A stretch of DNA of 64,000 bases from Romanomermis culicivorax. Taxonomy: Eukaryota; Nematoda; Enoplea; Mermithida; Mermithidae. This document shows, piece by piece, positions 1 to 64,000 of the stretch. The stretch's first letter is position 1, and every line of letters starts with the position of its first letter. A program made the translations under genes and the position numbers. The stretch lies in contig CAWUHX010000212.1 of NCBI GenBank assembly GCA_963922205.1, positions 310,001 to 374,000 on the forward strand, given 5' to 3'. A model generated the notes under the pieces. That model searched no databases. It was not told the DNA's origin and saw only the letters and a program-made list of their open reading frames with translations.

Positions 1-719
1 GGCCACTGCCACCCACAGCCCCGAGGTCCACCACAGCGACTACCGTAACACACACCACGTCGCTGCCGCCTACAGCCCCAACATCGGTTCAAACCACTAC
101 GCCCGCTCAACCATCATTGATCATTGCAATATGACCAGTACTGGGAGCCCCCCCCCCCCCGGCCGGTACCACCCAAAGCTTCCAACCACACTTGCCGAGC
201 GAGGCCACCAGATTGCCGAATTACACAAATTTCCGAACCACGGACTTACTGCACCTGGCGACGCCGCGTTATCCGCCTCGTATCAATCCCTCCGTCGAGT
301 TTTTCTCGCCGCAAACCTTGCATGAGATGGTTTTGATCAATTTTTTCGGCTGCCTTGGCAATCCTGTCACTATGGCTGTTCACATTCCTGCAATGAATGC
401 ATCGCTGGCGCTATATCAATATTTTCGGGCTCACTATCGCACTACCTATCAAGAACAACAACCACCTGTATCGCCTGAGGTCGGTGCACTAATTCTGAGA
501 TGGGTGGCCGGCCTCTGGGCCAAAGAGCTCGGCGTAGTTGATGCCGTCTACACTGCCCATTTGGCACTCTTTTTGTACAAAGCGCAAGGCCTAGACAACC
601 CGTCGTGTCTATTGCAAGCTTACAACACCGCCGTCAGCTTAATCAACAGCTGGATGGCCTACCCCCAATATTCACCGTTTGAACAACCTTGGGAAATCGC
701 TGACACCCAAAGAATCTAG
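1..719 (+). pseudogene. C-terminal part of third ORF, element A0 (fragment)
   Basis: The stretch is open from about 192 to the TAG at 717-719. It aligns by eye with the C-terminal domain of the third ORF of element C (about 47,780-48,130) and of element A (about 12,050-12,580). Shared landmarks are an acidic start followed by a hydrophobic run (HEMVLINFF here, DEVIIINYF in C), an FRAHY/FQARY block, a tryptophan helix (ILRWVAGLW here, LLSWMCDYY in C) and a long aliphatic helix. The preceding 190 bases are Pro/Thr/His-rich in translation, like the linkers of the other copies. The domain has no family I recognise. The rest of the element lies before the window. Homology to A and C is seen directly; function is unknown. 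Confidence 0.6.
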
Positions 720-1672
720 TGAAACCAACCATCCCGTGCCCCTGCTGCGTCAGCATGATTTTTCTGCCTGGTGGAACTTGTTGCCACGGAGACCGTTGCC
801 GCCAACAGGGTTACCCTCGGACTGCCCCTCCTTGAATCGCCACGCAGCTCCCGCCCTGCGGGGTGAATCCTCTTTCACTGCTATGTTCGCAAACCTTCAC
901 TCTGTCTTCCCGCCGATGAGATACCACCGACTACGGTCCCTATCCTCGCCACTCATGTTCCATTCGCTTTGATGGCCATGACAATCCCGGTGACCCCCAT
1001 GGCTATCACAACGACCGCTATCGCCAGGAAAACCGCAACTGCCGCGACAATCACCAGCAATCTTGGTCGGCATCAGACACCGGCCATCATCCTCGCCATT
1101 GATTCAAAGCTTTTGTACAGTAACATTTGATTTTTCTTCTTTGTTTTCATTAACCTCGTTCATACTGGTTGTTTTGTTTTTTCTAATCTCTTTTGTCCTG
1201 CTTTATTTTTTGTACTAGTTTTCCCAGTGCACGTGCAGCCGATGCTAAGACCATGCAGTAAGACGGCTGGACTTGTTCTACCGCCACACGCCCCCACTTG
1301 GGCCCTTTGTCTTTTTGTTTCCTCCGCCGACTTGTGTGCCTGTTTCGTTGTCGCTGTCAACGTAGTGGCCGGCCTCACCCTCCCATCTGCATGGCCTCGT
1401 ATGCTGGTGCGCTCCAGTATATCAGTGCGGATGGAATGACAACGCGAACTGCAGTGTTGCTGAACTTACAGCCTCGCTAATTGGGACCCGCGTTGGGAGG
1501 TCTCACTCTACGCGCCACCTAAAATCGGCTCAAACAACTGCAAGGACTCCGTCGGCTTCACTGCATGATGCGGAAGATCCCTTCAGCCACCCTGGTGATG
1601 GCCTGTACTGGCTGTGCCCTTTCCCCTTGCACGTTTTGGTTCTCTCTTGACGATTGCTTAGGGCGATCTACC
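720..1672 (+). other. Tail and 3' untranslated part of element A0
   Basis: No convincing gene. An overlapping frame (679-972) is short and lacks recognisable domains. The position, between the third-ORF stop and the polypurine tract, makes this the 3' untranslated segment of A0. Confidence 0.4.
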
Positions 1673-1687
1673 GTAAGGGGGGAGGGG
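1673..1687 (+). other. Polypurine tract of element A0
   Basis: The purine run TAAGGGGGGAGGGG lies directly before TGTTGTAG. In element C the equivalent run, AAAGGGGGAGGAG, lies directly before its 3' LTR, which starts TGTTGTGG. Such a tract primes plus-strand DNA synthesis in LTR elements. Confidence 0.65.
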
Positions 1688-2160
1688 TGTTGTAGTGTGT
1701 TTCCACCGATTTTGTCATTTTTTGTCAATCCGCACATGAGGCCCACAAGTACCAAGTGGAGTGAGCAACGCGGACCTTGGACAGCCCTCTTACTGTAGCA
1801 CACATCGGTAAGCATGCGCTGGCTCTCTCTCATCATTGGTGTGCAATGGTATTGTTTTTCATAACATACATTTATCATTGGTTTTGTAACATACTTGTTG
1901 CCTCCCCGCACGCCCCTTTCTTTATTTGTTTTCTCCCTAGTGCGTGGGAGTGAATTCCTTATACTCTCATCCAGCCGCGTTTTGTAAGTAAGTGTTTTTG
2001 TTGTGTAAGGTAAAAATTGAAGAAAGGTTTTCTTCCTTGTGTTTGTTTTAATTCGGGAGACAATTAAGGAAGTATCTTTCCTTAATTGCTAGGGTAATCA
2101 GTGTTGGGTTTAAGTACTACTAGTTAAGTTAATTGGGTAAGCGTGGGCGTGGGAAATACA
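1688..2160 (+). repeat. 3' LTR of element A0 (end not resolved)
   Basis: It starts TGTTGT right after the polypurine tract, like the LTR of element C, but the rest has diverged. No second copy is in the window, so the end cannot be set; 2160 is a guess. It contains no gene. Confidence 0.4.
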
Positions 2161-2912
2161 TACATTAAGGACGAATCCTGGGATCCCAATCCTGCCTAAC
2201 TCATCGGCCCCCGACTCATTAGTGAATACAACATCTGCATCAAGTAGTTGCATTTGTTGGTGTTGTGCATAGTACTGTGATGATGACTGCACCATTGTTG
2301 ATATTAGTTGCTAAAATTTTGAGGTGACAGAGACTTCCTGACTTGTCATTCTCGTTGTATTGTTCGCTGAACAATTTTCCACACATTCGCTCAAGTCGTT
2401 TAATGGCCTCTTCAATATTCATTCAGCATCCTTCATGTCCTGCATAATTCAAATGACGATTGCTCTGGGCGTGCTGTTGACCATTATCGAAATTTTGATC
2501 ACTGAAATGTTGGTTTGTCGCTAAGTTTTGTGAATCTATCAATCGATTAATTGTGATTGCATATGGTTTGTTTTGTTGCTCAGGGAAAATTTTTTTTGAG
2601 ATTGCTCCAATTTCGTCAGATTTTGAACAAATTTGATGATATCAATTGCCGATATGAACGTTTGTTGTTGGGCTTTCATTTGCAGTCTGATGTAAATTGA
2701 GGCTTTTTTATAATAAATGTCAATCTATTTCTTGAGCTCGTGTGGCTCCGATTCACCGATGTAAATTACTCAATTCTATAAATCTAATCGATGGATAAAT
2801 TGTGACACAGTCTCGTTGGGCTTGATCTTTAAGTCTTGAAGCGCCTCCCTCAAGGTCGTCATATTTGTATCTGGTGCCAATTCTGTAATCAAGCATTGTT
2901 TTACATAACTAT
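2110..2912 (-). pseudogene. Antisense retroelement gag remnant
   Basis: Read on the minus strand from about 2,912 downward, a short open stretch contains ITELAPDTNM, TLREALQDLK and NETVSQFIHRLD. This is the usual pattern of a retrotransposon capsid helix region (acidic leader, then E-[TS]-V-x-x-F/Y-x-x-R). It runs into a stop. Further pieces in shifted frames continue to about 2,110, including a Gln/Asn/His-rich stretch of the kind found near nucleocapsids. No protease or pol follows on this strand. It is a decayed gag of unassigned lineage and does not match the gag of C or D. Confidence 0.5.
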
Positions 2913-3165
2913 AGTCCGTTTTTTACGAAATGCTTCCAGATGCAAAAGTGACATAAATCAGTATTGTCGTCGAAATCGTTTATATAAAGTTCTTAGTGTA
3001 AAATTTTTCACTCGAAAAATCGCTAAAGGTTAGGCCAGTATGCTCAGAAATTTCCAGCCCTACATGATATTTTGTTCATCAGGAAATCGCAAAAATGTGA
3101 AATAATACTTGCTTTCCACTTTCATTATTTGGAAGCATTTTAAGAAAAACAGACTATATAATGTT
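2913..3165 (+). repeat. Dispersed repeat, copy 1 (partner at 63,000)
   Basis: This segment matches 63,000-63,250 in the same orientation, with many substitutions. Both start near GTTTTTTAC.AAATGCTTCC and end near AAGAAAAACAGACTATATA. The type is unknown. Confidence 0.7.
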
Positions 3166-3295
3166 GAGTTTGAACAATATTCGTAATGATGTTGAGGTAA
3201 CACATGTGTATCAACGATTGAACGCTGATGAAATTGGAATCATTGTCATTCAACAAGCTATCGAGGATCAAAAAGAAATGGAGTACATCAATTAG
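3161..3295 (+). other. Short open frame, possible exon or remnant
   Basis: 44 codons run from an ATG that directly follows the dispersed repeat and end at TAG. The composition (Asn, Asp, Glu, Ile) is protein-like, but there is no recognised motif or clear splice signal. It may be a remnant of the adjoining repeat or chance. Confidence 0.15.
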
Positions 3296-5195
3296 TTGCA
3301 TATGTGCTCATAGCTCCTTACCTACTAATCACTTCGAGTCGTTTTCTAATATTGTAACATGACTGGCCATGATCAGCAAAATTGCTCGAATTCCACAGTT
3401 GCCCGGGTTGAACAAAAAAACGAAATTGTTCTTCAATTTTTGAAACAGAGCCTTGACTCCTGGGTATTGCTGACGTCAATGGTAATATCCCTATTTCTTC
3501 GTGATTTTCCCACGAGGAAGTGTAAACTGATTTTCGTGCTACAAATTGCTGTCCGATGGCATCCATTGAAGAGGTAAAGGTTGGGCTGGTATGTTCACCC
3601 CTGTCATGCTTGGAGTTGGCCCATAGTTCACAGCCTGCTGGGGACGTTGCACTATGCACACACAGACTGGCCAGCCACTAGGGCTAAGGCAACCTGTTGT
3701 CTAGGCTGAGCCTCAAAGCCCTCTATTCGGTAATAACTATGGAGCAACTGTTTGTTGCTGATGCCAAACTCGGATTACAAAATAATTTTATTAATGATGA
3801 AAGGTAGTTATGATAAAGCGAAAATGGGTGCCTATGTGTTTTTGCTGATTTCAGCTCACCTACATACATGCTGGATGCGGTAATTGTAACAAGAGATATG
3901 CACTGTAGAGTTCTACGTCATGCCCTAGCTGGCCGCAGTGTCTATTGACTGGATCCAGTCAATATTTTTTTAGCTATTGACAGGACACGGGCAGGAGAAG
4001 ATGCTATAGGAGCATAATATTTACCAGACGAAAAATACAGTAAAACAATCGATCATGTGATTCGAACAAACAAAACGTTAAAACCTGCTGATCACTATCA
4101 GAAATACACACAGCTGAATCGGACGAGTTTCCTATTGCAAATAGTACAATAAAAATTCATACTTATACAACACAGTAGCCACTGCTTTCTGTCATTTTTT
4201 CAGATCCAAGCTTGATTATGTGCAGAGACAAGGAAAAAATAGCAGTGCAAGAAAACTATCCTTAAGTCATTTTTCTCAATGTCAGCAAGTAAGGCCGGCC
4301 TGTATTGGGCGTATGGTTAAGCATATCCCTATCTTTTGTGTATGACCTATAATTTGTCATTTTTGGGGGATTTAAAGGTCATATGGTAAGCATATAGGGT
4401 CGATTTTTTTGTCGATTTATTGGTCATATGGTTAAGCATGCAGGTTCTGGTTACCATAATAGTAGAATTACGGTAATATTTGGATTAGGGTAATAGTAGA
4501 GTTAGGGTAATAGTCATGTTACTGTAGGTGGAAAAGGAAAATTGATGTCGAACAGAATATGGAAAAAGAAAAACCAATGTGGAACAAAAAATGAAAAAAG
4601 AAATAAAAAAACGAAAAAGGAAGCATGTATAAAAATGAAAGCATGTATAAAAAACATTGAGTTTAGGACGGATGTATAGATTTTCTTTTTTATAGGTTAA
4701 CCATTTTAAGGCGCTAACAGACTGCCCTTCCTCTTTACCATAACCTTTGTATGGTATTACTCCAATACTATTTGGTTTCAAAAATAAACATCAGAAAACA
4801 AGATTACAAGCACTGGCAATAGTTATTGATTTTTCAAAAGGATCAACATCTGTTTCCTCCATAAAAATATTCCTAAATTTCATACAACACTGTTGTAAAA
4901 CCTGCACATCACTATGACAGTAATTGAGTAATTCCTTGTCAAAGTTAAATTGACACCCCTAAACAAGGATACACTTCTAAATGCAAAACTTTTATACCTT
5001 TTCACAAACTTACTGCTTCAATCTTTCCATTATATCATTCCAAAAATGTGGCATGAGCTGCAGGTTACATAGCATTGTAATCATACATGTCCGGCAAAAG
5101 ATACAGTCCAATATATCCATAATTTTCCTTTCTATTAAAGAAATGTGGAAGATATCCTTTACATATTTCACTTATCCCAAATGTTGTTGTGCAGG
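3296..5195. other. No gene seen
   Basis: AT-rich DNA. At 4,290-4,520 there are loosely repeated words (GGTCATATGGTTAAGCATA and TAATAGTAGAGTTAGGG-like), too irregular for a telomeric array. No reading frame here has protein-like features. Confidence 0.4.
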
Positions 5196-5222
5196 TCTTT
5201 TCTTAAGAGGCTTAAGAAAAGA
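5196..5222. repeat. Perfect 12-bp hairpin with 3-base loop
   Basis: TCTTTTCTTAAG, then AGG, then its exact reverse complement. No T-run or gene end makes it an obvious terminator, and its role is unknown. It lies about 500 bases upstream of the truncated pol of element A. Confidence 0.75.
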
Positions 5223-5713
5223 TTGAGGCTTCTGGTCTGAACTGACCTGTTAGAAATAATCCCTTGGCTAAGCCTTGGTGATAGTGCAACAGTCCGGTTC
5301 CCCAGACCTACAACAACAAAGATTACTTTAACTTAGAAGTGGGGCCTCACCAGAGAGCTCCGCAGTCTCCTAGCTGAGACAAGGAATCCCCTCAGGGATA
5401 AACTCACTTGAGTATAACTCTTAGTGGGTTTCCCAAGGCTTGCTGACTGCAAGCTGGCGCCTGGGCCTTTGGCCCTCTGCCTTTGATGATCAAAATTATC
5501 TAAATAATAAACAAATATATTAAACAATATTTCCGACGAAATACTAAAAAGAATGTGGATACACCACAGTTGGTAATATGCAAATAAAGTCGAAGTGCTG
5601 GGAAATATTTTTATGGACGCCAGCAAAACTAACAAGAATACAATAAAAAATACAATTATAGTGAAGAATGATTTTCACTATCATTTTGGGTCTTTCTGTG
5701 GCACTCCACTTCT
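5223..5713. other. Unassigned sequence before truncated element A
   Basis: A more GC-rich block (5,230-5,490) resembles a retroelement leader in texture but matches nothing else in the window with certainty. RT, protease and gag of element A are missing, so the 5' break of A lies here. Confidence 0.35.
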
Positions 5714-7911
5714 ATGCAAATGTCTGCACCACTGGTCGTCCATTTCTTCGATTTGCATGGTGATTTCCCCACGGGACTTTGCCATCAACAGGGTGCCCAA
5801 CAGAAGACTAAAGATGACCAATGGGTAATAGCTTATAGCAGCCAAATCCTTAAGGAAGAAGAGAGGAAGTGGTGTGCTACAGAGGGAGAATGCCTAGCGG
5901 TCATCCATGGTTTTAAAGTTTACAGGCACTATCTGTTTGGGCAAAAAGTATTGATCAAAACTGATCATAAACCTCTTTTATCTATGAAAGTTAATACTCA
6001 AACCAATGATAAATTGAAAAGATGGTATTCCATTATAAATCAATTTAATCATAGATTGGAGTATGAGCCTGGTAGACAAAATGCTATGGCTGACTTCCTC
6101 TCAAGGAAAGATGAACCCCAAGATGCTAAGGACAAGAACCCACCAAAGTGGGAATATGTCTTCAAAATTCAATTTCGTAGTTTCGGAACTCAAACCAATG
6201 AAATTGAAAGCCAAATATTGGTACAACAATTTCAGAGGATAAGGGACGAAGAAATTGAAAGTATAGATGAAAAAATTGTCCCCGAGCAGACCAAGGAGTT
6301 GATGGATATTCAGGAAGTGATGGTAAGAAAGGACAACATTACACCGACTACCAAAGATATATTGCAGAGCAGAGATGAAATGCAGAAGCTTACGCTAGTT
6401 GATGAAGTCACAACTAGAAGACAAGCAAAACTTCACGATCAGAGTGCAGGAAATCAGGAACAGGGTACATCTGTACCAATTGATCCTGAAAACATTGCTT
6501 GGCTTTTCCCGAATAAAGAGAAAGAGTTTGAAGAAGTGGAAGAAACAGAAAATGAAGGAAAGAAGGATGATGATAAGATCAATTATCCAATTGATCTAAA
6601 GGTTATCACTAATCTTACCCCATTTTGGGAAAGATTAGGGGTCAAAAGCACTGCAAAGTATCATAGTGAATTTTATGAGGATAATGGAGTTCTTTATAGG
6701 GAAACTGAGGGACGTGGCCATGATCAGATCGTGGTCCCGAATTCCCTCAGAGACAGCATTCTTTACCAATATCATGGAGCCATTATAATGACACACCAAG
6801 GGTTCAAAAGGACTCTGAGTGTTGTCAAACAGCGGTTCTGGTGGCCTGGCATTGAAAAAGATGTCAGAAATTGGTTGAAGTTTTGCCCTGTCTGCCAAGT
6901 GGCTACTCCCTGTAAAAGCTCCATATCCCTATTGATACCCATTATACCAGAGGGTCCCTTTGATATCGTGTCTGTGGACATAGTAGGGATTGCTTCCTTG
7001 AAGGAACTTGGCCCATATGTCATTGTCTTTCAGGATTATTTCACTAAATGGGTTGAAGCTATATTGATTCCTGATCAGATGGCTGAAACCATAGTGGATG
7101 CATTCTTAGAGCATGTGATATTTAGGCACGGTACCCCAAGAAAACTTCTTAGTGATAATGGATCTGGATTTAATTCAGATCTTATGAAAGCAGTCTGTAA
7201 ACTGTTAGAGTGCAGGAAAATTTTCACAACAGCATACCACTCACAGTGTAATGGTATGGTTGAGAGATTTAACCAAACTCTAATAAAGCAACTGCCAAAA
7301 GTTGCAATTGAGGATAGCAATAAATGGCCAAGGTACCACAGCACAGTGGTATTTTCATATAATGCAACACCCCATGCAGCAAGGAAATGCTCGCCATTTT
7401 CACTGCTGAGGGGGCATGAAGCAAATTTTGGTATCAATTTTACTGCTGCACTTAGAATAGTCATGCCTCATGACTATGAGGCTTATAAGTATGTTTTGGC
7501 TACCCATCTTACAAATTTGTACTAAAGTATTGCCGAAAACATACAAAAAGCTGCTAAGGATGGCAAGAAATATTTTGATAACAAAATTAAAACTTCTGGT
7601 TTTAAAAATCAAGATTGGGTTCTGTTGAAGGTTGACAGACAGAAAAAACTGGGTTACCTTGGCAAGGACCATATATCATCATTGATGATAGAAGATTGAA
7701 AGAGAATGTGCTCACAATAGGGCATTGGAAAAACCCGCTTAAAAAGCAGGTCGTATCGGCAAGTAGGCTAAAACACTTTCGATACGAAGGTACCAGATGG
7801 TCTCAACACAAAAAGTCGCAGGTCTTCCGGGATACTCCAGTTAATGCAACTGGAAATCTCGCGGAGACTGAAGATCATCCGGTTGTTATTTCTGTGTCCA
7901 AAAATTTTTAG
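5714..7911 (+). pseudogene. Element A pol: RNase H and integrase (5'-truncated)
   Basis: Ty3/gypsy-type Pol C-terminal half. RNase H covers roughly residues 25-130 (DQWVIAYSSQ, ATEGECLAVI, TDHKPL, then a MADFLSRKDE end). A charged linker follows, then an integrase zinc-binding region (HQGFKRT, CPVC) and a catalytic core with D (VDIVG), D (SDNGSG) and E (NGMVERFNQ). The frame is open to the TAA at 7,523-7,525, which lies inside coding sequence; homology to C continues to about 7,680, and a shifted frame carries the last part to 7,911. Protease, RT and gag are absent. Domain order and motifs match element C closely, so A and C are one lineage, A being older. It is not functional as it stands. 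Confidence 0.9.
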
Positions 7912-8323
7912 CCAAAAATGCTGTATATGTGTATTTTATGTGGATAAAATTTTGATTTTTTGTGTTATTTAACCGATTCATATTTGTTTAATACTTTTTA
8001 AAACTGGTATAGCGAAGGGTCAAATTTTCAGAATAATATTGTTAATTTGTACACCCGACACTAAAATTTTTTGGGTTACATTTTGGGGAGGTTTACGACC
8101 AATTTTCATTTTCAATTTCAAAAGTTGTGTTTTTTCTGTGCTCCACATCGCACAAATCTTTTCGAACAAAATTTTTCGTCCAGCCCAAGGACCCCATGAA
8201 ATTATTTTTTGGTAATTTCATATATTGTATTGATGTTGAAGTAACGATAAATGTTCTTTAACATTTTGTTTACTTTAGAAGATACACTGTGAAATTACAA
8301 ATTTTCAAAAAATTTTATTTTCG
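7912..8323 (+). other. Spacer between pol and third ORF in element A
   Basis: AT-rich, with no reading frame of note. The matching spacer in C (43,840-44,297) is of similar length, which suggests a place for a separate start or a splice acceptor for a subgenomic mRNA. That is inference. Confidence 0.4.
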
Positions 8324-11300
8324 ATGTTGAAATTAGGCATCGCGCCTTTGGCCCGAAATTATTGCGCGCACGCTGACCAACCACAAGGCCGCCAAAACAA
8401 TCGTTTTTTTTTTACCGACGGTAAGTTTTATTTAATTATTTCTTGGTATGTGGGACGGATTCGCCTATGTAGGTGTCTTAGGAATGATTTCTTCACGCTC
8501 AATTTTCTGAATGGGCCAACCAAGGGGAAAACGAGTTGGAAGAAAAGTTTCTAAAAATGTTAGGATAGGTGAAAAGAAAAAACCTAATGGATTTATGGCC
8601 CTAAAAAGCCAAAATCTAATGTTTTTTCCCTTGGATCCGATTCAGAAGCATTTATTTTTGGTTTTATTAAAGACCCTGGTTTACTATATTTATTTCTTCA
8701 ATTAATTAAAACTGTAATTGGTTATTTATTCATTACTTACTTTTGGTACCGAGGCATGAAGTTATGGCTAGAGTAAGTGGTAAATTGACGGCGGCCGATG
8801 TCGAGAAGTGAGAGGTGGTGCAGATGTGAGGTTCCTGAAAAATTGGTGTAGCATTTGCATTAACCACCGGGCCTGCTTACTTTATGGCTTTGACACCTAA
8901 CCGCTCTAATTAATTTATTTTTCCCCATGCTAAATATTTTTTCTTAATTTGGTGCCGGTCAAATTTGATTATTTAATTGGTGGTGGTGGCCTAATGCCTG
9001 ATTTTGAAAGGGTCAAGGGTCAAATTATTTTTGATTTTTAGACTATAACATCAAGTGTCTGGTCCCCGTCCGAGAAATCGAACAATGGTTTGCCAGCGCA
9101 ATGGGTTATTGGCTGCATTGACCAATGGAGCCAGAACCGGTCCAGGGCGGCAACATCGAGCCAATCCCGAAACAATTGGCCACAAGCCAGTTTCGGGGGT
9201 TAGGTGTTGTCGGATTCGACGTGGAAAAGGTCAAGAAGACCGAGGTATGTGTCATACCTTATAGAGTAACCATCCAGAACCCGGAAGGGAAAGAGTTTGC
9301 TAGGCTGGTGTCATTTGCACATATAGATGGTTCCAGCTTTGTTATCGACCTTACAACATTGAAGCCCCAGGAATGGGATCTTTTGATTTCATTCCTTTCA
9401 TCGGTGGATGGTTTCTTGGTCAGTTTCAAAGTTTGGACGATCTGGTTGCAATTTTGAACGTCTACGGATCCTGGTCAGGGGCCTCGGCTCATGATAAGAT
9501 GAAAATCATACAGGCCAGTATACTCCAAGGATTTGGAAAATACTGGGACTGTGAGATTTGCATCAGAATGATGATGGGGCCCATGGCCAATCACGCTCGT
9601 GGTTTAGGATTGTGTCCTGAAAACCTTGGGTTAAAAGGGCTTTTCACCGAATTTTACTTGGCTGATGTCGGCAAATATCAATGCGACTTTGGTGACAAAA
9701 AAGTTCGAGAATAGTTCTTGGCCCCCAAGATTCAGGATACTGAAATTGTGTATGCTGGCCTGGACGCCTATTTCTCTATTGCCATATTTTCGGGTTTTTT
9801 TTGCTATGGGTTTTGGGGTAAATTAAGTGGGGTTACGGCAATGTACCCCCATGATATTTTGTCACCAGCCCAAGCGAAAACCTTGGCTTTCCGCTTTTAT
9901 ATGGTCTATTCTCAAGACCTAACGGGGTTCGAGGATTGAAACTTTGTAGATGAGAAAGATATCATAAAAAGGCAGTTATTCAAGGTTTACCACATGATGC
10001 AGCAAGAGGTAATGGCCAGGTGGGCTGCGCAATTTCATAATGACCTGCCGGAGTATTCATGTCCCGCGGATATTAAAAATCCCGCTAAAGCTACAGACCA
10101 CACTTTACTGTCTGGGGTTTATCCCAAGGCACTAAAAGCTGGTCCAAGCAAAAAGAAGGTAAATCAGTGGGAAGATATAAGTGATCCGGAGGACATAGAT
10201 ACAATGGAGCAACAGGTCAACAGGACTATCTAGGTGATAAACCGACTGCATACAGCCTTGACAGGACTGGTCGAAGCAGCTTCAATTGTTTCAATTCGGA
10301 ATGGACTGCTACGAACCAGTGGAAATCAATACTGGTATGGCTAAGTATGACAGAGATCATTCGATGGTGGACTTGAGGAATTACAAGCATGTCATAGACT
10401 CAACAAAGTTTTCTGTGTTCGAAAAGGCATGCAACCAAATTCCTCTATCATTCTTTGTTTTCTGGCCTCATAGCCGTGCCGAGTACGATTACATACTGAG
10501 GGAATTATTAAATTATAATTTCCTTAAATCCTACTCAAAGGAGGATGCAGAGTTAATCAAGAAGATGGCATGGAAGACCGATGATAGGGTTTTACAGAAT
10601 TTCAGCATAGTGGCATCTTTACCGCCAATGGAACCTGAACATGCTGTAAAAGGCAAAAGGGTTATGACCTGACAAAATAGGTTTGGCTTCATGCCTATTC
10701 GGTTGGGCTTGCGCGACAAAATAGGCTCTCCAATTTCGACAGAAAAAGCAAAGGACAATATAACCTATAACAAGGATTGTTGGGCCAACTGCTTTTTCTA
10801 TGTCAGATTCTACTATGCTGAATTCGGAATTAAAACCCCCTTGCTGCAATATGGCCTGGCACCAGATACGCCTACTCTTCAGAGGGTTCAAATTAGATGT
10901 ATACCCGCTGACTATCCAATTTATACATATGAATTTCTTGAGAAGTGTATTCACCCGAGGCCTCTGCCGACGGAATTACTGATGGTTACCTATACATATG
11001 GTAATGAAACCAAACAATCTGATTTCAGGAGGAAATCCAATATACTTGACCCTGATGATGAACCCACAGTTTGGTCGGGTCAAGTGAACCAGGACCTCAT
11101 GGAATTGGAGAGTGAGGATGAAGATAATTCCGCCCTCCTGGGAGAGGAAAGCTGCAAAGACGTTGATGACGAAGACCCATTATTGTATATTTTGATGGCC
11201 CACCCCGAAGTAGCCCAATCTGCGATGACAGCACCTTCTGTCACGCAGCTGCAACCACAACCACAAGTTGTGACGCAGCTGCAACGGGAAATGCTGCCAC

Positions 11301-12998
11301 GGCCGCCTGGCTTACTTACGCCGCAATTGATACAAACATCTATGGATGTGAGTCAGTACTTGTCCAGCATAGAAAGTCAAGCTCAGTCGGAAGAAATTCT
11401 GATTGCCCAGGATGAGCAGAACGTGTATGACCAAGTATATATTAGTCAATACATGGATGCCGAAGATGCAAAGAAGAAGGAGGAAGAACAGACAGCAGGG
11501 ACACCTAGCCATACTGTGGTGGAAACACCACAAGAGCTAGCGGCCCGGCTGGCTGAAGAGGAAAAGGAAATTCGTTTTAGCCTTGACCTGGGATGCAGAA
11601 GGTGTTCCCAGATACTATACTGCTGAGGCTATAAAAAATATGAAACAAAAAGGTTTAAATGATAGGCAAATTTTCGTTAACATGAAAAAGAAATGAAAAA
11701 CAAAAGCCTGTCAGGAGAAGAAAAAGGTAGAAAAGGCATTTGCGCAGCCCGCAAAGGTTACGCAGCCGAAACCTGGCAAAACTTCTGCTCCAGCCTCAGC
11801 AACAGTATCCGTGACCACCCTATCTTCAACTACTCCTATGTTGCAGACTGCCTCTACAGATACTTCATCTATGGCAACGAGTCAGTCTTCTGTCGCAGGC
11901 TACGGACACCTCTGCTTCCAGGTGGTGTCAGCCTAAGGTGCAGGGAGCTCCTAGCAAGCCACAGGTTGCAGGACAAAAAGTTCAACACCAGGAAAAATAA
12001 AGCCATTAACTCTGGTTACTGTTGACGCAAATCAACAAACACCAGAAATGATGGTGGAATTATTCGGGGATGTATTGTTGGATTTTTGGCAAGTTGCCAA
12101 AGATAATAGTAGAGCCAGAGGTCCAATTTCTTTTGCTACACCGGAATTGGCTAATTATTTCTGGGATGAGCAGTTTGAAGATCCAGAGATTTGGCTGATG
12201 GTCAATAAAGCAGTCAGGACTATATACAAACTGTATCAGCCACAGTTTGATGTCCAAGGAGGATTTTTATACGATTCGCGAAATATTCCAGAGCCACTAT
12301 GGGATAGGATCATTCGTGAAATTGTTCTTGAATGGCTCACGGAATATCGAGCGAGTGTCCTATTTGCAGCAGTCAGATACTTGTGTCTAATGATATTCCT
12401 TATGCTTGACTATGCCCCACTTACGGCTGAGCAGATTGGTAAATGATCAGTCTCAGCCAAAGTGTTTGCAAATGTCATGCAGTTACAGGAATATCCGAGT
12501 GCTACTGCTTCCTATGTTTTTAAGACTGCCTATCGCTTGGTGATGTATAATTATAGTCAGCAAGCGTGGGAGATGGATGTCAAAAGGTCAGGTAGCCCAA
12601 GTCCTCCAACTACTGTTAAATTTAGCAAAGTTCAGAACGATGCGGGACGGACCTTTCGAGCACCCGGACTCGCAAGCAGTCTAACTGGTGGTCAAGTAGC
12701 CATGGTTGGTTTAACCAACCAGGTCTCCACTGGCCCCAGTACTGGCACTGGGCAAGCCTCCAGAAGCGTTCCAAAACAACAGCAACCTATACAGCATCCA
12801 CAGGGTACTAGGGGAGCTTGTGGAGGACAGGGAAGGTGTGCCCAACCAGGCCAATTTCATTTTAACAATCCGAACAGGGGCAGAGCTGGTTACCTTGGCG
12901 GCCGGGGTTTATACCGAGGACTACACCCTTGTGGTGCATTCCGAGGTCGTCGAGGTCATCAAAAAGGCCAGCAGCAAGGCGGCGGGCAACAACAATAA
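8324..12998 (+). pseudogene. Element A third ORF: DEDDy exonuclease-like protein (decayed)
   Basis: Exon 1 (8,324-8,420) ends RQNNRFFFTD at a GTAAGT donor; exon 2 starts at 9,042. The exonuclease-like domain spans about 9,150-9,800: motif I FDVE (Asp 9,218, Glu 9,224), motif II around LDDL (9,436), motif III YAGLDAY (Tyr 9,751, Asp 9,763), all DEDDy residues present. A middle region (10,286-11,000) matches C at 46,100-46,560 (IPLSFFVFWPHS here, [12 protein letters not shown] there). An acidic linker, a Ser/Thr/Pro-rich linker, the A0-like helical domain (12,048-12,580) and a Gly/Gln/Arg-rich tail follow. Breaks: TGA near 9,115, frameshift near 9,420, TAG at 9,712, TGA at 9,937, frameshift near 10,240, TGA at 10,670, a frame change near 11,630 and TGA at 12,444. 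No named family fits the whole protein. Confidence 0.75.
8421..9041 (+). other. Intron of element A third ORF (621 nt)
   Basis: GTAAGT donor at 8,421 and TTTTTAG acceptor ending at 9,041. Splicing joins exon 1 after the first base of a codon (phase 1) to a stretch encoding YNIK. Element C has the same phase-1 intron at the same protein position with a YNIK start after the acceptor. Confidence 0.7.
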
Positions 12999-14058
12999 AT
13001 TTTAGCTGCAAAAATCTTGGTCTAAAATCCTCTGTTCTTGATTCAATTTCATTTATCCAAAAAACACAAAAATACAAAATTATAATAAAAGCACAAAAAC
13101 CCAAAAACATTATAAAACACAAAATACAAAAATATTATTCAAACTTTTGGTTGTGTTGTTGCTCTCAAAAAATCTCATTTTTGGCCAAGCTCATCACCTG
13201 AGTCGACTTTTTGGTTTAAAATTTCTTTCATTTATTTTTGCATTTGTTATTATTTTTTTCTCGTATTGGATTCTCTTCATTTTTTGCCTCGTAAAATTTT
13301 TTCTTGTGGTTATTGCATATTCATGAGCTCAATGTGTTGAGAAATTCAAACTGTATTCAAAGACCTGTTTTTCTTCAATATTCTTCCCCCGAACTGATCT
13401 GTTCTATATGGGAAATCTGTATCCAGTATCCAGTTATCTGAAAGTGCAAAAAACAGGGATGAAAAATAGACAGCTGGCTACGATAGAAGTTTTGTGCTTT
13501 AGAAAAAATGTCAGATTACTGTAGATTAGAGATGTGTCGGATATACTAAGCATTAGGGACAAAGTGTTAGCCCTCTTCTGATTGGCCGAAATTAGCACCC
13601 CCAGATGGTTTTTCGCATGATATGCATCTTTCACTAATTTTTCCTTCAAAATTTTCCTTAGGCTTAGGCTTAGGGTACAGCAGCTGGGCCCAAAGGGCAC
13701 AGTACTGTTGAGGCTATTCCAAATAAAGTTGTTAGTTAAAACCATTTAAAATGCATGTAATGCATTTTGGACATCTCAAAAATTTTGACAAATCAACAAG
13801 GGGGCAGTAATTTGGGCCAATCAAAACAGGGCTAACACTTCCTCCTTAATGCTTAGTGTCAGATATGACCCGAAATTCTTAAAATCTTGGACCCAGAACT
13901 GAACCACAGTTTTTTTTCCTCAATCGATGATTTTTGAGGAATTTTTTTTGGAATTGAGGAAAATTTTTTTGTACTTAGGCACCAGTTTGAGGAAAATTTT
14001 TTTGACACTTTCCTGTTCAGAACACTGTTTTTTTCTCCACATTTGTACTATAAAGCAG
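12999..14058. other. No gene seen
   Basis: AT-rich DNA after the end of element A. No polypurine tract or LTR for A is visible, so its 3' end is lost or too diverged. Poly-T/GAGGAA stretches at 13,910-14,040 resemble those in the nearby hAT-type fragments. Confidence 0.4.
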
Positions 14059-14207
14059 TGGCTAGATAGACTCGACTCCATTTAGCCTAAACCCACAAAA
14101 TGGCTTAATGGACTCAAGTGCATCTAGTCAAAACTCACACAATGGCTAGATGGACTCAAGTCCATCAAGTCAAAAACACAGAAAATGGCTAAATAGACTC
14201 GAGTTGT
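14059..14207. repeat. Minisatellite, unit about 42-43 bp, about 3.5 copies
   Basis: Successive units begin TGGCTAGATAGACTCGA, TGGCTTAATGGACTCAA, TGGCTAGATGGACTCAA and TGGCTAAATAGACTCGA. No coding potential. Confidence 0.8.
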
Positions 14208-14454
14208 GAGGATACAGTAATCAGATCGATTGACTGTAGTTTTGAGTAAAATGGTAAACTTGACGCCAAACAGTAAAGTTAACGATAAACCACGAATTAA
14301 ATTGGACTCCAGTCATACTATGTGGTTTGATGTATTTCTGATACATTTGCAATATATTATATTATATTTTTTCAGCACCATTTATACTCGTTTACAGTTG
14401 ATGTTTATGCCTATAGTGGATCGATCAATCTTATTGGAAGAAGATGATGATATG

Positions 14455-15070
14455 TGATACACATATACCTAACCCCCCCCCCAGACTTGGAAAAATTAGA
14501 AAAAATTGGCAAAAAAGTGCTTTTTTGGGAAAAATTTCGACTTTTTCTGATGCCCCCCCAAAAAAAATTTTGGGTGTTTACCCCCCAACCACTGTTTTTT
14601 TCCACATTTGCACTATAATTTGGAAAAAAATCTGGAATGTGGAAAAAATTTTGGGGGCTTTCCACAAATGTGGAGGAAAAATTTTGGGTTTTCATATTGA
14701 AAAGATGCATTTTGGTGCATTTTGGGAGGTTCAAATTTCAAAATTTTCGGGCGCTTCACACCGGTAATACCTTTTATAATCATTATTATTTATTACCAAG
14801 CTCAGGCGCGGCCTTTAGCATGTCTACCTTCACTTACCATTTGATCTTCAATAGTTTTCATCATCTTTGACGTATTATTTCATGTTTAATAGGCAATCTT
14901 GCATATTATATCTTTATGTTCAATGAAGATTTGCATTTTTTCCTCCATAGATTTTTTTGAGAAAGATCAACACGTCAACTTTCTCAACTTTTTGAAGCAT
15001 TCATTCTTTTCTTAATGAAAATTCAATTCAAAAGCTTTATGGAAGAATTTTCCGTTTTCGGCTAAATTTA
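14455..15070. repeat. hAT-type fragments (family H2-like, then H1-like)
   Basis: 14,455-14,690 has the C-run / AAAAATTTCGACTTTTT / C-run arrangement of family H2 in diverged form. 14,690-15,070 follows family H1 (AAAAGATGCATTTTGGTG, AAAATTTTCGGGCGCTTC, CAGGCGCGGCC.TTAGCAT) in the same orientation as the copy at 36,900. Ends are not resolved. Confidence 0.6.
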
Positions 15071-15234
15071 CATACCTGTTATTGGGCGGAGGTTGGGGGG
15101 GGGGACCCCCACCCCCAACATGGTCGAACCCTATACCCAAATGTGGGGACCCCCACCCCCAACTTAGTCAACTCTATACCCAACCCCCCAAACTCGGAAA
15201 AACTCGAAAAAAATAAGAAAAAACTGGCTTTTTT
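15071..15234. mobile_element. Truncated H2-family MITE
   Basis: Starts CATACCTGT, the H2 terminus, and continues with the C-rich block and AAAAACTCGAAAAAAATAAG-like part of that family. It is cut where homology to the B-element LTR starts (15,235), so its other end is missing. Confidence 0.6.
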
Positions 15235-16220
15235 TCTTTTAGTCTCGTTTCAGATTTCACAAATCAGTCGACAATGGGCAACTTCACCAAACGGATCAAT
15301 TGACGTCAGCAACTCCATGCATCTCCAATTGGCATCAGCAACTCCACGCACCACTAACATAACTCCACGAGCCAAAATGCACCAAAAAACCACTGGACCA
15401 TCCACCGCCGGCCATCACCATCACTTGAACGTTTGACCTCCACGGACATGCCGCACCCGACACAAGGACGAGGACGCCCTTTTTCGAAGGACCCCCGTCT
15501 CACGTGCCGACGAATTTCGTCGAACGTCACGTGATTCACATCACAATTTTTCGTTATGTTTCTGGTTATGTTTTGTGTTACAGTAATTTGCATCAATTTC
15601 GCATTTTGTTTTTATAATTTTTACATGCAATTTATGTGTGTACTTTTTATGTTTCATTTCTGTTTTATTTGGGCACATTTTATTTCCGTTTCCATTTATT
15701 ATTTTGTTATACACCTAGACTACAGTATGTGCCCGCTAGTCAAGAATTTCCGTTAGAGATAAGCTCTCCGAGCTCATCACTGTAATTGGAGCACAACGTG
15801 CACCTCTTATCAGTAAAAGCTAGCGACGTTTCGCAACGTGAAACAACTAGTTGGAAATTCTCACTAGTTGACGTTCCTATGTTAAGCATGGAGAGTCAAA
15901 ACTTGCCCCAATGCTTAACGTTGTGAACTGGAAAATGTCTATGTGACCATAGGCATCTTCTGCAACGATTTCCGCTGCAGAAGTTAGCTTGGGGGAAAGT
16001 TAATTCTGCCCAAGGCATACTGTAGTTCATGGAGCCCTTTAAAAAGGCATGTTTCGTTAGTTTGTCACTCATTTCTGGGCCTAACTGTTGTTGCGTCTTT
16101 TTTAGCCTTGCGTTTCGCCTTTGCCGCTCGCCGATTATTATATTTTATATTGTCAACTGAGTTCACCGCTCGTCGAATAAAATTTACATATTCTCGCCTC
16201 CTGCCTTCTTATACGTTACA
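15235..16220 (+). repeat. 5' LTR of element B (truncated at its start)
   Basis: Matches 23,256-24,235 throughout in the same orientation. It ends CGTTACA at 16,220, followed after five bases by a GGTAACCCAACC stretch that may be the primer-binding site. The start of the LTR (present in the downstream copy from about 23,162) is missing. It contains a run of stem-loop-forming words at 15,830-16,010 and a TTTAAAAAGG box at about 16,040. No gene. Confidence 0.75.
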
Positions 16221-16963
16221 ACTACGGTAACCCAACCGTAGGAACTCGTCCCCGTTGCCGTTAATCAGGAACCCCGTTACCCTCACCAAGGAAACGTTTG
16301 ATACTGTTGCCTGCAGATCCCCAGCCACAGTACCCCACGCCGAATGGCTCAGATTTTCGTACCCATTCATCGCTGTCCGTAGGACCCCACGCTTTGACCC
16401 CATCAGGACCCGTCGCTCATCGCGGAGTACTTGAAGAAGAGGAGTAGTAAGTCTTCTCAGGGGTTACTACTGTTGAGGGTATATTTGTCAGAGTCTCCCC
16501 TAAGCTAGTTTCCCTTGGAAGTACCCTCATTTGAGAAAGCCCTCAGACCCTTAAGGTCAGGGCCAATAAGGGGATTTGGGTTAACAATCGGGTCCCCTAC
16601 AGTAAGCCATTCTGCGAATGGCAGCGTCCCTCATTCCCAGTGAGTGAGGACTAGGGATTGGCACCCCTGACCTGGCTGAGTTGTCCATTATTCTTTAGCA
16701 TAACTCAAGGACAAGGCCGAGGTACACCATAGGTTTACCTGTGGGAGTACCAGCTGGGTTAGGTTCCCAAAACAAAGGCCATTACCAGAGCCACCCAATG
16801 GGGTCACAGCATGTTCACCTACAGTGTCATGGCCATATTTCCTATGGGATAGGGTATGGGTTTCCCATCAATGTGACTTATCACCACTTCGTTTAATGTG
16901 ACATGGCTCCCACTTCGTTTAATGTGACACATGAATGGGCGTAACTGCACCAAGAACCCAGCT
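16221..16963 (+). repeat. Leader of element B, copy 1
   Basis: Non-LTR part of element B, matched by 24,236-24,426 plus 33,677-34,232. Homology between the copies stops abruptly at CCCAGCTA (16,963 / 34,232). At the junction a 14-base unit (ATACCCTGTATCAG) is repeated twice. Gag is missing, so B is internally deleted here. No gene is confidently seen. Confidence 0.6.
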
Positions 16964-17932
16964 AGATACCCTGTATCAGATACCCTGTATCAGGCAGTTG
17001 CCGGGGTAGGAACTGACATCAAAGCCTCACTGGAAGGTGTCGGTCTGGCAGCAAACCACGTGATTACTGGTCAGCAGCACAACCTCATACAGGGCTTACA
17101 GTCTCTTTTGAGTGGACCAGTGCAGTTGATCTTTAACATACTCATTGCCCTGGCAGCACTGGCCGGTACAGGATTTCTCATCTACGTTGGGATCTCCTAT
17201 TACCTCAGTTACCGCCTGCGGAAAAGACAGGTTCATTTTGTCAGCCAATACTCTCCGTTGAACCTCCTCAGGAAAGTTCAGCGTTGGGTAGGTTTTCACT
17301 ACATGCAGAAGGATGTGTCAACTCAGTTAGACAGGATCACTCCGTGTTTTTTTGTAATGGTTGACCACAAGGAAACTCCTGCTTTCCTTGACACTTGTTG
17401 TCCACGTACCATCATTAGTCAGCCCCTTCACAAAGCCTTGATTAAAGAAAGTCCGAAGGCGGCAATGGCTTTCCAGCAACATCATGACTTTAACCCATTA
17501 ATGAGTATCAATGGGAAAGCTGTCCATACTCTCCTATCCGGACCGTATGAGATCATGTTGCCTGGAACCCGTCAGCCACACACAAGAGTGGATATACATC
17601 TCCATGTGTGTAAGACTACGTCTCCTTTCTGGGCACCAGTCTATCTGATTCTTGGATTGGACTTCCTAGAACAATTCCAGAATATCACGTTTGATCACCA
17701 ACAACAAGTCTGTCGATTGAATGCGGTGGAACTGCCACTTTTTTCAACAGTGGCTGAGATTGATCAGGTCGAACCCTGGTGGGAGAACACACGTTCACTA
17801 TCAAGGGCCTCACACAGGTCCGGGTCTCGATCAAGATCAAGGACTTCGTCCGTTTCTTGGCCACCCTCGCAAGCTTCCTTGGTTGCCTCATCATGGGGGT
17901 CAACCAGAGGTAATCGGACCTTGGGCCAGTAG
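16964..17932 (+). pseudogene. Element B: env-like C-terminus joined to a degenerate retropepsin-like domain
   Basis: The first part matches the C-terminal end of the env-like protein of element D: a Gly/Ala-rich helix (VAGVGTDIKASLEG here, ISGIGQAIGNTLSG in D), HVITG, then a hydrophobic membrane segment around LIFNILIALAALAGT and a basic tail (RLRKRQ). In the same frame follows a domain built like a retroviral aspartic protease: AFLDTCCPRTIIS at about 17,384-17,422 and LILGLDFLEQF near 17,650-17,680. The catalytic DTG reads DTC, so activity as an ordinary protease is doubtful. The frame ends with a Ser/Arg-rich stretch and TAG. The N-terminal part of the env-like protein and gag are missing. 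Two diverged copies support the env part; the protease-like part is inferred from motif spacing. Confidence 0.65.
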
Positions 17933-18050
17933 TCATTTTGTGGCTAGGTCGGGGTCAAACTGCCCTTGACCCCCGCCTGGAGCTTCTCCGGTTACACTAG
18001 AGAAAGGCCGTTTTCGCAAGCCTAGTGATTCTGATGCGCCTGCATCCCCC

Positions 18051-21000
18051 GTGCTAGAGGTGCGACCACTCTCTGACTCAGAGGTAGAATCATTAGGAGC
18101 TACTCAGAGCTCAGGAGAAAGATCGGATCATGTACTTACTGTTCAGGTTCATCCCACTAGGGAGACCAATCCCAAAGCCTCAGTTGGTTGTGATCTGGTA
18201 GGATTACTCCGACACACTGGTTTGCCAATACCGAGGCGAACCAATGCGCCAGAGTCGAGTTTTGACGACTCCGTGCCTGACCCAGGTCATGTAGTGTCAG
18301 CTTTCTACCCCACTGAAATGAGGACCCCTCATATCAGAGTTCTACTGAACAATTGGGTGGAAGCCAAAGCTCTAATCGATACAGGAGCAGTTTTCTCGCT
18401 CCTGGATCACAAGTTGGTGGTTCAGTTACCTGACTTGGTGCTCACAGAGACTAGGGCTCACCCCATGGCAGCCAATGGGTCTCCCATCCTACTGATAGGC
18501 GCTGCCTATGTCACGGTGACAGTGGCTGATGTCTCTGAATGGATTCAGGTCCAAGTTCAAGAGAATTGTTCAGCTGAACTGGTCTTGGGGACGAACTTCC
18601 TCGGATGGTTCAATTGTGTCAGCTTGAACTGGGAGAAATCCTTTCTCCAGTTCAAGGAACTTCGGGTTCCATGTGAGGGCCTCATTCACAATCCTCCTTC
18701 AGCTCCTGGGGCACTACCCTTGCAGGAGTTGATTGTCCTTGAGCCTCGCTCATTGACACAAGTTACTGCACCTGTACCTACATTATAGGCAACTGTACCC
18801 GAGGTAGCTTTCTTTCCTAAGCCTCTTTTGGGACAACAACACAGTGTGTACTTTGCTGGTACTGTCAGTACTGTGACTAATGGTCGCATACCCCTACAAG
18901 TAGTTAACCCGAGTACAGACTCAGAGGTTCTCTACCCACACACGACCATCGGTCATGTGCAGATGCACACTGATTCCTCACAGGGATGGGCGGTCAAGTC
19001 TGATACCATTCTTGACCGTAAGTGGGTTGAAGCCAATGCTGTGATATTTTCAGATATCTCCTCACAGGATAAAACGGCGTTGCTCGACCTACTGGTCGCA
19101 TTCACTGACCTCTATGCTATTGATGAAAAGGACACAGGTTCCACTGACCTTGTGCACCACGAGATCAGCATGGGCAGGGCCGTGCGCAGGATTTTTTCAC
19201 TGATGAATAGCCCCTGGAAATGTTGATCTTACGCGGATATACTAAGTGCATCACCGTTTTTTTCCTCAAAGATTTTTTCCACATGGTAACCGGACCCAAA
19301 ATTTTTTTCCTCATTTTCCAAAAATTTTCCACATTTTTAAAAATGCTTATAATGTGGCTACGGATGCTTTTTTATGCATTTTAGGGACATACCCAAGCAT
19401 TTTGTTGTATTTGTAGTCAGAAACCTGCTAAAATGAAGAAAAAAATTGAGAAAATTCTGGTTATGTTAGTCAAAATGGGCTCATGAAAAATATATTGGTG
19501 TTCTATAGAATGGTCCAGCGTGGAGCACCAGAAAAATTTTTTGATTTTCACTTTCTAAAACGTTTCTAAAACACTTTCTTGGTCCGGCGCCAAGCGCCGG
19601 AGAAATTTTTTGATTTTCACTTTCTAAAACACTCGAAAATGAACCTTCATAACGTTGGGAAATGGATTAAAATCAGACTGATGAAGCGTAATTTGGGTCC
19701 CATTCCGGCGCCCAGCGCCGGAAAAATTTTCGGGTTTTTGTATTCTAAAACGCTGAAAAATCTCTCCAACAGATAATTCGTGAACAAATGTTTTGAAATC
19801 GCGTTCTAGAGTAATGTCTTCAATTTCCACCTTCAATAAACGCAAAAGTTCAGATTGCAAATGTTAAAAAAATTCTAATCATCGAGAGAAAAAATTGAGA
19901 GACTTAACGAAAAATATCTATTTTCGGCGACATAATTGACTGCAAACGATTAGAAAATGAAGCGAGCTAACTTGATTGATAGAAACTGTTGAGCATTAAT
20001 TAGTATGTTGAAGTAGATATGCTAACGGCCGTGCCTGATAGAATATAGTTATAATTATATCCATGACCAGCGAAGCACCGGAAAATTTTGAGATTTTGAC
20101 GTTTTGAAGTCCACCAAAATGCATCTTTTTGGTTTAGAGTTACTGCCTCAATGGGGGGGGGGACGGCCGCCCCCGGCCCCCCCCCCCTTGCGCACGGCCA
20201 TGAGCACGGGTGACGCTCGCCCAGTCCGCTGTTTCCCTTACCGCACTGCGCCCAAGGAAAAGGATCTCATCATACAAGAAGTCAAAGCACTCCAGGAAAA
20301 AGGCATTATTTTACCTAGTACCTCACCCTGGGCTACTAATACCGCCCTGGTTCGCAAGAAAAATGGGTGACATCGGATGTGTGTTGATTTTCGGGGTCTT
20401 AACGAGCTCACGAAAAAGGATGTCTATCCTCTCCCACAGATTGATGATATCCTCGATACACTCAAGGGTATGAAATACTTTACTACCCTTGATCAGGCTA
20501 ACCCCTACTGGTCTATACCTATTGCCGAGGCAGACAAGGAGAAAACGGCGTTTAACACGCCTATTGGACTCTACGAGTTTAACTATCTGCCTTTTGGTCT
20601 TTGCAATGCACCTGGGACATTCCAACATCTCATGGACCTGATTCTCACAGGATTGTAGTGGTGCACGGCACTGACCTATCTCGATGATATCTTGGTGTTC
20701 GGGAACTCTCACACCCAGATGCTTGAGCGCCTGACGGATGTGTTTACGCATCTCCGTCAAGGTGGAATGAAGCTCAGACTGAGCAAGTGCAAGTTTTTGC
20801 ACTCTGAGGTAGAGTATCTAGGCTACCATATCTCACAGAACAGTCTAGAGCCAGATAAAGTCAAATTGGCTGCTGTCCAGGATCTACCCATTCCACAAAA
20901 TGCCAAAGACATCAAGTCTTTTCTTGGTCTTGTGTCGTATTATAAGCGTTTTATCCCTGGTTGCGCCCAGCTCAGCGAGCCGCTGACCAAGCTCTTATGG

Positions 21001-23043
21001 AAGGAAGTTACCTTCCTGTGGTCAAAACCTCAGCAAGCGGTGTTCGACGAACTCCGAAGGCTGTTGATGAACCCTCCTGTTGTGCGCCATCCGGACTTTA
21101 TGAAATCCTTCATACTTCAAACTGATGCAAGTATTTCAGGGATAGGAGCAGTTCTAAGCCAGTTAGATGATAATGGATATGACCATCCTGTTGCTTACGC
21201 CAGTAGAGGGTTAACAACAGCTGAGAAGAACTACACTATTACGGAGTTAGAGACTCTCGCTGTTGTCCATTTCCTCAAGCACTTTCGGCCTTACCTCTTT
21301 CAACATGAGGTGGTCGTTCAGACTGATCACACTGCTGTTAAGGCTGTGTTGGAGAAACCCAACCCTTCAGCCCAGACAGCTCGGTGGGGTCTCCTGTTAG
21401 CTGAATTCAAAGTGACAATTCAGCCGCGAAAAGGTCGGTCTAATGGTAATGCTGATGCATTATCACCTCTTCCTGATCCTAATTCCCTTGGTGGGGACAG
21501 TATCGACGTTACTCCCCTATACGGACCCGAGGGAGAAATTATGATGATCTCCGATGGTGCTCAGCACCTGGGGAGAACATCTCAAATGATCTCCGATGGT
21601 GCGCAGCCCCTGGCGAGTTCATTCCAAAGGGCCACCAATGGTGCGCAGCACCTGGCGAGGTCGGAGTCTTACGCAGAGATATCACAGGATGCGCAGCACC
21701 ATGACCTTCTCGCAACTCAATTTGAGGATCCGGAATTAGCCTCCATTCTTAAGTCACTAAAACCCTACGGTGATCAGAATGATGTTAATGGCTACCACCT
21801 GTTGGATAACATCCTTCAGAAGTGGACAGGCGAGTCCAACAAGATTGTTGTCCCTCCATCAATGGTTACTACCATTATTGAGGCTCACCATAACGACATC
21901 TTTGCTGGACATTTTGGTGCGAAACGTATCATGAGGCTTATAGCCTGCAGGTACCACTGGCCTTCCCTCAGTGTGGACGTCAAGTCCTTTTGTCAGCAGT
22001 GTGACCTTTGCCAACGGAATAAACCGGCCAGACAAAAGACCCGTGCAACTCTGAAACCGATTACCATTACTGGGCCGTTTCATCGAGTTGGCGTCAACTG
22101 TATGGGACCAATGACCACTAGTGAAAGTGGAAACCGTTTTATTGTAGTCTTTGTAGACTATTTTACCAAATGAGTCGAAGCTCTAGCTACTCCGGACATT
22201 ACTGCGCAAACCATCGCATGACTATTTGTTACACAAATTGTCTGCAGACATGGGACACTGCAGATTCTTCAGTCTGATCATGGTACTGATTTCACATCCA
22301 AACTGATGACTGAAATTACTGCCATTTGTTCAACTAAGAAAATCCACTCCACCGCTTATCACCCGATGACAAACGGAGAAGTGGAAAGAGCTAATCAAAT
22401 GCTAGCTACACGGCTACGTATGTATGTCCATCAAGGTCATACTGATTGGGATGAACACCTGCCGTATTCTGTGTTTGCCATCAACATTAGCATGAATGAG
22501 TCCACAGGATATTCACCCTTTGAGCTCATGTAATGTCGTACGCCCATGCTACCTGTTGATGCAGCGCTCTCATTCAACACTCCGGCCCATATCATAGATG
22601 TTTCTACTTATGATATGGAGGTCAAACGGCATTTTACAAATGCCTTGACTTTGATCCAGAGCCGGATTGAGAGATCACAGGTGGCTTATGCCAGGTCATA
22701 CGACCGCTTGGCACAAGATGTCTCATACAGAGTTGGGGATCAGGTGCTCAAACTGCCCACCACCAGCAAATGTGGTCTGAGGCCTAAATTGCTGCCCATT
22801 TATGATGGGCCCTACTTTGTAACAAGTGTAACATATCCCAATGTTACCATTCGGCTTGAGACTGACCAAGAAGATACTGTACATGTCAATCAGCTTAGAT
22901 GCTACGTGTCACCTGATCAGCCGACTGAAGCAGAAGAGGTACCTTCCACTTCACAGGTCATCGAGACGGCACCCTTGTTGATTCCAGATTTTACACAAGA
23001 TCTCATTGACCCACATTTTGATGCAGAGGTCTCCGACCCGTAA
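18051..23043 (+). pseudogene. Element B protease-RT-RNase H-integrase polyprotein (decayed, interrupted)
   Basis: Ty3/gypsy Pol. A normal retropepsin lies at 18,340-18,600 (ALIDTGAVFSLLD, VLGTNFL). The frame continues to 19,174, is interrupted by a 1,028-bp hAT element plus an 8-base duplication, and resumes at 20,203 in the compatible frame. RT follows (VDFRGLN, TLDQA, LPFGLCNAP, YLDDIL), then RNase H (QTDASISGIG, ELETLAVV, TDHTAV), the zinc-binding and catalytic integrase parts (CDLCQ, QSDHGTD, NGEVERANQ) and a C-terminal domain to 23,043. Between RNase H and integrase are four imperfect copies of a GAQ(H/P)L word. Internal stops: TAG 18,786, TGA 20,368, TAG 20,656, TGA 22,171, TGA near 22,218, TAA 22,531. 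Order and sequence match element D. Confidence 0.9.
19175..20202. mobile_element. hAT element H1, non-autonomous, inserted in element B pol
   Basis: 1,028 bp. One end reads CAGGGCCGTGCGCAGG, the other (reverse-complemented) CATGGCCGTGCGCAAGG. Flanks are AGCATGGG (19,167-19,174) and AGCACGGG (20,203-20,210), an 8-base duplication with one change. Terminal sequence and duplication length are those of hAT transposons. It carries no transposase. Inside are repeated blocks with a GGCGC..GCGCCGGA hairpin followed by AAATTTTTTGATTTTCACTTTCTAAAA. A second copy, in inverted orientation, is split by element C. Confidence 0.88.
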
Positions 23044-23146
23044 TCAACTGCTCTCCTCTTCTTTACTTACAGACGGGGTCGTCCTTTTTTGAAGGACTGC
23101 AGTGCCCCTCACAGAATACCCACTCCTCTTAAATGCTGGAATAGCA

Positions 23147-23161
23147 GTGTAAAGAAGAGAA
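23147..23161 (+). other. Polypurine tract of element B
   Basis: TAAAGAAGAGAA directly before TGAGCAGCGATC, the likely LTR start, about 100 bases after the pol stop. Confidence 0.5.
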
Positions 23162-24235
23162 TGAGCAGCGATCAATGCATCTAAACTAGGGTATTGCCTC
23201 ATATCACAGGTGTGTCCATGCGATAGCCTATATCTCGCCCCTAAAATTTTTCTTTTAGTCTCGTTTCAGATTTCACAAATCAGTCGACAATGGGCAACTT
23301 CACCAAACAGATCAATCGACTTCAGCAACTCCATGCATCTCCAATTGGCATCAGCAACTCCACGCACCACTAACACACTCCACAAGCCAAAATGCACCAA
23401 AAAACCACTGGACCATCAACCGCCCGCCGTCACCATCACTTGAACGTTTGACCTCCACAGAGATGCCGCAACCAACACAAGGATGAGGACGCCCTTTTTC
23501 AAAGGACCTCCGTGTCACGTGCCGACGAATTTCGGCGAACCTCACGTGATTCACATCACAATTTTTTGTTATGTTTTTCCTTAGGTTTTGTGTTACAGTA
23601 ATTTGCATCAATTTTGCATTTCGTTTTTATAATTTTTACATGCAATTTATGTGTGTACTTTTTATGTTTCATTTCTGTTTTATTTGTGCACATTTTATTT
23701 CTGTTTCGATTTATTATTTTGTTATACATGTAGACTACGGTATGTGCCCGCTAGATAAGAATTTCCGTTAGAGTTAAGCTCTCAAAGCTCATGACTGTAA
23801 TTGGAGCACATCGTGCACCTCTTATCAGTAAAAACTAGTGACATTTCGCAACGTGAAACAACTAGTTGGAAATTCCCACTAGTTGACGTTCCTATGTTAA
23901 GCATGGAGAGTCAAAACTCGCCCCAATGCTTAAGGTTGTGAACTGGAAAATGTCTATGTGACCATAGGCATCTTCTGCAACCATTTCCGCTGCAGAAGTT
24001 AGCTTGGGGGAGTGTTAACTCCACCCAAGGCATACTGTAGTTTATGGAGCCCTTTAAAAGGGCATGTTTCGTTAGTTTGTCACTCATTTCTGGGTCTAAC
24101 TGTTGTTGCGTCTTTTCTAGCCTTGCGTGTTGCGTTTGCCGCTCGCCCATTATTATATTTTGTATTGTCAACTGGGTTTGCCGCTCGTCGAATAAAATTT
24201 ACATATTTTCGCCTCCGGCCTTCTTATACATTACC
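23162..24235 (+). repeat. Second LTR of element B (shared by B copy 1 and partial B copy 2)
   Basis: Probable start TGAGCAGCG after the polypurine tract; end at TTACC (TTACA in the other copy). Homology to the 5' LTR begins at 23,256, where that copy is truncated. Leader sequence of B, not host DNA, follows it, so the arrangement is LTR-internal-LTR-leader, as produced by unequal recombination between two copies. Confidence 0.65.
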
Positions 24236-24426
24236 ACTACAGTAACCCGACCGTAGGAACTCGTCCCCATCACCGTTAATCAGGAACCCCATCACCCTCA
24301 CAGAGGGAACGTTTGATACCACCCCCTACAGATTCCCAGCCGCAGTACCCCATGCTGAATGGCTCGGATTTTCGTACCCATTCATCGCCATCCATAGGAC
24401 ACCGCGCTTTGACCCCAGGACTGGTC
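24236..24426 (+). repeat. Leader of element B, copy 2, first part
   Basis: Matches 16,221-16,410. It is cut at 24,426 by insertion of element D and resumes at 33,677. Confidence 0.75.
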
Positions 24427-25326
24427 TGTAACGTACCTGCTAAGGCAGTACTGTAAAATATATAGCATACTGTATGTGATAAACATTTATTAAATTATAT
24501 TCATTTTCATAATTTATCGTCTCAAGGGTGTCTGGGATTCACACCCAAACATTCCTATAAAATTAAGTGAAGTACTTTATTTTGATCCGTTCACACCCCA
24601 GTAGCCCAATTAAGATGCCCTAATTAATTTGCACAAAGGCAGCTGGTCCCCTAGAACATACACTAAACCACACATTCCACGGCTACTGTAATCCCCCGTA
24701 AAAATCGTAAACAACACCTGCACACAGTAAAACACATAAAAGCCCTGCCAGACAGTAGTCTCAAGTGCAACGGTAGGGATGGCCCCAGAAAACATGTGTA
24801 TTCAGAGAAACAGATACAGGAAGCATGCGCAGAAGCACAAAGGTGTGGCTAAGTCCACTGTAGGAAGCAAGCAATACACAAAAAGCATACCCTACTAGAA
24901 AAGCGTTAAAGGGGGTGACTAAGTAAGCATGAAAAGCAAAGCAGGAAGCGACGATTGGCGGAAGTAGATGGACAGAAGCATGACCTCCTGCGAAGCCCAG
25001 GGAGTGGCCAAAAACGTCGTATAAAAAGAGAAGCAAAGCGTGATTTTGTTATCATTGGTCATTATTATTTGTAGTTTTAAATTCGTTGTTTGCAATCGTT
25101 TTATATTTGCAAGCAGCCATTTTTACAAAAGCATTTAAACCGAGGCCCGTTCATGTATTTGCAAGCCGAGACCGCGTTCTTTCGTATTGTTGTTGACGTC
25201 TCAAAGCAGCCGTCGATTAGTATCGTATCGCCCCATATTGTGAATCGCCCATCTCCCCTGCGCTGTTTCGTTGCCATAACGTCCATTTGGTTAAAGTAAA
25301 GTGCTTCACAAAATCTGGTCATTACA
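24427..25326 (+). repeat. 5' LTR of element D
   Basis: 900 bp, TGTAAC...TTACA, matched by 32,776-33,676. Differences occur every 15-20 bases by eye, so the insertion is not recent. A TATAAAAAG box is at 25,020-25,028. No gene on either strand is credible here. Confidence 0.9.
25020..25028 (+). promoter_or_regulatory. TATA box in element D 5' LTR
   Basis: TATAAAAAG, conserved in the 3' LTR at 33,371-33,379. It sits about 300 bases before the LTR end, as expected for a U3 promoter. Confidence 0.6.
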
Positions 25327-25331
25327 TATTT

Positions 25332-25344
25332 TGGTGACCGTACC
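25332..25344 (+). other. Primer-binding site of element D
   Basis: TGGTGACCGTACC, five bases after the LTR. The first eight bases complement a GGTCACCA tRNA 3' end, as in tRNA-Trp of many animals; the tRNA itself is not identified. Element C has the same 13 bases at the same distance. Confidence 0.7.
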
Positions 25345-25367
25345 ATACCGTTAACCACTGGAACTCC

Positions 25368-27245
25368 ATGCCCCAATCAGGTGTACTCTTATCCGGGCAT
25401 TTAGAAGCATTAGATAATACAGTAGTAATCATTTCCTACAGTAAGACAGTATTCGTAGAAAGCAAACTGGAAATCCCCTCCAACGAAACATTAAGCGATA
25501 CATTTAAAGGAATACAGCGTGAAGCAAAAATTGAAGCATTTAAGCAGAAATCTCAGCGTAAACCAAGAATGACCTACCAAACGCAAGATCATTCAGGAGA
25601 AATTGTTAGAGAACAGATAAACGATTTATTTTCTGAACATTTTCGTACTCTACACACACAATTGAATTGGAATACGGTAAACCCTACCCTAATAGACGAT
25701 CTAAGAACAGCAAACATTCGTAATAACATGGCAAATAATTTTTACTCGAAACCTACAGTATTCACAGGCGGCGTGACCCAACATTTTGGTGAATGGAATA
25801 AACGTTTAGAACAATTCATGGCACTTCAAGGCATGAAAGATACAGACCTACAGTTAAAGTTGGCATGTTTAGAGATTCATTTAGGAGGAGCCGCGTTGGC
25901 AAAATTCAAAAGTTTAGCCAATTCTGAAAACCCTCCCCACACATAGGAGCAGTACAAAGTCGCATTACAGGCATTTTTCCCAAACAATAGAGATAATGAG
26001 CTACATCAACAATTTTTACGCGAGAGAAAACAAAAGCGATCAGAAACAGTAACTGAATTCTTGTTTGATCTAGAACACTTTGCAACCCTCGCCTACCCTA
26101 ACTTTAACACAGACGCACGACAAATGATCATAAAACCCCTCTTTGTAGAAGGCATGCAAAACGAAATCAGGGAAGCAATTAAGTATAGAAGGTTGGCAAC
26201 CCTAAAAGAAATGTCAGACGAAGCAGCTTATATTGAACAACAAATCCTTAGAAATGAGTTAAAGTCTAATGCTCTTCCATTTATACCCCCAAAACCCGAA
26301 CCCATCTTTTCCCTAACCAAAAATACAGACCAACAGGACGTTTTGCATCAGTTAGAACAACAAGTAAAAGATTTACAGTTGCAGATCAAACAAAAACCTC
26401 AACCCCCACAACAGAGTAGCTACAACAATTTCAGTAACAATACTTTCAGCAGGAATAATGCTTACAGCAACAATACCACCCCTAGGCAACCCACATGCTT
26501 CCAGTGTGGACAACTTGGACACGTAGCTCGTAATTGTAAATCAGTAGGCACCCGAAAATCATGTGAAATTTGTTTTCTAAATAATCACAGTACGCGTGAT
26601 TGTAATAGCCGATGCATCCACTGCTCCCAAACAGGACATAGATCTGATAACTGCCTTTCAAAACCCTACTCAAATTTTCAATGTTTCCTATGCAAGCAGA
26701 GAGGTCATACAAGTAGGTACTGTCCGAATCAACAGAGTCGTAATATTCAAAATTGCATTGAGTACAGGCAACCCCAACCCCTCATGGACATTGATGACCC
26801 CGCATTTTACTCAACATTACCCGCCATAACTAAGGGCCTTCAGACTACTTTAGGAACCATTATGCCCACTACCCACCGACGTAGTCAGGAGGAGTACGTC
26901 CTCGACCTGGACCTACCCGATTGGTGCGCCATGTCACCACCCCCCACGCCCGAAGCTGCCAAACCCAAAAAATTGCCGCCCACCATACCCACAGACTACA
27001 AGATCCCCCAAAAACAAGAAACCAAGTCGCCCACTGCCCCCGAAACTCCATTGAAAACAGGTCGAAACTTGTTGTCTCTTCTCCATGGCCTGACCTCCAA
27101 ACCCTACCAATTCCGCCCCCGCCAAACACTGCTACCGACCCCCACAAGTAAGCAAATCCAAACCCCATCCCATGACTCAACTTCTAAAGTTTTACAGACT
27201 GTTCAGATTGCAAACCGGCCACCCCCACACCAACAGCCACGCTGA
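25368..27245 (+). pseudogene. Element D gag with four zinc knuckles (one stop)
   Basis: Capsid-like region in the first 250 residues (GEWNKRLEQFMALQG, a helical stretch, then ETVTEFLFDLEHFA). A Gln-rich linker follows, then four CCHC knuckles of the form C-x2-C-x4-H-x4-C in a row: CFQCGQLGHVARNC, CEICFLNNHSTRDC, CIHCSQTGHRSDNC and CFLCKQRGHTSRYC. A proline-rich tail ends at TGA (27,243-27,245). A TAG at 25,944-25,946 interrupts the otherwise continuous frame. Gag forms the particle and binds the RNA; one or two knuckles are usual, so four is high. The start codon is uncertain: the frame is open from near the primer-binding site. The env-like frame that follows is in the same frame as gag. Confidence 0.85.
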
Positions 27246-27305
27246 ACCGGCCAAAACGAAAATATACAATGCCCCGCCGCCTCCAATAACACATTGTATT
27301 GGCTG

Positions 27306-28994
27306 ATGTTTTGTATATTTCTTTGTATAATAATCCCCACATCGTGTAGTGCCCAATTTCAGATGTGTGGAACTTCATTGAGCGGTCACTCAGTCAGCAT
27401 ACCAAAACTGGTATCATGCATGCCCCCTTCCACAGTAGACAAACCCATACAGACATTCGGAAAAATCTATATCCCCTCCTCTAAACCCCACATAACAGAT
27501 GCATACAAATGCAGTGTTCGCAAACCGAAAATTTGTACTAATACAGGATTTTTTGGATCAAAAGGTATTGTTTTCGACCAAACCGAAATGCAAAATCTAA
27601 CCCCGCATGTTTGTAAGGCAATCGTTATAGACAAAGAACACAACGGTCAAAAATTATATGAAACCCAACCAGGATTTTGGTCAACAAATAACTCCCTAAG
27701 CGTAGAATACACATGGTGTTGTACAGACCACTGTACGTCGGTCACTAACGTCATCATAGAAATAGGACAAATAGCATCTTGGAATGGAAAATCTATGACA
27801 TGTACATTAGGTGACCTGGGGTCATGCAAACCAACATCAGGCCATTGTGTAATGACTGACGGGTCCATTATCTGGAATGAAACAGCATTCGAAAACTTAT
27901 GCCCCTTGGAATACAAAAATACACATCCCATAAAACTCACCCAAACCCACATGATAATAGAAGAGCTACAAGGTGCATTCTCCGTCAAAAACACACTCAT
28001 TTCGAACTCCAACTGCCCATTATCCAAGACAGCATTCTAACCGAACAAGGCATTGTTGTGCAAATAGACAAAAGCACCCCACATCGTAACACATTTTTAA
28101 CCCCAAAAACCAACGAAACTCATACTACATTATGATTTTGAACCAATTAACGCAAAACTAAACTATCTAGCAGACAAAATCCAGGAATTCGAAATCCAAA
28201 ATTTCAAAAACGTCTGGAGTGAATCATGCAGGCAGGCACAGCGTCACCTTGATCTAGTATGGCAAATTTTGCACCTTGATGCAACCCTCGGGGCGTGTGC
28301 ATTCCTACAGGGAACCGACATCATAGCAGAATTCACAGGAGAAGCCCTCACAGTCTGGCCCTGTAAACAAGTAAATGCATCCAAAGTCTTTTACAACCAT
28401 AAAATCAACCAAACATGCTACAAACTTTTACCTATTCTGGTAGGAACTGAACTCATGTTTCTGAGCCCAGGAGGCAACGATTTGACCCCTTTCTCACAAA
28501 CAGTTCACTGCCATCACATGCATGTAGCCCTTTACAAACAGAATAATACATGGGTCAGTGAAACAGGATCCCCGCATGTCACAAATTTACCATTAGAAAT
28601 TGTCTGGAACCAAAATTTCTCCCTTTTCCATTTTAATACACCTGCAATTTTTCATGATCAACTTGCAACAATTTCGACAAACTTACTCTTTTTGAAACAA
28701 TACATTTATAAAACTCACACACTTGAAAATGTTGTTAAAAAACTCATCAACTACACCGCCCAAATGTCCCTTAACTCAGATACAGTTTACAATATGATCT
28801 CAGGCATTGGCCAAGCAATCGGAAATACCCTCTCTGGCGCCGGTCAAGGTATAGAACATGTAATAACCGGTACTACCCAAAGTCTCACAGATGGATTAAA
28901 TAATTTACTCAAAGGACCCCTCCAAATCATTATTAATCTAGCCATTATTACTGTAGTCATTGCAGGCGTCGTTTATTCTTTTCTCATTCTTTGA
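27306..28994 (+). pseudogene. Element D env-like glycoprotein, located before protease-pol
   Basis: The N-terminus (MFCIFLCIIIPTSCSA) looks like a signal peptide. The ectodomain is cysteine-rich with several N-x-S/T sites. A conserved-looking block has RHLDLVWQIL, then an AEFTGEALTVWPC word and a KINQTCYKLLP word, the general pattern of glycoproteins of chuvirus/mononegavirus type captured by some LTR elements; this is a tentative reading. Near the C-terminus are a Gly-rich helix, HVITG and a membrane segment (IIINLAIITVVIAGVVYSF). Two compensating frame changes lie between about 28,010 and 28,140 and the frame has internal stops there, so the gene is broken. The position between gag and protease is unusual. 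The same C-terminal segment precedes the protease in element B. Confidence 0.7.
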
Positions 28995-29136
28995 AAATAT
29001 TTCCCTTTCCCAAAGCATCAGGTCACAAATGAACATGCGTAGGAAATACCATCACACAACCGATGCTTACATGAGACCATTCCTGCTCTCTTAGAATTAG
29101 CTAATCGTCGTGGGGCACAAACACAGCAGAAATACT

Positions 29137-32100
29137 TCCTTGTTGATATCGATACCCCCAGAACTCCTGCAATCGAACTCATTAATCAAATACATCAATC
29201 TGGATCAATTAAGCCACCCCAGAATGTGCCTGAGAAACATACCCCTCACATTCCAATCACACTTAATGGCAAGCTAATTACAAAAGGCATGATTGACACT
29301 GGAGCAGTCTACTCACTCATTGATTCGCAAATCGCTCAAATTCTACAGTTTGACATGAAACCCCTGCTAGTCCAAGCAAAAGCAGCAAATAACCTTCCGA
29401 TCCACTTTGTAGGAACCACTTTTGTTACGGTCACAGCCCAAACTATCCAGGAAACAATAATGGTTCATGTCCAAAAAGATTGCACAGCAGACATCCTTTT
29501 AGGCAAAAACTTTCTCAGTCGATTTTCAGAATATACTATCAACAATCAGAAATCTCAGGTCAAATTTGGCAATGTCATACTATCCTGCGATGGCTTAGAA
29601 TATAGCCCCCTTTCGACCCGTGGTGGAACTTATTTAGACAAAAAATTAGAATTACCACCTCGTACAGTAACCGAATTTACTGTCCCCTTGCCCAAATTGT
29701 ACGTACAAGTTAAACAGCTTGAATTTACTCCAAAACCCAAACAGAATCCCAAAGTTCATTTTGCGGTGTGTATCTCTGAAAACCAAAACAGTCGCATACA
29801 CATATCGGTCTTAAACACACAAGACACGCCCAAACTCTTTACCCTGGAACATGCATTGGTACCATCTCATGTTACATCCCAAAACAGAACGCTTCTGCTA
29901 AAGTAACCCCCTCGACGCAAAACTGGCCAAACCGTTTTGATGCATTCACATGGTTAAAAGAAAATGTTGATTTAACCTCCAGTGACCTCACAGAAACTGA
30001 AAAAACTCAACTTCTACGCGCCCTATCCAAACACCCTACGTTATATGCTAAATCCAAAATGGACGTAGGTAGAACCACCCTTGTTTCACATGCAATTGAC
30101 ACCAATGGCTCCCAACCCGTACGCAGGTACCTTTTTTGTACTTCCCCAAAGGAAAAGCAAATCATACAAGCAGAAGTTGAGCAACTCGCAGCAGCAGGTG
30201 TCATAAGCCAGAGCAATTCTCTATGGTATACCAACACAGTTTTAGTCCCCAAAAAAGATGGAGGCTACGTTTATGCATTGATTTTAGAGGCCTCGATAAA
30301 GTAACCAAAGAAGATACATACCCCTTGCCCCGCATAGACGAAATTCTAGACACCCTGCGTGGAATGAAATATTTTACATCCCTTGACCAATCCAATGCCT
30401 ATTATTCCATTCCCATAGCACAAGCAGACAGAGAAAAAACTGCCTTTAATTGCTCAGCCGGACAATATCAGTTTAACTATCTTCCCTTTGGCCTCACCAA
30501 TGCCCCAGCCACATTCCAAAGGTTAATGGATGTTATTCTTTTGGGATTGCAATGGAACACATGCCTTGTCTATCTTGACGATGTTTTAGTCTTCGCAGAC
30601 TCCCATGCCCAAATGCTGGAATGTTTAGACACTATCCTTGCCCGGTTCTCCCAAGCAGGTGTTAAACTAAACATACAAAAATGCAAATTCTGCCAGCCCC
30701 AAGTCCAATACTTAGGCCACGTCATTTCTCAGCAAGGCATTTCACCAGACCCCAATAAGGTACAGTCCATTTATGACATACCCACGCCCAAAAGCTCAAA
30801 AGAAGTTAAGTCATTCCTTGGCCTACCCTCCTATTATTGTAGATTCATCCCAAATTGCTCCCAAATCTCTACCCCACTCACAGCCCTACTCAAAAAGAAT
30901 TCAGAATTTTCCTGGGGCCCTGAACAGCAAAACGCATTCACTAAACTAAAAGAATTGTTAATTCATGCCCCAATACAGCAGCATCCCGATTTCACCAAAC
31001 CATTTATTCTGCAAACTGACGCCTCAAAACTCGGAATTGGCGCCATTCTCAGCCAATTAGACAGTAAAGGTCAGGATCGCCCCATTCCTTTTGGGAGCCG
31101 CACATTAAAACCCGCAGAACGCAACTACCCAATAACTGAGTTGGAAACCCTTGCAGTAGTTGGGTTCGTCAAGTATTTCCGCCCCTATCTTTTCCAGCAA
31201 CATGTTATTGTACACACTGACCATACTTCAGTTCAGGCAGTCTTACAGAACGAAAACCCGTCCCCTCGCATTGCCCGTTGGGGATTAGCCCTCTCTGGTA
31301 TTCAACTCGACATTCGACCTAAGAAAGGCACTGCTAACCGCAACGCAGATGCTGTTTCTCAATTCCCCTCACACACAGCGAAACAATCCTTTGATATTGA
31401 GCAACAAGAAACCGGCCCTGAAATCTCAACCATAAATTCTGTTCTTGAGGCCGAAGCAACTGAATAAGAAGAGCAACAGAAAAATTTTGCTGAACTTCAA
31501 GGCACTGACCCAACTGTCAAAAGTATTTTAGCAAAAATCGCCAAAAAACACCCCCTTACTATGATCAAATTCGCAGTGCATCAAAACATCCTCTTTCGTA
31601 TAGTCAACAAACAGGCAAAACTATACATCCCCAAGTCACAAGTCCAGCATCTCATTGCCTCCCATCATGACAGCAAATTCACAGGTCATTTCGCTGCCAG
31701 GAAAACTTTACACTTGCTCAGGCAAAAATATTTTTGGCCCCAAATGAGCCGTGATATCAAATGTTACTGCAAAACTTGCCACCCATGCCAGACACAAAAA
31801 GCCCTCCGACACAGAATACATGCGAATCTGGTACCCATTCAGCCGACTGGCTCATTTGATAGAGTCGGTATTGATGCATGGGGCCCTTAGCCCTCACTGA
31901 AGACGGCAACCGATTCATTGTCGTTTTCATTGATTATTTCACCAAATATGTGGAGGCATTCGGGACCCCTGACATCACTGCAGCCACTATCGCCAAATTA
32001 TTCGTAACCAAAATCGTTTGCCATCATGGCTCCCCAAAAATCATCCATTGTGATCGTGGCTCCGATTTTGTATCTGATCTCTTTTCACGGATCACTAGCT

Positions 32101-32744
32101 TATGCAATGCTCAAAAAATTCATACCACCCCATACCATCCCATTGCGAATGGGGAAGTTGAGCGTTGCAACCAGACCCTAGCCACCCATATCCGCATGTA
32201 CATCAATTCAAATCACACTGATTGGGATACTTATCTACCATATGCCATTTTTTCGATCAACATTCATAAGAATGATAGCACCTCATATCCCCCATTTGAA
32301 TTGCAACTCGGTAGACAGGCTAATCTTCCATCGGACGCAGCTTTAAATTTCTTCCCCACGTCCTACATGGTTGATTTAGTCGATTACGCCCTTCGTGTAA
32401 AATCTCACTTTACTGAAGCACTCTCAACCATACAGAAAAGCTTGCAAAAAGCCCAAGATCACTATACCCGTCAGTATAACAAGCATGCGCAGAACATATG
32501 TTACAAGGCGGGTGATCTTATTCTCTACAAAAATCATTCATGTAAACAAGGGCTGACTCCCAAATTCCTCCCTCACTAAAACGGGCCCTATACAGTTATA
32601 AATTTCATGTACCCCAGCGTTACACTCAAACACACCCATAAGAATATCACATTTACAGTACATGTAAAGGAGACAACCCCTTTCTACCCTCCGAAAGCAC
32701 CTATCGAATCTGCCCCCACCCCTCCTCAACCTCGAAAGCCTTGA
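29137..32744 (+). pseudogene. Element D protease-RT-RNase H-integrase polyprotein (decayed)
   Basis: Retropepsin at about 29,226-29,620 (KGMIDTGAVYSLID, LLGKNFL). RT at 30,060-30,700 (CIDFRGLDK, SLDQSNAYY, LPFGLTNAP, YLDDVL). RNase H follows (QTDASKLGIG, ELETLAVV, TDHTSV), then the integrase zinc-binding region (HHDSKFTGH, CKTCHPC) and core (FIDYFTKYVEA, CDRGSDF, NGEVERCNQ). The C-terminal domain runs to the TGA at 32,742. Breaks: TAA 29,904, a frame change near 30,280, TAA 31,465, a frame change near 31,880, TAA 32,577. Just upstream of the retropepsin, a YFLVDIDTPRTPAIE stretch aligns with the start of the degenerate protease-like domain of element B, suggesting D has lost most of that domain. 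Closest relative in the window is element B. Confidence 0.9.
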
Positions 32745-32761
32745 ACGAGGACGTTCAACTC

Positions 32762-32775
32762 CGGAAGGAAGGAAA
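32762..32775 (+). other. Polypurine tract of element D
   Basis: GGAAGGAAGGAAA directly before TGTAACATACC, the 3' LTR start. Confidence 0.7.
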
Positions 32776-33676
32776 TGTAACATACCTGCTAACGCGGTAC
32801 TGTAAAATATGTAGCATACTGTATGTGATAAACATTTATTAAATATAATTCCTTTTCATATTGTATCATCTCAAGGGTGTCTGGGATTTACACCCAAATA
32901 TTCCTATAAAATTAGGTGAAGTACTTTATTTTGATCCGTTCACACCCCAGTAGCCCAATTAAGATGCCCTAATTAATTTTCACAAACAGCAGCTGGTCCC
33001 CTAGAACCTACACTAAACCACACATTCCACGGCTACTGTAATCCCCCGTAAAAATCGTAAACAACACGTGCACACAGTAAAATGAGTAAAAGCCCCGCCA
33101 GACAGTAGTCTCAAGTGCAACGGTAGCGACTGCCCCACAAAACATGTGTATTCAGAGAAACAGATACAGGAAGCATGCACAGAAGCACAAAGGTGTGGCT
33201 AAGCCCACCGTAGGAAGCAAGCAATACACGAAAAGCATACCGTACTAGAAAAGCATTAAAGGGCGTGACTAAGTAAGCATGAAAAGCAAAGCGGGAAGCG
33301 ACAATTGGCGGAAGAAGATGGACAGAAGCACGACCTTCCACGACGCCCAGGGAGTGGCCAAAAACGTCATATAAAAAGAGAAGCAAAGCGTGATTTTATT
33401 ATTATTGGTCATTATTATTCCTAGTTTTAAATTCATTGTTTGCGATCGTTTTATATTTGCAATTGGCCATTTTTACGAAAGCATTTAAACCGAGGCCCAT
33501 TCGTGTATTTGCAAGCCGAGACTGCGTTCTTTCGTATTGTTGTCGATGTCTCAAAGCAGCCGTCGATTAGTATCCTATCGCCCCATATTGTGAATCACCC
33601 GTCTCCCCCGCGCCATTTCATTGCCGTAACGTCCATTTGGTTAAAGTAAAGTGCTTCACAAAATCTGGTTGTTACA
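32776..33676 (+). repeat. 3' LTR of element D
   Basis: 901 bp, partner of 24,427-25,326, ending GTTACA. The flanking four bases are CGTC (33,677-33,680); before the 5' LTR they are GGTC. That is compatible with a 4-base duplication carrying one change, since the undisturbed B copy reads CCGTCGCTC at this point. Confidence 0.9.
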
Positions 33677-34232
33677 CGTCGCTCATCGCCGAGTACTTGA
33701 AGAAGAGGAGTAGTAAGTCTTCTCAGGGGTTATTACTGATGAGGGTATATTTGTCGGAGTCTCCCCCTAAGCTAGTTTCCCTTGGAAGTACCCTCATTTG
33801 AGAAAGCCCTCAGACCCTTAAGGTCAGGGCCAATAAGGGGATTTAGGTTAACAATCGGGTCCCCTACAGTATGCCATTCTGCGAATGGCACCGTCCCTCA
33901 TTCCCAGCGAGTGAGGACTAGGGATTGGCACCCCTGACCGGGCTGCATTGTCCATTATTCTACAGCATAACCCAAGGACAAGGCCATGGTACACCATAGG
34001 TTTACCTGTGGGAGTACCAGCTGGGTTAGGTTCCCAAAACGTAGGCCATTACCAGAGCCACCCAATGGGGTCACAGCATGTTCACCTACAGTGTCATGGC
34101 CATATTTCCTATGGGATAGGGTATGGGTTTCCCATCAATGTGACTTATCACCACTTCGTTTAATGTGACATGGCTCCCACTTCGTTTAATGTGACACATG
34201 AATGGGCGTAACTGCACCAAGAACCCAGCTAC
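33677..34232 (+). repeat. Leader of element B, copy 2, second part
   Basis: Matches 16,408-16,963 closely and ends at the same CCCAGCTA point. Together with 24,236-24,426 it forms a partial B copy into which D inserted. The open frame at 33,948-34,163 is not supported as a gene. Confidence 0.8.
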
Positions 34233-35858
34233 CCCCCATTTGCTTAACCCATAAAATTTGGTTGTTTTTGACAATTAAAAATAGAATTAAGCTGAAATTT
34301 GATAACATAGTTTTAAAATACATTTCAGATTCATCATTTTCAAAGAAGAATTCGAAATTTCAAATATGTAATTACTGTCGAATATCCATAGTTTCACAAA
34401 GAAATAAAAGGGCGTTAAAAAATTCCCATTTTGGTGCTTTTCCAGAACCGGACGCCTTTTTCGAATTCTTTTGAAAATTATCTCGTAAATATTCTCATTA
34501 ATTGCGGGATGCGCTCCCTTAAAACATCATTTTTGTTGAACCGTTTGAAATTAAGAAAAAATTGAATGAAATTAAATCTTACGATCCAAATCTAATAATT
34601 GACCAATTTTTGTCAAATTTCACTCCCATAGTGCCGAATCCTTATAATCTTTCGATTTTTTGTTCCAGAGTGAGGGGAAATTTTGAATTTCGGGCGGAGG
34701 TTCCTCCCTACCCCCCACTACATGTCTTGGGTAGAGTGGAGTCCACTCCCCGAGGTAGAGAAAATGTTTTTTGCATAAACAAACATTACGAAAAAACTGG
34801 GTGATTAAATCGCACTTTTGTCTTGAAAAAGGATAAAAATACCACTTTCGGCACAAATTAGTCAAATTTTCGAAAATATGACTGATTTTTGACCAAAAAT
34901 CAGTCATTTTTGACCAAAAATCAGTCATTTTTGACTTTAAAAAATGACAAAATTCGAACATTTTGGTGTAAAAATTCATCTCGAGGGGAGTCCCTATACC
35001 TAGGTGTACGATGGCCCCAGCCACGGCGGGGCACCCTATACCTGCCCATGCCGGGGCTTCCTACGGCACCCCTCCCCCGAACGTATGACATTGCGTTTTA
35101 AAACGCACCAGGCACAGTAGCCATGTATTTTCCGCGCGTAATATTTTTCGAATTTTCCACCGTGCATCCAAAAATGGTTTTCCTCACTTGGGAAACAGTC
35201 CAAGGATTTTTCCCCATTTCAGAAACAGGTTTTGAATAGTCGCATGGGATCGCATCGCGCCAAGGAAGGAGGCTCGAAAATCAAGTACAATCGTGTGCCA
35301 TGAGCAAAAAACAATACTTTACTGTACTGCAGCGGTGGTCCCTGATCCACATGAATTACAAAGCGTGCGGAAAAGTAGAAATGGTTCCTACTTGTCCGCA
35401 CGCCAACATTATTGGGCAGCGTTTTTTTTTGTGCACGGACATTTGTGCCAATTGGCACAAAGGGCCAAAAAAATTTGTGCCAATGGCACAAAAAAATTTT
35501 TCACTCAAAAAACCTACTGAAAACCATAAAAGTGTTTTGTGCCATGAATTATAACAATATGCCATGTTTTCGATCTAAATTTGGTCATTTTTTAAAGCTC
35601 AATTCGCACGTGCTTTTGTCATGTCCATGAGCTTCTCTGTATTATTCATATTTACTCTTGTATTTCTTTGCATTTAATAAATTTATTTTCTTTCTTTCAA
35701 GTTTGATAAAAACTAACTGAAGATACTTTCACCGCATTCATTTGCGTGCCTGCTCTATTTTCTCTAACCACGTCAACGAGATAAGAAAAACTGATCTAAG
35801 AAACGGTTTCTACGATCCGAAAAGAAATTGAATGCTGCGAAAATATAGATATTTTTAT
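34233..35858. other. No gene; MITE-like and palindromic AT-rich DNA
   Basis: 34,690-35,050 has imperfect inverted ends (GGTAGAGTGGAGTCCACTCCCC near 34,730 and GAGGGGAGTCCCTATACC near 34,985) around an AT-rich core, like a MITE, but no target duplication was found. 34,880-34,937 is a tandem of a self-complementary unit (TTTTTGACCAAAAATCAGTCA). A perfect 18-base palindrome, TTGTGCCAATTGGCACAA, lies at 35,443-35,460, and a near copy follows at about 35,480. Confidence 0.5.
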
Positions 35859-36545
35859 CAGGGTTGGCAAAAACCCAGTTTTTGAAATCTTCATTTTTGG
35901 GTTTTTTGGTGGGTTTTTCTGGGGTTTTGGTGGGTTTTTCTGGGTTTTTGGTGGGTTTTTCTAGGGTTTTTGTTCCAGTTTTGTACTAATGAATGATCAT
36001 TTTACTTAAAATATATATGAGAATGTTATTTTTAACGTATAAAGTGTATTAAATTGCTGAACAGTGTTCAAGACTGACTATACATTTGGTTGTAACATAT
36101 TTACACGAGTCACGCGACTGCACATTGCACAACGATTTTAACGATTGGCTGTTTATTGAATTTTTTATTGCATGATCTAAACACTAAAAATTGAAATGTC
36201 ACTTTAAAAAATTGAAAATTACGGAAATCAAATTTCACGCTTCAAAATTAAAAAAAAAAACAAAAAACAACGAACCAGAAACAAAAAAAGAAAGAAAAAA
36301 ATGAAAACATAAAAAAATACAATACAGAAAACAACAAAAAACAAAAAAGATAAACAAAAAACAAACAGGAAAAAACGAAAAAATGAAACAAAAAAAGAAA
36401 AAAATTAAAAATTTTTGAAAACATTTAAAAATTTATAAATTTAAGTGATAAATACAGAAAATAAACCCAAAAACCCAAATTTTGTCAAGAAAATGCACCC
36501 AGAAAAACCCAGAAAAACCCAAAAACCCAGGTCTTGCCAACCCTG
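35859..36545. mobile_element. hAT-type MITE H6
   Basis: 687 bp. Ends are CAGGGTTGGCAAAAACCCA and, reverse-complemented, CAGGGTTGGCAAGACCTGGG. The 8-base duplication ATTTTTAT flanks it exactly (35,851-35,858 and 36,546-36,553). Subterminal parts are strings of GGGTTTTT (left) and AAAAACCC (right), so the ends could pair over a long stretch. The core is A-rich and non-coding. The termini resemble those of the transposase-bearing element H5 at 50,379. Confidence 0.92.
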
Positions 36546-36632
36546 ATTTTTATAGACTTTTGTCATGAAGTTTTCCTTTACATTTCGGTCTCCTTCCTAA
36601 CAACTATATTAAAGATTTAATTAGGATGTCTT

Positions 36633-36873
36633 CATACCTGTACTTGGGGGGGTTGGGGGGGACCCCCCCCCCCAACTTGGCCAACCCAGTACCCAAAATG
36701 ATTTCCCCCCCCCCCCAACCCCCCCCCCAGTTGGGTAAAAATTGAGAAAATTTGCCAAAAAGTGTATGTTTTTTGGCCTTTTTTGGGAAAAATTTCGACT
36801 TCCTACCCCCCCCCCCCCCCAAAATTTCGGATTTACGCCCCCGCCCCAACTGGTCGGAGGTCTTACAGGTATG
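36633..36873. mobile_element. hAT-type MITE H2, copy a
   Basis: 241 bp with 10-bp perfect inverted ends CATACCTGTA/TACAGGTATG and an exact 8-base duplication GATGTCTT (36,625-36,632 and 36,874-36,881). The interior has C-runs, CAACTTGGCCAACCC and AAAAATTTCGACTTCCTA. It encodes nothing; proline- or glycine-rich frames here are low-complexity artefacts. Confidence 0.92.
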
Positions 36874-36895
36874 GATGTCTTGTATGATGTTAGAA

Positions 36896-37253
36896 CAAGG
36901 GGGCCGGGAGGGGGCGACCGCCCTCCCCCTCCCCTCATTGAGGCAGTAACTAAACCGAAAAGATGCGTTTTGGTGGACTTTTAAAGGTCAAAATCTCAAA
37001 ATTTTCGGGCACTTCGCGCCGGTCATGGGTGTAATTATAACTATGTTCTATCAGGCGCGGCCGTTAGCATATCCACTTCGACTTACTAATTAATGCTCAA
37101 CAGTTTCTATCAATCAAGTTAGCTCGTGTCATTTTCTAATGGTTTACAGTCAATTATGTCGCCGAAAATAGAGATTTTTCATCAAGTCTCTCAATTTTTT
37201 TCTCTCGATGATTGGAATATTTTGAACGTTTGCAATCTGAACTTTTGCGTTTA
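36896..37253. mobile_element. hAT element H1, second copy, first part
   Basis: Inverted relative to 19,175-20,202. It contains AGGCAGTAACT, AAAAGATGCGTTTTGGTGGACTT, the CGGGCACTTCGCGCCGG hairpin and TTTGCAATCTGAACTTTTGCG, where element C has inserted. The terminal CATGGCCGTGCGC is not recognisable at this end. It resumes at 49,651. Confidence 0.8.
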
Positions 37254-37826
37254 TGTTGTGGAGCGATTTGGCGTATTTGTAAAGCTCGTGTTGTTTTCGA
37301 AAAAAGATCAGCAAGTTTGAAGGAAAAGATCGTGACGAGACCCACGAAGAGGCGTGGCTACAACGTGAAGAAATCATGAAAATGTTTTTCATTAGATTCC
37401 GTTGTACTGTAGCAGAAACGGTTGTGTTTTGTGTTTTGTATGAAAGTGTGAGGCGGCTACTTGTACATTAGTAAAATCGTGTGAAAAGTGTGTTCTAGGT
37501 TGAGTCGAACTATTTGGAAAATAGTTTGAGTAAGCGAGTGAAACTCCTAAGTGGTTAAGATAATACGGCGCGAGTCTCGGCATCTGAAAACCTTTGGCGA
37601 CCTGAGCGAAGATCCCTGGATAATTGACACAGCGCTCTCTACGAGCCCGTCAATCTCCTGCGTTCGACTATTGTTGCGTTAATTCCGTAAAACACTCCGA
37701 GTGTTTCGTCTATAGCATTCCGCACGCTCTTCTACGTTCCGTACGTCTCTTCTAAAACGCGCGATAAATCCTCAAGCTACACAGCTTTGCGTCCCATCGT
37801 CTACTCTCAATTTCTCACGCACGACA
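37254..37826 (+). repeat. 5' LTR of element C
   Basis: 573 bp, TGTTGTGG...ACGACA, the same length as the 3' LTR at 49,078-49,650 and without indels. I count about 21 mismatches. Four bases before it (TTTA) match the four after the 3' LTR. The intact empty target is visible in the other H1 copy near 19,838, where this sequence appears once (reverse strand). Confidence 0.95.
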
Positions 37827-37831
37827 TAATT

Positions 37832-37844
37832 TGGTGACCGTACC
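37832..37844 (+). other. Primer-binding site of element C
   Basis: TGGTGACCGTACC five bases after the LTR, identical in sequence and spacing to element D. The first eight bases fit a tRNA ending GGTCACCA. Confidence 0.75.
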
Positions 37845-37901
37845 AGCTCATCTAAAGGTTGAGGAAACGCCAAAATTTGCGAAAAATCGAAAATCCGAAA
37901 A

Positions 37902-40100
37902 ATGGAGGAAAACCGCACACGTCGCTCTACTGCGCTCAGTTATGAAAAAAGTTTCTACAAGAAACTAGCAAATCCTGATAATCTAGAAATCGAAAATTTC
38001 GATTGCAAAAACGCGAATCTACCGCTTCTCTACGAAGCAGATAAGCGTAATTTCGATCTACCAGAAACGTCCGCTCCATTAAAAACGCGAAAAACTTCAC
38101 GATCTCTATCTCCGAAAATCGTCGAAAATCGAAAATTCAACTTTCTAAAACCGAAACCGAAGGAGACCGATACTCGAAAAATCTTTGATAATGATGCGTA
38201 TATCGACGTAATGCAAAAATGCGATGCAGAAATGATAAATTTTCGTGGCGACGCTACTAACGCGTTAAGCGAAATCGTGACTATTGCGACTCAACAATGA
38301 AAACTTCTCGATGAGTTTAAAACCGAAATCGAAGCAATGAGAGCTCAGAAAGAAGAGCTAATGAAACCGAATGTTCCTGAAATCGAAAATATCGCGAGAC
38401 CTACGAGCTCTTACGCTCAGTCTCAGAAATCGACTAAACCGAAAAACCTCACTAACGATCGAAAAAGTCAACTTAATTTTCGTAGTATAATTGACGATGA
38501 TAATGATCTAATCATCCCGACACAAACGTTTGGCCGCTCTAACGCGCTAAACGAGCTAAACTCTCAGATAAATTTTCCTTCTATCCCACCTTCTCAGGTG
38601 CATAGATCTTTCGCCCATGATGAAACGAGAATTAAGACTATCTGTAAAAAGATAGCGCCGCAAAAACTAGATAATTCGACCCGAAATCAACAAGTTTTGA
38701 AATTCTTCATTGCGCTCGAAAACGAGTTCGGCCTCGATGCATCTGAGTATGTAAAACTTCACACTTTGCGTCGCTTGACTTGCGATGGTGCCCTGAACAC
38801 CATAAGAGATGTCCGATCCTATGATGAAGCGAAACAGATTTTGATGTGTATGAATGCACCGAATTGCGACCAAGATACGCTCCAATGCGAGCTCCAGTCT
38901 ATCGCTCCTTTTGAAACCGATGATCCATCAGCTTTCTTAAATCGAATCAGTACTTACGTACATCTACTGTACTATGACAGAAGCGCTCAGTATCGCCATA
39001 GAAAAGTTATCACAACTTTTCTTTGGAAAATGCCGGAAATTTACAGAGTCTCGATTGACGCGAGTACTCTAGAAACGATCACCGACTTAGCTATAGCCGT
39101 CGCGAAAGTTCAGAAAATTCAGCGAGCGAATAAACAGTCAACTGTCAGAGTAGAACAACCTATACTGGTTAATACACTCGAAAATCCATCGGAAGAGCAA
39201 CCAGCTCAATCGCGCTTCAGAGACGATTCGAAACCTCAATTCAGAAATAACTCTCAATCCCGAAACAGAGATGACTCTAGACAGCGAAATAGCGTGAGGT
39301 TTCAAGAAAATTCGACTCTAATGAAGACTAAAGAATTGGAAGAAGGCATAAAACGAGTCCTAGAAAAGTTCGGAATCCGAGAAAATTCGCAAAACGCTAA
39401 TAATTTCGAAAATCGAAGATCGCGATTCGATCGCGGTACAAGTCCGAACTTTCGGAATAGAGAAAACATTCTTATACGGGATTTCTCTCAGAATCGAAAC
39501 TTCCAACAAAATCAGTCACGTGAGCGACCGGTGAAATATTGTACCTATCATGGTCAGTGTAAACACGACAGCTCCGAATGCTATCAATTGAAACCACAGG
39601 CTTCTCAGCCTCGGCAACAGCAACCGAATCATCAATGGCGAAATAACCATAATTGGCGTCCTCATTTTCAACAAAATACGCGTAACTACACCCTCAATCA
39701 GAATCAAAATTTTGACCGAAATAACCGATTTTTCAATTGAGATAATCGAAACTATCAGAGAGATGTTGCAAACATTTCTCTCTGCGATTCCGAATCCCGA
39801 CTAGAAAAGATAATCGAGAAGCACTACTACTATCCGATGAATAACTCACAGTCTATACAGACTCAGCTAACTTCTCCGAAATCTTCGCAACAAGTTTTGC
39901 CATCAGAAACTAAAATGGTGTCCAACTCACCTAAACCTTTCGTTCCGATGAAACCGACAACTAGTACAGCTAATATGCTTGAACCGACAGAAGCTTCTAA
40001 AGCTACAAACTTCTTCGTCGCTCCCGGAATCACTGATTTCACAATCGAAAAACCTACTGTCGAATCGAAGAATGTTCGCAAAAAGATATCAAACTTCTGA
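37902..40100 (+). pseudogene. Element C gag (two in-frame TGA codons)
   Basis: One frame runs from ATG 37,902 to TGA 40,098-40,100, broken only by TGA at 38,298 and 39,738. The N-terminal 130 residues are basic and Ser-rich. A capsid-like helical region follows (LDNSTRNQQVLKFFIALENE, a GALNTIRDV turn, SAFLNRISTYVHLLYYD). An Arg/Asn/Gln-rich region leads to a knuckle of C-x2-H-x4-H-x4-C form (CTYHGQCKHDSSEC), seen in several gypsy lineages in place of CCHC. The second stop sits in an Arg/Asn-rich run where CGA is the frequent arginine codon. The last 120 bases overlap pol in another frame. Gag forms the virus-like particle. Confidence 0.85.
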
Positions 40101-43100
40101 GCTTATACGCTCCTACTCTGCTTTTCATATCGATGCCGAAATCGGAAAAACCAAAACAAAAGCGTTAATCGATACCGGTGCTCAGTGTTCAGTCATTTGC
40201 TCATGTCTAGCTCAACGCTCTTTGGGGATTGACTATGATACGTTAGAAACATCCGCGCAGATAAAAGTAGCCGACGGTGCTATCGTCGATGCCAGAGGTC
40301 CGATAATCTTCAAAATCAGTTCATCTTTCGGAATGCATCTAGTACGATGCTGGATACTGCCTACTAGAGGAGAGCAATGCCTCCTAGGAACCGATTTCCT
40401 AGTGCATCCAAGCGTACGAGCCGTAATAAACTTTCGCAAAAATTTCATCAGAATCGGAGACGTTCAACAAGAACTAAATCTAGTTTTAAAACCTATCGAA
40501 AAAGCGCCCTATGACGAAGTATTTTCAAATACTTCTACGGGACTAAGTCAAACGCAAATCGTAAAAATCGACAGATCGCTACCGATTTTGAATATCTCGT
40601 TATGCTACGTAGAACCGAATTGTCAAACGTGGGTTAACGGAAAAATCTTTCCTTTCACAAACGAAAGCTTCAAAAAAGTTATAGTTCAGCCCGTGAACTT
40701 CGGAAAAGAAAACTGTGAATATCGGATCGAACTTGCGATAATCAACATAACTGAAGGCAAATGTCCACTATTATTCGTCAATAATAGTGCGAACGGCATC
40801 CATCTACAACCTAACCAGCTCATCGCTGAGGTTAAATTCAAACTCGAAGAATCAAAAATGACCGTCGCATCGCTAAGCGATCATGAAGAAGACTATGAGC
40901 CAGCGACGTTGGTTAAAGACCAGTCAACTATGTCGGAAGAAGAAAAACTTCAACACGCTCTCGAAAAAATGACCAAAAAATCGAATATCGACGATGAAGA
41001 TAGAAAAATCGCTATCAAAGTCTTCAAGCAGTATCGCGATGTTTTCAGTCTCCCTGGAGATCAACCTACTCTCACTCACGAGTTAACGGTCTCTATAGAC
41101 ACCGGTGATGCAAAACCAGTCGCGAAACACTATCGTGCGCCGATTGAACAAAGACCAATGGTTCGTCAGAAAATTCAAGAAATGCTAGAAAAAGGCCTCA
41201 TAGAACCTTTGCGATCACCGTGGGCTGCACCTATGTTTCTGGTAAGGAAAAAAGATAGAAGTTGGCGACCCGTAGTCAACTATAGAGGTATAAATGAAGT
41301 TACTCGTAGCGATAAGTTTCCGATCCTGAGAATCGATGACTATCTAGATGCTTTAGGCAATGCACGATTTTTCTCAACTCTAGACTTAAAAGCAGGGTAC
41401 TGGCAAATCCCTTTAGACATCGCTTCACGCGATAAAACTACTTTCCTCAGTCAAGAAGGCTTGTTTCGTTTCAAAGTTCTACCTTTTGGTTTGAAAAATG
41501 CTCCCGCTGAATTTCAAAGACTAATGGAACGGATCCTGCATCCATATATCTGGAAAATCTGTTTGGTCTATATCGACGATATCATAGTTTTTTCGCAAAC
41601 GTATAACGATCATCTAGCACACATCCAACTGATCTTTGATGCTCTCCGTGACGCGAATCTAACGCTAAGACCAGATAAATGTGATTTCGTGCCCAAACAA
41701 GTAAAATTTCTTGGTCACTTGCTAAGCGAAAATGGAATCTCGCCTGATCCCGAAAAGGTTTCCGCGATCGTAAACTATGAAATGCCAAAAACGGTCAAAG
41801 ATCTTCAAAGTTTTTTGGGCCTTGTCCAATGGTGTAGACGATTCATACCGAATCTTGCCACTCTCTCACGACGGCTCTATCAACTACTACGAAAAAACGC
41901 GAAATATGAAATAAGTGAAGAACATCGTATAGCTTTTAATGAGATTAAAACATCTCTAACCTCAACTCCTTTTTTGCAATATCCTGTCTATAACGACGAA
42001 AAATCGAAATTCATCATTCAAACTGATGCTGGCACAACTGCTATCGGAGCGATTTTGTATCAAGAAAATGAAACTGATCAATGGGTCATTGCTTACAACA
42101 GTAGAGTTCTGTCTGATGTAGAAACCCGATACAGTACGACTGAGCGCGAATGTCTCGCAATTGTAGAAGCTTTCCGTTGGTACAGACACTATGTCTATGG
42201 TCAAAAAGTAACGGTCAGAACTGACCATAAACCCTTGCAATGGATCAAAGAAGAAAAACATCGAAACTCGCGACTTCAAAATTTTGCAATAAAACTTCAA
42301 GACTACGACTATCGAGTAGAATATGTGAAAGGCAAAGAAAATGCTTACGCTGATTTTCTATCACGAAATGAGCCTCGCGCTGAAGTGAAGTCAAAGACTA
42401 GCGAAGAAGTAACGAATGAAATATTTAGACCGATGTTTCGCGAAGAGAAAAAGACTGTCGCAGCAGCCATAACAAGGTCAATTATGCAAAAAGAAGAAAG
42501 AAATAAAGTGCCGAAGTTCGAAGAAGATTTCCAACAGCCAGAAAAACGGCTAGTAACCATAGAATCGCCGGAAGAAATCAGAGAAGCTCAAAGAAAAGAT
42601 CCGTACATTGCGAAGTTGGTAAAAGTCCTAGAACAGAAACAAATCTCTACGATTTCATCTGCCTTCCATACCGAAAACGAAATAGTGTACCGAACATCGA
42701 AACAAGCTAACACAGCTTCCGCGATAGTAGTTCCGACTACTTTGATTGAAAGCGTTTTGTATCAATTCCACGGTGCAAAGATTTTGAGTCATCAAGGTCA
42801 TAGACGCACTACAGCGATGATTCGTCAACATTTCTGGTGGCTGAAAATGGAAGAATCGATAATAGAGTGGATCAAAACGTGCAAAACATGTCAACAAACA
42901 ACTTCTCAGTTGCCGAAACCACCTCCGTTGATGCCGATTCAACCGAAATATCCATTTGAAATCGTCGCGACCGACATAGTAAACATATCCCCTTTGGGTG
43001 AGAAAAGATCATACGTCATTGTATTTCAAGACTACTTCACTAAATGGGTAAGCGCTCATTTGATTCCGGATCAAAAAGCAGCCACTATAGTTGAAAGTTT

Positions 43101-43839
43101 TGTAAACAACGTAGTTTTGGTTCATGGCAGCCCGAAACATCTACTATCAGATCAGGGTTCAGGATTCACTTCAAACTTGATGAAAGACATCGCGAAACTT
43201 CTAAAAGTTCAGAAAATCAACACAACTGCATATCATCCACAATGTAATGGAATGGTAGAAAGATTCAATCAAACGTTGATTTCACAACTCAAAAAATTCA
43301 CCGCTGAAGACCCCGATAATTGGGAACAGTATCTACCTTTCGCGACATTCGCCTATAACGCTGTTCCTCACACAGCTACTCACTTTTCTCCGTTTGGACT
43401 TTTGCGAGGGTACGAACCCAGAATCGCTATAGATTTCGACTGCGCTAAAAGTCTAACACTACCGCTAAACTACAATGTGTATCAGTACATCTTTACGCAA
43501 GCACAACTAACGCTATATAACGAAGTTTCCGAAAACTTAAAAAACGCGTCCGAATCGCATAAACAATACTTCAATAAGAAAGCGAAAGCGCAGAAATACG
43601 ATCTAAATGATCTCATACTGTTGATTAACAACAAAAAATCGACTAAAATCGACAAGGACTATATTGGACCCTTCATAGTGGTCGAAAACTCCAAAATTTT
43701 GAAAAACGTCATAAGTCTCACTTTCTCGCGTAAAGCCATACATGCCTCGTACGGCATCGGCAATGTTAGAAACCGAAGACAACGGTCCTCCGAAACTTCA
43801 CAAAAATTAAAATTGTTAATTTTGATATATTTCAACTAA
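39979..43839 (+). CDS. pol: Element C Pol: protease, RT, RNase H, integrase (intact frame)
   Basis: 1,286 codons without a stop, about the expected size for a Ty3/gypsy Pol. The protease has [13 protein letters not shown] (around residue 65) and [10 protein letters not shown] has [32 protein letters not shown] and YIDDII (about 415-540), followed by GHLLSENGI. RNase H has [28 protein letters not shown] and YADFLSR. The integrase zinc-binding part has HQGHRRT and CKTCQQ; the core has TDIVN, SDQGSGF and NGMVERFNQ. The frame is +1 relative to gag and overlaps it at 39,979-40,100, so Pol is probably made by a +1 shift; a UUC UGA G site at the gag stop is one candidate. The stated start is simply where the frame opens; translation likely enters from gag. 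Closest relative in the window is element A. Confidence 0.92.
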
Positions 43840-44297
43840 CACTAATTTTTAATTTTGTTAAATAAATTCTAACTATTTAATGATCGTGAGCAAAGCGATG
43901 AGTATAAAGTTTCCGATATTCAAAACGCGCTAAACGCGCTCATACAGATTCTATGTGGAATGAGTGAAAGGAATGTGTGTGATATTATCGTGTGATTTTG
44001 TATTTATTCACGTCCATTTCGAATAAATTGACCTTCCATAAGTAGTTGCGCAGAAAAGAAAAACAGTAGAAAGCGCGCGTCGTAGGAAAATCTTCCTCTG
44101 GTCCCACCCAATCTGAACTTTACATTTTTCGCCATGAGCATGAAAATTTAAATTCGTGGTTTAACAACTATCCACTTTACACCTCCATCTTTTAGCAAGA
44201 TACTTTGGCTTATATTTTCATTTCGAAAAATTGAAACGATAGAGAACGATCGGGTCAATTTGAAATTGTTCAAATACAAAGTTGATAAAGAAAACCG
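43840..44297 (+). other. Spacer between pol and third ORF in element C
   Basis: No gene. Its length is like the spacer in element A. A subgenomic mRNA acceptor could lie here, but none stands out. Confidence 0.4.
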
Positions 44298-44460
44298 ATG
44301 GCGAGTGAATCCGAGGCGACAACGTCGCAAGGATCGGCGATATCCACATCGCTAATAAATCCGCCGCCCATATTTAAAAAATATTTTAACGATCAAGACC
44401 GATATGTGGCGTATCAGAAAAAGCAATACCGTCAAGACGACAGATTTTTCTTTGCCGATG

Positions 44461-44673
44461 GTAAGTTCTGCACTGCGAAATAGACTAAAGTCTCTAAAAA
44501 AGAAACTCCGGGTTTCACTTCCCCTGGGAAGAGTAAAACATCGATCCGTCGATAAAAAATGTGAGTCGCGGTAACTTTGCTAGAAGATTTGCACGCCGCG
44601 ATTCGAAAGAGTGACATTTCCATGGGAAACTAAATCTCACAAAAATTAATCGAAATTTTATGATATTTTATAG
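44461..44673 (+). other. Intron of element C third ORF (213 nt)
   Basis: GTAAGT donor and TTTTATAG acceptor, phase 1. The joined codon is followed by YNIK, exactly as in element A, whose intron is 621 nt and unrelated in sequence. The shared position and phase in two diverged copies argue that the intron is real and kept. Confidence 0.75.
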
Positions 44674-47600
44674 AATACAATATCAAACGAATGATTTCGG
44701 ATCACGGAATTCAAACGGTGGTTCGAGACGGTATATGCTAGACCGCTCAACGTCCTACGTGATCCTCAATACGTTGAGAGCGGAGAATTGAAAGGCGCCC
44801 TATCGGCATATGCGAAACCAAACTTCCGCGGCCACGTGCTAGTCGGATTCGATGCTGAAAAAATCTCGACTAATCAACTATACATACACAAAAAATCAAA
44901 GATGAATATAGTGAACCAGAACGCGACCCACGTCGCTCGGTTCGTCCAGTTGGGTTTTCCCACTGGATACACTATAATGTTCGACGCCTTAGCGGCGACA
45001 CCGGAAGATTGGACGGCCTTCTACGAATTCGTGTCGGCCCCTAAAACGATCGTAATCGGATTCGATCAAGCCGATGATTGGAAATGTCTAAAAGACATGC
45101 ACGGACGTGACTATTACTCATCCGACGCTCGAAAAACGTTCTCTAACGTGCTCGCGCCTAGTATTCTGGTTGACGTCCAGATAATACTAGAAAATATCAA
45201 ACGCTCACCCGAAAAGTGGGAAAGAGCTCGTCTGATCGGCTTGTGCCCCGAAAACAAAAAATTGAAAGGAATCGTTGCCGACGCATTCGAGCTAGACGTA
45301 GAACGCTATACGTTTATTTTCCGCAAGCGAATGATCGAATCGCCTAAGCAGGCAAACCCGACGAACAAGTTCTGACGTATTCGATCCTAGACGCGTATTA
45401 TCCGATACTGATGTTTTTAGCGTATGGACGCTACAGCTTCGTAGACAGCGTTTACGATAATATTCAAATCTTCCCGCACGATTTCTTGCCACCCGAATAC
45501 ATACACATTGCCACACAAAATCTGTATGACAACGCGAACGTCGACCACGAAGGCGACAAAAAGGGCGAATCGGCGTCGTAGATCCGACGCTCTCAAAAAG
45601 TATGTTGCATGCGATCATGCGCGACGAAATCCTAGCATTGAATAGAATCATATTCTATGACTACAACATTCCGAATATGCGATTCTGCTTATATAATCAC
45701 ATAAACATGGAGCACTCCACTAAACCACTCTGCCTAAAAATGCACCCTACGAAACTACCGACGATAAAGGGTAGCAGAAACAACACGTCCTCTTTGACCG
45801 ACGACGGAAAAATTGAACCGTACGACGACGCCGCTGTATGCGCCAGAGTTATAGAGCGAGCTTTACGCTCCAATGACGTAGTTAGTATTCATCATGAAGT
45901 CGGCGCTCCTATGTCGTTACTATTTCCTTCCGAAATAGATCAAAACATGGTGACAAGCGACGAAGCGAAACAAATAAACTTCAACTTAGTCGTAAACGAT
46001 CCATTTACAACCTACGGTCCTCCCGAAACGTGGCCAATCTACGAAATAAAATGAGATCATCAGATCGCTGAAAAGCCACCTCTAACGCCGCTCTACGCGC
46101 TTCCGAATCACCATCAATGGATGAACGCTGTTCGCGGAACTATGCCGCTAGTCGCTCATGTCTGCTCCCCACATTCCGAAATGGAATTGCGAGCCATAAT
46201 CAAAAATGAGATCTCGAAACTGCTATCGAAAAGTGACAGTATCGACATAGATCTCATCTGCGAACAAAATTGGGTGAAACGAGACAGAACGTTCGAATTC
46301 GAACTGATGGAATGGGCTAGTCGCTTGCCCTATAACGAAAAAAGTCGCAGCGACAATAAACGACCCATATACGCGAATCGATATTTTATGCGCCAAATCG
46401 TATTCAGAAATGACAGCTTCCCTGTCTCCAACGAAACTGATCTTGTAACGAAAAAGAAGTATAGGGAAAATCCCTACTACTATTTTTCATACAATTCACC
46501 GATTTTGACGTCAAGAAAATGCGAGCAACTCATTTGTTTCCCGCCGAGTCATATCTTAACAATGAGTAATTTGCCCGTAATACCGACTGCTATATTGACG
46601 GGAGAAAGTCCGACAAAAACGCCTACACAGGCTCCTACACAATCCATCGCGGATACCGAATTTGACTCGGAAATGGCGATGGCCGTCGATTCGTTGCTCA
46701 AACAAACCGCCGAAGAATCGTTCACGGTAAAAACAGAATTACCAACCGAAACCAACATTATACAACTCGAAAGCGAAGAAGAAGACGTATCCACAGCTGA
46801 TACTACTGCTCCTATAACAACAACTAAAACCACGTCCTCCTTAACTCCGTTATCCAAAAACTTATCGTACAGTACATTCGAATTGGAATCGGGAGCGATA
46901 AAAAATCGAAACATACAAGAAAAAGCCGCGCTGGTAAAAACCACTTCGATGTACGATATCTCGCGAATGGATGACGTAGAAGAAGATGAAACGAAAATGG
47001 TACCCCCAAAAATAGTACCTACCCGGTACCGAATACTGAAGAAAAACGAGGAAGACACCTCTACTCCTATCAGTACCGAAACCGCCACTCCAGTTTTGGA
47101 AGTAAAAGACGATCAACTTTGCGACGAACATGGTGAACCTATTCATAATGTCAGAGCATATCAGTTTTCACTGTTTCGCAGACGAAATGCTATCGATAAA
47201 CAGTTGCGCACAATACAGGATTATCTGGACACTCATCCAGAAGATCCTAATTACATGCCCCCAGCTAAAAAACGACGCGATTCGCGGGAAGATACCCGAA
47301 GTAGAGAACGAAAGGAAACCTATTCGCGATCACGAGAACGACCTTCGCAGTCTACTGCCCAAAAAGAAAGCTACGATTATGACAGTCGAAAATATCGACA
47401 TGGTGAATACGCATCGAACAAGCGTCCTAGAAAACTTCACTGAGATCGCGATTATAGACGAGAACATCCTAGTGAATCAAAAGATCGACAAAAGAGAATC
47501 GAATGGGCTAGTGCCTTGAAGCGCGATCAATTGCGAAAAGAACAGTTAGAGGGCCAACAGCCTCCGACGGCCGGCTCCGAACCGATGATCGATGAACCAA

Positions 47601-48328
47601 CAACGTCGCAGCAAGCTGAAATGGTTAGCGAACAACAAAAACCGCAGCGAACTGTTCGAGAATATAAAATCCCATACCGACGACACGATAGACCGCGTAC
47701 ACCGCCCGAGCAATGGTACCCCAGCCTACCTACTGCGCCTATTACGGCCCAAATCCAACCGAGAACGACCGATGAAGTAATTATCATTAATTACTTCAAT
47801 CGTTCTCATTTGGATTTCGATCCCGTCATTTTAGGTCAAGCCACCGAGGCTTCGCAACAAATAGCGCAGGACTTCCCTGACTATTTCCAAGCACGATATT
47901 TGCGACGAGATCCGCATTGCACAGAAGAACTCACTGCAGTTCTTCTAAGCTGGATGTGTGATTACTACAAGTATTACGGCGCTGAAAACGCAATCGTGAT
48001 AACACAGCTCACACTTGTCTTCCACGCCAGACAGGCCTACGATTACAAAACGACCGATAATTCGTATTCGATGGCTCTACGCTACATTTTGCAATGCCTG
48101 ACCGATACGCGAGCCCCGAATTATCCGGTGACCGAAGAAAGAAAGGCCATCGTCCGAGACATTCATCACAAGTATCAAATCGAAATGGACAAACGAGCCG
48201 AGGAAAAGAAAAAGAAAGACGCGATGACAAAGGCAAAAGCGGTTGTACCGCAAAAGTATCAAATGACACCGGCCCCGATCATCACTATGACAATGGCCGC
48301 GACGACTCAACCATCGGTGGTTGGAGTT

Positions 48329-48570
48329 CATACCTGTACTTGGGGGGGTTGGGGGGGACCCCCCCCCCCCCAACTCGGCCAACCCTATACCCAAAATCAT
48401 TTCCCCCCCAACCCCCCCCCCCTTCAGTTTGGAAAAAAAAATTTTTTTTCAAAAAAGTGTATGTTTTTTGGCCTTCTTTGGGAAAAATTTCGACTTTTTC
48501 CTACCCCCCCCCCCCCAAAATTTCGGATTTACCCCCCCCCCCCCAACTGGTCGGAAGTCTTACAGGTATG
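48329..48570. mobile_element. hAT-type MITE H2, copy b, inserted in element C third ORF
   Basis: 242 bp with the same inverted ends as copy a (CATACCTGTA/TACAGGTATG). The 8-base duplication TTGGAGTT is exact (48,321-48,328 and 48,571-48,578). The coding frame before it continues after it, displaced by the 250 added bases, so it inserted into a formerly open frame after element C had integrated or in its parent copy. Confidence 0.93.
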
Positions 48571-48728
48571 TTGGAGTTCGAACATCATTGTGTGCCGCGC
48601 AACGAGCTTTGGCCCCACGTGCGCCGACTACAAGCCAATCGATACAGATGCCCCCGCCGGGTATTCTGAAAGCGAGCAAAACCCCGACCAAAGTTTTGCC
48701 TAAAGGTCGCGGATTTCCGCCGAAATGA

Positions 48729-49063
48729 GTCGAAATGGATAAGTATCACGATGCTAACACATCTCTTTTCCTTTCATTAGTTTATTCTTTTTCCACTAGA
48801 ATCTTTTCTTTCAAATCTCTAAAAATTTTAAATTTCTCGGTGTGAAATACTAGTTTTCATTTGCTCATCACTTTGTGCCGTAACATTTTTTGTGATAACA
48901 TTGTTTGAATTTTCTTTGTTTGTGTAGTATGTGCCGCAGCGTAGAGAAACGAGAAAGACAAACTGTCGAAAGAAACTTGCCTAAAAAACGAGCTAAATGC
49001 TCTCATTCGATCAAAACGTCAATTCATCACGACACGTCGAAATCGCTTAAGGCGATTTACATC
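48729..49063 (+). other. 3' untranslated part of element C
   Basis: Between the third-ORF stop and the polypurine tract. No gene; a short frame at 48,905-49,144 runs into the LTR and is not supported. Confidence 0.5.
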
Positions 49064-49077
49064 GAAAGGGGGAGGAG
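49064..49077 (+). other. Polypurine tract of element C
   Basis: GAAAGGGGGAGGAG directly before TGTTGTGG of the 3' LTR. Confidence 0.85.
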
Positions 49078-49650
49078 TGTTGTGGAGCGATTTGGCGTAT
49101 TTGTAAAGCTCGTGTTGTTTTCGAAAAAAGATTGGCAAGTTTGAAGGAAAAGATCGTGACGAGACCCGCAAAGAGGCGTGGCTACAACGTGAAGAAATCA
49201 TGAAAATGTTTTTCATTAGATTCCATTGTACTGTAGCAGAAACGATTGTGTTTTGTGTTTTGTCTGAAAGTGTGAGGCGGCTACTTGTACATTAGTAAAA
49301 TCATGTGAAAAGTGTGTTCTAGGTTGAGTCAAACTATTTGGAAAATAGTTTGAGTAAGCGAGTGAAACTCCTAAGCGGTTAAGATAATACGGCGCGAGTC
49401 TCGGCATCCGAAAACCTTTGGCGACCTGAGCGAAGATCCCTGGATAATTGACACAGCGCTCTCTACGAGCCCGTCAATCTCCTGCGTTCGACTATCGTTG
49501 CCTTAATTCCATAAAACACTCTGAGTGTTTCGTCTATAGCGTTCCGCATGCTCTTCTACGTTCCGTACGTCTCTTCTAAAACGCGCGATAAATCGTCAAG
49601 CTAGACAGCTCTGCGTCCCGTCGTCTACTCTCAATTTCTCACGCACGACA
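49078..49650 (+). repeat. 3' LTR of element C
   Basis: 573 bp, partner of 37,254-37,826. TTTA follows at 49,651-49,654 (target duplication). Most differences between the two LTRs are CG versus TG or CA. Confidence 0.95.
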
Positions 49651-50274
49651 TTTATTGAAGGTGGAAATTGAAGACATTACTCTAGAACGCGATTTCAAAC
49701 CATTTGTTCACGAATTATCTGATGGAGAGATTTATTTTTCAGCGTTTTAGAATACAAAAACCCGAAAATTTTTCCGGCGCTTCGCGCCGAAATGGGAGGC
49801 AAATTACGCTTCATCAGTCTGATTTTAATTTATTTCCAAACGTAATGAAGGTTCATTTTCCAGCGTTTTAGAAAGTGAAAATCAAAAAATTTTTCCGGCG
49901 CTCCGCGTCGGACCATTCTATAGAACACCAATATATTCTTCATGAGCTCATTTTGACTAACATAACCAGAATTTTCTCAATTTTTTTCCTCATTTTTGCA
50001 GGTTTCTGACTACAAATACAACAAAATGCTTGGGTATGCTCCTAAAATGCATAAAAAAGCATCCGTAGCCACATTATAAGCGTTTTTAAAAATAAGGAAA
50101 ATTTTTGGAAAATGAAAAAAATTTTGAGTCCGGTTCTCATGTGGAAAAAATCTTCGAGGAAAAAAACGGTGATGCACACAGTATATCCGCGTAAGATCAA
50201 CATTTTCTGGGGCTATTCAGTGAAAAAATCTAGTCCGCCCCCCCCCCCCTGAAAAAATCCTGCGCACGGCCCTG
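49651..50274. mobile_element. hAT element H1, second copy, remainder
   Basis: Continues the H1 copy split by element C and ends CCTGCGCACGGCCCTG, the exact reverse complement of the H1 terminus at 19,175. It carries two blocks with the TTTTTCCGGCGCT.CGCG hairpin. No coding sequence. Confidence 0.88.
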
Positions 50275-50378
50275 TTAGTCAGATATGTGAAATTGTTTGC
50301 CTAGATAGCACTTTTTAAAATTTTTATGTTATTTTTTCGAAATCAAGTATAATTTGTTTAGAAAAATTGTCAAACTAT

Positions 50379-51687
50379 CAGGGTCGGCGGGCATTGGGTT
50401 TTTGGGTTTTTAAAGAAAAAAATTCATTTTTTTCCATTTTGTTCTCAGGAATAAAATTTCTTCCTGATTTAATAATCCGAATGAGAGTTGAGCCAACTTT
50501 AGTAACTGCAATGCAGTCTTTTCTGACACTGACATGACAACATAGTTGAGATGAGATCACACAACAAACAAATCAAATGCTATCGTAAATTTTCAATTCA
50601 GGTGACTTCTTTGCTTTATTTGATTCGGTTCTTATGACTGTTCTGTTGAGTTGACTTATTCTAATCGAAGAGCTAAAGATTCATATTCAATAAATTTAGC
50701 TTATGTTTGAATCCTCTTTTGGCTAAAGTTGATTTGATTTGGTAGTTTATCTGAATATTAGGCAGATATTACTGCTCATGAGTCATGAGCACTATGAGCA
50801 GTGCTAGTGAGCAGACTGCTAAAGTCTGCTTACAGCCATCAGCATTTGGTGAGCTGACTTGAGCAGCCCTAAAATTTTGAGGAAGACAGCAGACCCACTG
50901 GAGAAAGAGGCAGCTGACGGCTTTTTGGGTTCAAAAATGGGCTGAAAATGGACCACCAACCAAGTATTCTGGTTGAATGGCTGTAAGCAGTATGAATGTT
51001 GAAGAAAGAAACATCAAACTTTTTTCAGCCTGCAAAAACAAAATTTACAAGCAACTGAATGAATAAATGATCTCGGCAAGTGAAGACGATGGAAAAAATA
51101 CGTTTTGTTACTAAATGCTGGAGAGCAGCCAAAAATCTGCTATGCAATAATTGGTTGAGGGGAGGCAAAACGGGGCTCTCGTTCCAAAAAATTGCCTCGA
51201 GAGTACGTTTTTTAAGACTATTAATGGCGAGCAAGCGAAATTTATTTTGTCATGCTATATAATCACGTGTTTTCCATTTTGGTGACCACTGCATCATCAG
51301 AGCATAATTTTTCAACATTTGGCTTTGTTCACAGCAGGCTGCTTAATCGATTTCCATCTGCATCAGTCGAAAAGCTAGTCTTCATAAAATTCAGTGCAGA
51401 AAATTTTTTTCGCGGTGCATTAGTATATGATTTTATTTGTTATGATAAGGAATCTGTATTTTTGCTAAAATCATGAAAAATGATATGAAAATGTTCTGCA
51501 TTATGAAGAATAAAACTTTAGGGATGTTGCATTTGCTTTTTTCATACTTAATCCAGATCCACAATTGTGAAATAAAAAAAAAACCCTGATTAAACCCAGA
51601 GAAACCCATAAAAAACCCCAAAAACCCATAAAAAACCTAAAAAACCCAAATTCGAAATTTTGAAAATGGGGTTTTTTCCCAACTCTG
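50379..51687 (+). mobile_element. hAT element H5 with transposase remnant
   Basis: 1,309 bp. Ends are CAGGGTCGGCGGGCATTGGG and, reverse-complemented, CAGAGTTGGGAAAAAACCCC. The 8-base flanks are CAAACTAT (50,371-50,378) and CAAACTAC (51,688-51,695). Both subterminal regions are rich in GGGTTTTT/AAAAACCC, like H6. It encodes a hAT dimerisation domain remnant. Confidence 0.88.
51080..51416 (+). pseudogene. hAT transposase C-terminal remnant
   Basis: Two short frames in succession. The second contains ILVTTASSEHNFSTFGFVHS followed by a SRLLNRFPSASVEKLVFIK stretch, the pattern of the hAT dimerisation domain (A-S-S-E-R-x-FS, then R-x-R-L, then E-x-L-x-F). The preceding frame (51,080-51,262) supplies weaker upstream homology. 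The DDE core is not recognisable. A frame change separates the two pieces, so no active transposase is made. It may belong to the source family that mobilised the MITEs H5 and H6. Confidence 0.7.
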
Positions 51688-51856
51688 CAAACTACAGCAT
51701 TATTTCCATTTTTATGACGACTTTCTCTTCTCTCTTGCTCATTTTCCTTCGACATCTTCTCAATCATTGGTGCAAAGTCAAATCTGCTGGCGGTCAGCAA
51801 GAATCTGCTGGAAGTCAGTAAAAATCTGCTGGGGGTCAAAACCCCCCAACCTCCCC

Positions 51857-52361
51857 CCACGTGCACGTATGGGTTAAACCCCCTTACCTGAGATGCTGGC
51901 CAACAGACATGCACGGCAAGAATTTTTCAGGAGGTAGGGTCCATGGACTTTTTTCCAAATGGGTAGGGGGGGTGAGCAAAAAAACAAAAAAAAAGTTCTG
52001 TAAGGCTGTTTTTCATACAATGCACAAAAATCATCAAAAAAGCTGTCTTGGAAAAAGTTTAGGGGGGTGTTTGACGATTTTTTTGGCCGGGTGGGGGTGG
52101 CCAGGGTCTGAGGTATGGGGGTTTACCCCCCCCCCCCTATGTGCATGTATGCTGGCCAACCCCCCTGGCCCAAAAGAAATCGTCAATAAACCCCCGGCGA
52201 ACTTTTCCCAAAACAGATTTTTTGATTATTTTTGTGCATATTTTGTATGAAAAACAAGCTTTTAGAACTTTTTCTTGTTTTTTTGCTCGCCCACCTCCCC
52301 TACGCCCTGGATAAAAAGTCCAAGGAGCCTCCCCCTGGAAAATTCTTGCCGTGCATGTCTG
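51857..52361. mobile_element. hAT-type MITE H4, outer copy (split)
   Basis: Reverse-oriented copy of the inner element. One end is GCCGTGCATGTCTG at 52,361; the other is near CACGTGCACGTATGGG at about 51,857. It is interrupted by the inner copy at 51,904-52,151. Its own target duplication is not clear. Confidence 0.6.
51904..52151. mobile_element. hAT-type MITE H4, inner copy
   Basis: 248 bp, ends CAGACATGCACGG and, reverse-complemented, CATACATGCACATAG. An exact 8-base duplication CTGGCCAA flanks it (51,896-51,903 and 52,152-52,159). It sits inside another copy of itself in opposite orientation, which makes the region look like one large hairpin. Confidence 0.85.
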
Positions 52362-52365
52362 AAGG

Positions 52366-52768
52366 GTTCCCCCCCCCAGAAATCGTCGGCCATTGTAGCT
52401 GGACATTGGGCGTCCCCAAAATTTTCCAATCTTTATGGCAAGCGACATGGTAGTCATAGGGACCCACATACTTTTGGTCGGCGAAATATTGAAAAATGTC
52501 AATTTTTTTATGAAAGATGTCAAAATGTCAACAAAAAATGGTCTAAAACGTCAATTTTCTTGGCGCTTCGCGGCGTGGATACGTTTTTACGGTATTTTAT
52601 ACAAAAATTAATTATTATTTTTTGCACGGTTTTGCGGACTTTTTTGGTGTAAAAGACGAATTTTTTTCTCTCCCCTTAAACTTTGGGGAATTAGTGATCC
52701 CCAGCCCCAAAAAAATTGTCCGATTCCCCTCCCCCCCCCACAAGCCTCAGGGCTTCGTGTATGCCTGG
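52366..52768. mobile_element. hAT-type MITE H3, reversed diverged copy d
   Basis: Reverse complement shows the H3 order: CATACACGAAGCCC.GAGG, a G-run, ATCACTAATTCCCC, the GGCGCTTCGCGGCG hairpin and CCAGAAATCGTCGGCC near the far end. Exact ends are uncertain. Confidence 0.6.
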
Positions 52769-53653
52769 GGAGGGCACTGTCTTCTTTTTCGCCCGGACTC
52801 TTTCGTTGTTTAGCGATAGAGGTCTAAATTTTTTTCGTAATTTCAGTTAAGTCGTTTTTTACTGGGTGAAAATTTCCATTGCTGCTTCTTTATTTATGCT
52901 TTTTCAAGATTATTAAAACATTCAAATTTTTCTGAATTCATTCGCCAAAAAAAAGGAAAAATAAAAGTTTTGAAGTTCTAGACCGTTAATTGATCAGGTA
53001 ATTGATAAAACATCAAAGAAGAATGATGAGTAGGTAGTTATATATTCTGGCTATCATAAAGACATTTCCTTTGGATGAAAACTCAGCTTCAGTATCCCAA
53101 CGATTTCAGGCATTGTATGTGGGACTATCTAGGCAGATGAAAAGATGTGTTAGTCAAATTATTAACACTATTAACAGTATCCGGCGTATATAAAAAATAT
53201 ACTCACAGTGTACGGCTAATACACACCGTAATTTTTCGTTTTTTTCGGGTTTTTTACACGTATAAATAGCAACCAAACGGTGTTATCTGCCAACCGTAGA
53301 GCTCTTCCCCCAAATGTGGATTTTTGAGTTTGAAGTTTTCTTGGGGTAAGGGCTGGTGCGCGGTTTTGATCGGGGTGTTTATTACACTTTGTGGTTTTTC
53401 GGGGTTCTATTTGAAGTCGATTATTGATGGTGAAGTAGGTTTTTTGTACAGGCCAGACCAATTGCGATGTGCAGCTTTGAAAAAAATTTTGGTTGTACAG
53501 ATAAAGTTTCAGCTGCTGGCTCTAACATTCATAAATTCGCTTGATTTCATCAGAAAAATGATTAAAAGCTACTTCTCTGTATTTCATTCAGTTTACATCA
53601 GTTTTAGACTTTTGATAATAATGATACCTAATGGTAACAATAATAATAACAAT
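52769..53653. other. No gene seen
   Basis: AT-rich. A frame at 53,324-53,704 has some hydrophobic residues but no motif and runs into the next repeat, so it is not called. Confidence 0.4.
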
Positions 53654-53990
53654 CATTCATGTAATGGTGCCCCGAAGTCTTTGGGGGTCGGACAACTCTT
53701 TTGAAGGGTCACTAATTCCCTAAAATTTTAGAGGCGGTGTCTCTGAAAACAAAATCGAATTTTTCCATCAATAGAGCCTGAAGAAAGGTTGAAAAATTAC
53801 GATTTTTGTCTAAAAAACCGTTGAAAATGTATCCATGGTCCAAAGCGCCGAGAAAATTGACGTTTTTGACGATTTTTGGATCAGAAATTTGATGTGTTTG
53901 CACGTGCACATCATGTTGGTGGCTAGCCATATGGCCGACGATTTCTGGAGGGGGGTGATTCATAGAGCACTTGCCCATAATTACATTGAC
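53654..53990. mobile_element. hAT-type MITE H3, copy c
   Basis: Starts CATTCATGTAATGG, includes CACTAATTCCCTAAAATTTTAGAGGCGGTGTCTCTGA-like sequence split over the family pattern, and ends near TTACATTGACAT. Target duplication is masked by adjoining AAT microsatellite DNA. Confidence 0.6.
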
Positions 53991-54021
53991 ATAATAATAA
54001 TAGTAATAATAATAATAATGA
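53991..54021. repeat. AAT microsatellite
   Basis: Imperfect run of ATA/AAT triplets (ATAATAATAGTAATAATAAT). Confidence 0.8.
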
Positions 54022-54100
54022 ATTTTATTCGAGTATGTCAATGAAAACAAAAACGAAATAAATTAATACAAAAATAAATGTTAATGATACATGAATATAA

Positions 54101-54165
54101 ATGTTGGATTACGTCAAAAACATACCCAGGTACCTAGCGCAAAGGCTTATAGCCGAACCTCTTTC
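54101..54165 (+). other. Possible first exon of an unidentified gene
   Basis: ATG followed by a 21-codon amphipathic basic stretch (MLDYVKNIPRYLAQRLIAEP) that ends at a GTATGC donor-like site. It could be a mitochondrial targeting leader. No downstream exon with matching phase was identified, and it cannot simply join the gene at 56,451, which has an in-frame TGA before its ATG. Confidence 0.2.
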
Positions 54166-55484
54166 AGGTATGCATGTGGACCAAACTAAAAATTATAGAT
54201 CGCAGATATGTTCCACATCCTTTTTATCATTTGAAATAAGGTTTATTGAATTTGAATTAATTCAAAATATATTTGAAATTTCGAATTATCATCGTTAGCA
54301 TTGAAGTAATTCAATTGGGCACTTGTAGTGATTGCTCTTTTGTTCGCATTTATATAAGCCCACGGAATTCTCAGATAGTTCAGTTACATTTTTAATTTTC
54401 AAAGGGTGAAAATAAATAGAAACATAGACCAATCCTTGAATATGGTACAGCATGGAATTCTTATTTGATTTTTGACATTAAAATGATAGGAATAGTGCAG
54501 CGCGTATTCAAAAAAGAATACCGCTGCACAAACGTCCGGTTGAATGAAGACAAGCTTTGTGCACTTGGTTAGGAACGGTTATATGTATGTACGCCGCCAT
54601 CTTTTTCAATTTCGTCATGTACAAAATTGTTCATGATAATGTATTGCTATTTAATGATTTTTTTATCGCCTCATAATCTTTCACGCTCTAACAGTCGTCT
54701 CAAACGGTATTTGCTGGAGTTCGGACCAGATTAGATATCAGGGTGTAATTCATTCGATGACAAGTTTGATTTTCAGATGCTAAGAATATTATGCTAGCTA
54801 AAATTATCGGTTTTAGTCATTTCCGGGATCAGAATAGGGTCAGGATCGTATGTTGTAGCATTAAGATATAAGATTGGTGGGCACGAAGCAGAGGAATTTC
54901 CATTTTCCCGCAAAAATCGATTCTTTTCGAAAGAAGTTTTTACTTAGCGCTTATCTCTCTCCTAAGTTCTTCCTTCTAGATTCCCATATCTTATTCGTGC
55001 ATCTCCGCAAAATTCAAGTCAGATATGCATTATTATCGTAGAAAATTCACAGATTGTCATTGATGTAGGATTTTTTTATTTGTAACTTGTAAACGGTAGT
55101 CGAGTCGGTTTGTGCTTCATAATTGTGTAACATTTTTCAGTATTTATGGCAAACAGTAACTGGTTGATTTGCAAAAATTTAAGACACACTTTCTGAGATA
55201 TTCGACCTTGTCTATGATAAAGTCAAAAATTAATTACACCTAAAAATCGAATGTTTTGTGTATTTTTGTGCGTTGTGTATCACAGCGACATTCATTCGGC
55301 ACGAAAGTAAAAATTTGCATAATTACAGTAACCCAAAGTTTGAAATTTTCATAGCATTATTTGGTCAGGGCGCAGGATTAACGATATCCCAGGCCTAGAA
55401 AGACTTAACTCTTCCATTGAATAATGTTCATAAAGCTATGCTCTAAACCTTAGCTTAACAACTTCCCATAATCATTATGCTAAT
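54166..55484. other. No gene seen
   Basis: AT-rich intergenic DNA without convincing exons. Confidence 0.4.
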
Positions 55485-55922
55485 CATACATGTAACGGAG
55501 CCCCGAGGTCCGGGGGGGGGGGGTTGGGCGACTTTTTTGTGGCCGGGGGTCAGTAATTCCCAAAATTTTGAAGGGAGGGGTGTCTCATGGGAAAAAAATT
55601 CGATTTTTTCCCGGAAAAAGGCCTTAAATATAGTTCAAAAAAAGTAATTTTTCCCTAAAAAGACCGAAAAAATGTATTCAAGGCGCGAAGCGCCAAGAAA
55701 ATTCACATTTTTCGCCATTTTTCGTTCAAAAATTGACACTTTTAGTCAAAAAATTGAAATTTTTCAGTATTTTTCTGATCAAAAGTATGAGGATTCCTAC
55801 GGCTACCATATGGCTAGCCATTGGATTGAAAAATCCTGGGGGGCGGTCGCTCAATGGCTAGCCATATGGTCCACGATTTCTGGGGGGGTTCCCGTAGCAC
55901 TTCCCCCACAATTACTTGTATG
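55485..55922. mobile_element. hAT-type MITE H3, copy a
   Basis: 438 bp, ends CATACATGTAACGGAGCC and, reverse-complemented, CATACAAGTAATTG. An exact 8-base duplication ATGCTAAT flanks it (55,477-55,484 and 55,923-55,930). The interior has a GGCGCGAAGCGCC hairpin and GGCTAGCCATATGG words. Confidence 0.93.
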
Positions 55923-55969
55923 ATGCTAATTGCACTTTTCAAAAAATCTAAATTTATAAAAAACGAGAC

Positions 55970-56240
55970 AGAAGAATGTCCATGATGTCAATTTAGGTGC
56001 CCACTGGGCACCTTCCTATATGAGATGCCGCGGTATTTTTTCTTCATTTCTACAGTCTTAAATATTATATTAAACCTTCAATCAGATTTGCGTTGCGTAC
56101 CTTCGGAGGTTTTTGAGACTGGGATATATTACTGTAATTTCACACGAAAGTGTTGATAAATGCCATTACATCTGCTATCCATGAGATGCTGAAAAAACTG
56201 CATGCATCGAAATAAGACGAATATCGAGAAACGGTGTGAG
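55970..56240. repeat. Dispersed repeat, copy 1 (partner at 59,870)
   Basis: Matches 59,870-60,135 in the same orientation with many changes: GGGCACCTT.C..TA..ATGCCGC, TTTTTTCTT.ATTTCT, ATGAGATGC-like words and GTGTGAGTC at the end. Not coding. Confidence 0.6.
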
Positions 56241-56450
56241 TCAGTATCCAAAATCCAAAATTTCGGAGTTCTGTTGCTATGTGCATTCTTGTTTTCATGC
56301 ACAATTAATATCATTATGTTACTCAACCTATGAAATTATCCAGTGCGTCAATTTTAAGTACTATTATAAATTATTAATTTATCATAGGTCAATGTAATGG
56401 GAAGTATATTCGTGCAGTATTTTTATAGGGCACCTGTGTAACCCTGATTC

Positions 56451-57545
56451 ATGGCCACGAAACGATATTGGGTCGGAATGCCTAACGTTCATTCGAAATT
56501 AAGACCCATTAAATACGATAAATTACCGATGAAAAATGAATATTCCAAATTTGAACGACAGTTCCGCGAAAAAAATGAGGCATTGGCTAAGTTTAATCAC
56601 GAATTCTGGTCTGAACATAATCAACGATATGATCTGGTAAGAATATGAAGTACGGTATTCTGCTATTGCATGTTCGCTAAAAATTTAGGAGCGAATAAGA
56701 TTTCTCGAACAGAGAACTATTAACGTCAAAAATATTGATATGAATCAAGGTGAGTTGGAACTGTAAGGAGTTTTTGGGAGCCATTGTTGTAAGTTCTACA
56801 TTTGGTCTTTAAATAGTTGTAACGAAAAATATCATAAAAAATAAAATTATATATTTTTAGCCAAGTGCCTAAAGTCAGCACTCAACTGTCTGAATTTCTT
56901 TTAGATTGTTTGAAGAGTTTAGTTTTCACTTCGAAATTGAACCTTTGTCGTTATAGAAAATATCCTACAAAATTTTTCCACATGTTATATATTCGTAATG
57001 TGTAAGTTTTCAAAAAGTTCAGCATTCGAAAAAAACAATATCAGACTTTTTTAATGGAGGTAAATCAAACTTCATCAATAAAATAATGTTTGTTTTATGA
57101 AAATATAATTTTTCTCGAGTTTTCCCTTCGTAATCGTCAAAATTAGATTTCGACGTCTTTTAACTAATCTAGGACTTCATGTCGACGCGAAATTTCACTC
57201 TTGTTGATAATATATGCTGAATACGCTACATGATTCTGTGACCCTTCCAGATGCACATTCATTTGCTTTTTCCAGTTGAAAATTTCGACGATAAAATTTT
57301 AGCCGAATTTTATAAAAAGTTTTTGGACGACAATTGGCAGCGACATTGGGATTACAATTGGTAAGATTTGCAACAGAATAGGACTTTATGATTAGAATCA
57401 TGTCAGCCTTTATGTTCTTGAATCTCTTTAAGATTCTTTTATGTTTTTCAAAAGGGCGTGGTATAGACGTAATGTCGAATTAATCGGTTTGGCCTTCAAA
57501 GTACACATTTACCGTTTCGTCGGAAAGTATTTAAGCGGAAAATAG
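56451..57545 (+). CDS. COA8: COA8/APOPT1-like protein, four exons
   Basis: Exons 56,451-56,636, 56,689-56,749, 57,276-57,360 and 57,455-57,545; all introns are GT-AG and the phases (0, 1, 2) join correctly into about 140 codons ending TAG. The protein resembles cytochrome c oxidase assembly factor 8 (APOPT1): an early YWVGMPNVHSKLRPI block (family: W-I-G-P-P-x-x-x-S-N-L-R-P), NHEFWSEHNQRY, a central EFYKKFLDDNWQRH block and a C-terminal WYRRNVELIGLAFKV block. COA8 acts in mitochondria in complex IV assembly. The vertebrate protein is longer, with an N-terminal targeting leader; here an in-frame TGA at 56,445 lies just before the ATG, so no leader is visible. A TTTTTATAG acceptor-like site about 23 bases upstream of the ATG may mark a 5' leader exon or trans-splice site. 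Confidence 0.82.
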
Positions 57546-57563
57546 TATCGAATCATATGAATC

Positions 57564-57933
57564 CTACATGTAATTAGGAGAAGCGCCATAAGAACCGCTT
57601 ACAGAAATCGTTGATCATATGGCTGGCCATATGGTGACCTCTTCACAAGATTTTCCAATCATATCGCCAGCCATATGGTAGTCATAGGGATTATCTTACT
57701 TTTGATTTTGATCATAGGGACACCTTAGCAAAAAAATGCTAATTTTTTGGCGCTTTGCGGCATTAATACACTTCAAATTATTTTTTAGGCTAAAAGTGCT
57801 ACTCTTTGTACAATTTTTCGTACTTTTTTGGCGAAAAAATCTATATGTTTTTGCTTCTAAGACCTCTCTAATATTTTGGGCAACCAATGACACTCCGCCC
57901 CCATAAATTCGCTTGGCCTCCCAGACCTAGGAG
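57564..57933. mobile_element. hAT-type MITE H3, reversed copy e (split by copy b)
   Basis: Begins about 19 bases after the COA8-like stop with TACATGTAATTAGG, follows H3 in reverse (GGCTGGCCATATGG, GGCGCTTTGCGGC, GCTTGGCCTCCCAGACC) and continues after copy b at 58,366-58,378. TATGAATC/TATGAATG may be its 8-base duplication. Confidence 0.65.
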
Positions 57934-58365
57934 CATACATGTAACGGAGCCGCGAGGTCTGGGGGGGGATTGGGCCACTTTTTTTGGGCCGGGGGTCAGT
58001 AATTCCCAAAATTCTGGGGGGAGGGGTCTCTGAAGGAAAAAAATTTCGATTTTTTCACGAAAAAAGTCCCAAAAACAGTTCAAAAAATAGTAATTTTTGT
58101 CTAAAAATGATAAAAAAATGTATTAATGGCGCGAAGCGCCGAGAAAATTGACGTTTTTGACCATTTTTTTCAAAAATTGACATTTTTCATCAAAAAATTG
58201 ACATTTTTCCGATCAAAAGTATGGGGGTCCCTAGGGCTACCCTATGGCTAGCTATAGGATTGGAAAATCCTGGTGGGGGGGGGGGCGGTCGCCCAATGGC
58301 TAGCCATATGGTCGACGATTTCTGGGGGGGGGGTTCCCATAGCACTCCCCCCAATTACATGTATG
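57934..58365. mobile_element. hAT-type MITE H3, copy b
   Basis: 432 bp, ends CATACATGTAACGGAGCC and, reverse-complemented, CATACATGTAATTGGGG. Flanks are CCTAGGAG and CCTCGGAG (8 bases, one change). It is inserted inside the reversed copy e, between the COA8-like and MEA1-like genes. Confidence 0.9.
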
Positions 58366-58378
58366 CCTCGGAGCTCCG

Positions 58379-58737
58379 TATGAATGAATAATATAGATAA
58401 TCAGAGATGAGAACAAAGAAAGGAATCAATTTAATGCGATAATCGCGGAATCCCATATTTACAGGCTGTTTCGAAAAGTGACTGTGTGATCTGAATCATT
58501 ATAAACTTCGTGGATAAATTTTTATTTTTTCGTTTCCATTCTCGACATGCATGACCTCTATGTGATTCTTATCACGGCATTGTAATCCATTTTTTGTTTA
58601 TCCTATTATAACAATGAAATATTTTGTCATTTTTTCTTCTTAGAAATGATTTGCTTAAACTTTCAATTCAACAATATTTCGATTTTGAAATTTAGCTGAT
58701 ATTTTTGGCTGAACTTAAAGTTTTTCAGGTATATTCC
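58379..58737 (+). other. Intergenic DNA before the MEA1-like gene
   Basis: AT-rich. It ends with TTTTTCAG at 58,721-58,728, an acceptor-like site nine bases upstream of the next ATG, fitting either a 5' untranslated exon or trans-splicing. Confidence 0.45.
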
Positions 58738-61700
58738 ATGTCGCCTGATATACCGCATTGTAATGACCAGCCAATTGTAGAGATGGGTGAGCTGTTCCGT
58801 AATCTTTATGACATATGAACAAGAGAAGTGGATTTAATTTCATAGTTCTGAAAAGTCTCGGTGTTTACATTTGACCAATAACCGTTGAAACGGTGGTAAT
58901 TCTGAGCGAATTTATCATCATAGTTCATGCTTTATATTGAATTCAGACCTTGTCTAGACTGCTTTCAGATTTCAGATTCAGACTTTCAGAAATTCTAATT
59001 TTACTCAATTTCCCATTGTCGAAACCTGTAATCCTAAACAGAAGTTTAGTTTTTTTGTGTTAAACTGAGATAATTTCCCATTAAAATAAATATTTTCATG
59101 TTCGAGGTGGAAGTATTGTCAATACACCCGAATCGCCAGTTCCTGGCGACATCGAAGCGCCTGATAACGACACCCTTTCGCCTACCGATTTAGGCTACGT
59201 TGCATTGCCCACGCACGACGATTCCGAATCCCGCTTTATTGATAACAATGTGGCGGTCGACTCTGATTTTGTTTCGATCTTAGATTCTAATCTGGCAGAA
59301 AATGGAGCTGTAATATATTTTTACCGTTGTCTTAAGTACGTTAAAAGTTTTCATTATTAAGGTCACTAACGGTTCATCAGAAAATGTCATACAAAGAGAC
59401 AGAATACCGTTGAGCTCAGGTGAGCCGGTTTTTTATTATTAAGACTCGTTGGAAAAGCGATCTGATTTTCGCAAGAAAACAAACCGAAATTATACTCCTC
59501 AAGACACGATTTCTGAGAGATTCTACCCTCTACTCCATTGACCTATGATTAGTTGAAAATTAATAATATCCGAAAAAAATATTTCGAGAAGTTTTACATG
59601 CTGAGTATCGTGACAGCATTCATTTCGCATAAAAATCGAAATTCGCATTGCTACGGTATTCCAAAGTTTAGAATTTTTACATTTTTTGGCGTTTTTCGGT
59701 CTGCACATGTGTATCGGAGTATGACAGCTCAGAAAAAACGTGACTCTGAAGCTGAATGTTCGCTGCCTGCAGAAGATCATGGCTCTATATGCAGGCATGG
59801 AAAACATTTTCAAATGCTTTACTTTATACTTTTTATTCCATTTTAAAGTGTCAGGATGGAAGTTGGAATTAACCGAAAAAGTCCAATTGGGCCTTCTTTG
59901 GGCACCTTTCCGTAGGATGCCGCAGAATTTTTTTCTTGATTTCTGTAGCCACTAGTGTCTGACATATTGTGTTAAAATTTGAATCAAATTAAGGTACCAT
60001 TTTTGGAGTTATAGGGGTCTGCACATTCTGAAAGCTGATACAAAACTGCTGTTTTTCTCCACTAAATATGCCATCAACGAGATGCAGAAAAAATTCAAAC
60101 CGTTCAGATTAGACGAATGAAAAGAAAAGATGTGAGTCGACTCGTAAAATTTCATCGATCAATTTACAATGGTTGCGCAACAGGATACCTCAAAAGCGAT
60201 GCAACAAAAATTTTTTTTTCAGTAATTTGACCGGAAAAAAATTCGAAGCTGCGAGTTTAATGTTATAAAGTAGATGCCAGCTGTCTGACTCCGGCCTATG
60301 TTATAAGCTGTGCGAAAGTGCTCTACAGTTCAAGGCGTTCTGTTCCACACCACGTGACGTTAGCGTGACGAAAATAGAGCAAAGGATTTTAGATTGCAGT
60401 GCCTTTGCAAAGTAGCAGAGGACATCCGAATAACTCTTGCCGTTTTCCTGTAAATGAATTTCAAATAATCACTCGATTGTTGAAATTTATTGAAAATTTT
60501 CGATTTTTCGCTTGGGATGATTCGTTCTGCAACCATCAAACCCAGAACAATGAAAATTTACCAGGACTTCAAGCCACATTTTTTCTCATAATATATTGGG
60601 TGAGGACGTAGAGTGTGTTCCCAGAACTTTATTGATTGGGCATTTATCCAGATTCAGAAGCACGTTTGAATGACAGTGCAGTGTATGCAGATGTCTACAG
60701 CTGCCAAAACGGTGCACGATGATGAGATGTTACTTTCGCAGGTGCTGTAGAAATGTATGAACTAAAGAATAAAAAATAAAATTCCTCGGCATAATGGTTG
60801 AAGCTGTTCCGGAGTGCCCATAAACAGCATTTTTTTGTTTCTCATTTTCAACAGTTTAAACTTTTTTGCAGAGTGTAAAATGTTCGTCTATGAAACAATT
60901 AGTACATCAAACTATAGTCTGTTACTTATTTGATCATTCTATGATACAGATAATAAACGTATCACGTGTGCTAGACAAGGGCCACCTGGAAAATGCAGTG
61001 ACTTCTGAGTGATTTCCAATGAGTATGCCTTCTTCAGAGCTGTGCAGCTCCCTAAACGGTGCCAAAATTTTGATAAAAATTTTACCAATACAGTAAGAAT
61101 GAATAACTACAAAATGAGAAAATAAAAGTCTGCGGCATTCGATGGGAAGGTGCTCGGGAGTGCCCATAAACAAAAAGCTCATTTTTGACACTTTAAAGTC
61201 TCTTGAAAGGTGTAATACGCAAAAATTTACAGTAAATATTACATCAAAAGATAGCTTATTTTCTCTTGTGTAAAACGATTATTCATCTTTCGGATTAGAT
61301 CAATCCGATCCTGAAATATCGCTTGGCTAGCAAGACTACTGAAAAATACCAAAAATACAATTTTCAAAATTTGGCATACTGTAGCGGTGTGAATTTTCGT
61401 TTTCAAGCAAAACGAGTGTAACCATAAAACTCAGCCCACGAAACTAACCTAAAATATTTCATTTTGAGATATGATTAATTTTCAACTTATCATAGGGAAG
61501 GTAGAACTTCTCAGAAATCATGTTTTGAACTTCCCAACGATTTTTACCTTAAGACGATCAGCATGATGATTTCTACAAATATATCACATTATCAAATCTA
61601 TCATAAGAACACAGGGACAATGTTTTTCAAATGGCGGGTTCCCGCGCTTAGAACTTCATCTATCTCAAAAAATTTTCAAGTACAATATTTGCCAAGCAGT

Positions 61701-62027
61701 TCTCAACGTCTGGGCGAGGTTTGAGAGAAATAAAAGGGCGACTGACAAACTTTCAGAGCGACTTATTGTGATATTATTTTTGAATTAGTTGATTTCTGTA
61801 GTATACATTAATGAGCCATCAAAAAGTTACGAGGGAAATTTGGCGTTCCAAATTTCAAAAATGCAACCCGCTTCTTCCAATTTTTATGGTTAATCTTTTT
61901 AGAAAATGTCGATAAAATTAAAGACCTTATGTCTCGGCTGAATATACCCTCGCCACCCTGGGCACAGTCCGTACCAGAAGACGAGTGGAAATCATTCTTG
62001 ATTTCGCGATTAGCGTTAGATCGTTAG
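58738..62027 (+). CDS. MEA1: MEA1-like protein, four exons
   Basis: Exons 58,738-58,786, 59,107-59,309, 59,362-59,419 and 61,903-62,027; GT-AG introns of phases 1, 0 and 1 join into 435 nt, about 144 codons plus stop. The protein is acidic. It has the two signatures I associate with male-enhanced antigen 1: a central GYVALPTHDDSESR (family GY-x-PL followed by acidic residues), and a C-terminal VDKIKDLMSRLNIPSPPWAQ leading to a V-P-E-D-E-W-K end (family V-x-x-x-M-x-x-x-x-x-P-x-P-x-WA, then D-x-x-W). MEA1 is a small conserved metazoan protein of poorly known function, linked to spermatogenesis in mammals. The last intron is about 2.5 kb and contains dispersed repeats. The gene lies 1.2 kb downstream of the COA8-like gene on the same strand; they could be co-transcribed. 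Confidence 0.78.
59870..60135. repeat. Dispersed repeat, copy 2, in the large MEA1-like intron
   Basis: Partner of 55,970-56,240. Flanking sequence at 59,600-59,670 also resembles 55,284-55,355, so the repeated unit may be larger than stated. Confidence 0.6.
60725..61200. repeat. Pair of direct repeats within the MEA1-like intron
   Basis: 60,725-60,850 and about 61,085-61,200 share GGAGTGCCCATAAACA and flanking words, spaced about 355 bases apart. Not coding. Confidence 0.55.
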
Positions 62028-62999
62028 TTTAATGTACACTGATTGTAATAGTCCACATTTTTGCTTTTCGTCATATAATTTTTGTGCTGTACACGTTTCA
62101 CTGCTCTGCTACACAAAACGACAGTGTGTGCATAATTTTTTGTAGTACATCGGAATGCTTACAAACAACAAAAGTGACAATAAAGTGCCATTTCATATTT
62201 CCACGGTCTGCTTCTGCTTCACGTGTATAGGACTCTGAAACTCGCGTGCATAACCCAATCGGTATTCGATTTTTTGGGTAAAACATTATTAGATGCTCAA
62301 TGATTTTGACGAGAATACAAATTTTTGTCATTTTTTGATTTAGAAACGTGGTAAATAACTATGTTCACAACAGGTTATAAGAACAGCAGGCAGAATTCAA
62401 GATGTCGGCAAACCATAGATGATTTTGAGGGAAATTCTTCGTATCTTGCTCTATTTCACGGCCAAGTTATAGAATACGGCCGAATATTCGACACTCCATG
62501 AACCAGACCAGAAGCGCATTCGTTAAACTTATGATTCGGTTCTTATTGAATTTTTAACAATTCGTTCATAAAGTTCACAAAAGATCGAAATAATAATAAC
62601 ATAAGAAACCACGTCTCACTGAACCATATGTAAATTCATCATTAATAGAGCAAAATATTGTATACACTTAAAACTCAAAAAATCTAAAATACAAAACATA
62701 CATTAAAAAGGTCTCAAATACTAAAGGCGAAATTACTTCAACAAAAAGTTAGCGTAAATTTACAGATGAAAAAAGCGACAGGTGGAGGAGAGATAAACAT
62801 AGCTACAAAATAAACGCTTCGCCATCGACTGCGGCCAAATTTTCATTTTTTGACTATGACGAAAAATAGGCGGAGCAAATCGTTTGTGCGTGGCTTCGCG
62901 GGAATAAACAATAATGATGACGTCAAAAGATCTATATTTGCAACAAGATTCGCGGAATGTTTTACAGAGAGAGCTGGAGAGAGAAAATAGACCTATGGT
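62028..62999. other. No gene seen
   Basis: AT-rich DNA after the MEA1-like stop. Minus-strand frames (62,098-62,331 and 62,760-63,038) show no recognisable domain. Confidence 0.4.
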
Positions 63000-63250
63000 C
63001 TGTTTTTTACAAAATGCTTCCAAATAGAAAAGTAACACAAATCAGTACCGTCGTCAAAATTGTTTGCATAGAGCTCTAACTGTTAAATTTTTTTCTTGAG
63101 AAATCCCCAAGGGTTAGGTAATTGTGCTCACAAATTTCTAGTTCAATATGATATATGGTTTATCAGCAAAGCATGAAAATCTGACATACTACTTGCTTCC
63201 CAATTTCATTATTTAGCATTTCAAGAAAAACAGACTATATATATCAATAA
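63000..63250 (+). repeat. Dispersed repeat, copy 2 (partner at 2,913)
   Basis: Matches 2,913-3,165 in the same orientation, from GTTTTTTACAAAATGCTTCC to AAGAAAAACAGACTATATA. Confidence 0.7.
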
Positions 63251-64000
63251 ATGAAACGTGAACGAGCTGTAATGTAACATCGTCTTTCATTCCAACGGAA
63301 AATAGTTTTTTAGAAAGGCCCTACGGGACACTAAGGTAAAGCTAAGAAGGCTGATAATCTTGGCCGCGTTCGATTTTTTCGTCTAAAAGTCGGAAAAACT
63401 CCAACTGGCTATCGGTGAGCTTTGTGCTAAAAAAAATCATATTAAATCGAAACTAATCAACGAAAATGTCAATAAAATGTCGAACTCTCGAAAGTCGAAC
63501 ATCTTCGTCCAGTAGCTTTTAATCTTCTAATTTCTCTTCATATTTTTGCGACAAATGATTTGGCTTCCAAATTTTAGATTTATTGCTCATTTTGAAATTG
63601 GTAATTCTCGATTTTCTGAAAATCTCTGAATATATGGGACATTTTTAGGAATAAATTGACAGTTTTGAGCTTGAACTAGCGTAACCAAGGAGGCACAGGG
63701 GAATTATGCCCTCGCGGGAAAAGAATGAAAGGAAAACTTTTTACAGGGTTTAATGATGTGGAATGTACTTTTAAGCTATCAAGCATGAAAAATATGAAAA
63801 CAACACTTCCCTAAATCTCAACTCCGCAAGTGCACCAGCAGCAGTTTTTTGTACTTTGTACAAACGAAACAGTCCAGAGAACAAACGAAAATTTCGGCTT
63901 CGTTTGCACCAGTACAAACGAAAATTTTAGTGCAAAAAATTTTTCGTCACTCAACAGCCGTCAGTATTCAGTATCAATGGACTTGTTTGTTACGCGTCCG
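63251..64000. other. No gene seen
   Basis: AT-rich DNA with a few repeated words (ACAAACGAAAAT at 63,880-63,925). Nothing supports a gene. Confidence 0.4.

Follow-up and report, generated by a model that had tools for sequence, protein, structure and literature searches.

DEDDy exonucleases trim the 3' ends of RNA or DNA, and RNase D, WRN, Rrp6 and MUT-7 are cellular representatives. In retroelements, RNase D-like DEDDy domains have been described in the third open reading frames (ORF3) of Juno and Vesta, LTR retrotransposons of bdelloid rotifers (Rodriguez, Kenefick and Arkhipova 2017, PMC5408684). An accessory DEDDy 3'-exonuclease is also described for Athena/Terminon, which differ in having a Penelope-like reverse transcriptase and in being telomeric giants of up to 40 kb (PMC6431247). 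The earlier note on the DNA studied here knew of no described LTR lineage with such a protein, a claim that is contradicted by the ORF3s of Juno and Vesta.

The window, i.e. the whole stretch of 64 kb that was analysed, contains an LTR retrotransposon with a Ty3/gypsy-type Pol, element C (37254-49650), and a much diverged second element, A (Table 1). The host, Romanomermis culicivorax, is a mosquito-killing mermithid nematode, in contrast to the bdelloid rotifers that harbour Juno and Vesta.

Table 1. Features of elements C and A in the window
Feature	Position	Strand	Remarks
5' LTR, element C	37254..37826	+	573 bp
Pol, element C	39952..43839	+	single open frame, 1295 aa; protease, RT, RNase H, integrase
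ORF3 exon 1, element C	44298..44460	+	54 codons plus 1 base
ORF3 intron-like interval, element C	44461..44673	+	213 nt, GTAAGT..TTTATAG
ORF3 exon 2, element C	44674..48728	+	broken here; 1273-codon stop-to-stop frame in open copies
Putative DEDDy exonuclease domain, element C (inside exon 2)	44695..45512 (end approximate)	+	D, E, D, Y, D by alignment
3' LTR, element C	49078..49650	+	573 bp
Pol remnant, element A (RNase H to integrase end)	5672..7911	+	similarity to Pol of C at 5801-7690
ORF3 exon 1, element A	8324..8420	+	by eye, comparison with A-family copy L043
ORF3 intron-like interval, element A	8421..9041	+	621 nt; position and phase as in C
ORF3 exon 2, element A	9042..12998	+	broken here; open members of the family have a frame of 1356 codons

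The LTRs of element C have the termini TG..CA and show 21 mismatches over 573 bp, and the element is flanked by a 4-bp target duplication (TTTA, at 37250-37253 and 49651-49654). Pfam families in Pol follow the order PF13975, PF00078, PF17917/PF17919, PF17921 and PF00665. Element C resembles Juno and Vesta, which are likewise LTR retrotransposons with a Pol of the order PR-RT-RH-IN and a DEDDy ORF3 after the integrase (PMC5408684; in C the domain is assigned by way of family E, see below). A dUTPase, present in all Juno and Vesta elements according to the same paper, was not among the 13 Pfam families matching the Pol of C at E values up to 1. ORF3 lies between the integrase and the 3' LTR, from an ATG at 44298 to a stop at 48726-48728; LTRs, target duplication and Pfam order confirm what had been claimed for 44298-48728, namely that it lies inside the LTRs and follows a gypsy Pol. 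The claim of one long third ORF held for its position but not for a single open frame, because the window copy is divided by an intron-like interval and interrupted by a frame change near 45310-45325, by further stops and by a short repeat inserted at 48330-48569; open copies lie elsewhere in the genome. The motifs reported before (FD-x-E, here FDAEK, as well as GFDQADDWKCLKD and YSILDAYY) are all present, YSILDAYY being in another frame, so that the last two catalytic positions (Y, D) are frame-shifted in this copy.

Genome-wide, C-type ORF3 has at least 150 matches including the window copy (150 scored among 2876 candidates), and in at least 27 of them the second exon is a stop-free frame of 1273 codons. 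A-type ORF3 represents a second family, again with at least 150 matches (150 scored among 2239 candidates) and with open members. At all 30 C loci that were fetched, the window locus included, ORF3 is preceded by the tail of Pol and the exon 1 block is present; a Pol-tail block was found at 29 of 30 A loci. The second exons of A- and C-type ORF3s, compared with one open copy each, are 25% identical over 786 columns (pairwise E 6e-42), and despite this low identity the five catalytic residues, D-x-E, D and Y-x3-D, are aligned. Alignment and matching residues together mean that the likeness of the two domains is not due to chance. This bears out the claim that element A carries the same domain after its integrase with all catalytic positions kept, although in the window the exonuclease-type domain of A (9014-10017) consists of pieces in several frames with about 21-41% identity per piece to C. 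A third family, E, is homologous (45% identical to A, pairwise E 1e-101; 28% to C, 2e-30); a PF01612 domain also occurs in F, a fourth family, which is gypsy-like. The predicted ORF3 protein comprises 1,324 aa in C and about 1,391 aa in A, and beyond the N-terminal domain lies a long region, parts of which are acidic, basic, or rich in RS or RG. A C-terminal domain common to the ORF3s of F and C was suspected by eye but was not significant (best E 0.059).

It is through families E and F that the N-terminal domain can be connected to known exonucleases. Profile searches with A and C had been set beforehand as the refuting test, and neither domain alone gave an exonuclease match in Pfam, NCBIfam or PDB sequences, so that judged by A and C alone the proposal would have been refuted; the PDB profile matches were Psb28 and ferritin. 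Family E matched PF01612 and no other Pfam family (E 8.8e-4 and 9.7e-4), with a score of 19.6 bits under the curated cut-off of 23.6, while family F matched it at 9.5e-14 and 3.6e-11. When the genome was scanned with PF01612, seven rows fell into frames of 1232-1398 codons, of which the three that were read are E-type, and one E-type locus exceeds the cut-off when taken together with its neighbours. None of the rows had a frame of 1273 or 1356 codons; consequently the scan missed open C- or A-type ORF3s. A profile of A, C and E aligned with F by hhalign with a score of 37.2 (P 3.2e-4, probability 38.6%); the best of 100 column shuffles reached 25.7. C or A singly gave weak scores against F (20.5 and 23.4). 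With the A+C profile, E. coli RNase D came top of 11 E. coli proteins, yet 4 of 200 shuffles matched this result; with A+C+E the P value for RNase D was 0.093, and the comparison with this enzyme is at most suggestive. DEDDy motifs are also visible by eye in E and F, and the motif order D-x-E, D, Y-x3-D is that of RNase D, WRN, Rrp6 and MUT-7, the enzyme family whose PF01612 profile E and F match. Unlike these cellular enzymes ORF3 is element-borne and fused to a long C-terminal region, and A and C are too diverged for a direct match. The pattern D-E-D-(Y)-D differs from that of the rotifer ORF3s, where DEDD is described as changed to DEED (PMC5408684). In each of two families the five residues are kept in 29 of 30 copies, which is about what overall identities of 0.982 and 0.971 lead one to expect. 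The proposed DEDDy identity is accordingly supported indirectly, via E and F and not by a direct match of A or C, and we regard the N-terminal part of ORF3 as a putative DEDDy 3'-5' exonuclease domain.

Among seven open C copies pN/pS was 0.135 for ORF3, 0.154 for the exonuclease and 0.096 for exon 1, where it rests on few differences; for the A exonuclease it was 0.219 (19/29 copies). All these figures refer to related copies picked for similarity and openness, and no tree was used. Judged from these ratios, ORF3 is under purifying selection. The proposed comparison across copies thus revealed constraint on the exonuclease of both families, but in C this part is no more constrained than ORF3 as a whole. 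Selection and copy number together lend support to ORF3 being a working gene. Rodriguez et al. (PMC5408684) reported that the extra ORFs of rotifers did not deviate significantly from neutrality and were not clearly related to copy number. With such ORFs in several gypsy-like families of one nematode genome, and with signs of purifying selection on them, their role in a retroelement becomes testable by comparison.

We consider it likely that R. culicivorax harbours a Ty3/gypsy-type LTR lineage that encodes, after Pol, a DEDDy exonuclease-fusion ORF3 which is expressed from a spliced mRNA and acts as an RNA-directed enzyme. The third protein would consist of an N-terminal DEDDy 3'-5' exonuclease and the long C-terminal region. 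Spliced RNA would be translated into ORF3, splicing being predicted from sequence, and unspliced RNA would serve as the replicating genome, which would explain why the intron is still found in element copies. The exonuclease may work on the ribonucleoprotein of the element itself or on RNAs that the host directs against it. As a guess, the RNA or primer ends of the element would be a slightly more likely substrate than small RNAs of the host.

The second kind of substrate leads to a special case that overlaps with this model, in which ORF3 acts against host small RNAs directed at the element, by trimming or degrading either these RNAs or their precursors. MUT-7 and Nibbler are DEDDy enzymes of a comparable kind, and their roles in silencing offer an analogy: MUT-7 is cited for post-transcriptional silencing (PMC5408684) and Nibbler for piRNA trimming (PMC13269885). 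Maintenance of ORF3 under selection in high-copy families would also fit such counter-silencing, which we regard as possible but rather doubtful. ORF3 might instead contain a DEDD fold that is catalytically silent and binds RNA, the protein being a structural component of the ribonucleoprotein. The great distance from known enzymes, the failure of A and C to match them directly and the long C-terminal region, RNA-binding in look by eye, are in keeping with this. Inactive DEDD relatives usually lose catalytic residues, however, while all five are common to A and C at 25% identity and the motifs can be seen by eye in E and F, so that a silent module seems improbable. Maelstrom and EXD1, cited as inactive DEDD derivatives (PMC5408684), would be the precedents for it. 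It is very unlikely that the motifs are a coincidence and the domain is not a DEDD nuclease at all; the unrelated PDB matches of A and C and the score of E under the cut-off would suit this reading, but E, a clear homologue of both, matches PF01612 and nothing else in Pfam, one of the seven long-frame rows passes the cut-off with its neighbours, and the A+C+E alignment with F beats 100 of 100 column shuffles. That ORF3 replaces Env in cell-to-cell transfer, as its env position might suggest, is scarcely credible, given the lack of an Env-like Pfam match in the exon 2 frame of C or the first 632 codons of A-type ORF3, the lack of an obvious membrane segment by eye, and RS/RG-rich stretches that point to nucleic-acid contact.

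The findings indicate that DEDDy exonuclease ORFs extend beyond rotifer retroelements to several gypsy-like families in one nematode genome. Their occurrence in more than one lineage is a feature shared with Juno and Vesta (PMC5408684). The ORF3s of A and C, with about 1,324-1,391 aa and an intron-like interval, are unlike those of the rotifers, which we compared by description. Among the matches listed in protein searches there were Romanomermis names only. As far as we have searched the literature, four points are new: the phylum, the size of the protein, the intron common to A, C and E, and the distribution across families.

The intron-like interval occupies one position and phase in the ORF3s of A, C and E, with lengths of 213-214 nt in C (seven open copies), 621 nt in A, including the A-family copy L043, and 638 nt in E; every one of the 30 C loci fetched possesses it. 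Splicing is already known in the LTR retrotransposon BARE (PMC3735527), so that we claim no novelty for the mere presence of an intron. Divergence of the interval is low, 0.0225 in C versus 0.070 and 0.102 at fourfold sites, and 0.031 in A versus a pS of 0.090. Folding gave z values of -1.45 and -0.95 for the interval, which do not indicate strong RNA structure, and +1.12 for the 258 nt upstream; Rfam at gathering scores had no match within the 64-kb window. A more speculative explanation, which we think unlikely on present sequence evidence, is that the constrained intron marks unspliced genomic RNA for packaging or nuclear export; only unspliced RNA would then be copied, and spliced RNA would make the exonuclease, which would protect against host small-RNA silencing. 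If true, this would amount to a retrovirus-like partition of RNA without Env, by a position-conserved intron in LTR families whose ORF3s are about 25% identical. In any case the shared intron offers a handle on how the element separates genomic from messenger RNA. A TTTTAG about 110 nt before exon 1 would be a candidate site for the joining of a spliced or trans-spliced leader. A search of the leader and gag for a 5' splice donor with six short patterns yielded one GTATGT.

The third open reading frame that the earlier note had placed behind the Pol of element C, inside the LTRs, is present in the window (Table), flanked by 573-bp repeats. The gene span was thus as described but the window copy is not a single open frame: on inspection of the sequence, exon 2 was found to be broken, since its frame changes, stops occur in it and a repeat is inserted. 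Short C-rich inserted repeats occur at 48330-48569 and 36634-36872 of the window, with ends ATACCTGTA..TACAGGTAT and an apparent ~10-bp target duplication; of the two, one sits in this ORF3.

Features of the retroelements in the window
Feature	Position	Description
Element A, exonuclease region	9014-10017	3' of Pol remnant
Further element with Ty3-type Pol	15231-24417	LTRs ~1172 bp, ~92% identical
Further element with Ty3-type Pol	24427-33676	LTRs ~901 bp, ~92% identical
Element C, LTRs	37254-37826 and 49078-49650	573 bp, 21 mismatches between them, TSD TTTA
Element C, Pol		1295 aa; protease, RT, RNase H, integrase
Element C, ORF3	44298-48728	3' of Pol
Element C, ORF3 exon 1	44298-44460	followed by intron-like interval
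Element C, ORF3 intron-like interval	44461-44673	GTAAGT..TAG ends; followed by exon 2

The genome scanned comprised 359,112,060 bases, in which the window is C212:310001-374000. For the published long-read genome of the mermithid nematode Romanomermis culicivorax, 359 Mb are reported, of which transposable elements make up 289 Mb (PMC10879605). At least 150 matches to the C-type ORF3 were found, the window's own included (150 scored of 2876 candidates), and a hand count of the matches listed gave 27 with a stop-free frame of 1273 codons. Eight C-type stretches were examined. Seven span the whole ORF3 and are open; the predicted spliced frame is 1324 codons long in these, and the intron measures 213 or 214 nt. 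The eighth (L033), clipped on its 5' side in extraction, is open over its 1109 codons. All eight carry the LTR start motif downstream of ORF3. The 30 C loci fetched, again including that of the window, all contain the Pol tail as well as the blocks for upstream sequence, exon 1, intron and exonuclease. The family of the diverged element A is likewise represented by at least 150 matches, element A itself among them (150 scored of 2239 candidates), with a 1356-codon frame in 14 of those listed (hand count). The sole A-type copy followed to its end (L043+L069) is open over 1356 codons, with an exon 1 of 37 codons and an intron of 621 nt. The exon 1/exon 2 junction is common to A and C in both place and phase (..FLTD/DYNIKRLV.. 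vs ..FFAD/EYNIKRMI..). In elements B and D, which have similar Pols, the interval from Pol to the 3' LTR holds no comparable ORF, so ORF3 is not general to the gypsy-like elements of the window. In the elements at 15231-24417 and 24427-33676 no more than a few hundred bases separate the end of Pol from the 3' LTR, and ORF3 is lacking.

Taken alone, the domain of element A or C gave no exonuclease match in Pfam, NCBIfam or PDB sequences, and a genome scan with PF01612, the Pfam profile of DEDDy 3'-5' exonucleases, returned no row with the C- or A-type frame length. This lack of a direct match is countered by a chain running through two further families, E and F, among the 116 matches of that scan up to E 1 (119 scored). 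Frames of 1232-1398 codons were seen in seven rows, and the three examined (L071, L072, L077) form one family, E. In the exonuclease region this family shares 45% identity with A and 28% with C. At L071 a Pol tail with 71% identity to A and 46% to C is followed by an open stretch ending ..YFLVD and then by a 638-nt interval, in place and phase like the intron-like intervals of A and C. Another 12 rows, 11 of them stop-free, have frames of 608-610 codons. The one examined among them (L074) represents family F, as does L073, a similar row whose frame is shorter and which shares 78% identity with L074. At the one F locus examined in context (L075, L074, L076; C69:275000-280600), known from its Pol and the 608-codon frame, a highly divergent gypsy-like Pol, with 22-28% identity to the Pols of the window, lies immediately 5' of that frame, which has a clear PF01612 match. 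The same scan gave three equal-scoring fragments spaced 5778 bases apart at C158:182213-193990, which suggests that an exonuclease fragment is carried by a tandem array.

Family E matched PF01612, and no other Pfam family, at 8.8e-4 and 9.7e-4, below the curated cut-off. The values for F were 9.5e-14 and 3.6e-11, each with one additional weak family (0.036, 0.087). A combined A+C+E profile aligned with F at a score of 37.2 (P 3.2e-4, hhalign probability 38.6%), as against 14.2 for reversed F and at most 25.7 in 100 column-shuffled F alignments, the latter computed without the realignment step. Scores against F were weak for C alone (20.5) and A alone (23.4), and the combined profile gave P 0.093 against RNase D. 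In UniProt two C-type fragments are named '3'-5' exonuclease domain-containing' and one 'NurA domain-containing'. The DEDD exonuclease domain proposed in the earlier note is supported indirectly, by way of E and F, but not by A or C alone. Its further claim that A keeps the catalytic positions of C holds: the five residues D-E-D-Y-D stand at corresponding positions despite 25% identity. All five are kept in 29 of 30 fetched copies of either family, which carries little weight because the copies are on average 0.982 and 0.971 identical to the reference.

Selection across copies, a test suggested in the earlier note, was assessed from pooled pairwise, tree-free pN/pS among related copies picked for similarity and openness. 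For the seven open C copies (1323 of 1324 codons, the last being left out) ORF3 gave a ratio of 0.135, the exonuclease 0.154 and exon 1 0.096 (the last from 1.9 and 5.3 differences in each pair), with 0.094-0.165 elsewhere. The exonuclease is thus no more constrained than the remainder of the C ORF3. Its ratio in A was 0.219. Of 29 copies, the window's own excluded, 10 were dropped for this figure, leaving 19 in which the exonuclease region is open and ungapped and both exon 1 and the intron are full. The extra ORFs of rotifer elements are described as showing no significant departure from neutrality (Rodriguez et al., PMC5408684).

That no LTR lineage with such a protein had been described, as the earlier note supposed, is incorrect, since DEDDy ORF3s are reported in Juno and Vesta of bdelloid rotifers (Rodriguez et al. 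2017, PMC5408684). No nematode case of a retroelement-borne exonuclease ORF was found in literature searched by title and start of abstract, a scope outside which most subscription papers fall. Protein searches, by a method that needs shared exact words, returned Romanomermis names only (35, at least 70 with 8000 candidates scored, and 6 matches); all 35 matches of the exonuclease region were named Romanomermis culicivorax.

All 30 C loci retain the intron, and 29 of 30 A loci have it at full length. From this persistence we infer that reverse transcription must act on unspliced RNA, as copying of spliced RNA alone would remove the intron. Between copies the ORF3 introns (window 44461-44673; A-type in L043) vary less than synonymous sites of the adjoining exons. 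In C, intron divergence averaged 0.0225 over 29 copies, and fourfold sites diverged by 0.070 in the exonuclease (21 of the 29 copies, with ungapped region; intron there 0.0217) and 0.102 in exon 1. In A it was 0.031 vs a pS of 0.090 and 0.058 at fourfold sites (19 copies). Non-coding sequence just upstream diverged by 0.031 in C and 0.059 in A, and the C LTRs by 0.054. Because the C upstream sequence is also little diverged, part of the contrast may reflect fast synonymous change. RNA folding of the intron gave nothing remarkable.

In the predicted protein the exonuclease comes first, followed by acidic and RS-like stretches, with RG-rich stretches in A; from this layout it looks like an RNA-contacting enzyme. 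It would be made from a putative spliced RNA and, as an active 3'-5' exonuclease, would act within or around the ribonucleoprotein of the element. As to its putative substrate, our guess would slightly favour RNA or primer ends of the element itself over host small RNAs. An acceptor-like TTTTAG lies about 110 nt upstream of C exon 1 (window ~44190). The context that follows it is exact in 27 of the 30 C copies and nearly so in the remaining three; the motif possibly serves a subgenomic or spliced-leader RNA, by cis- or trans-splicing.
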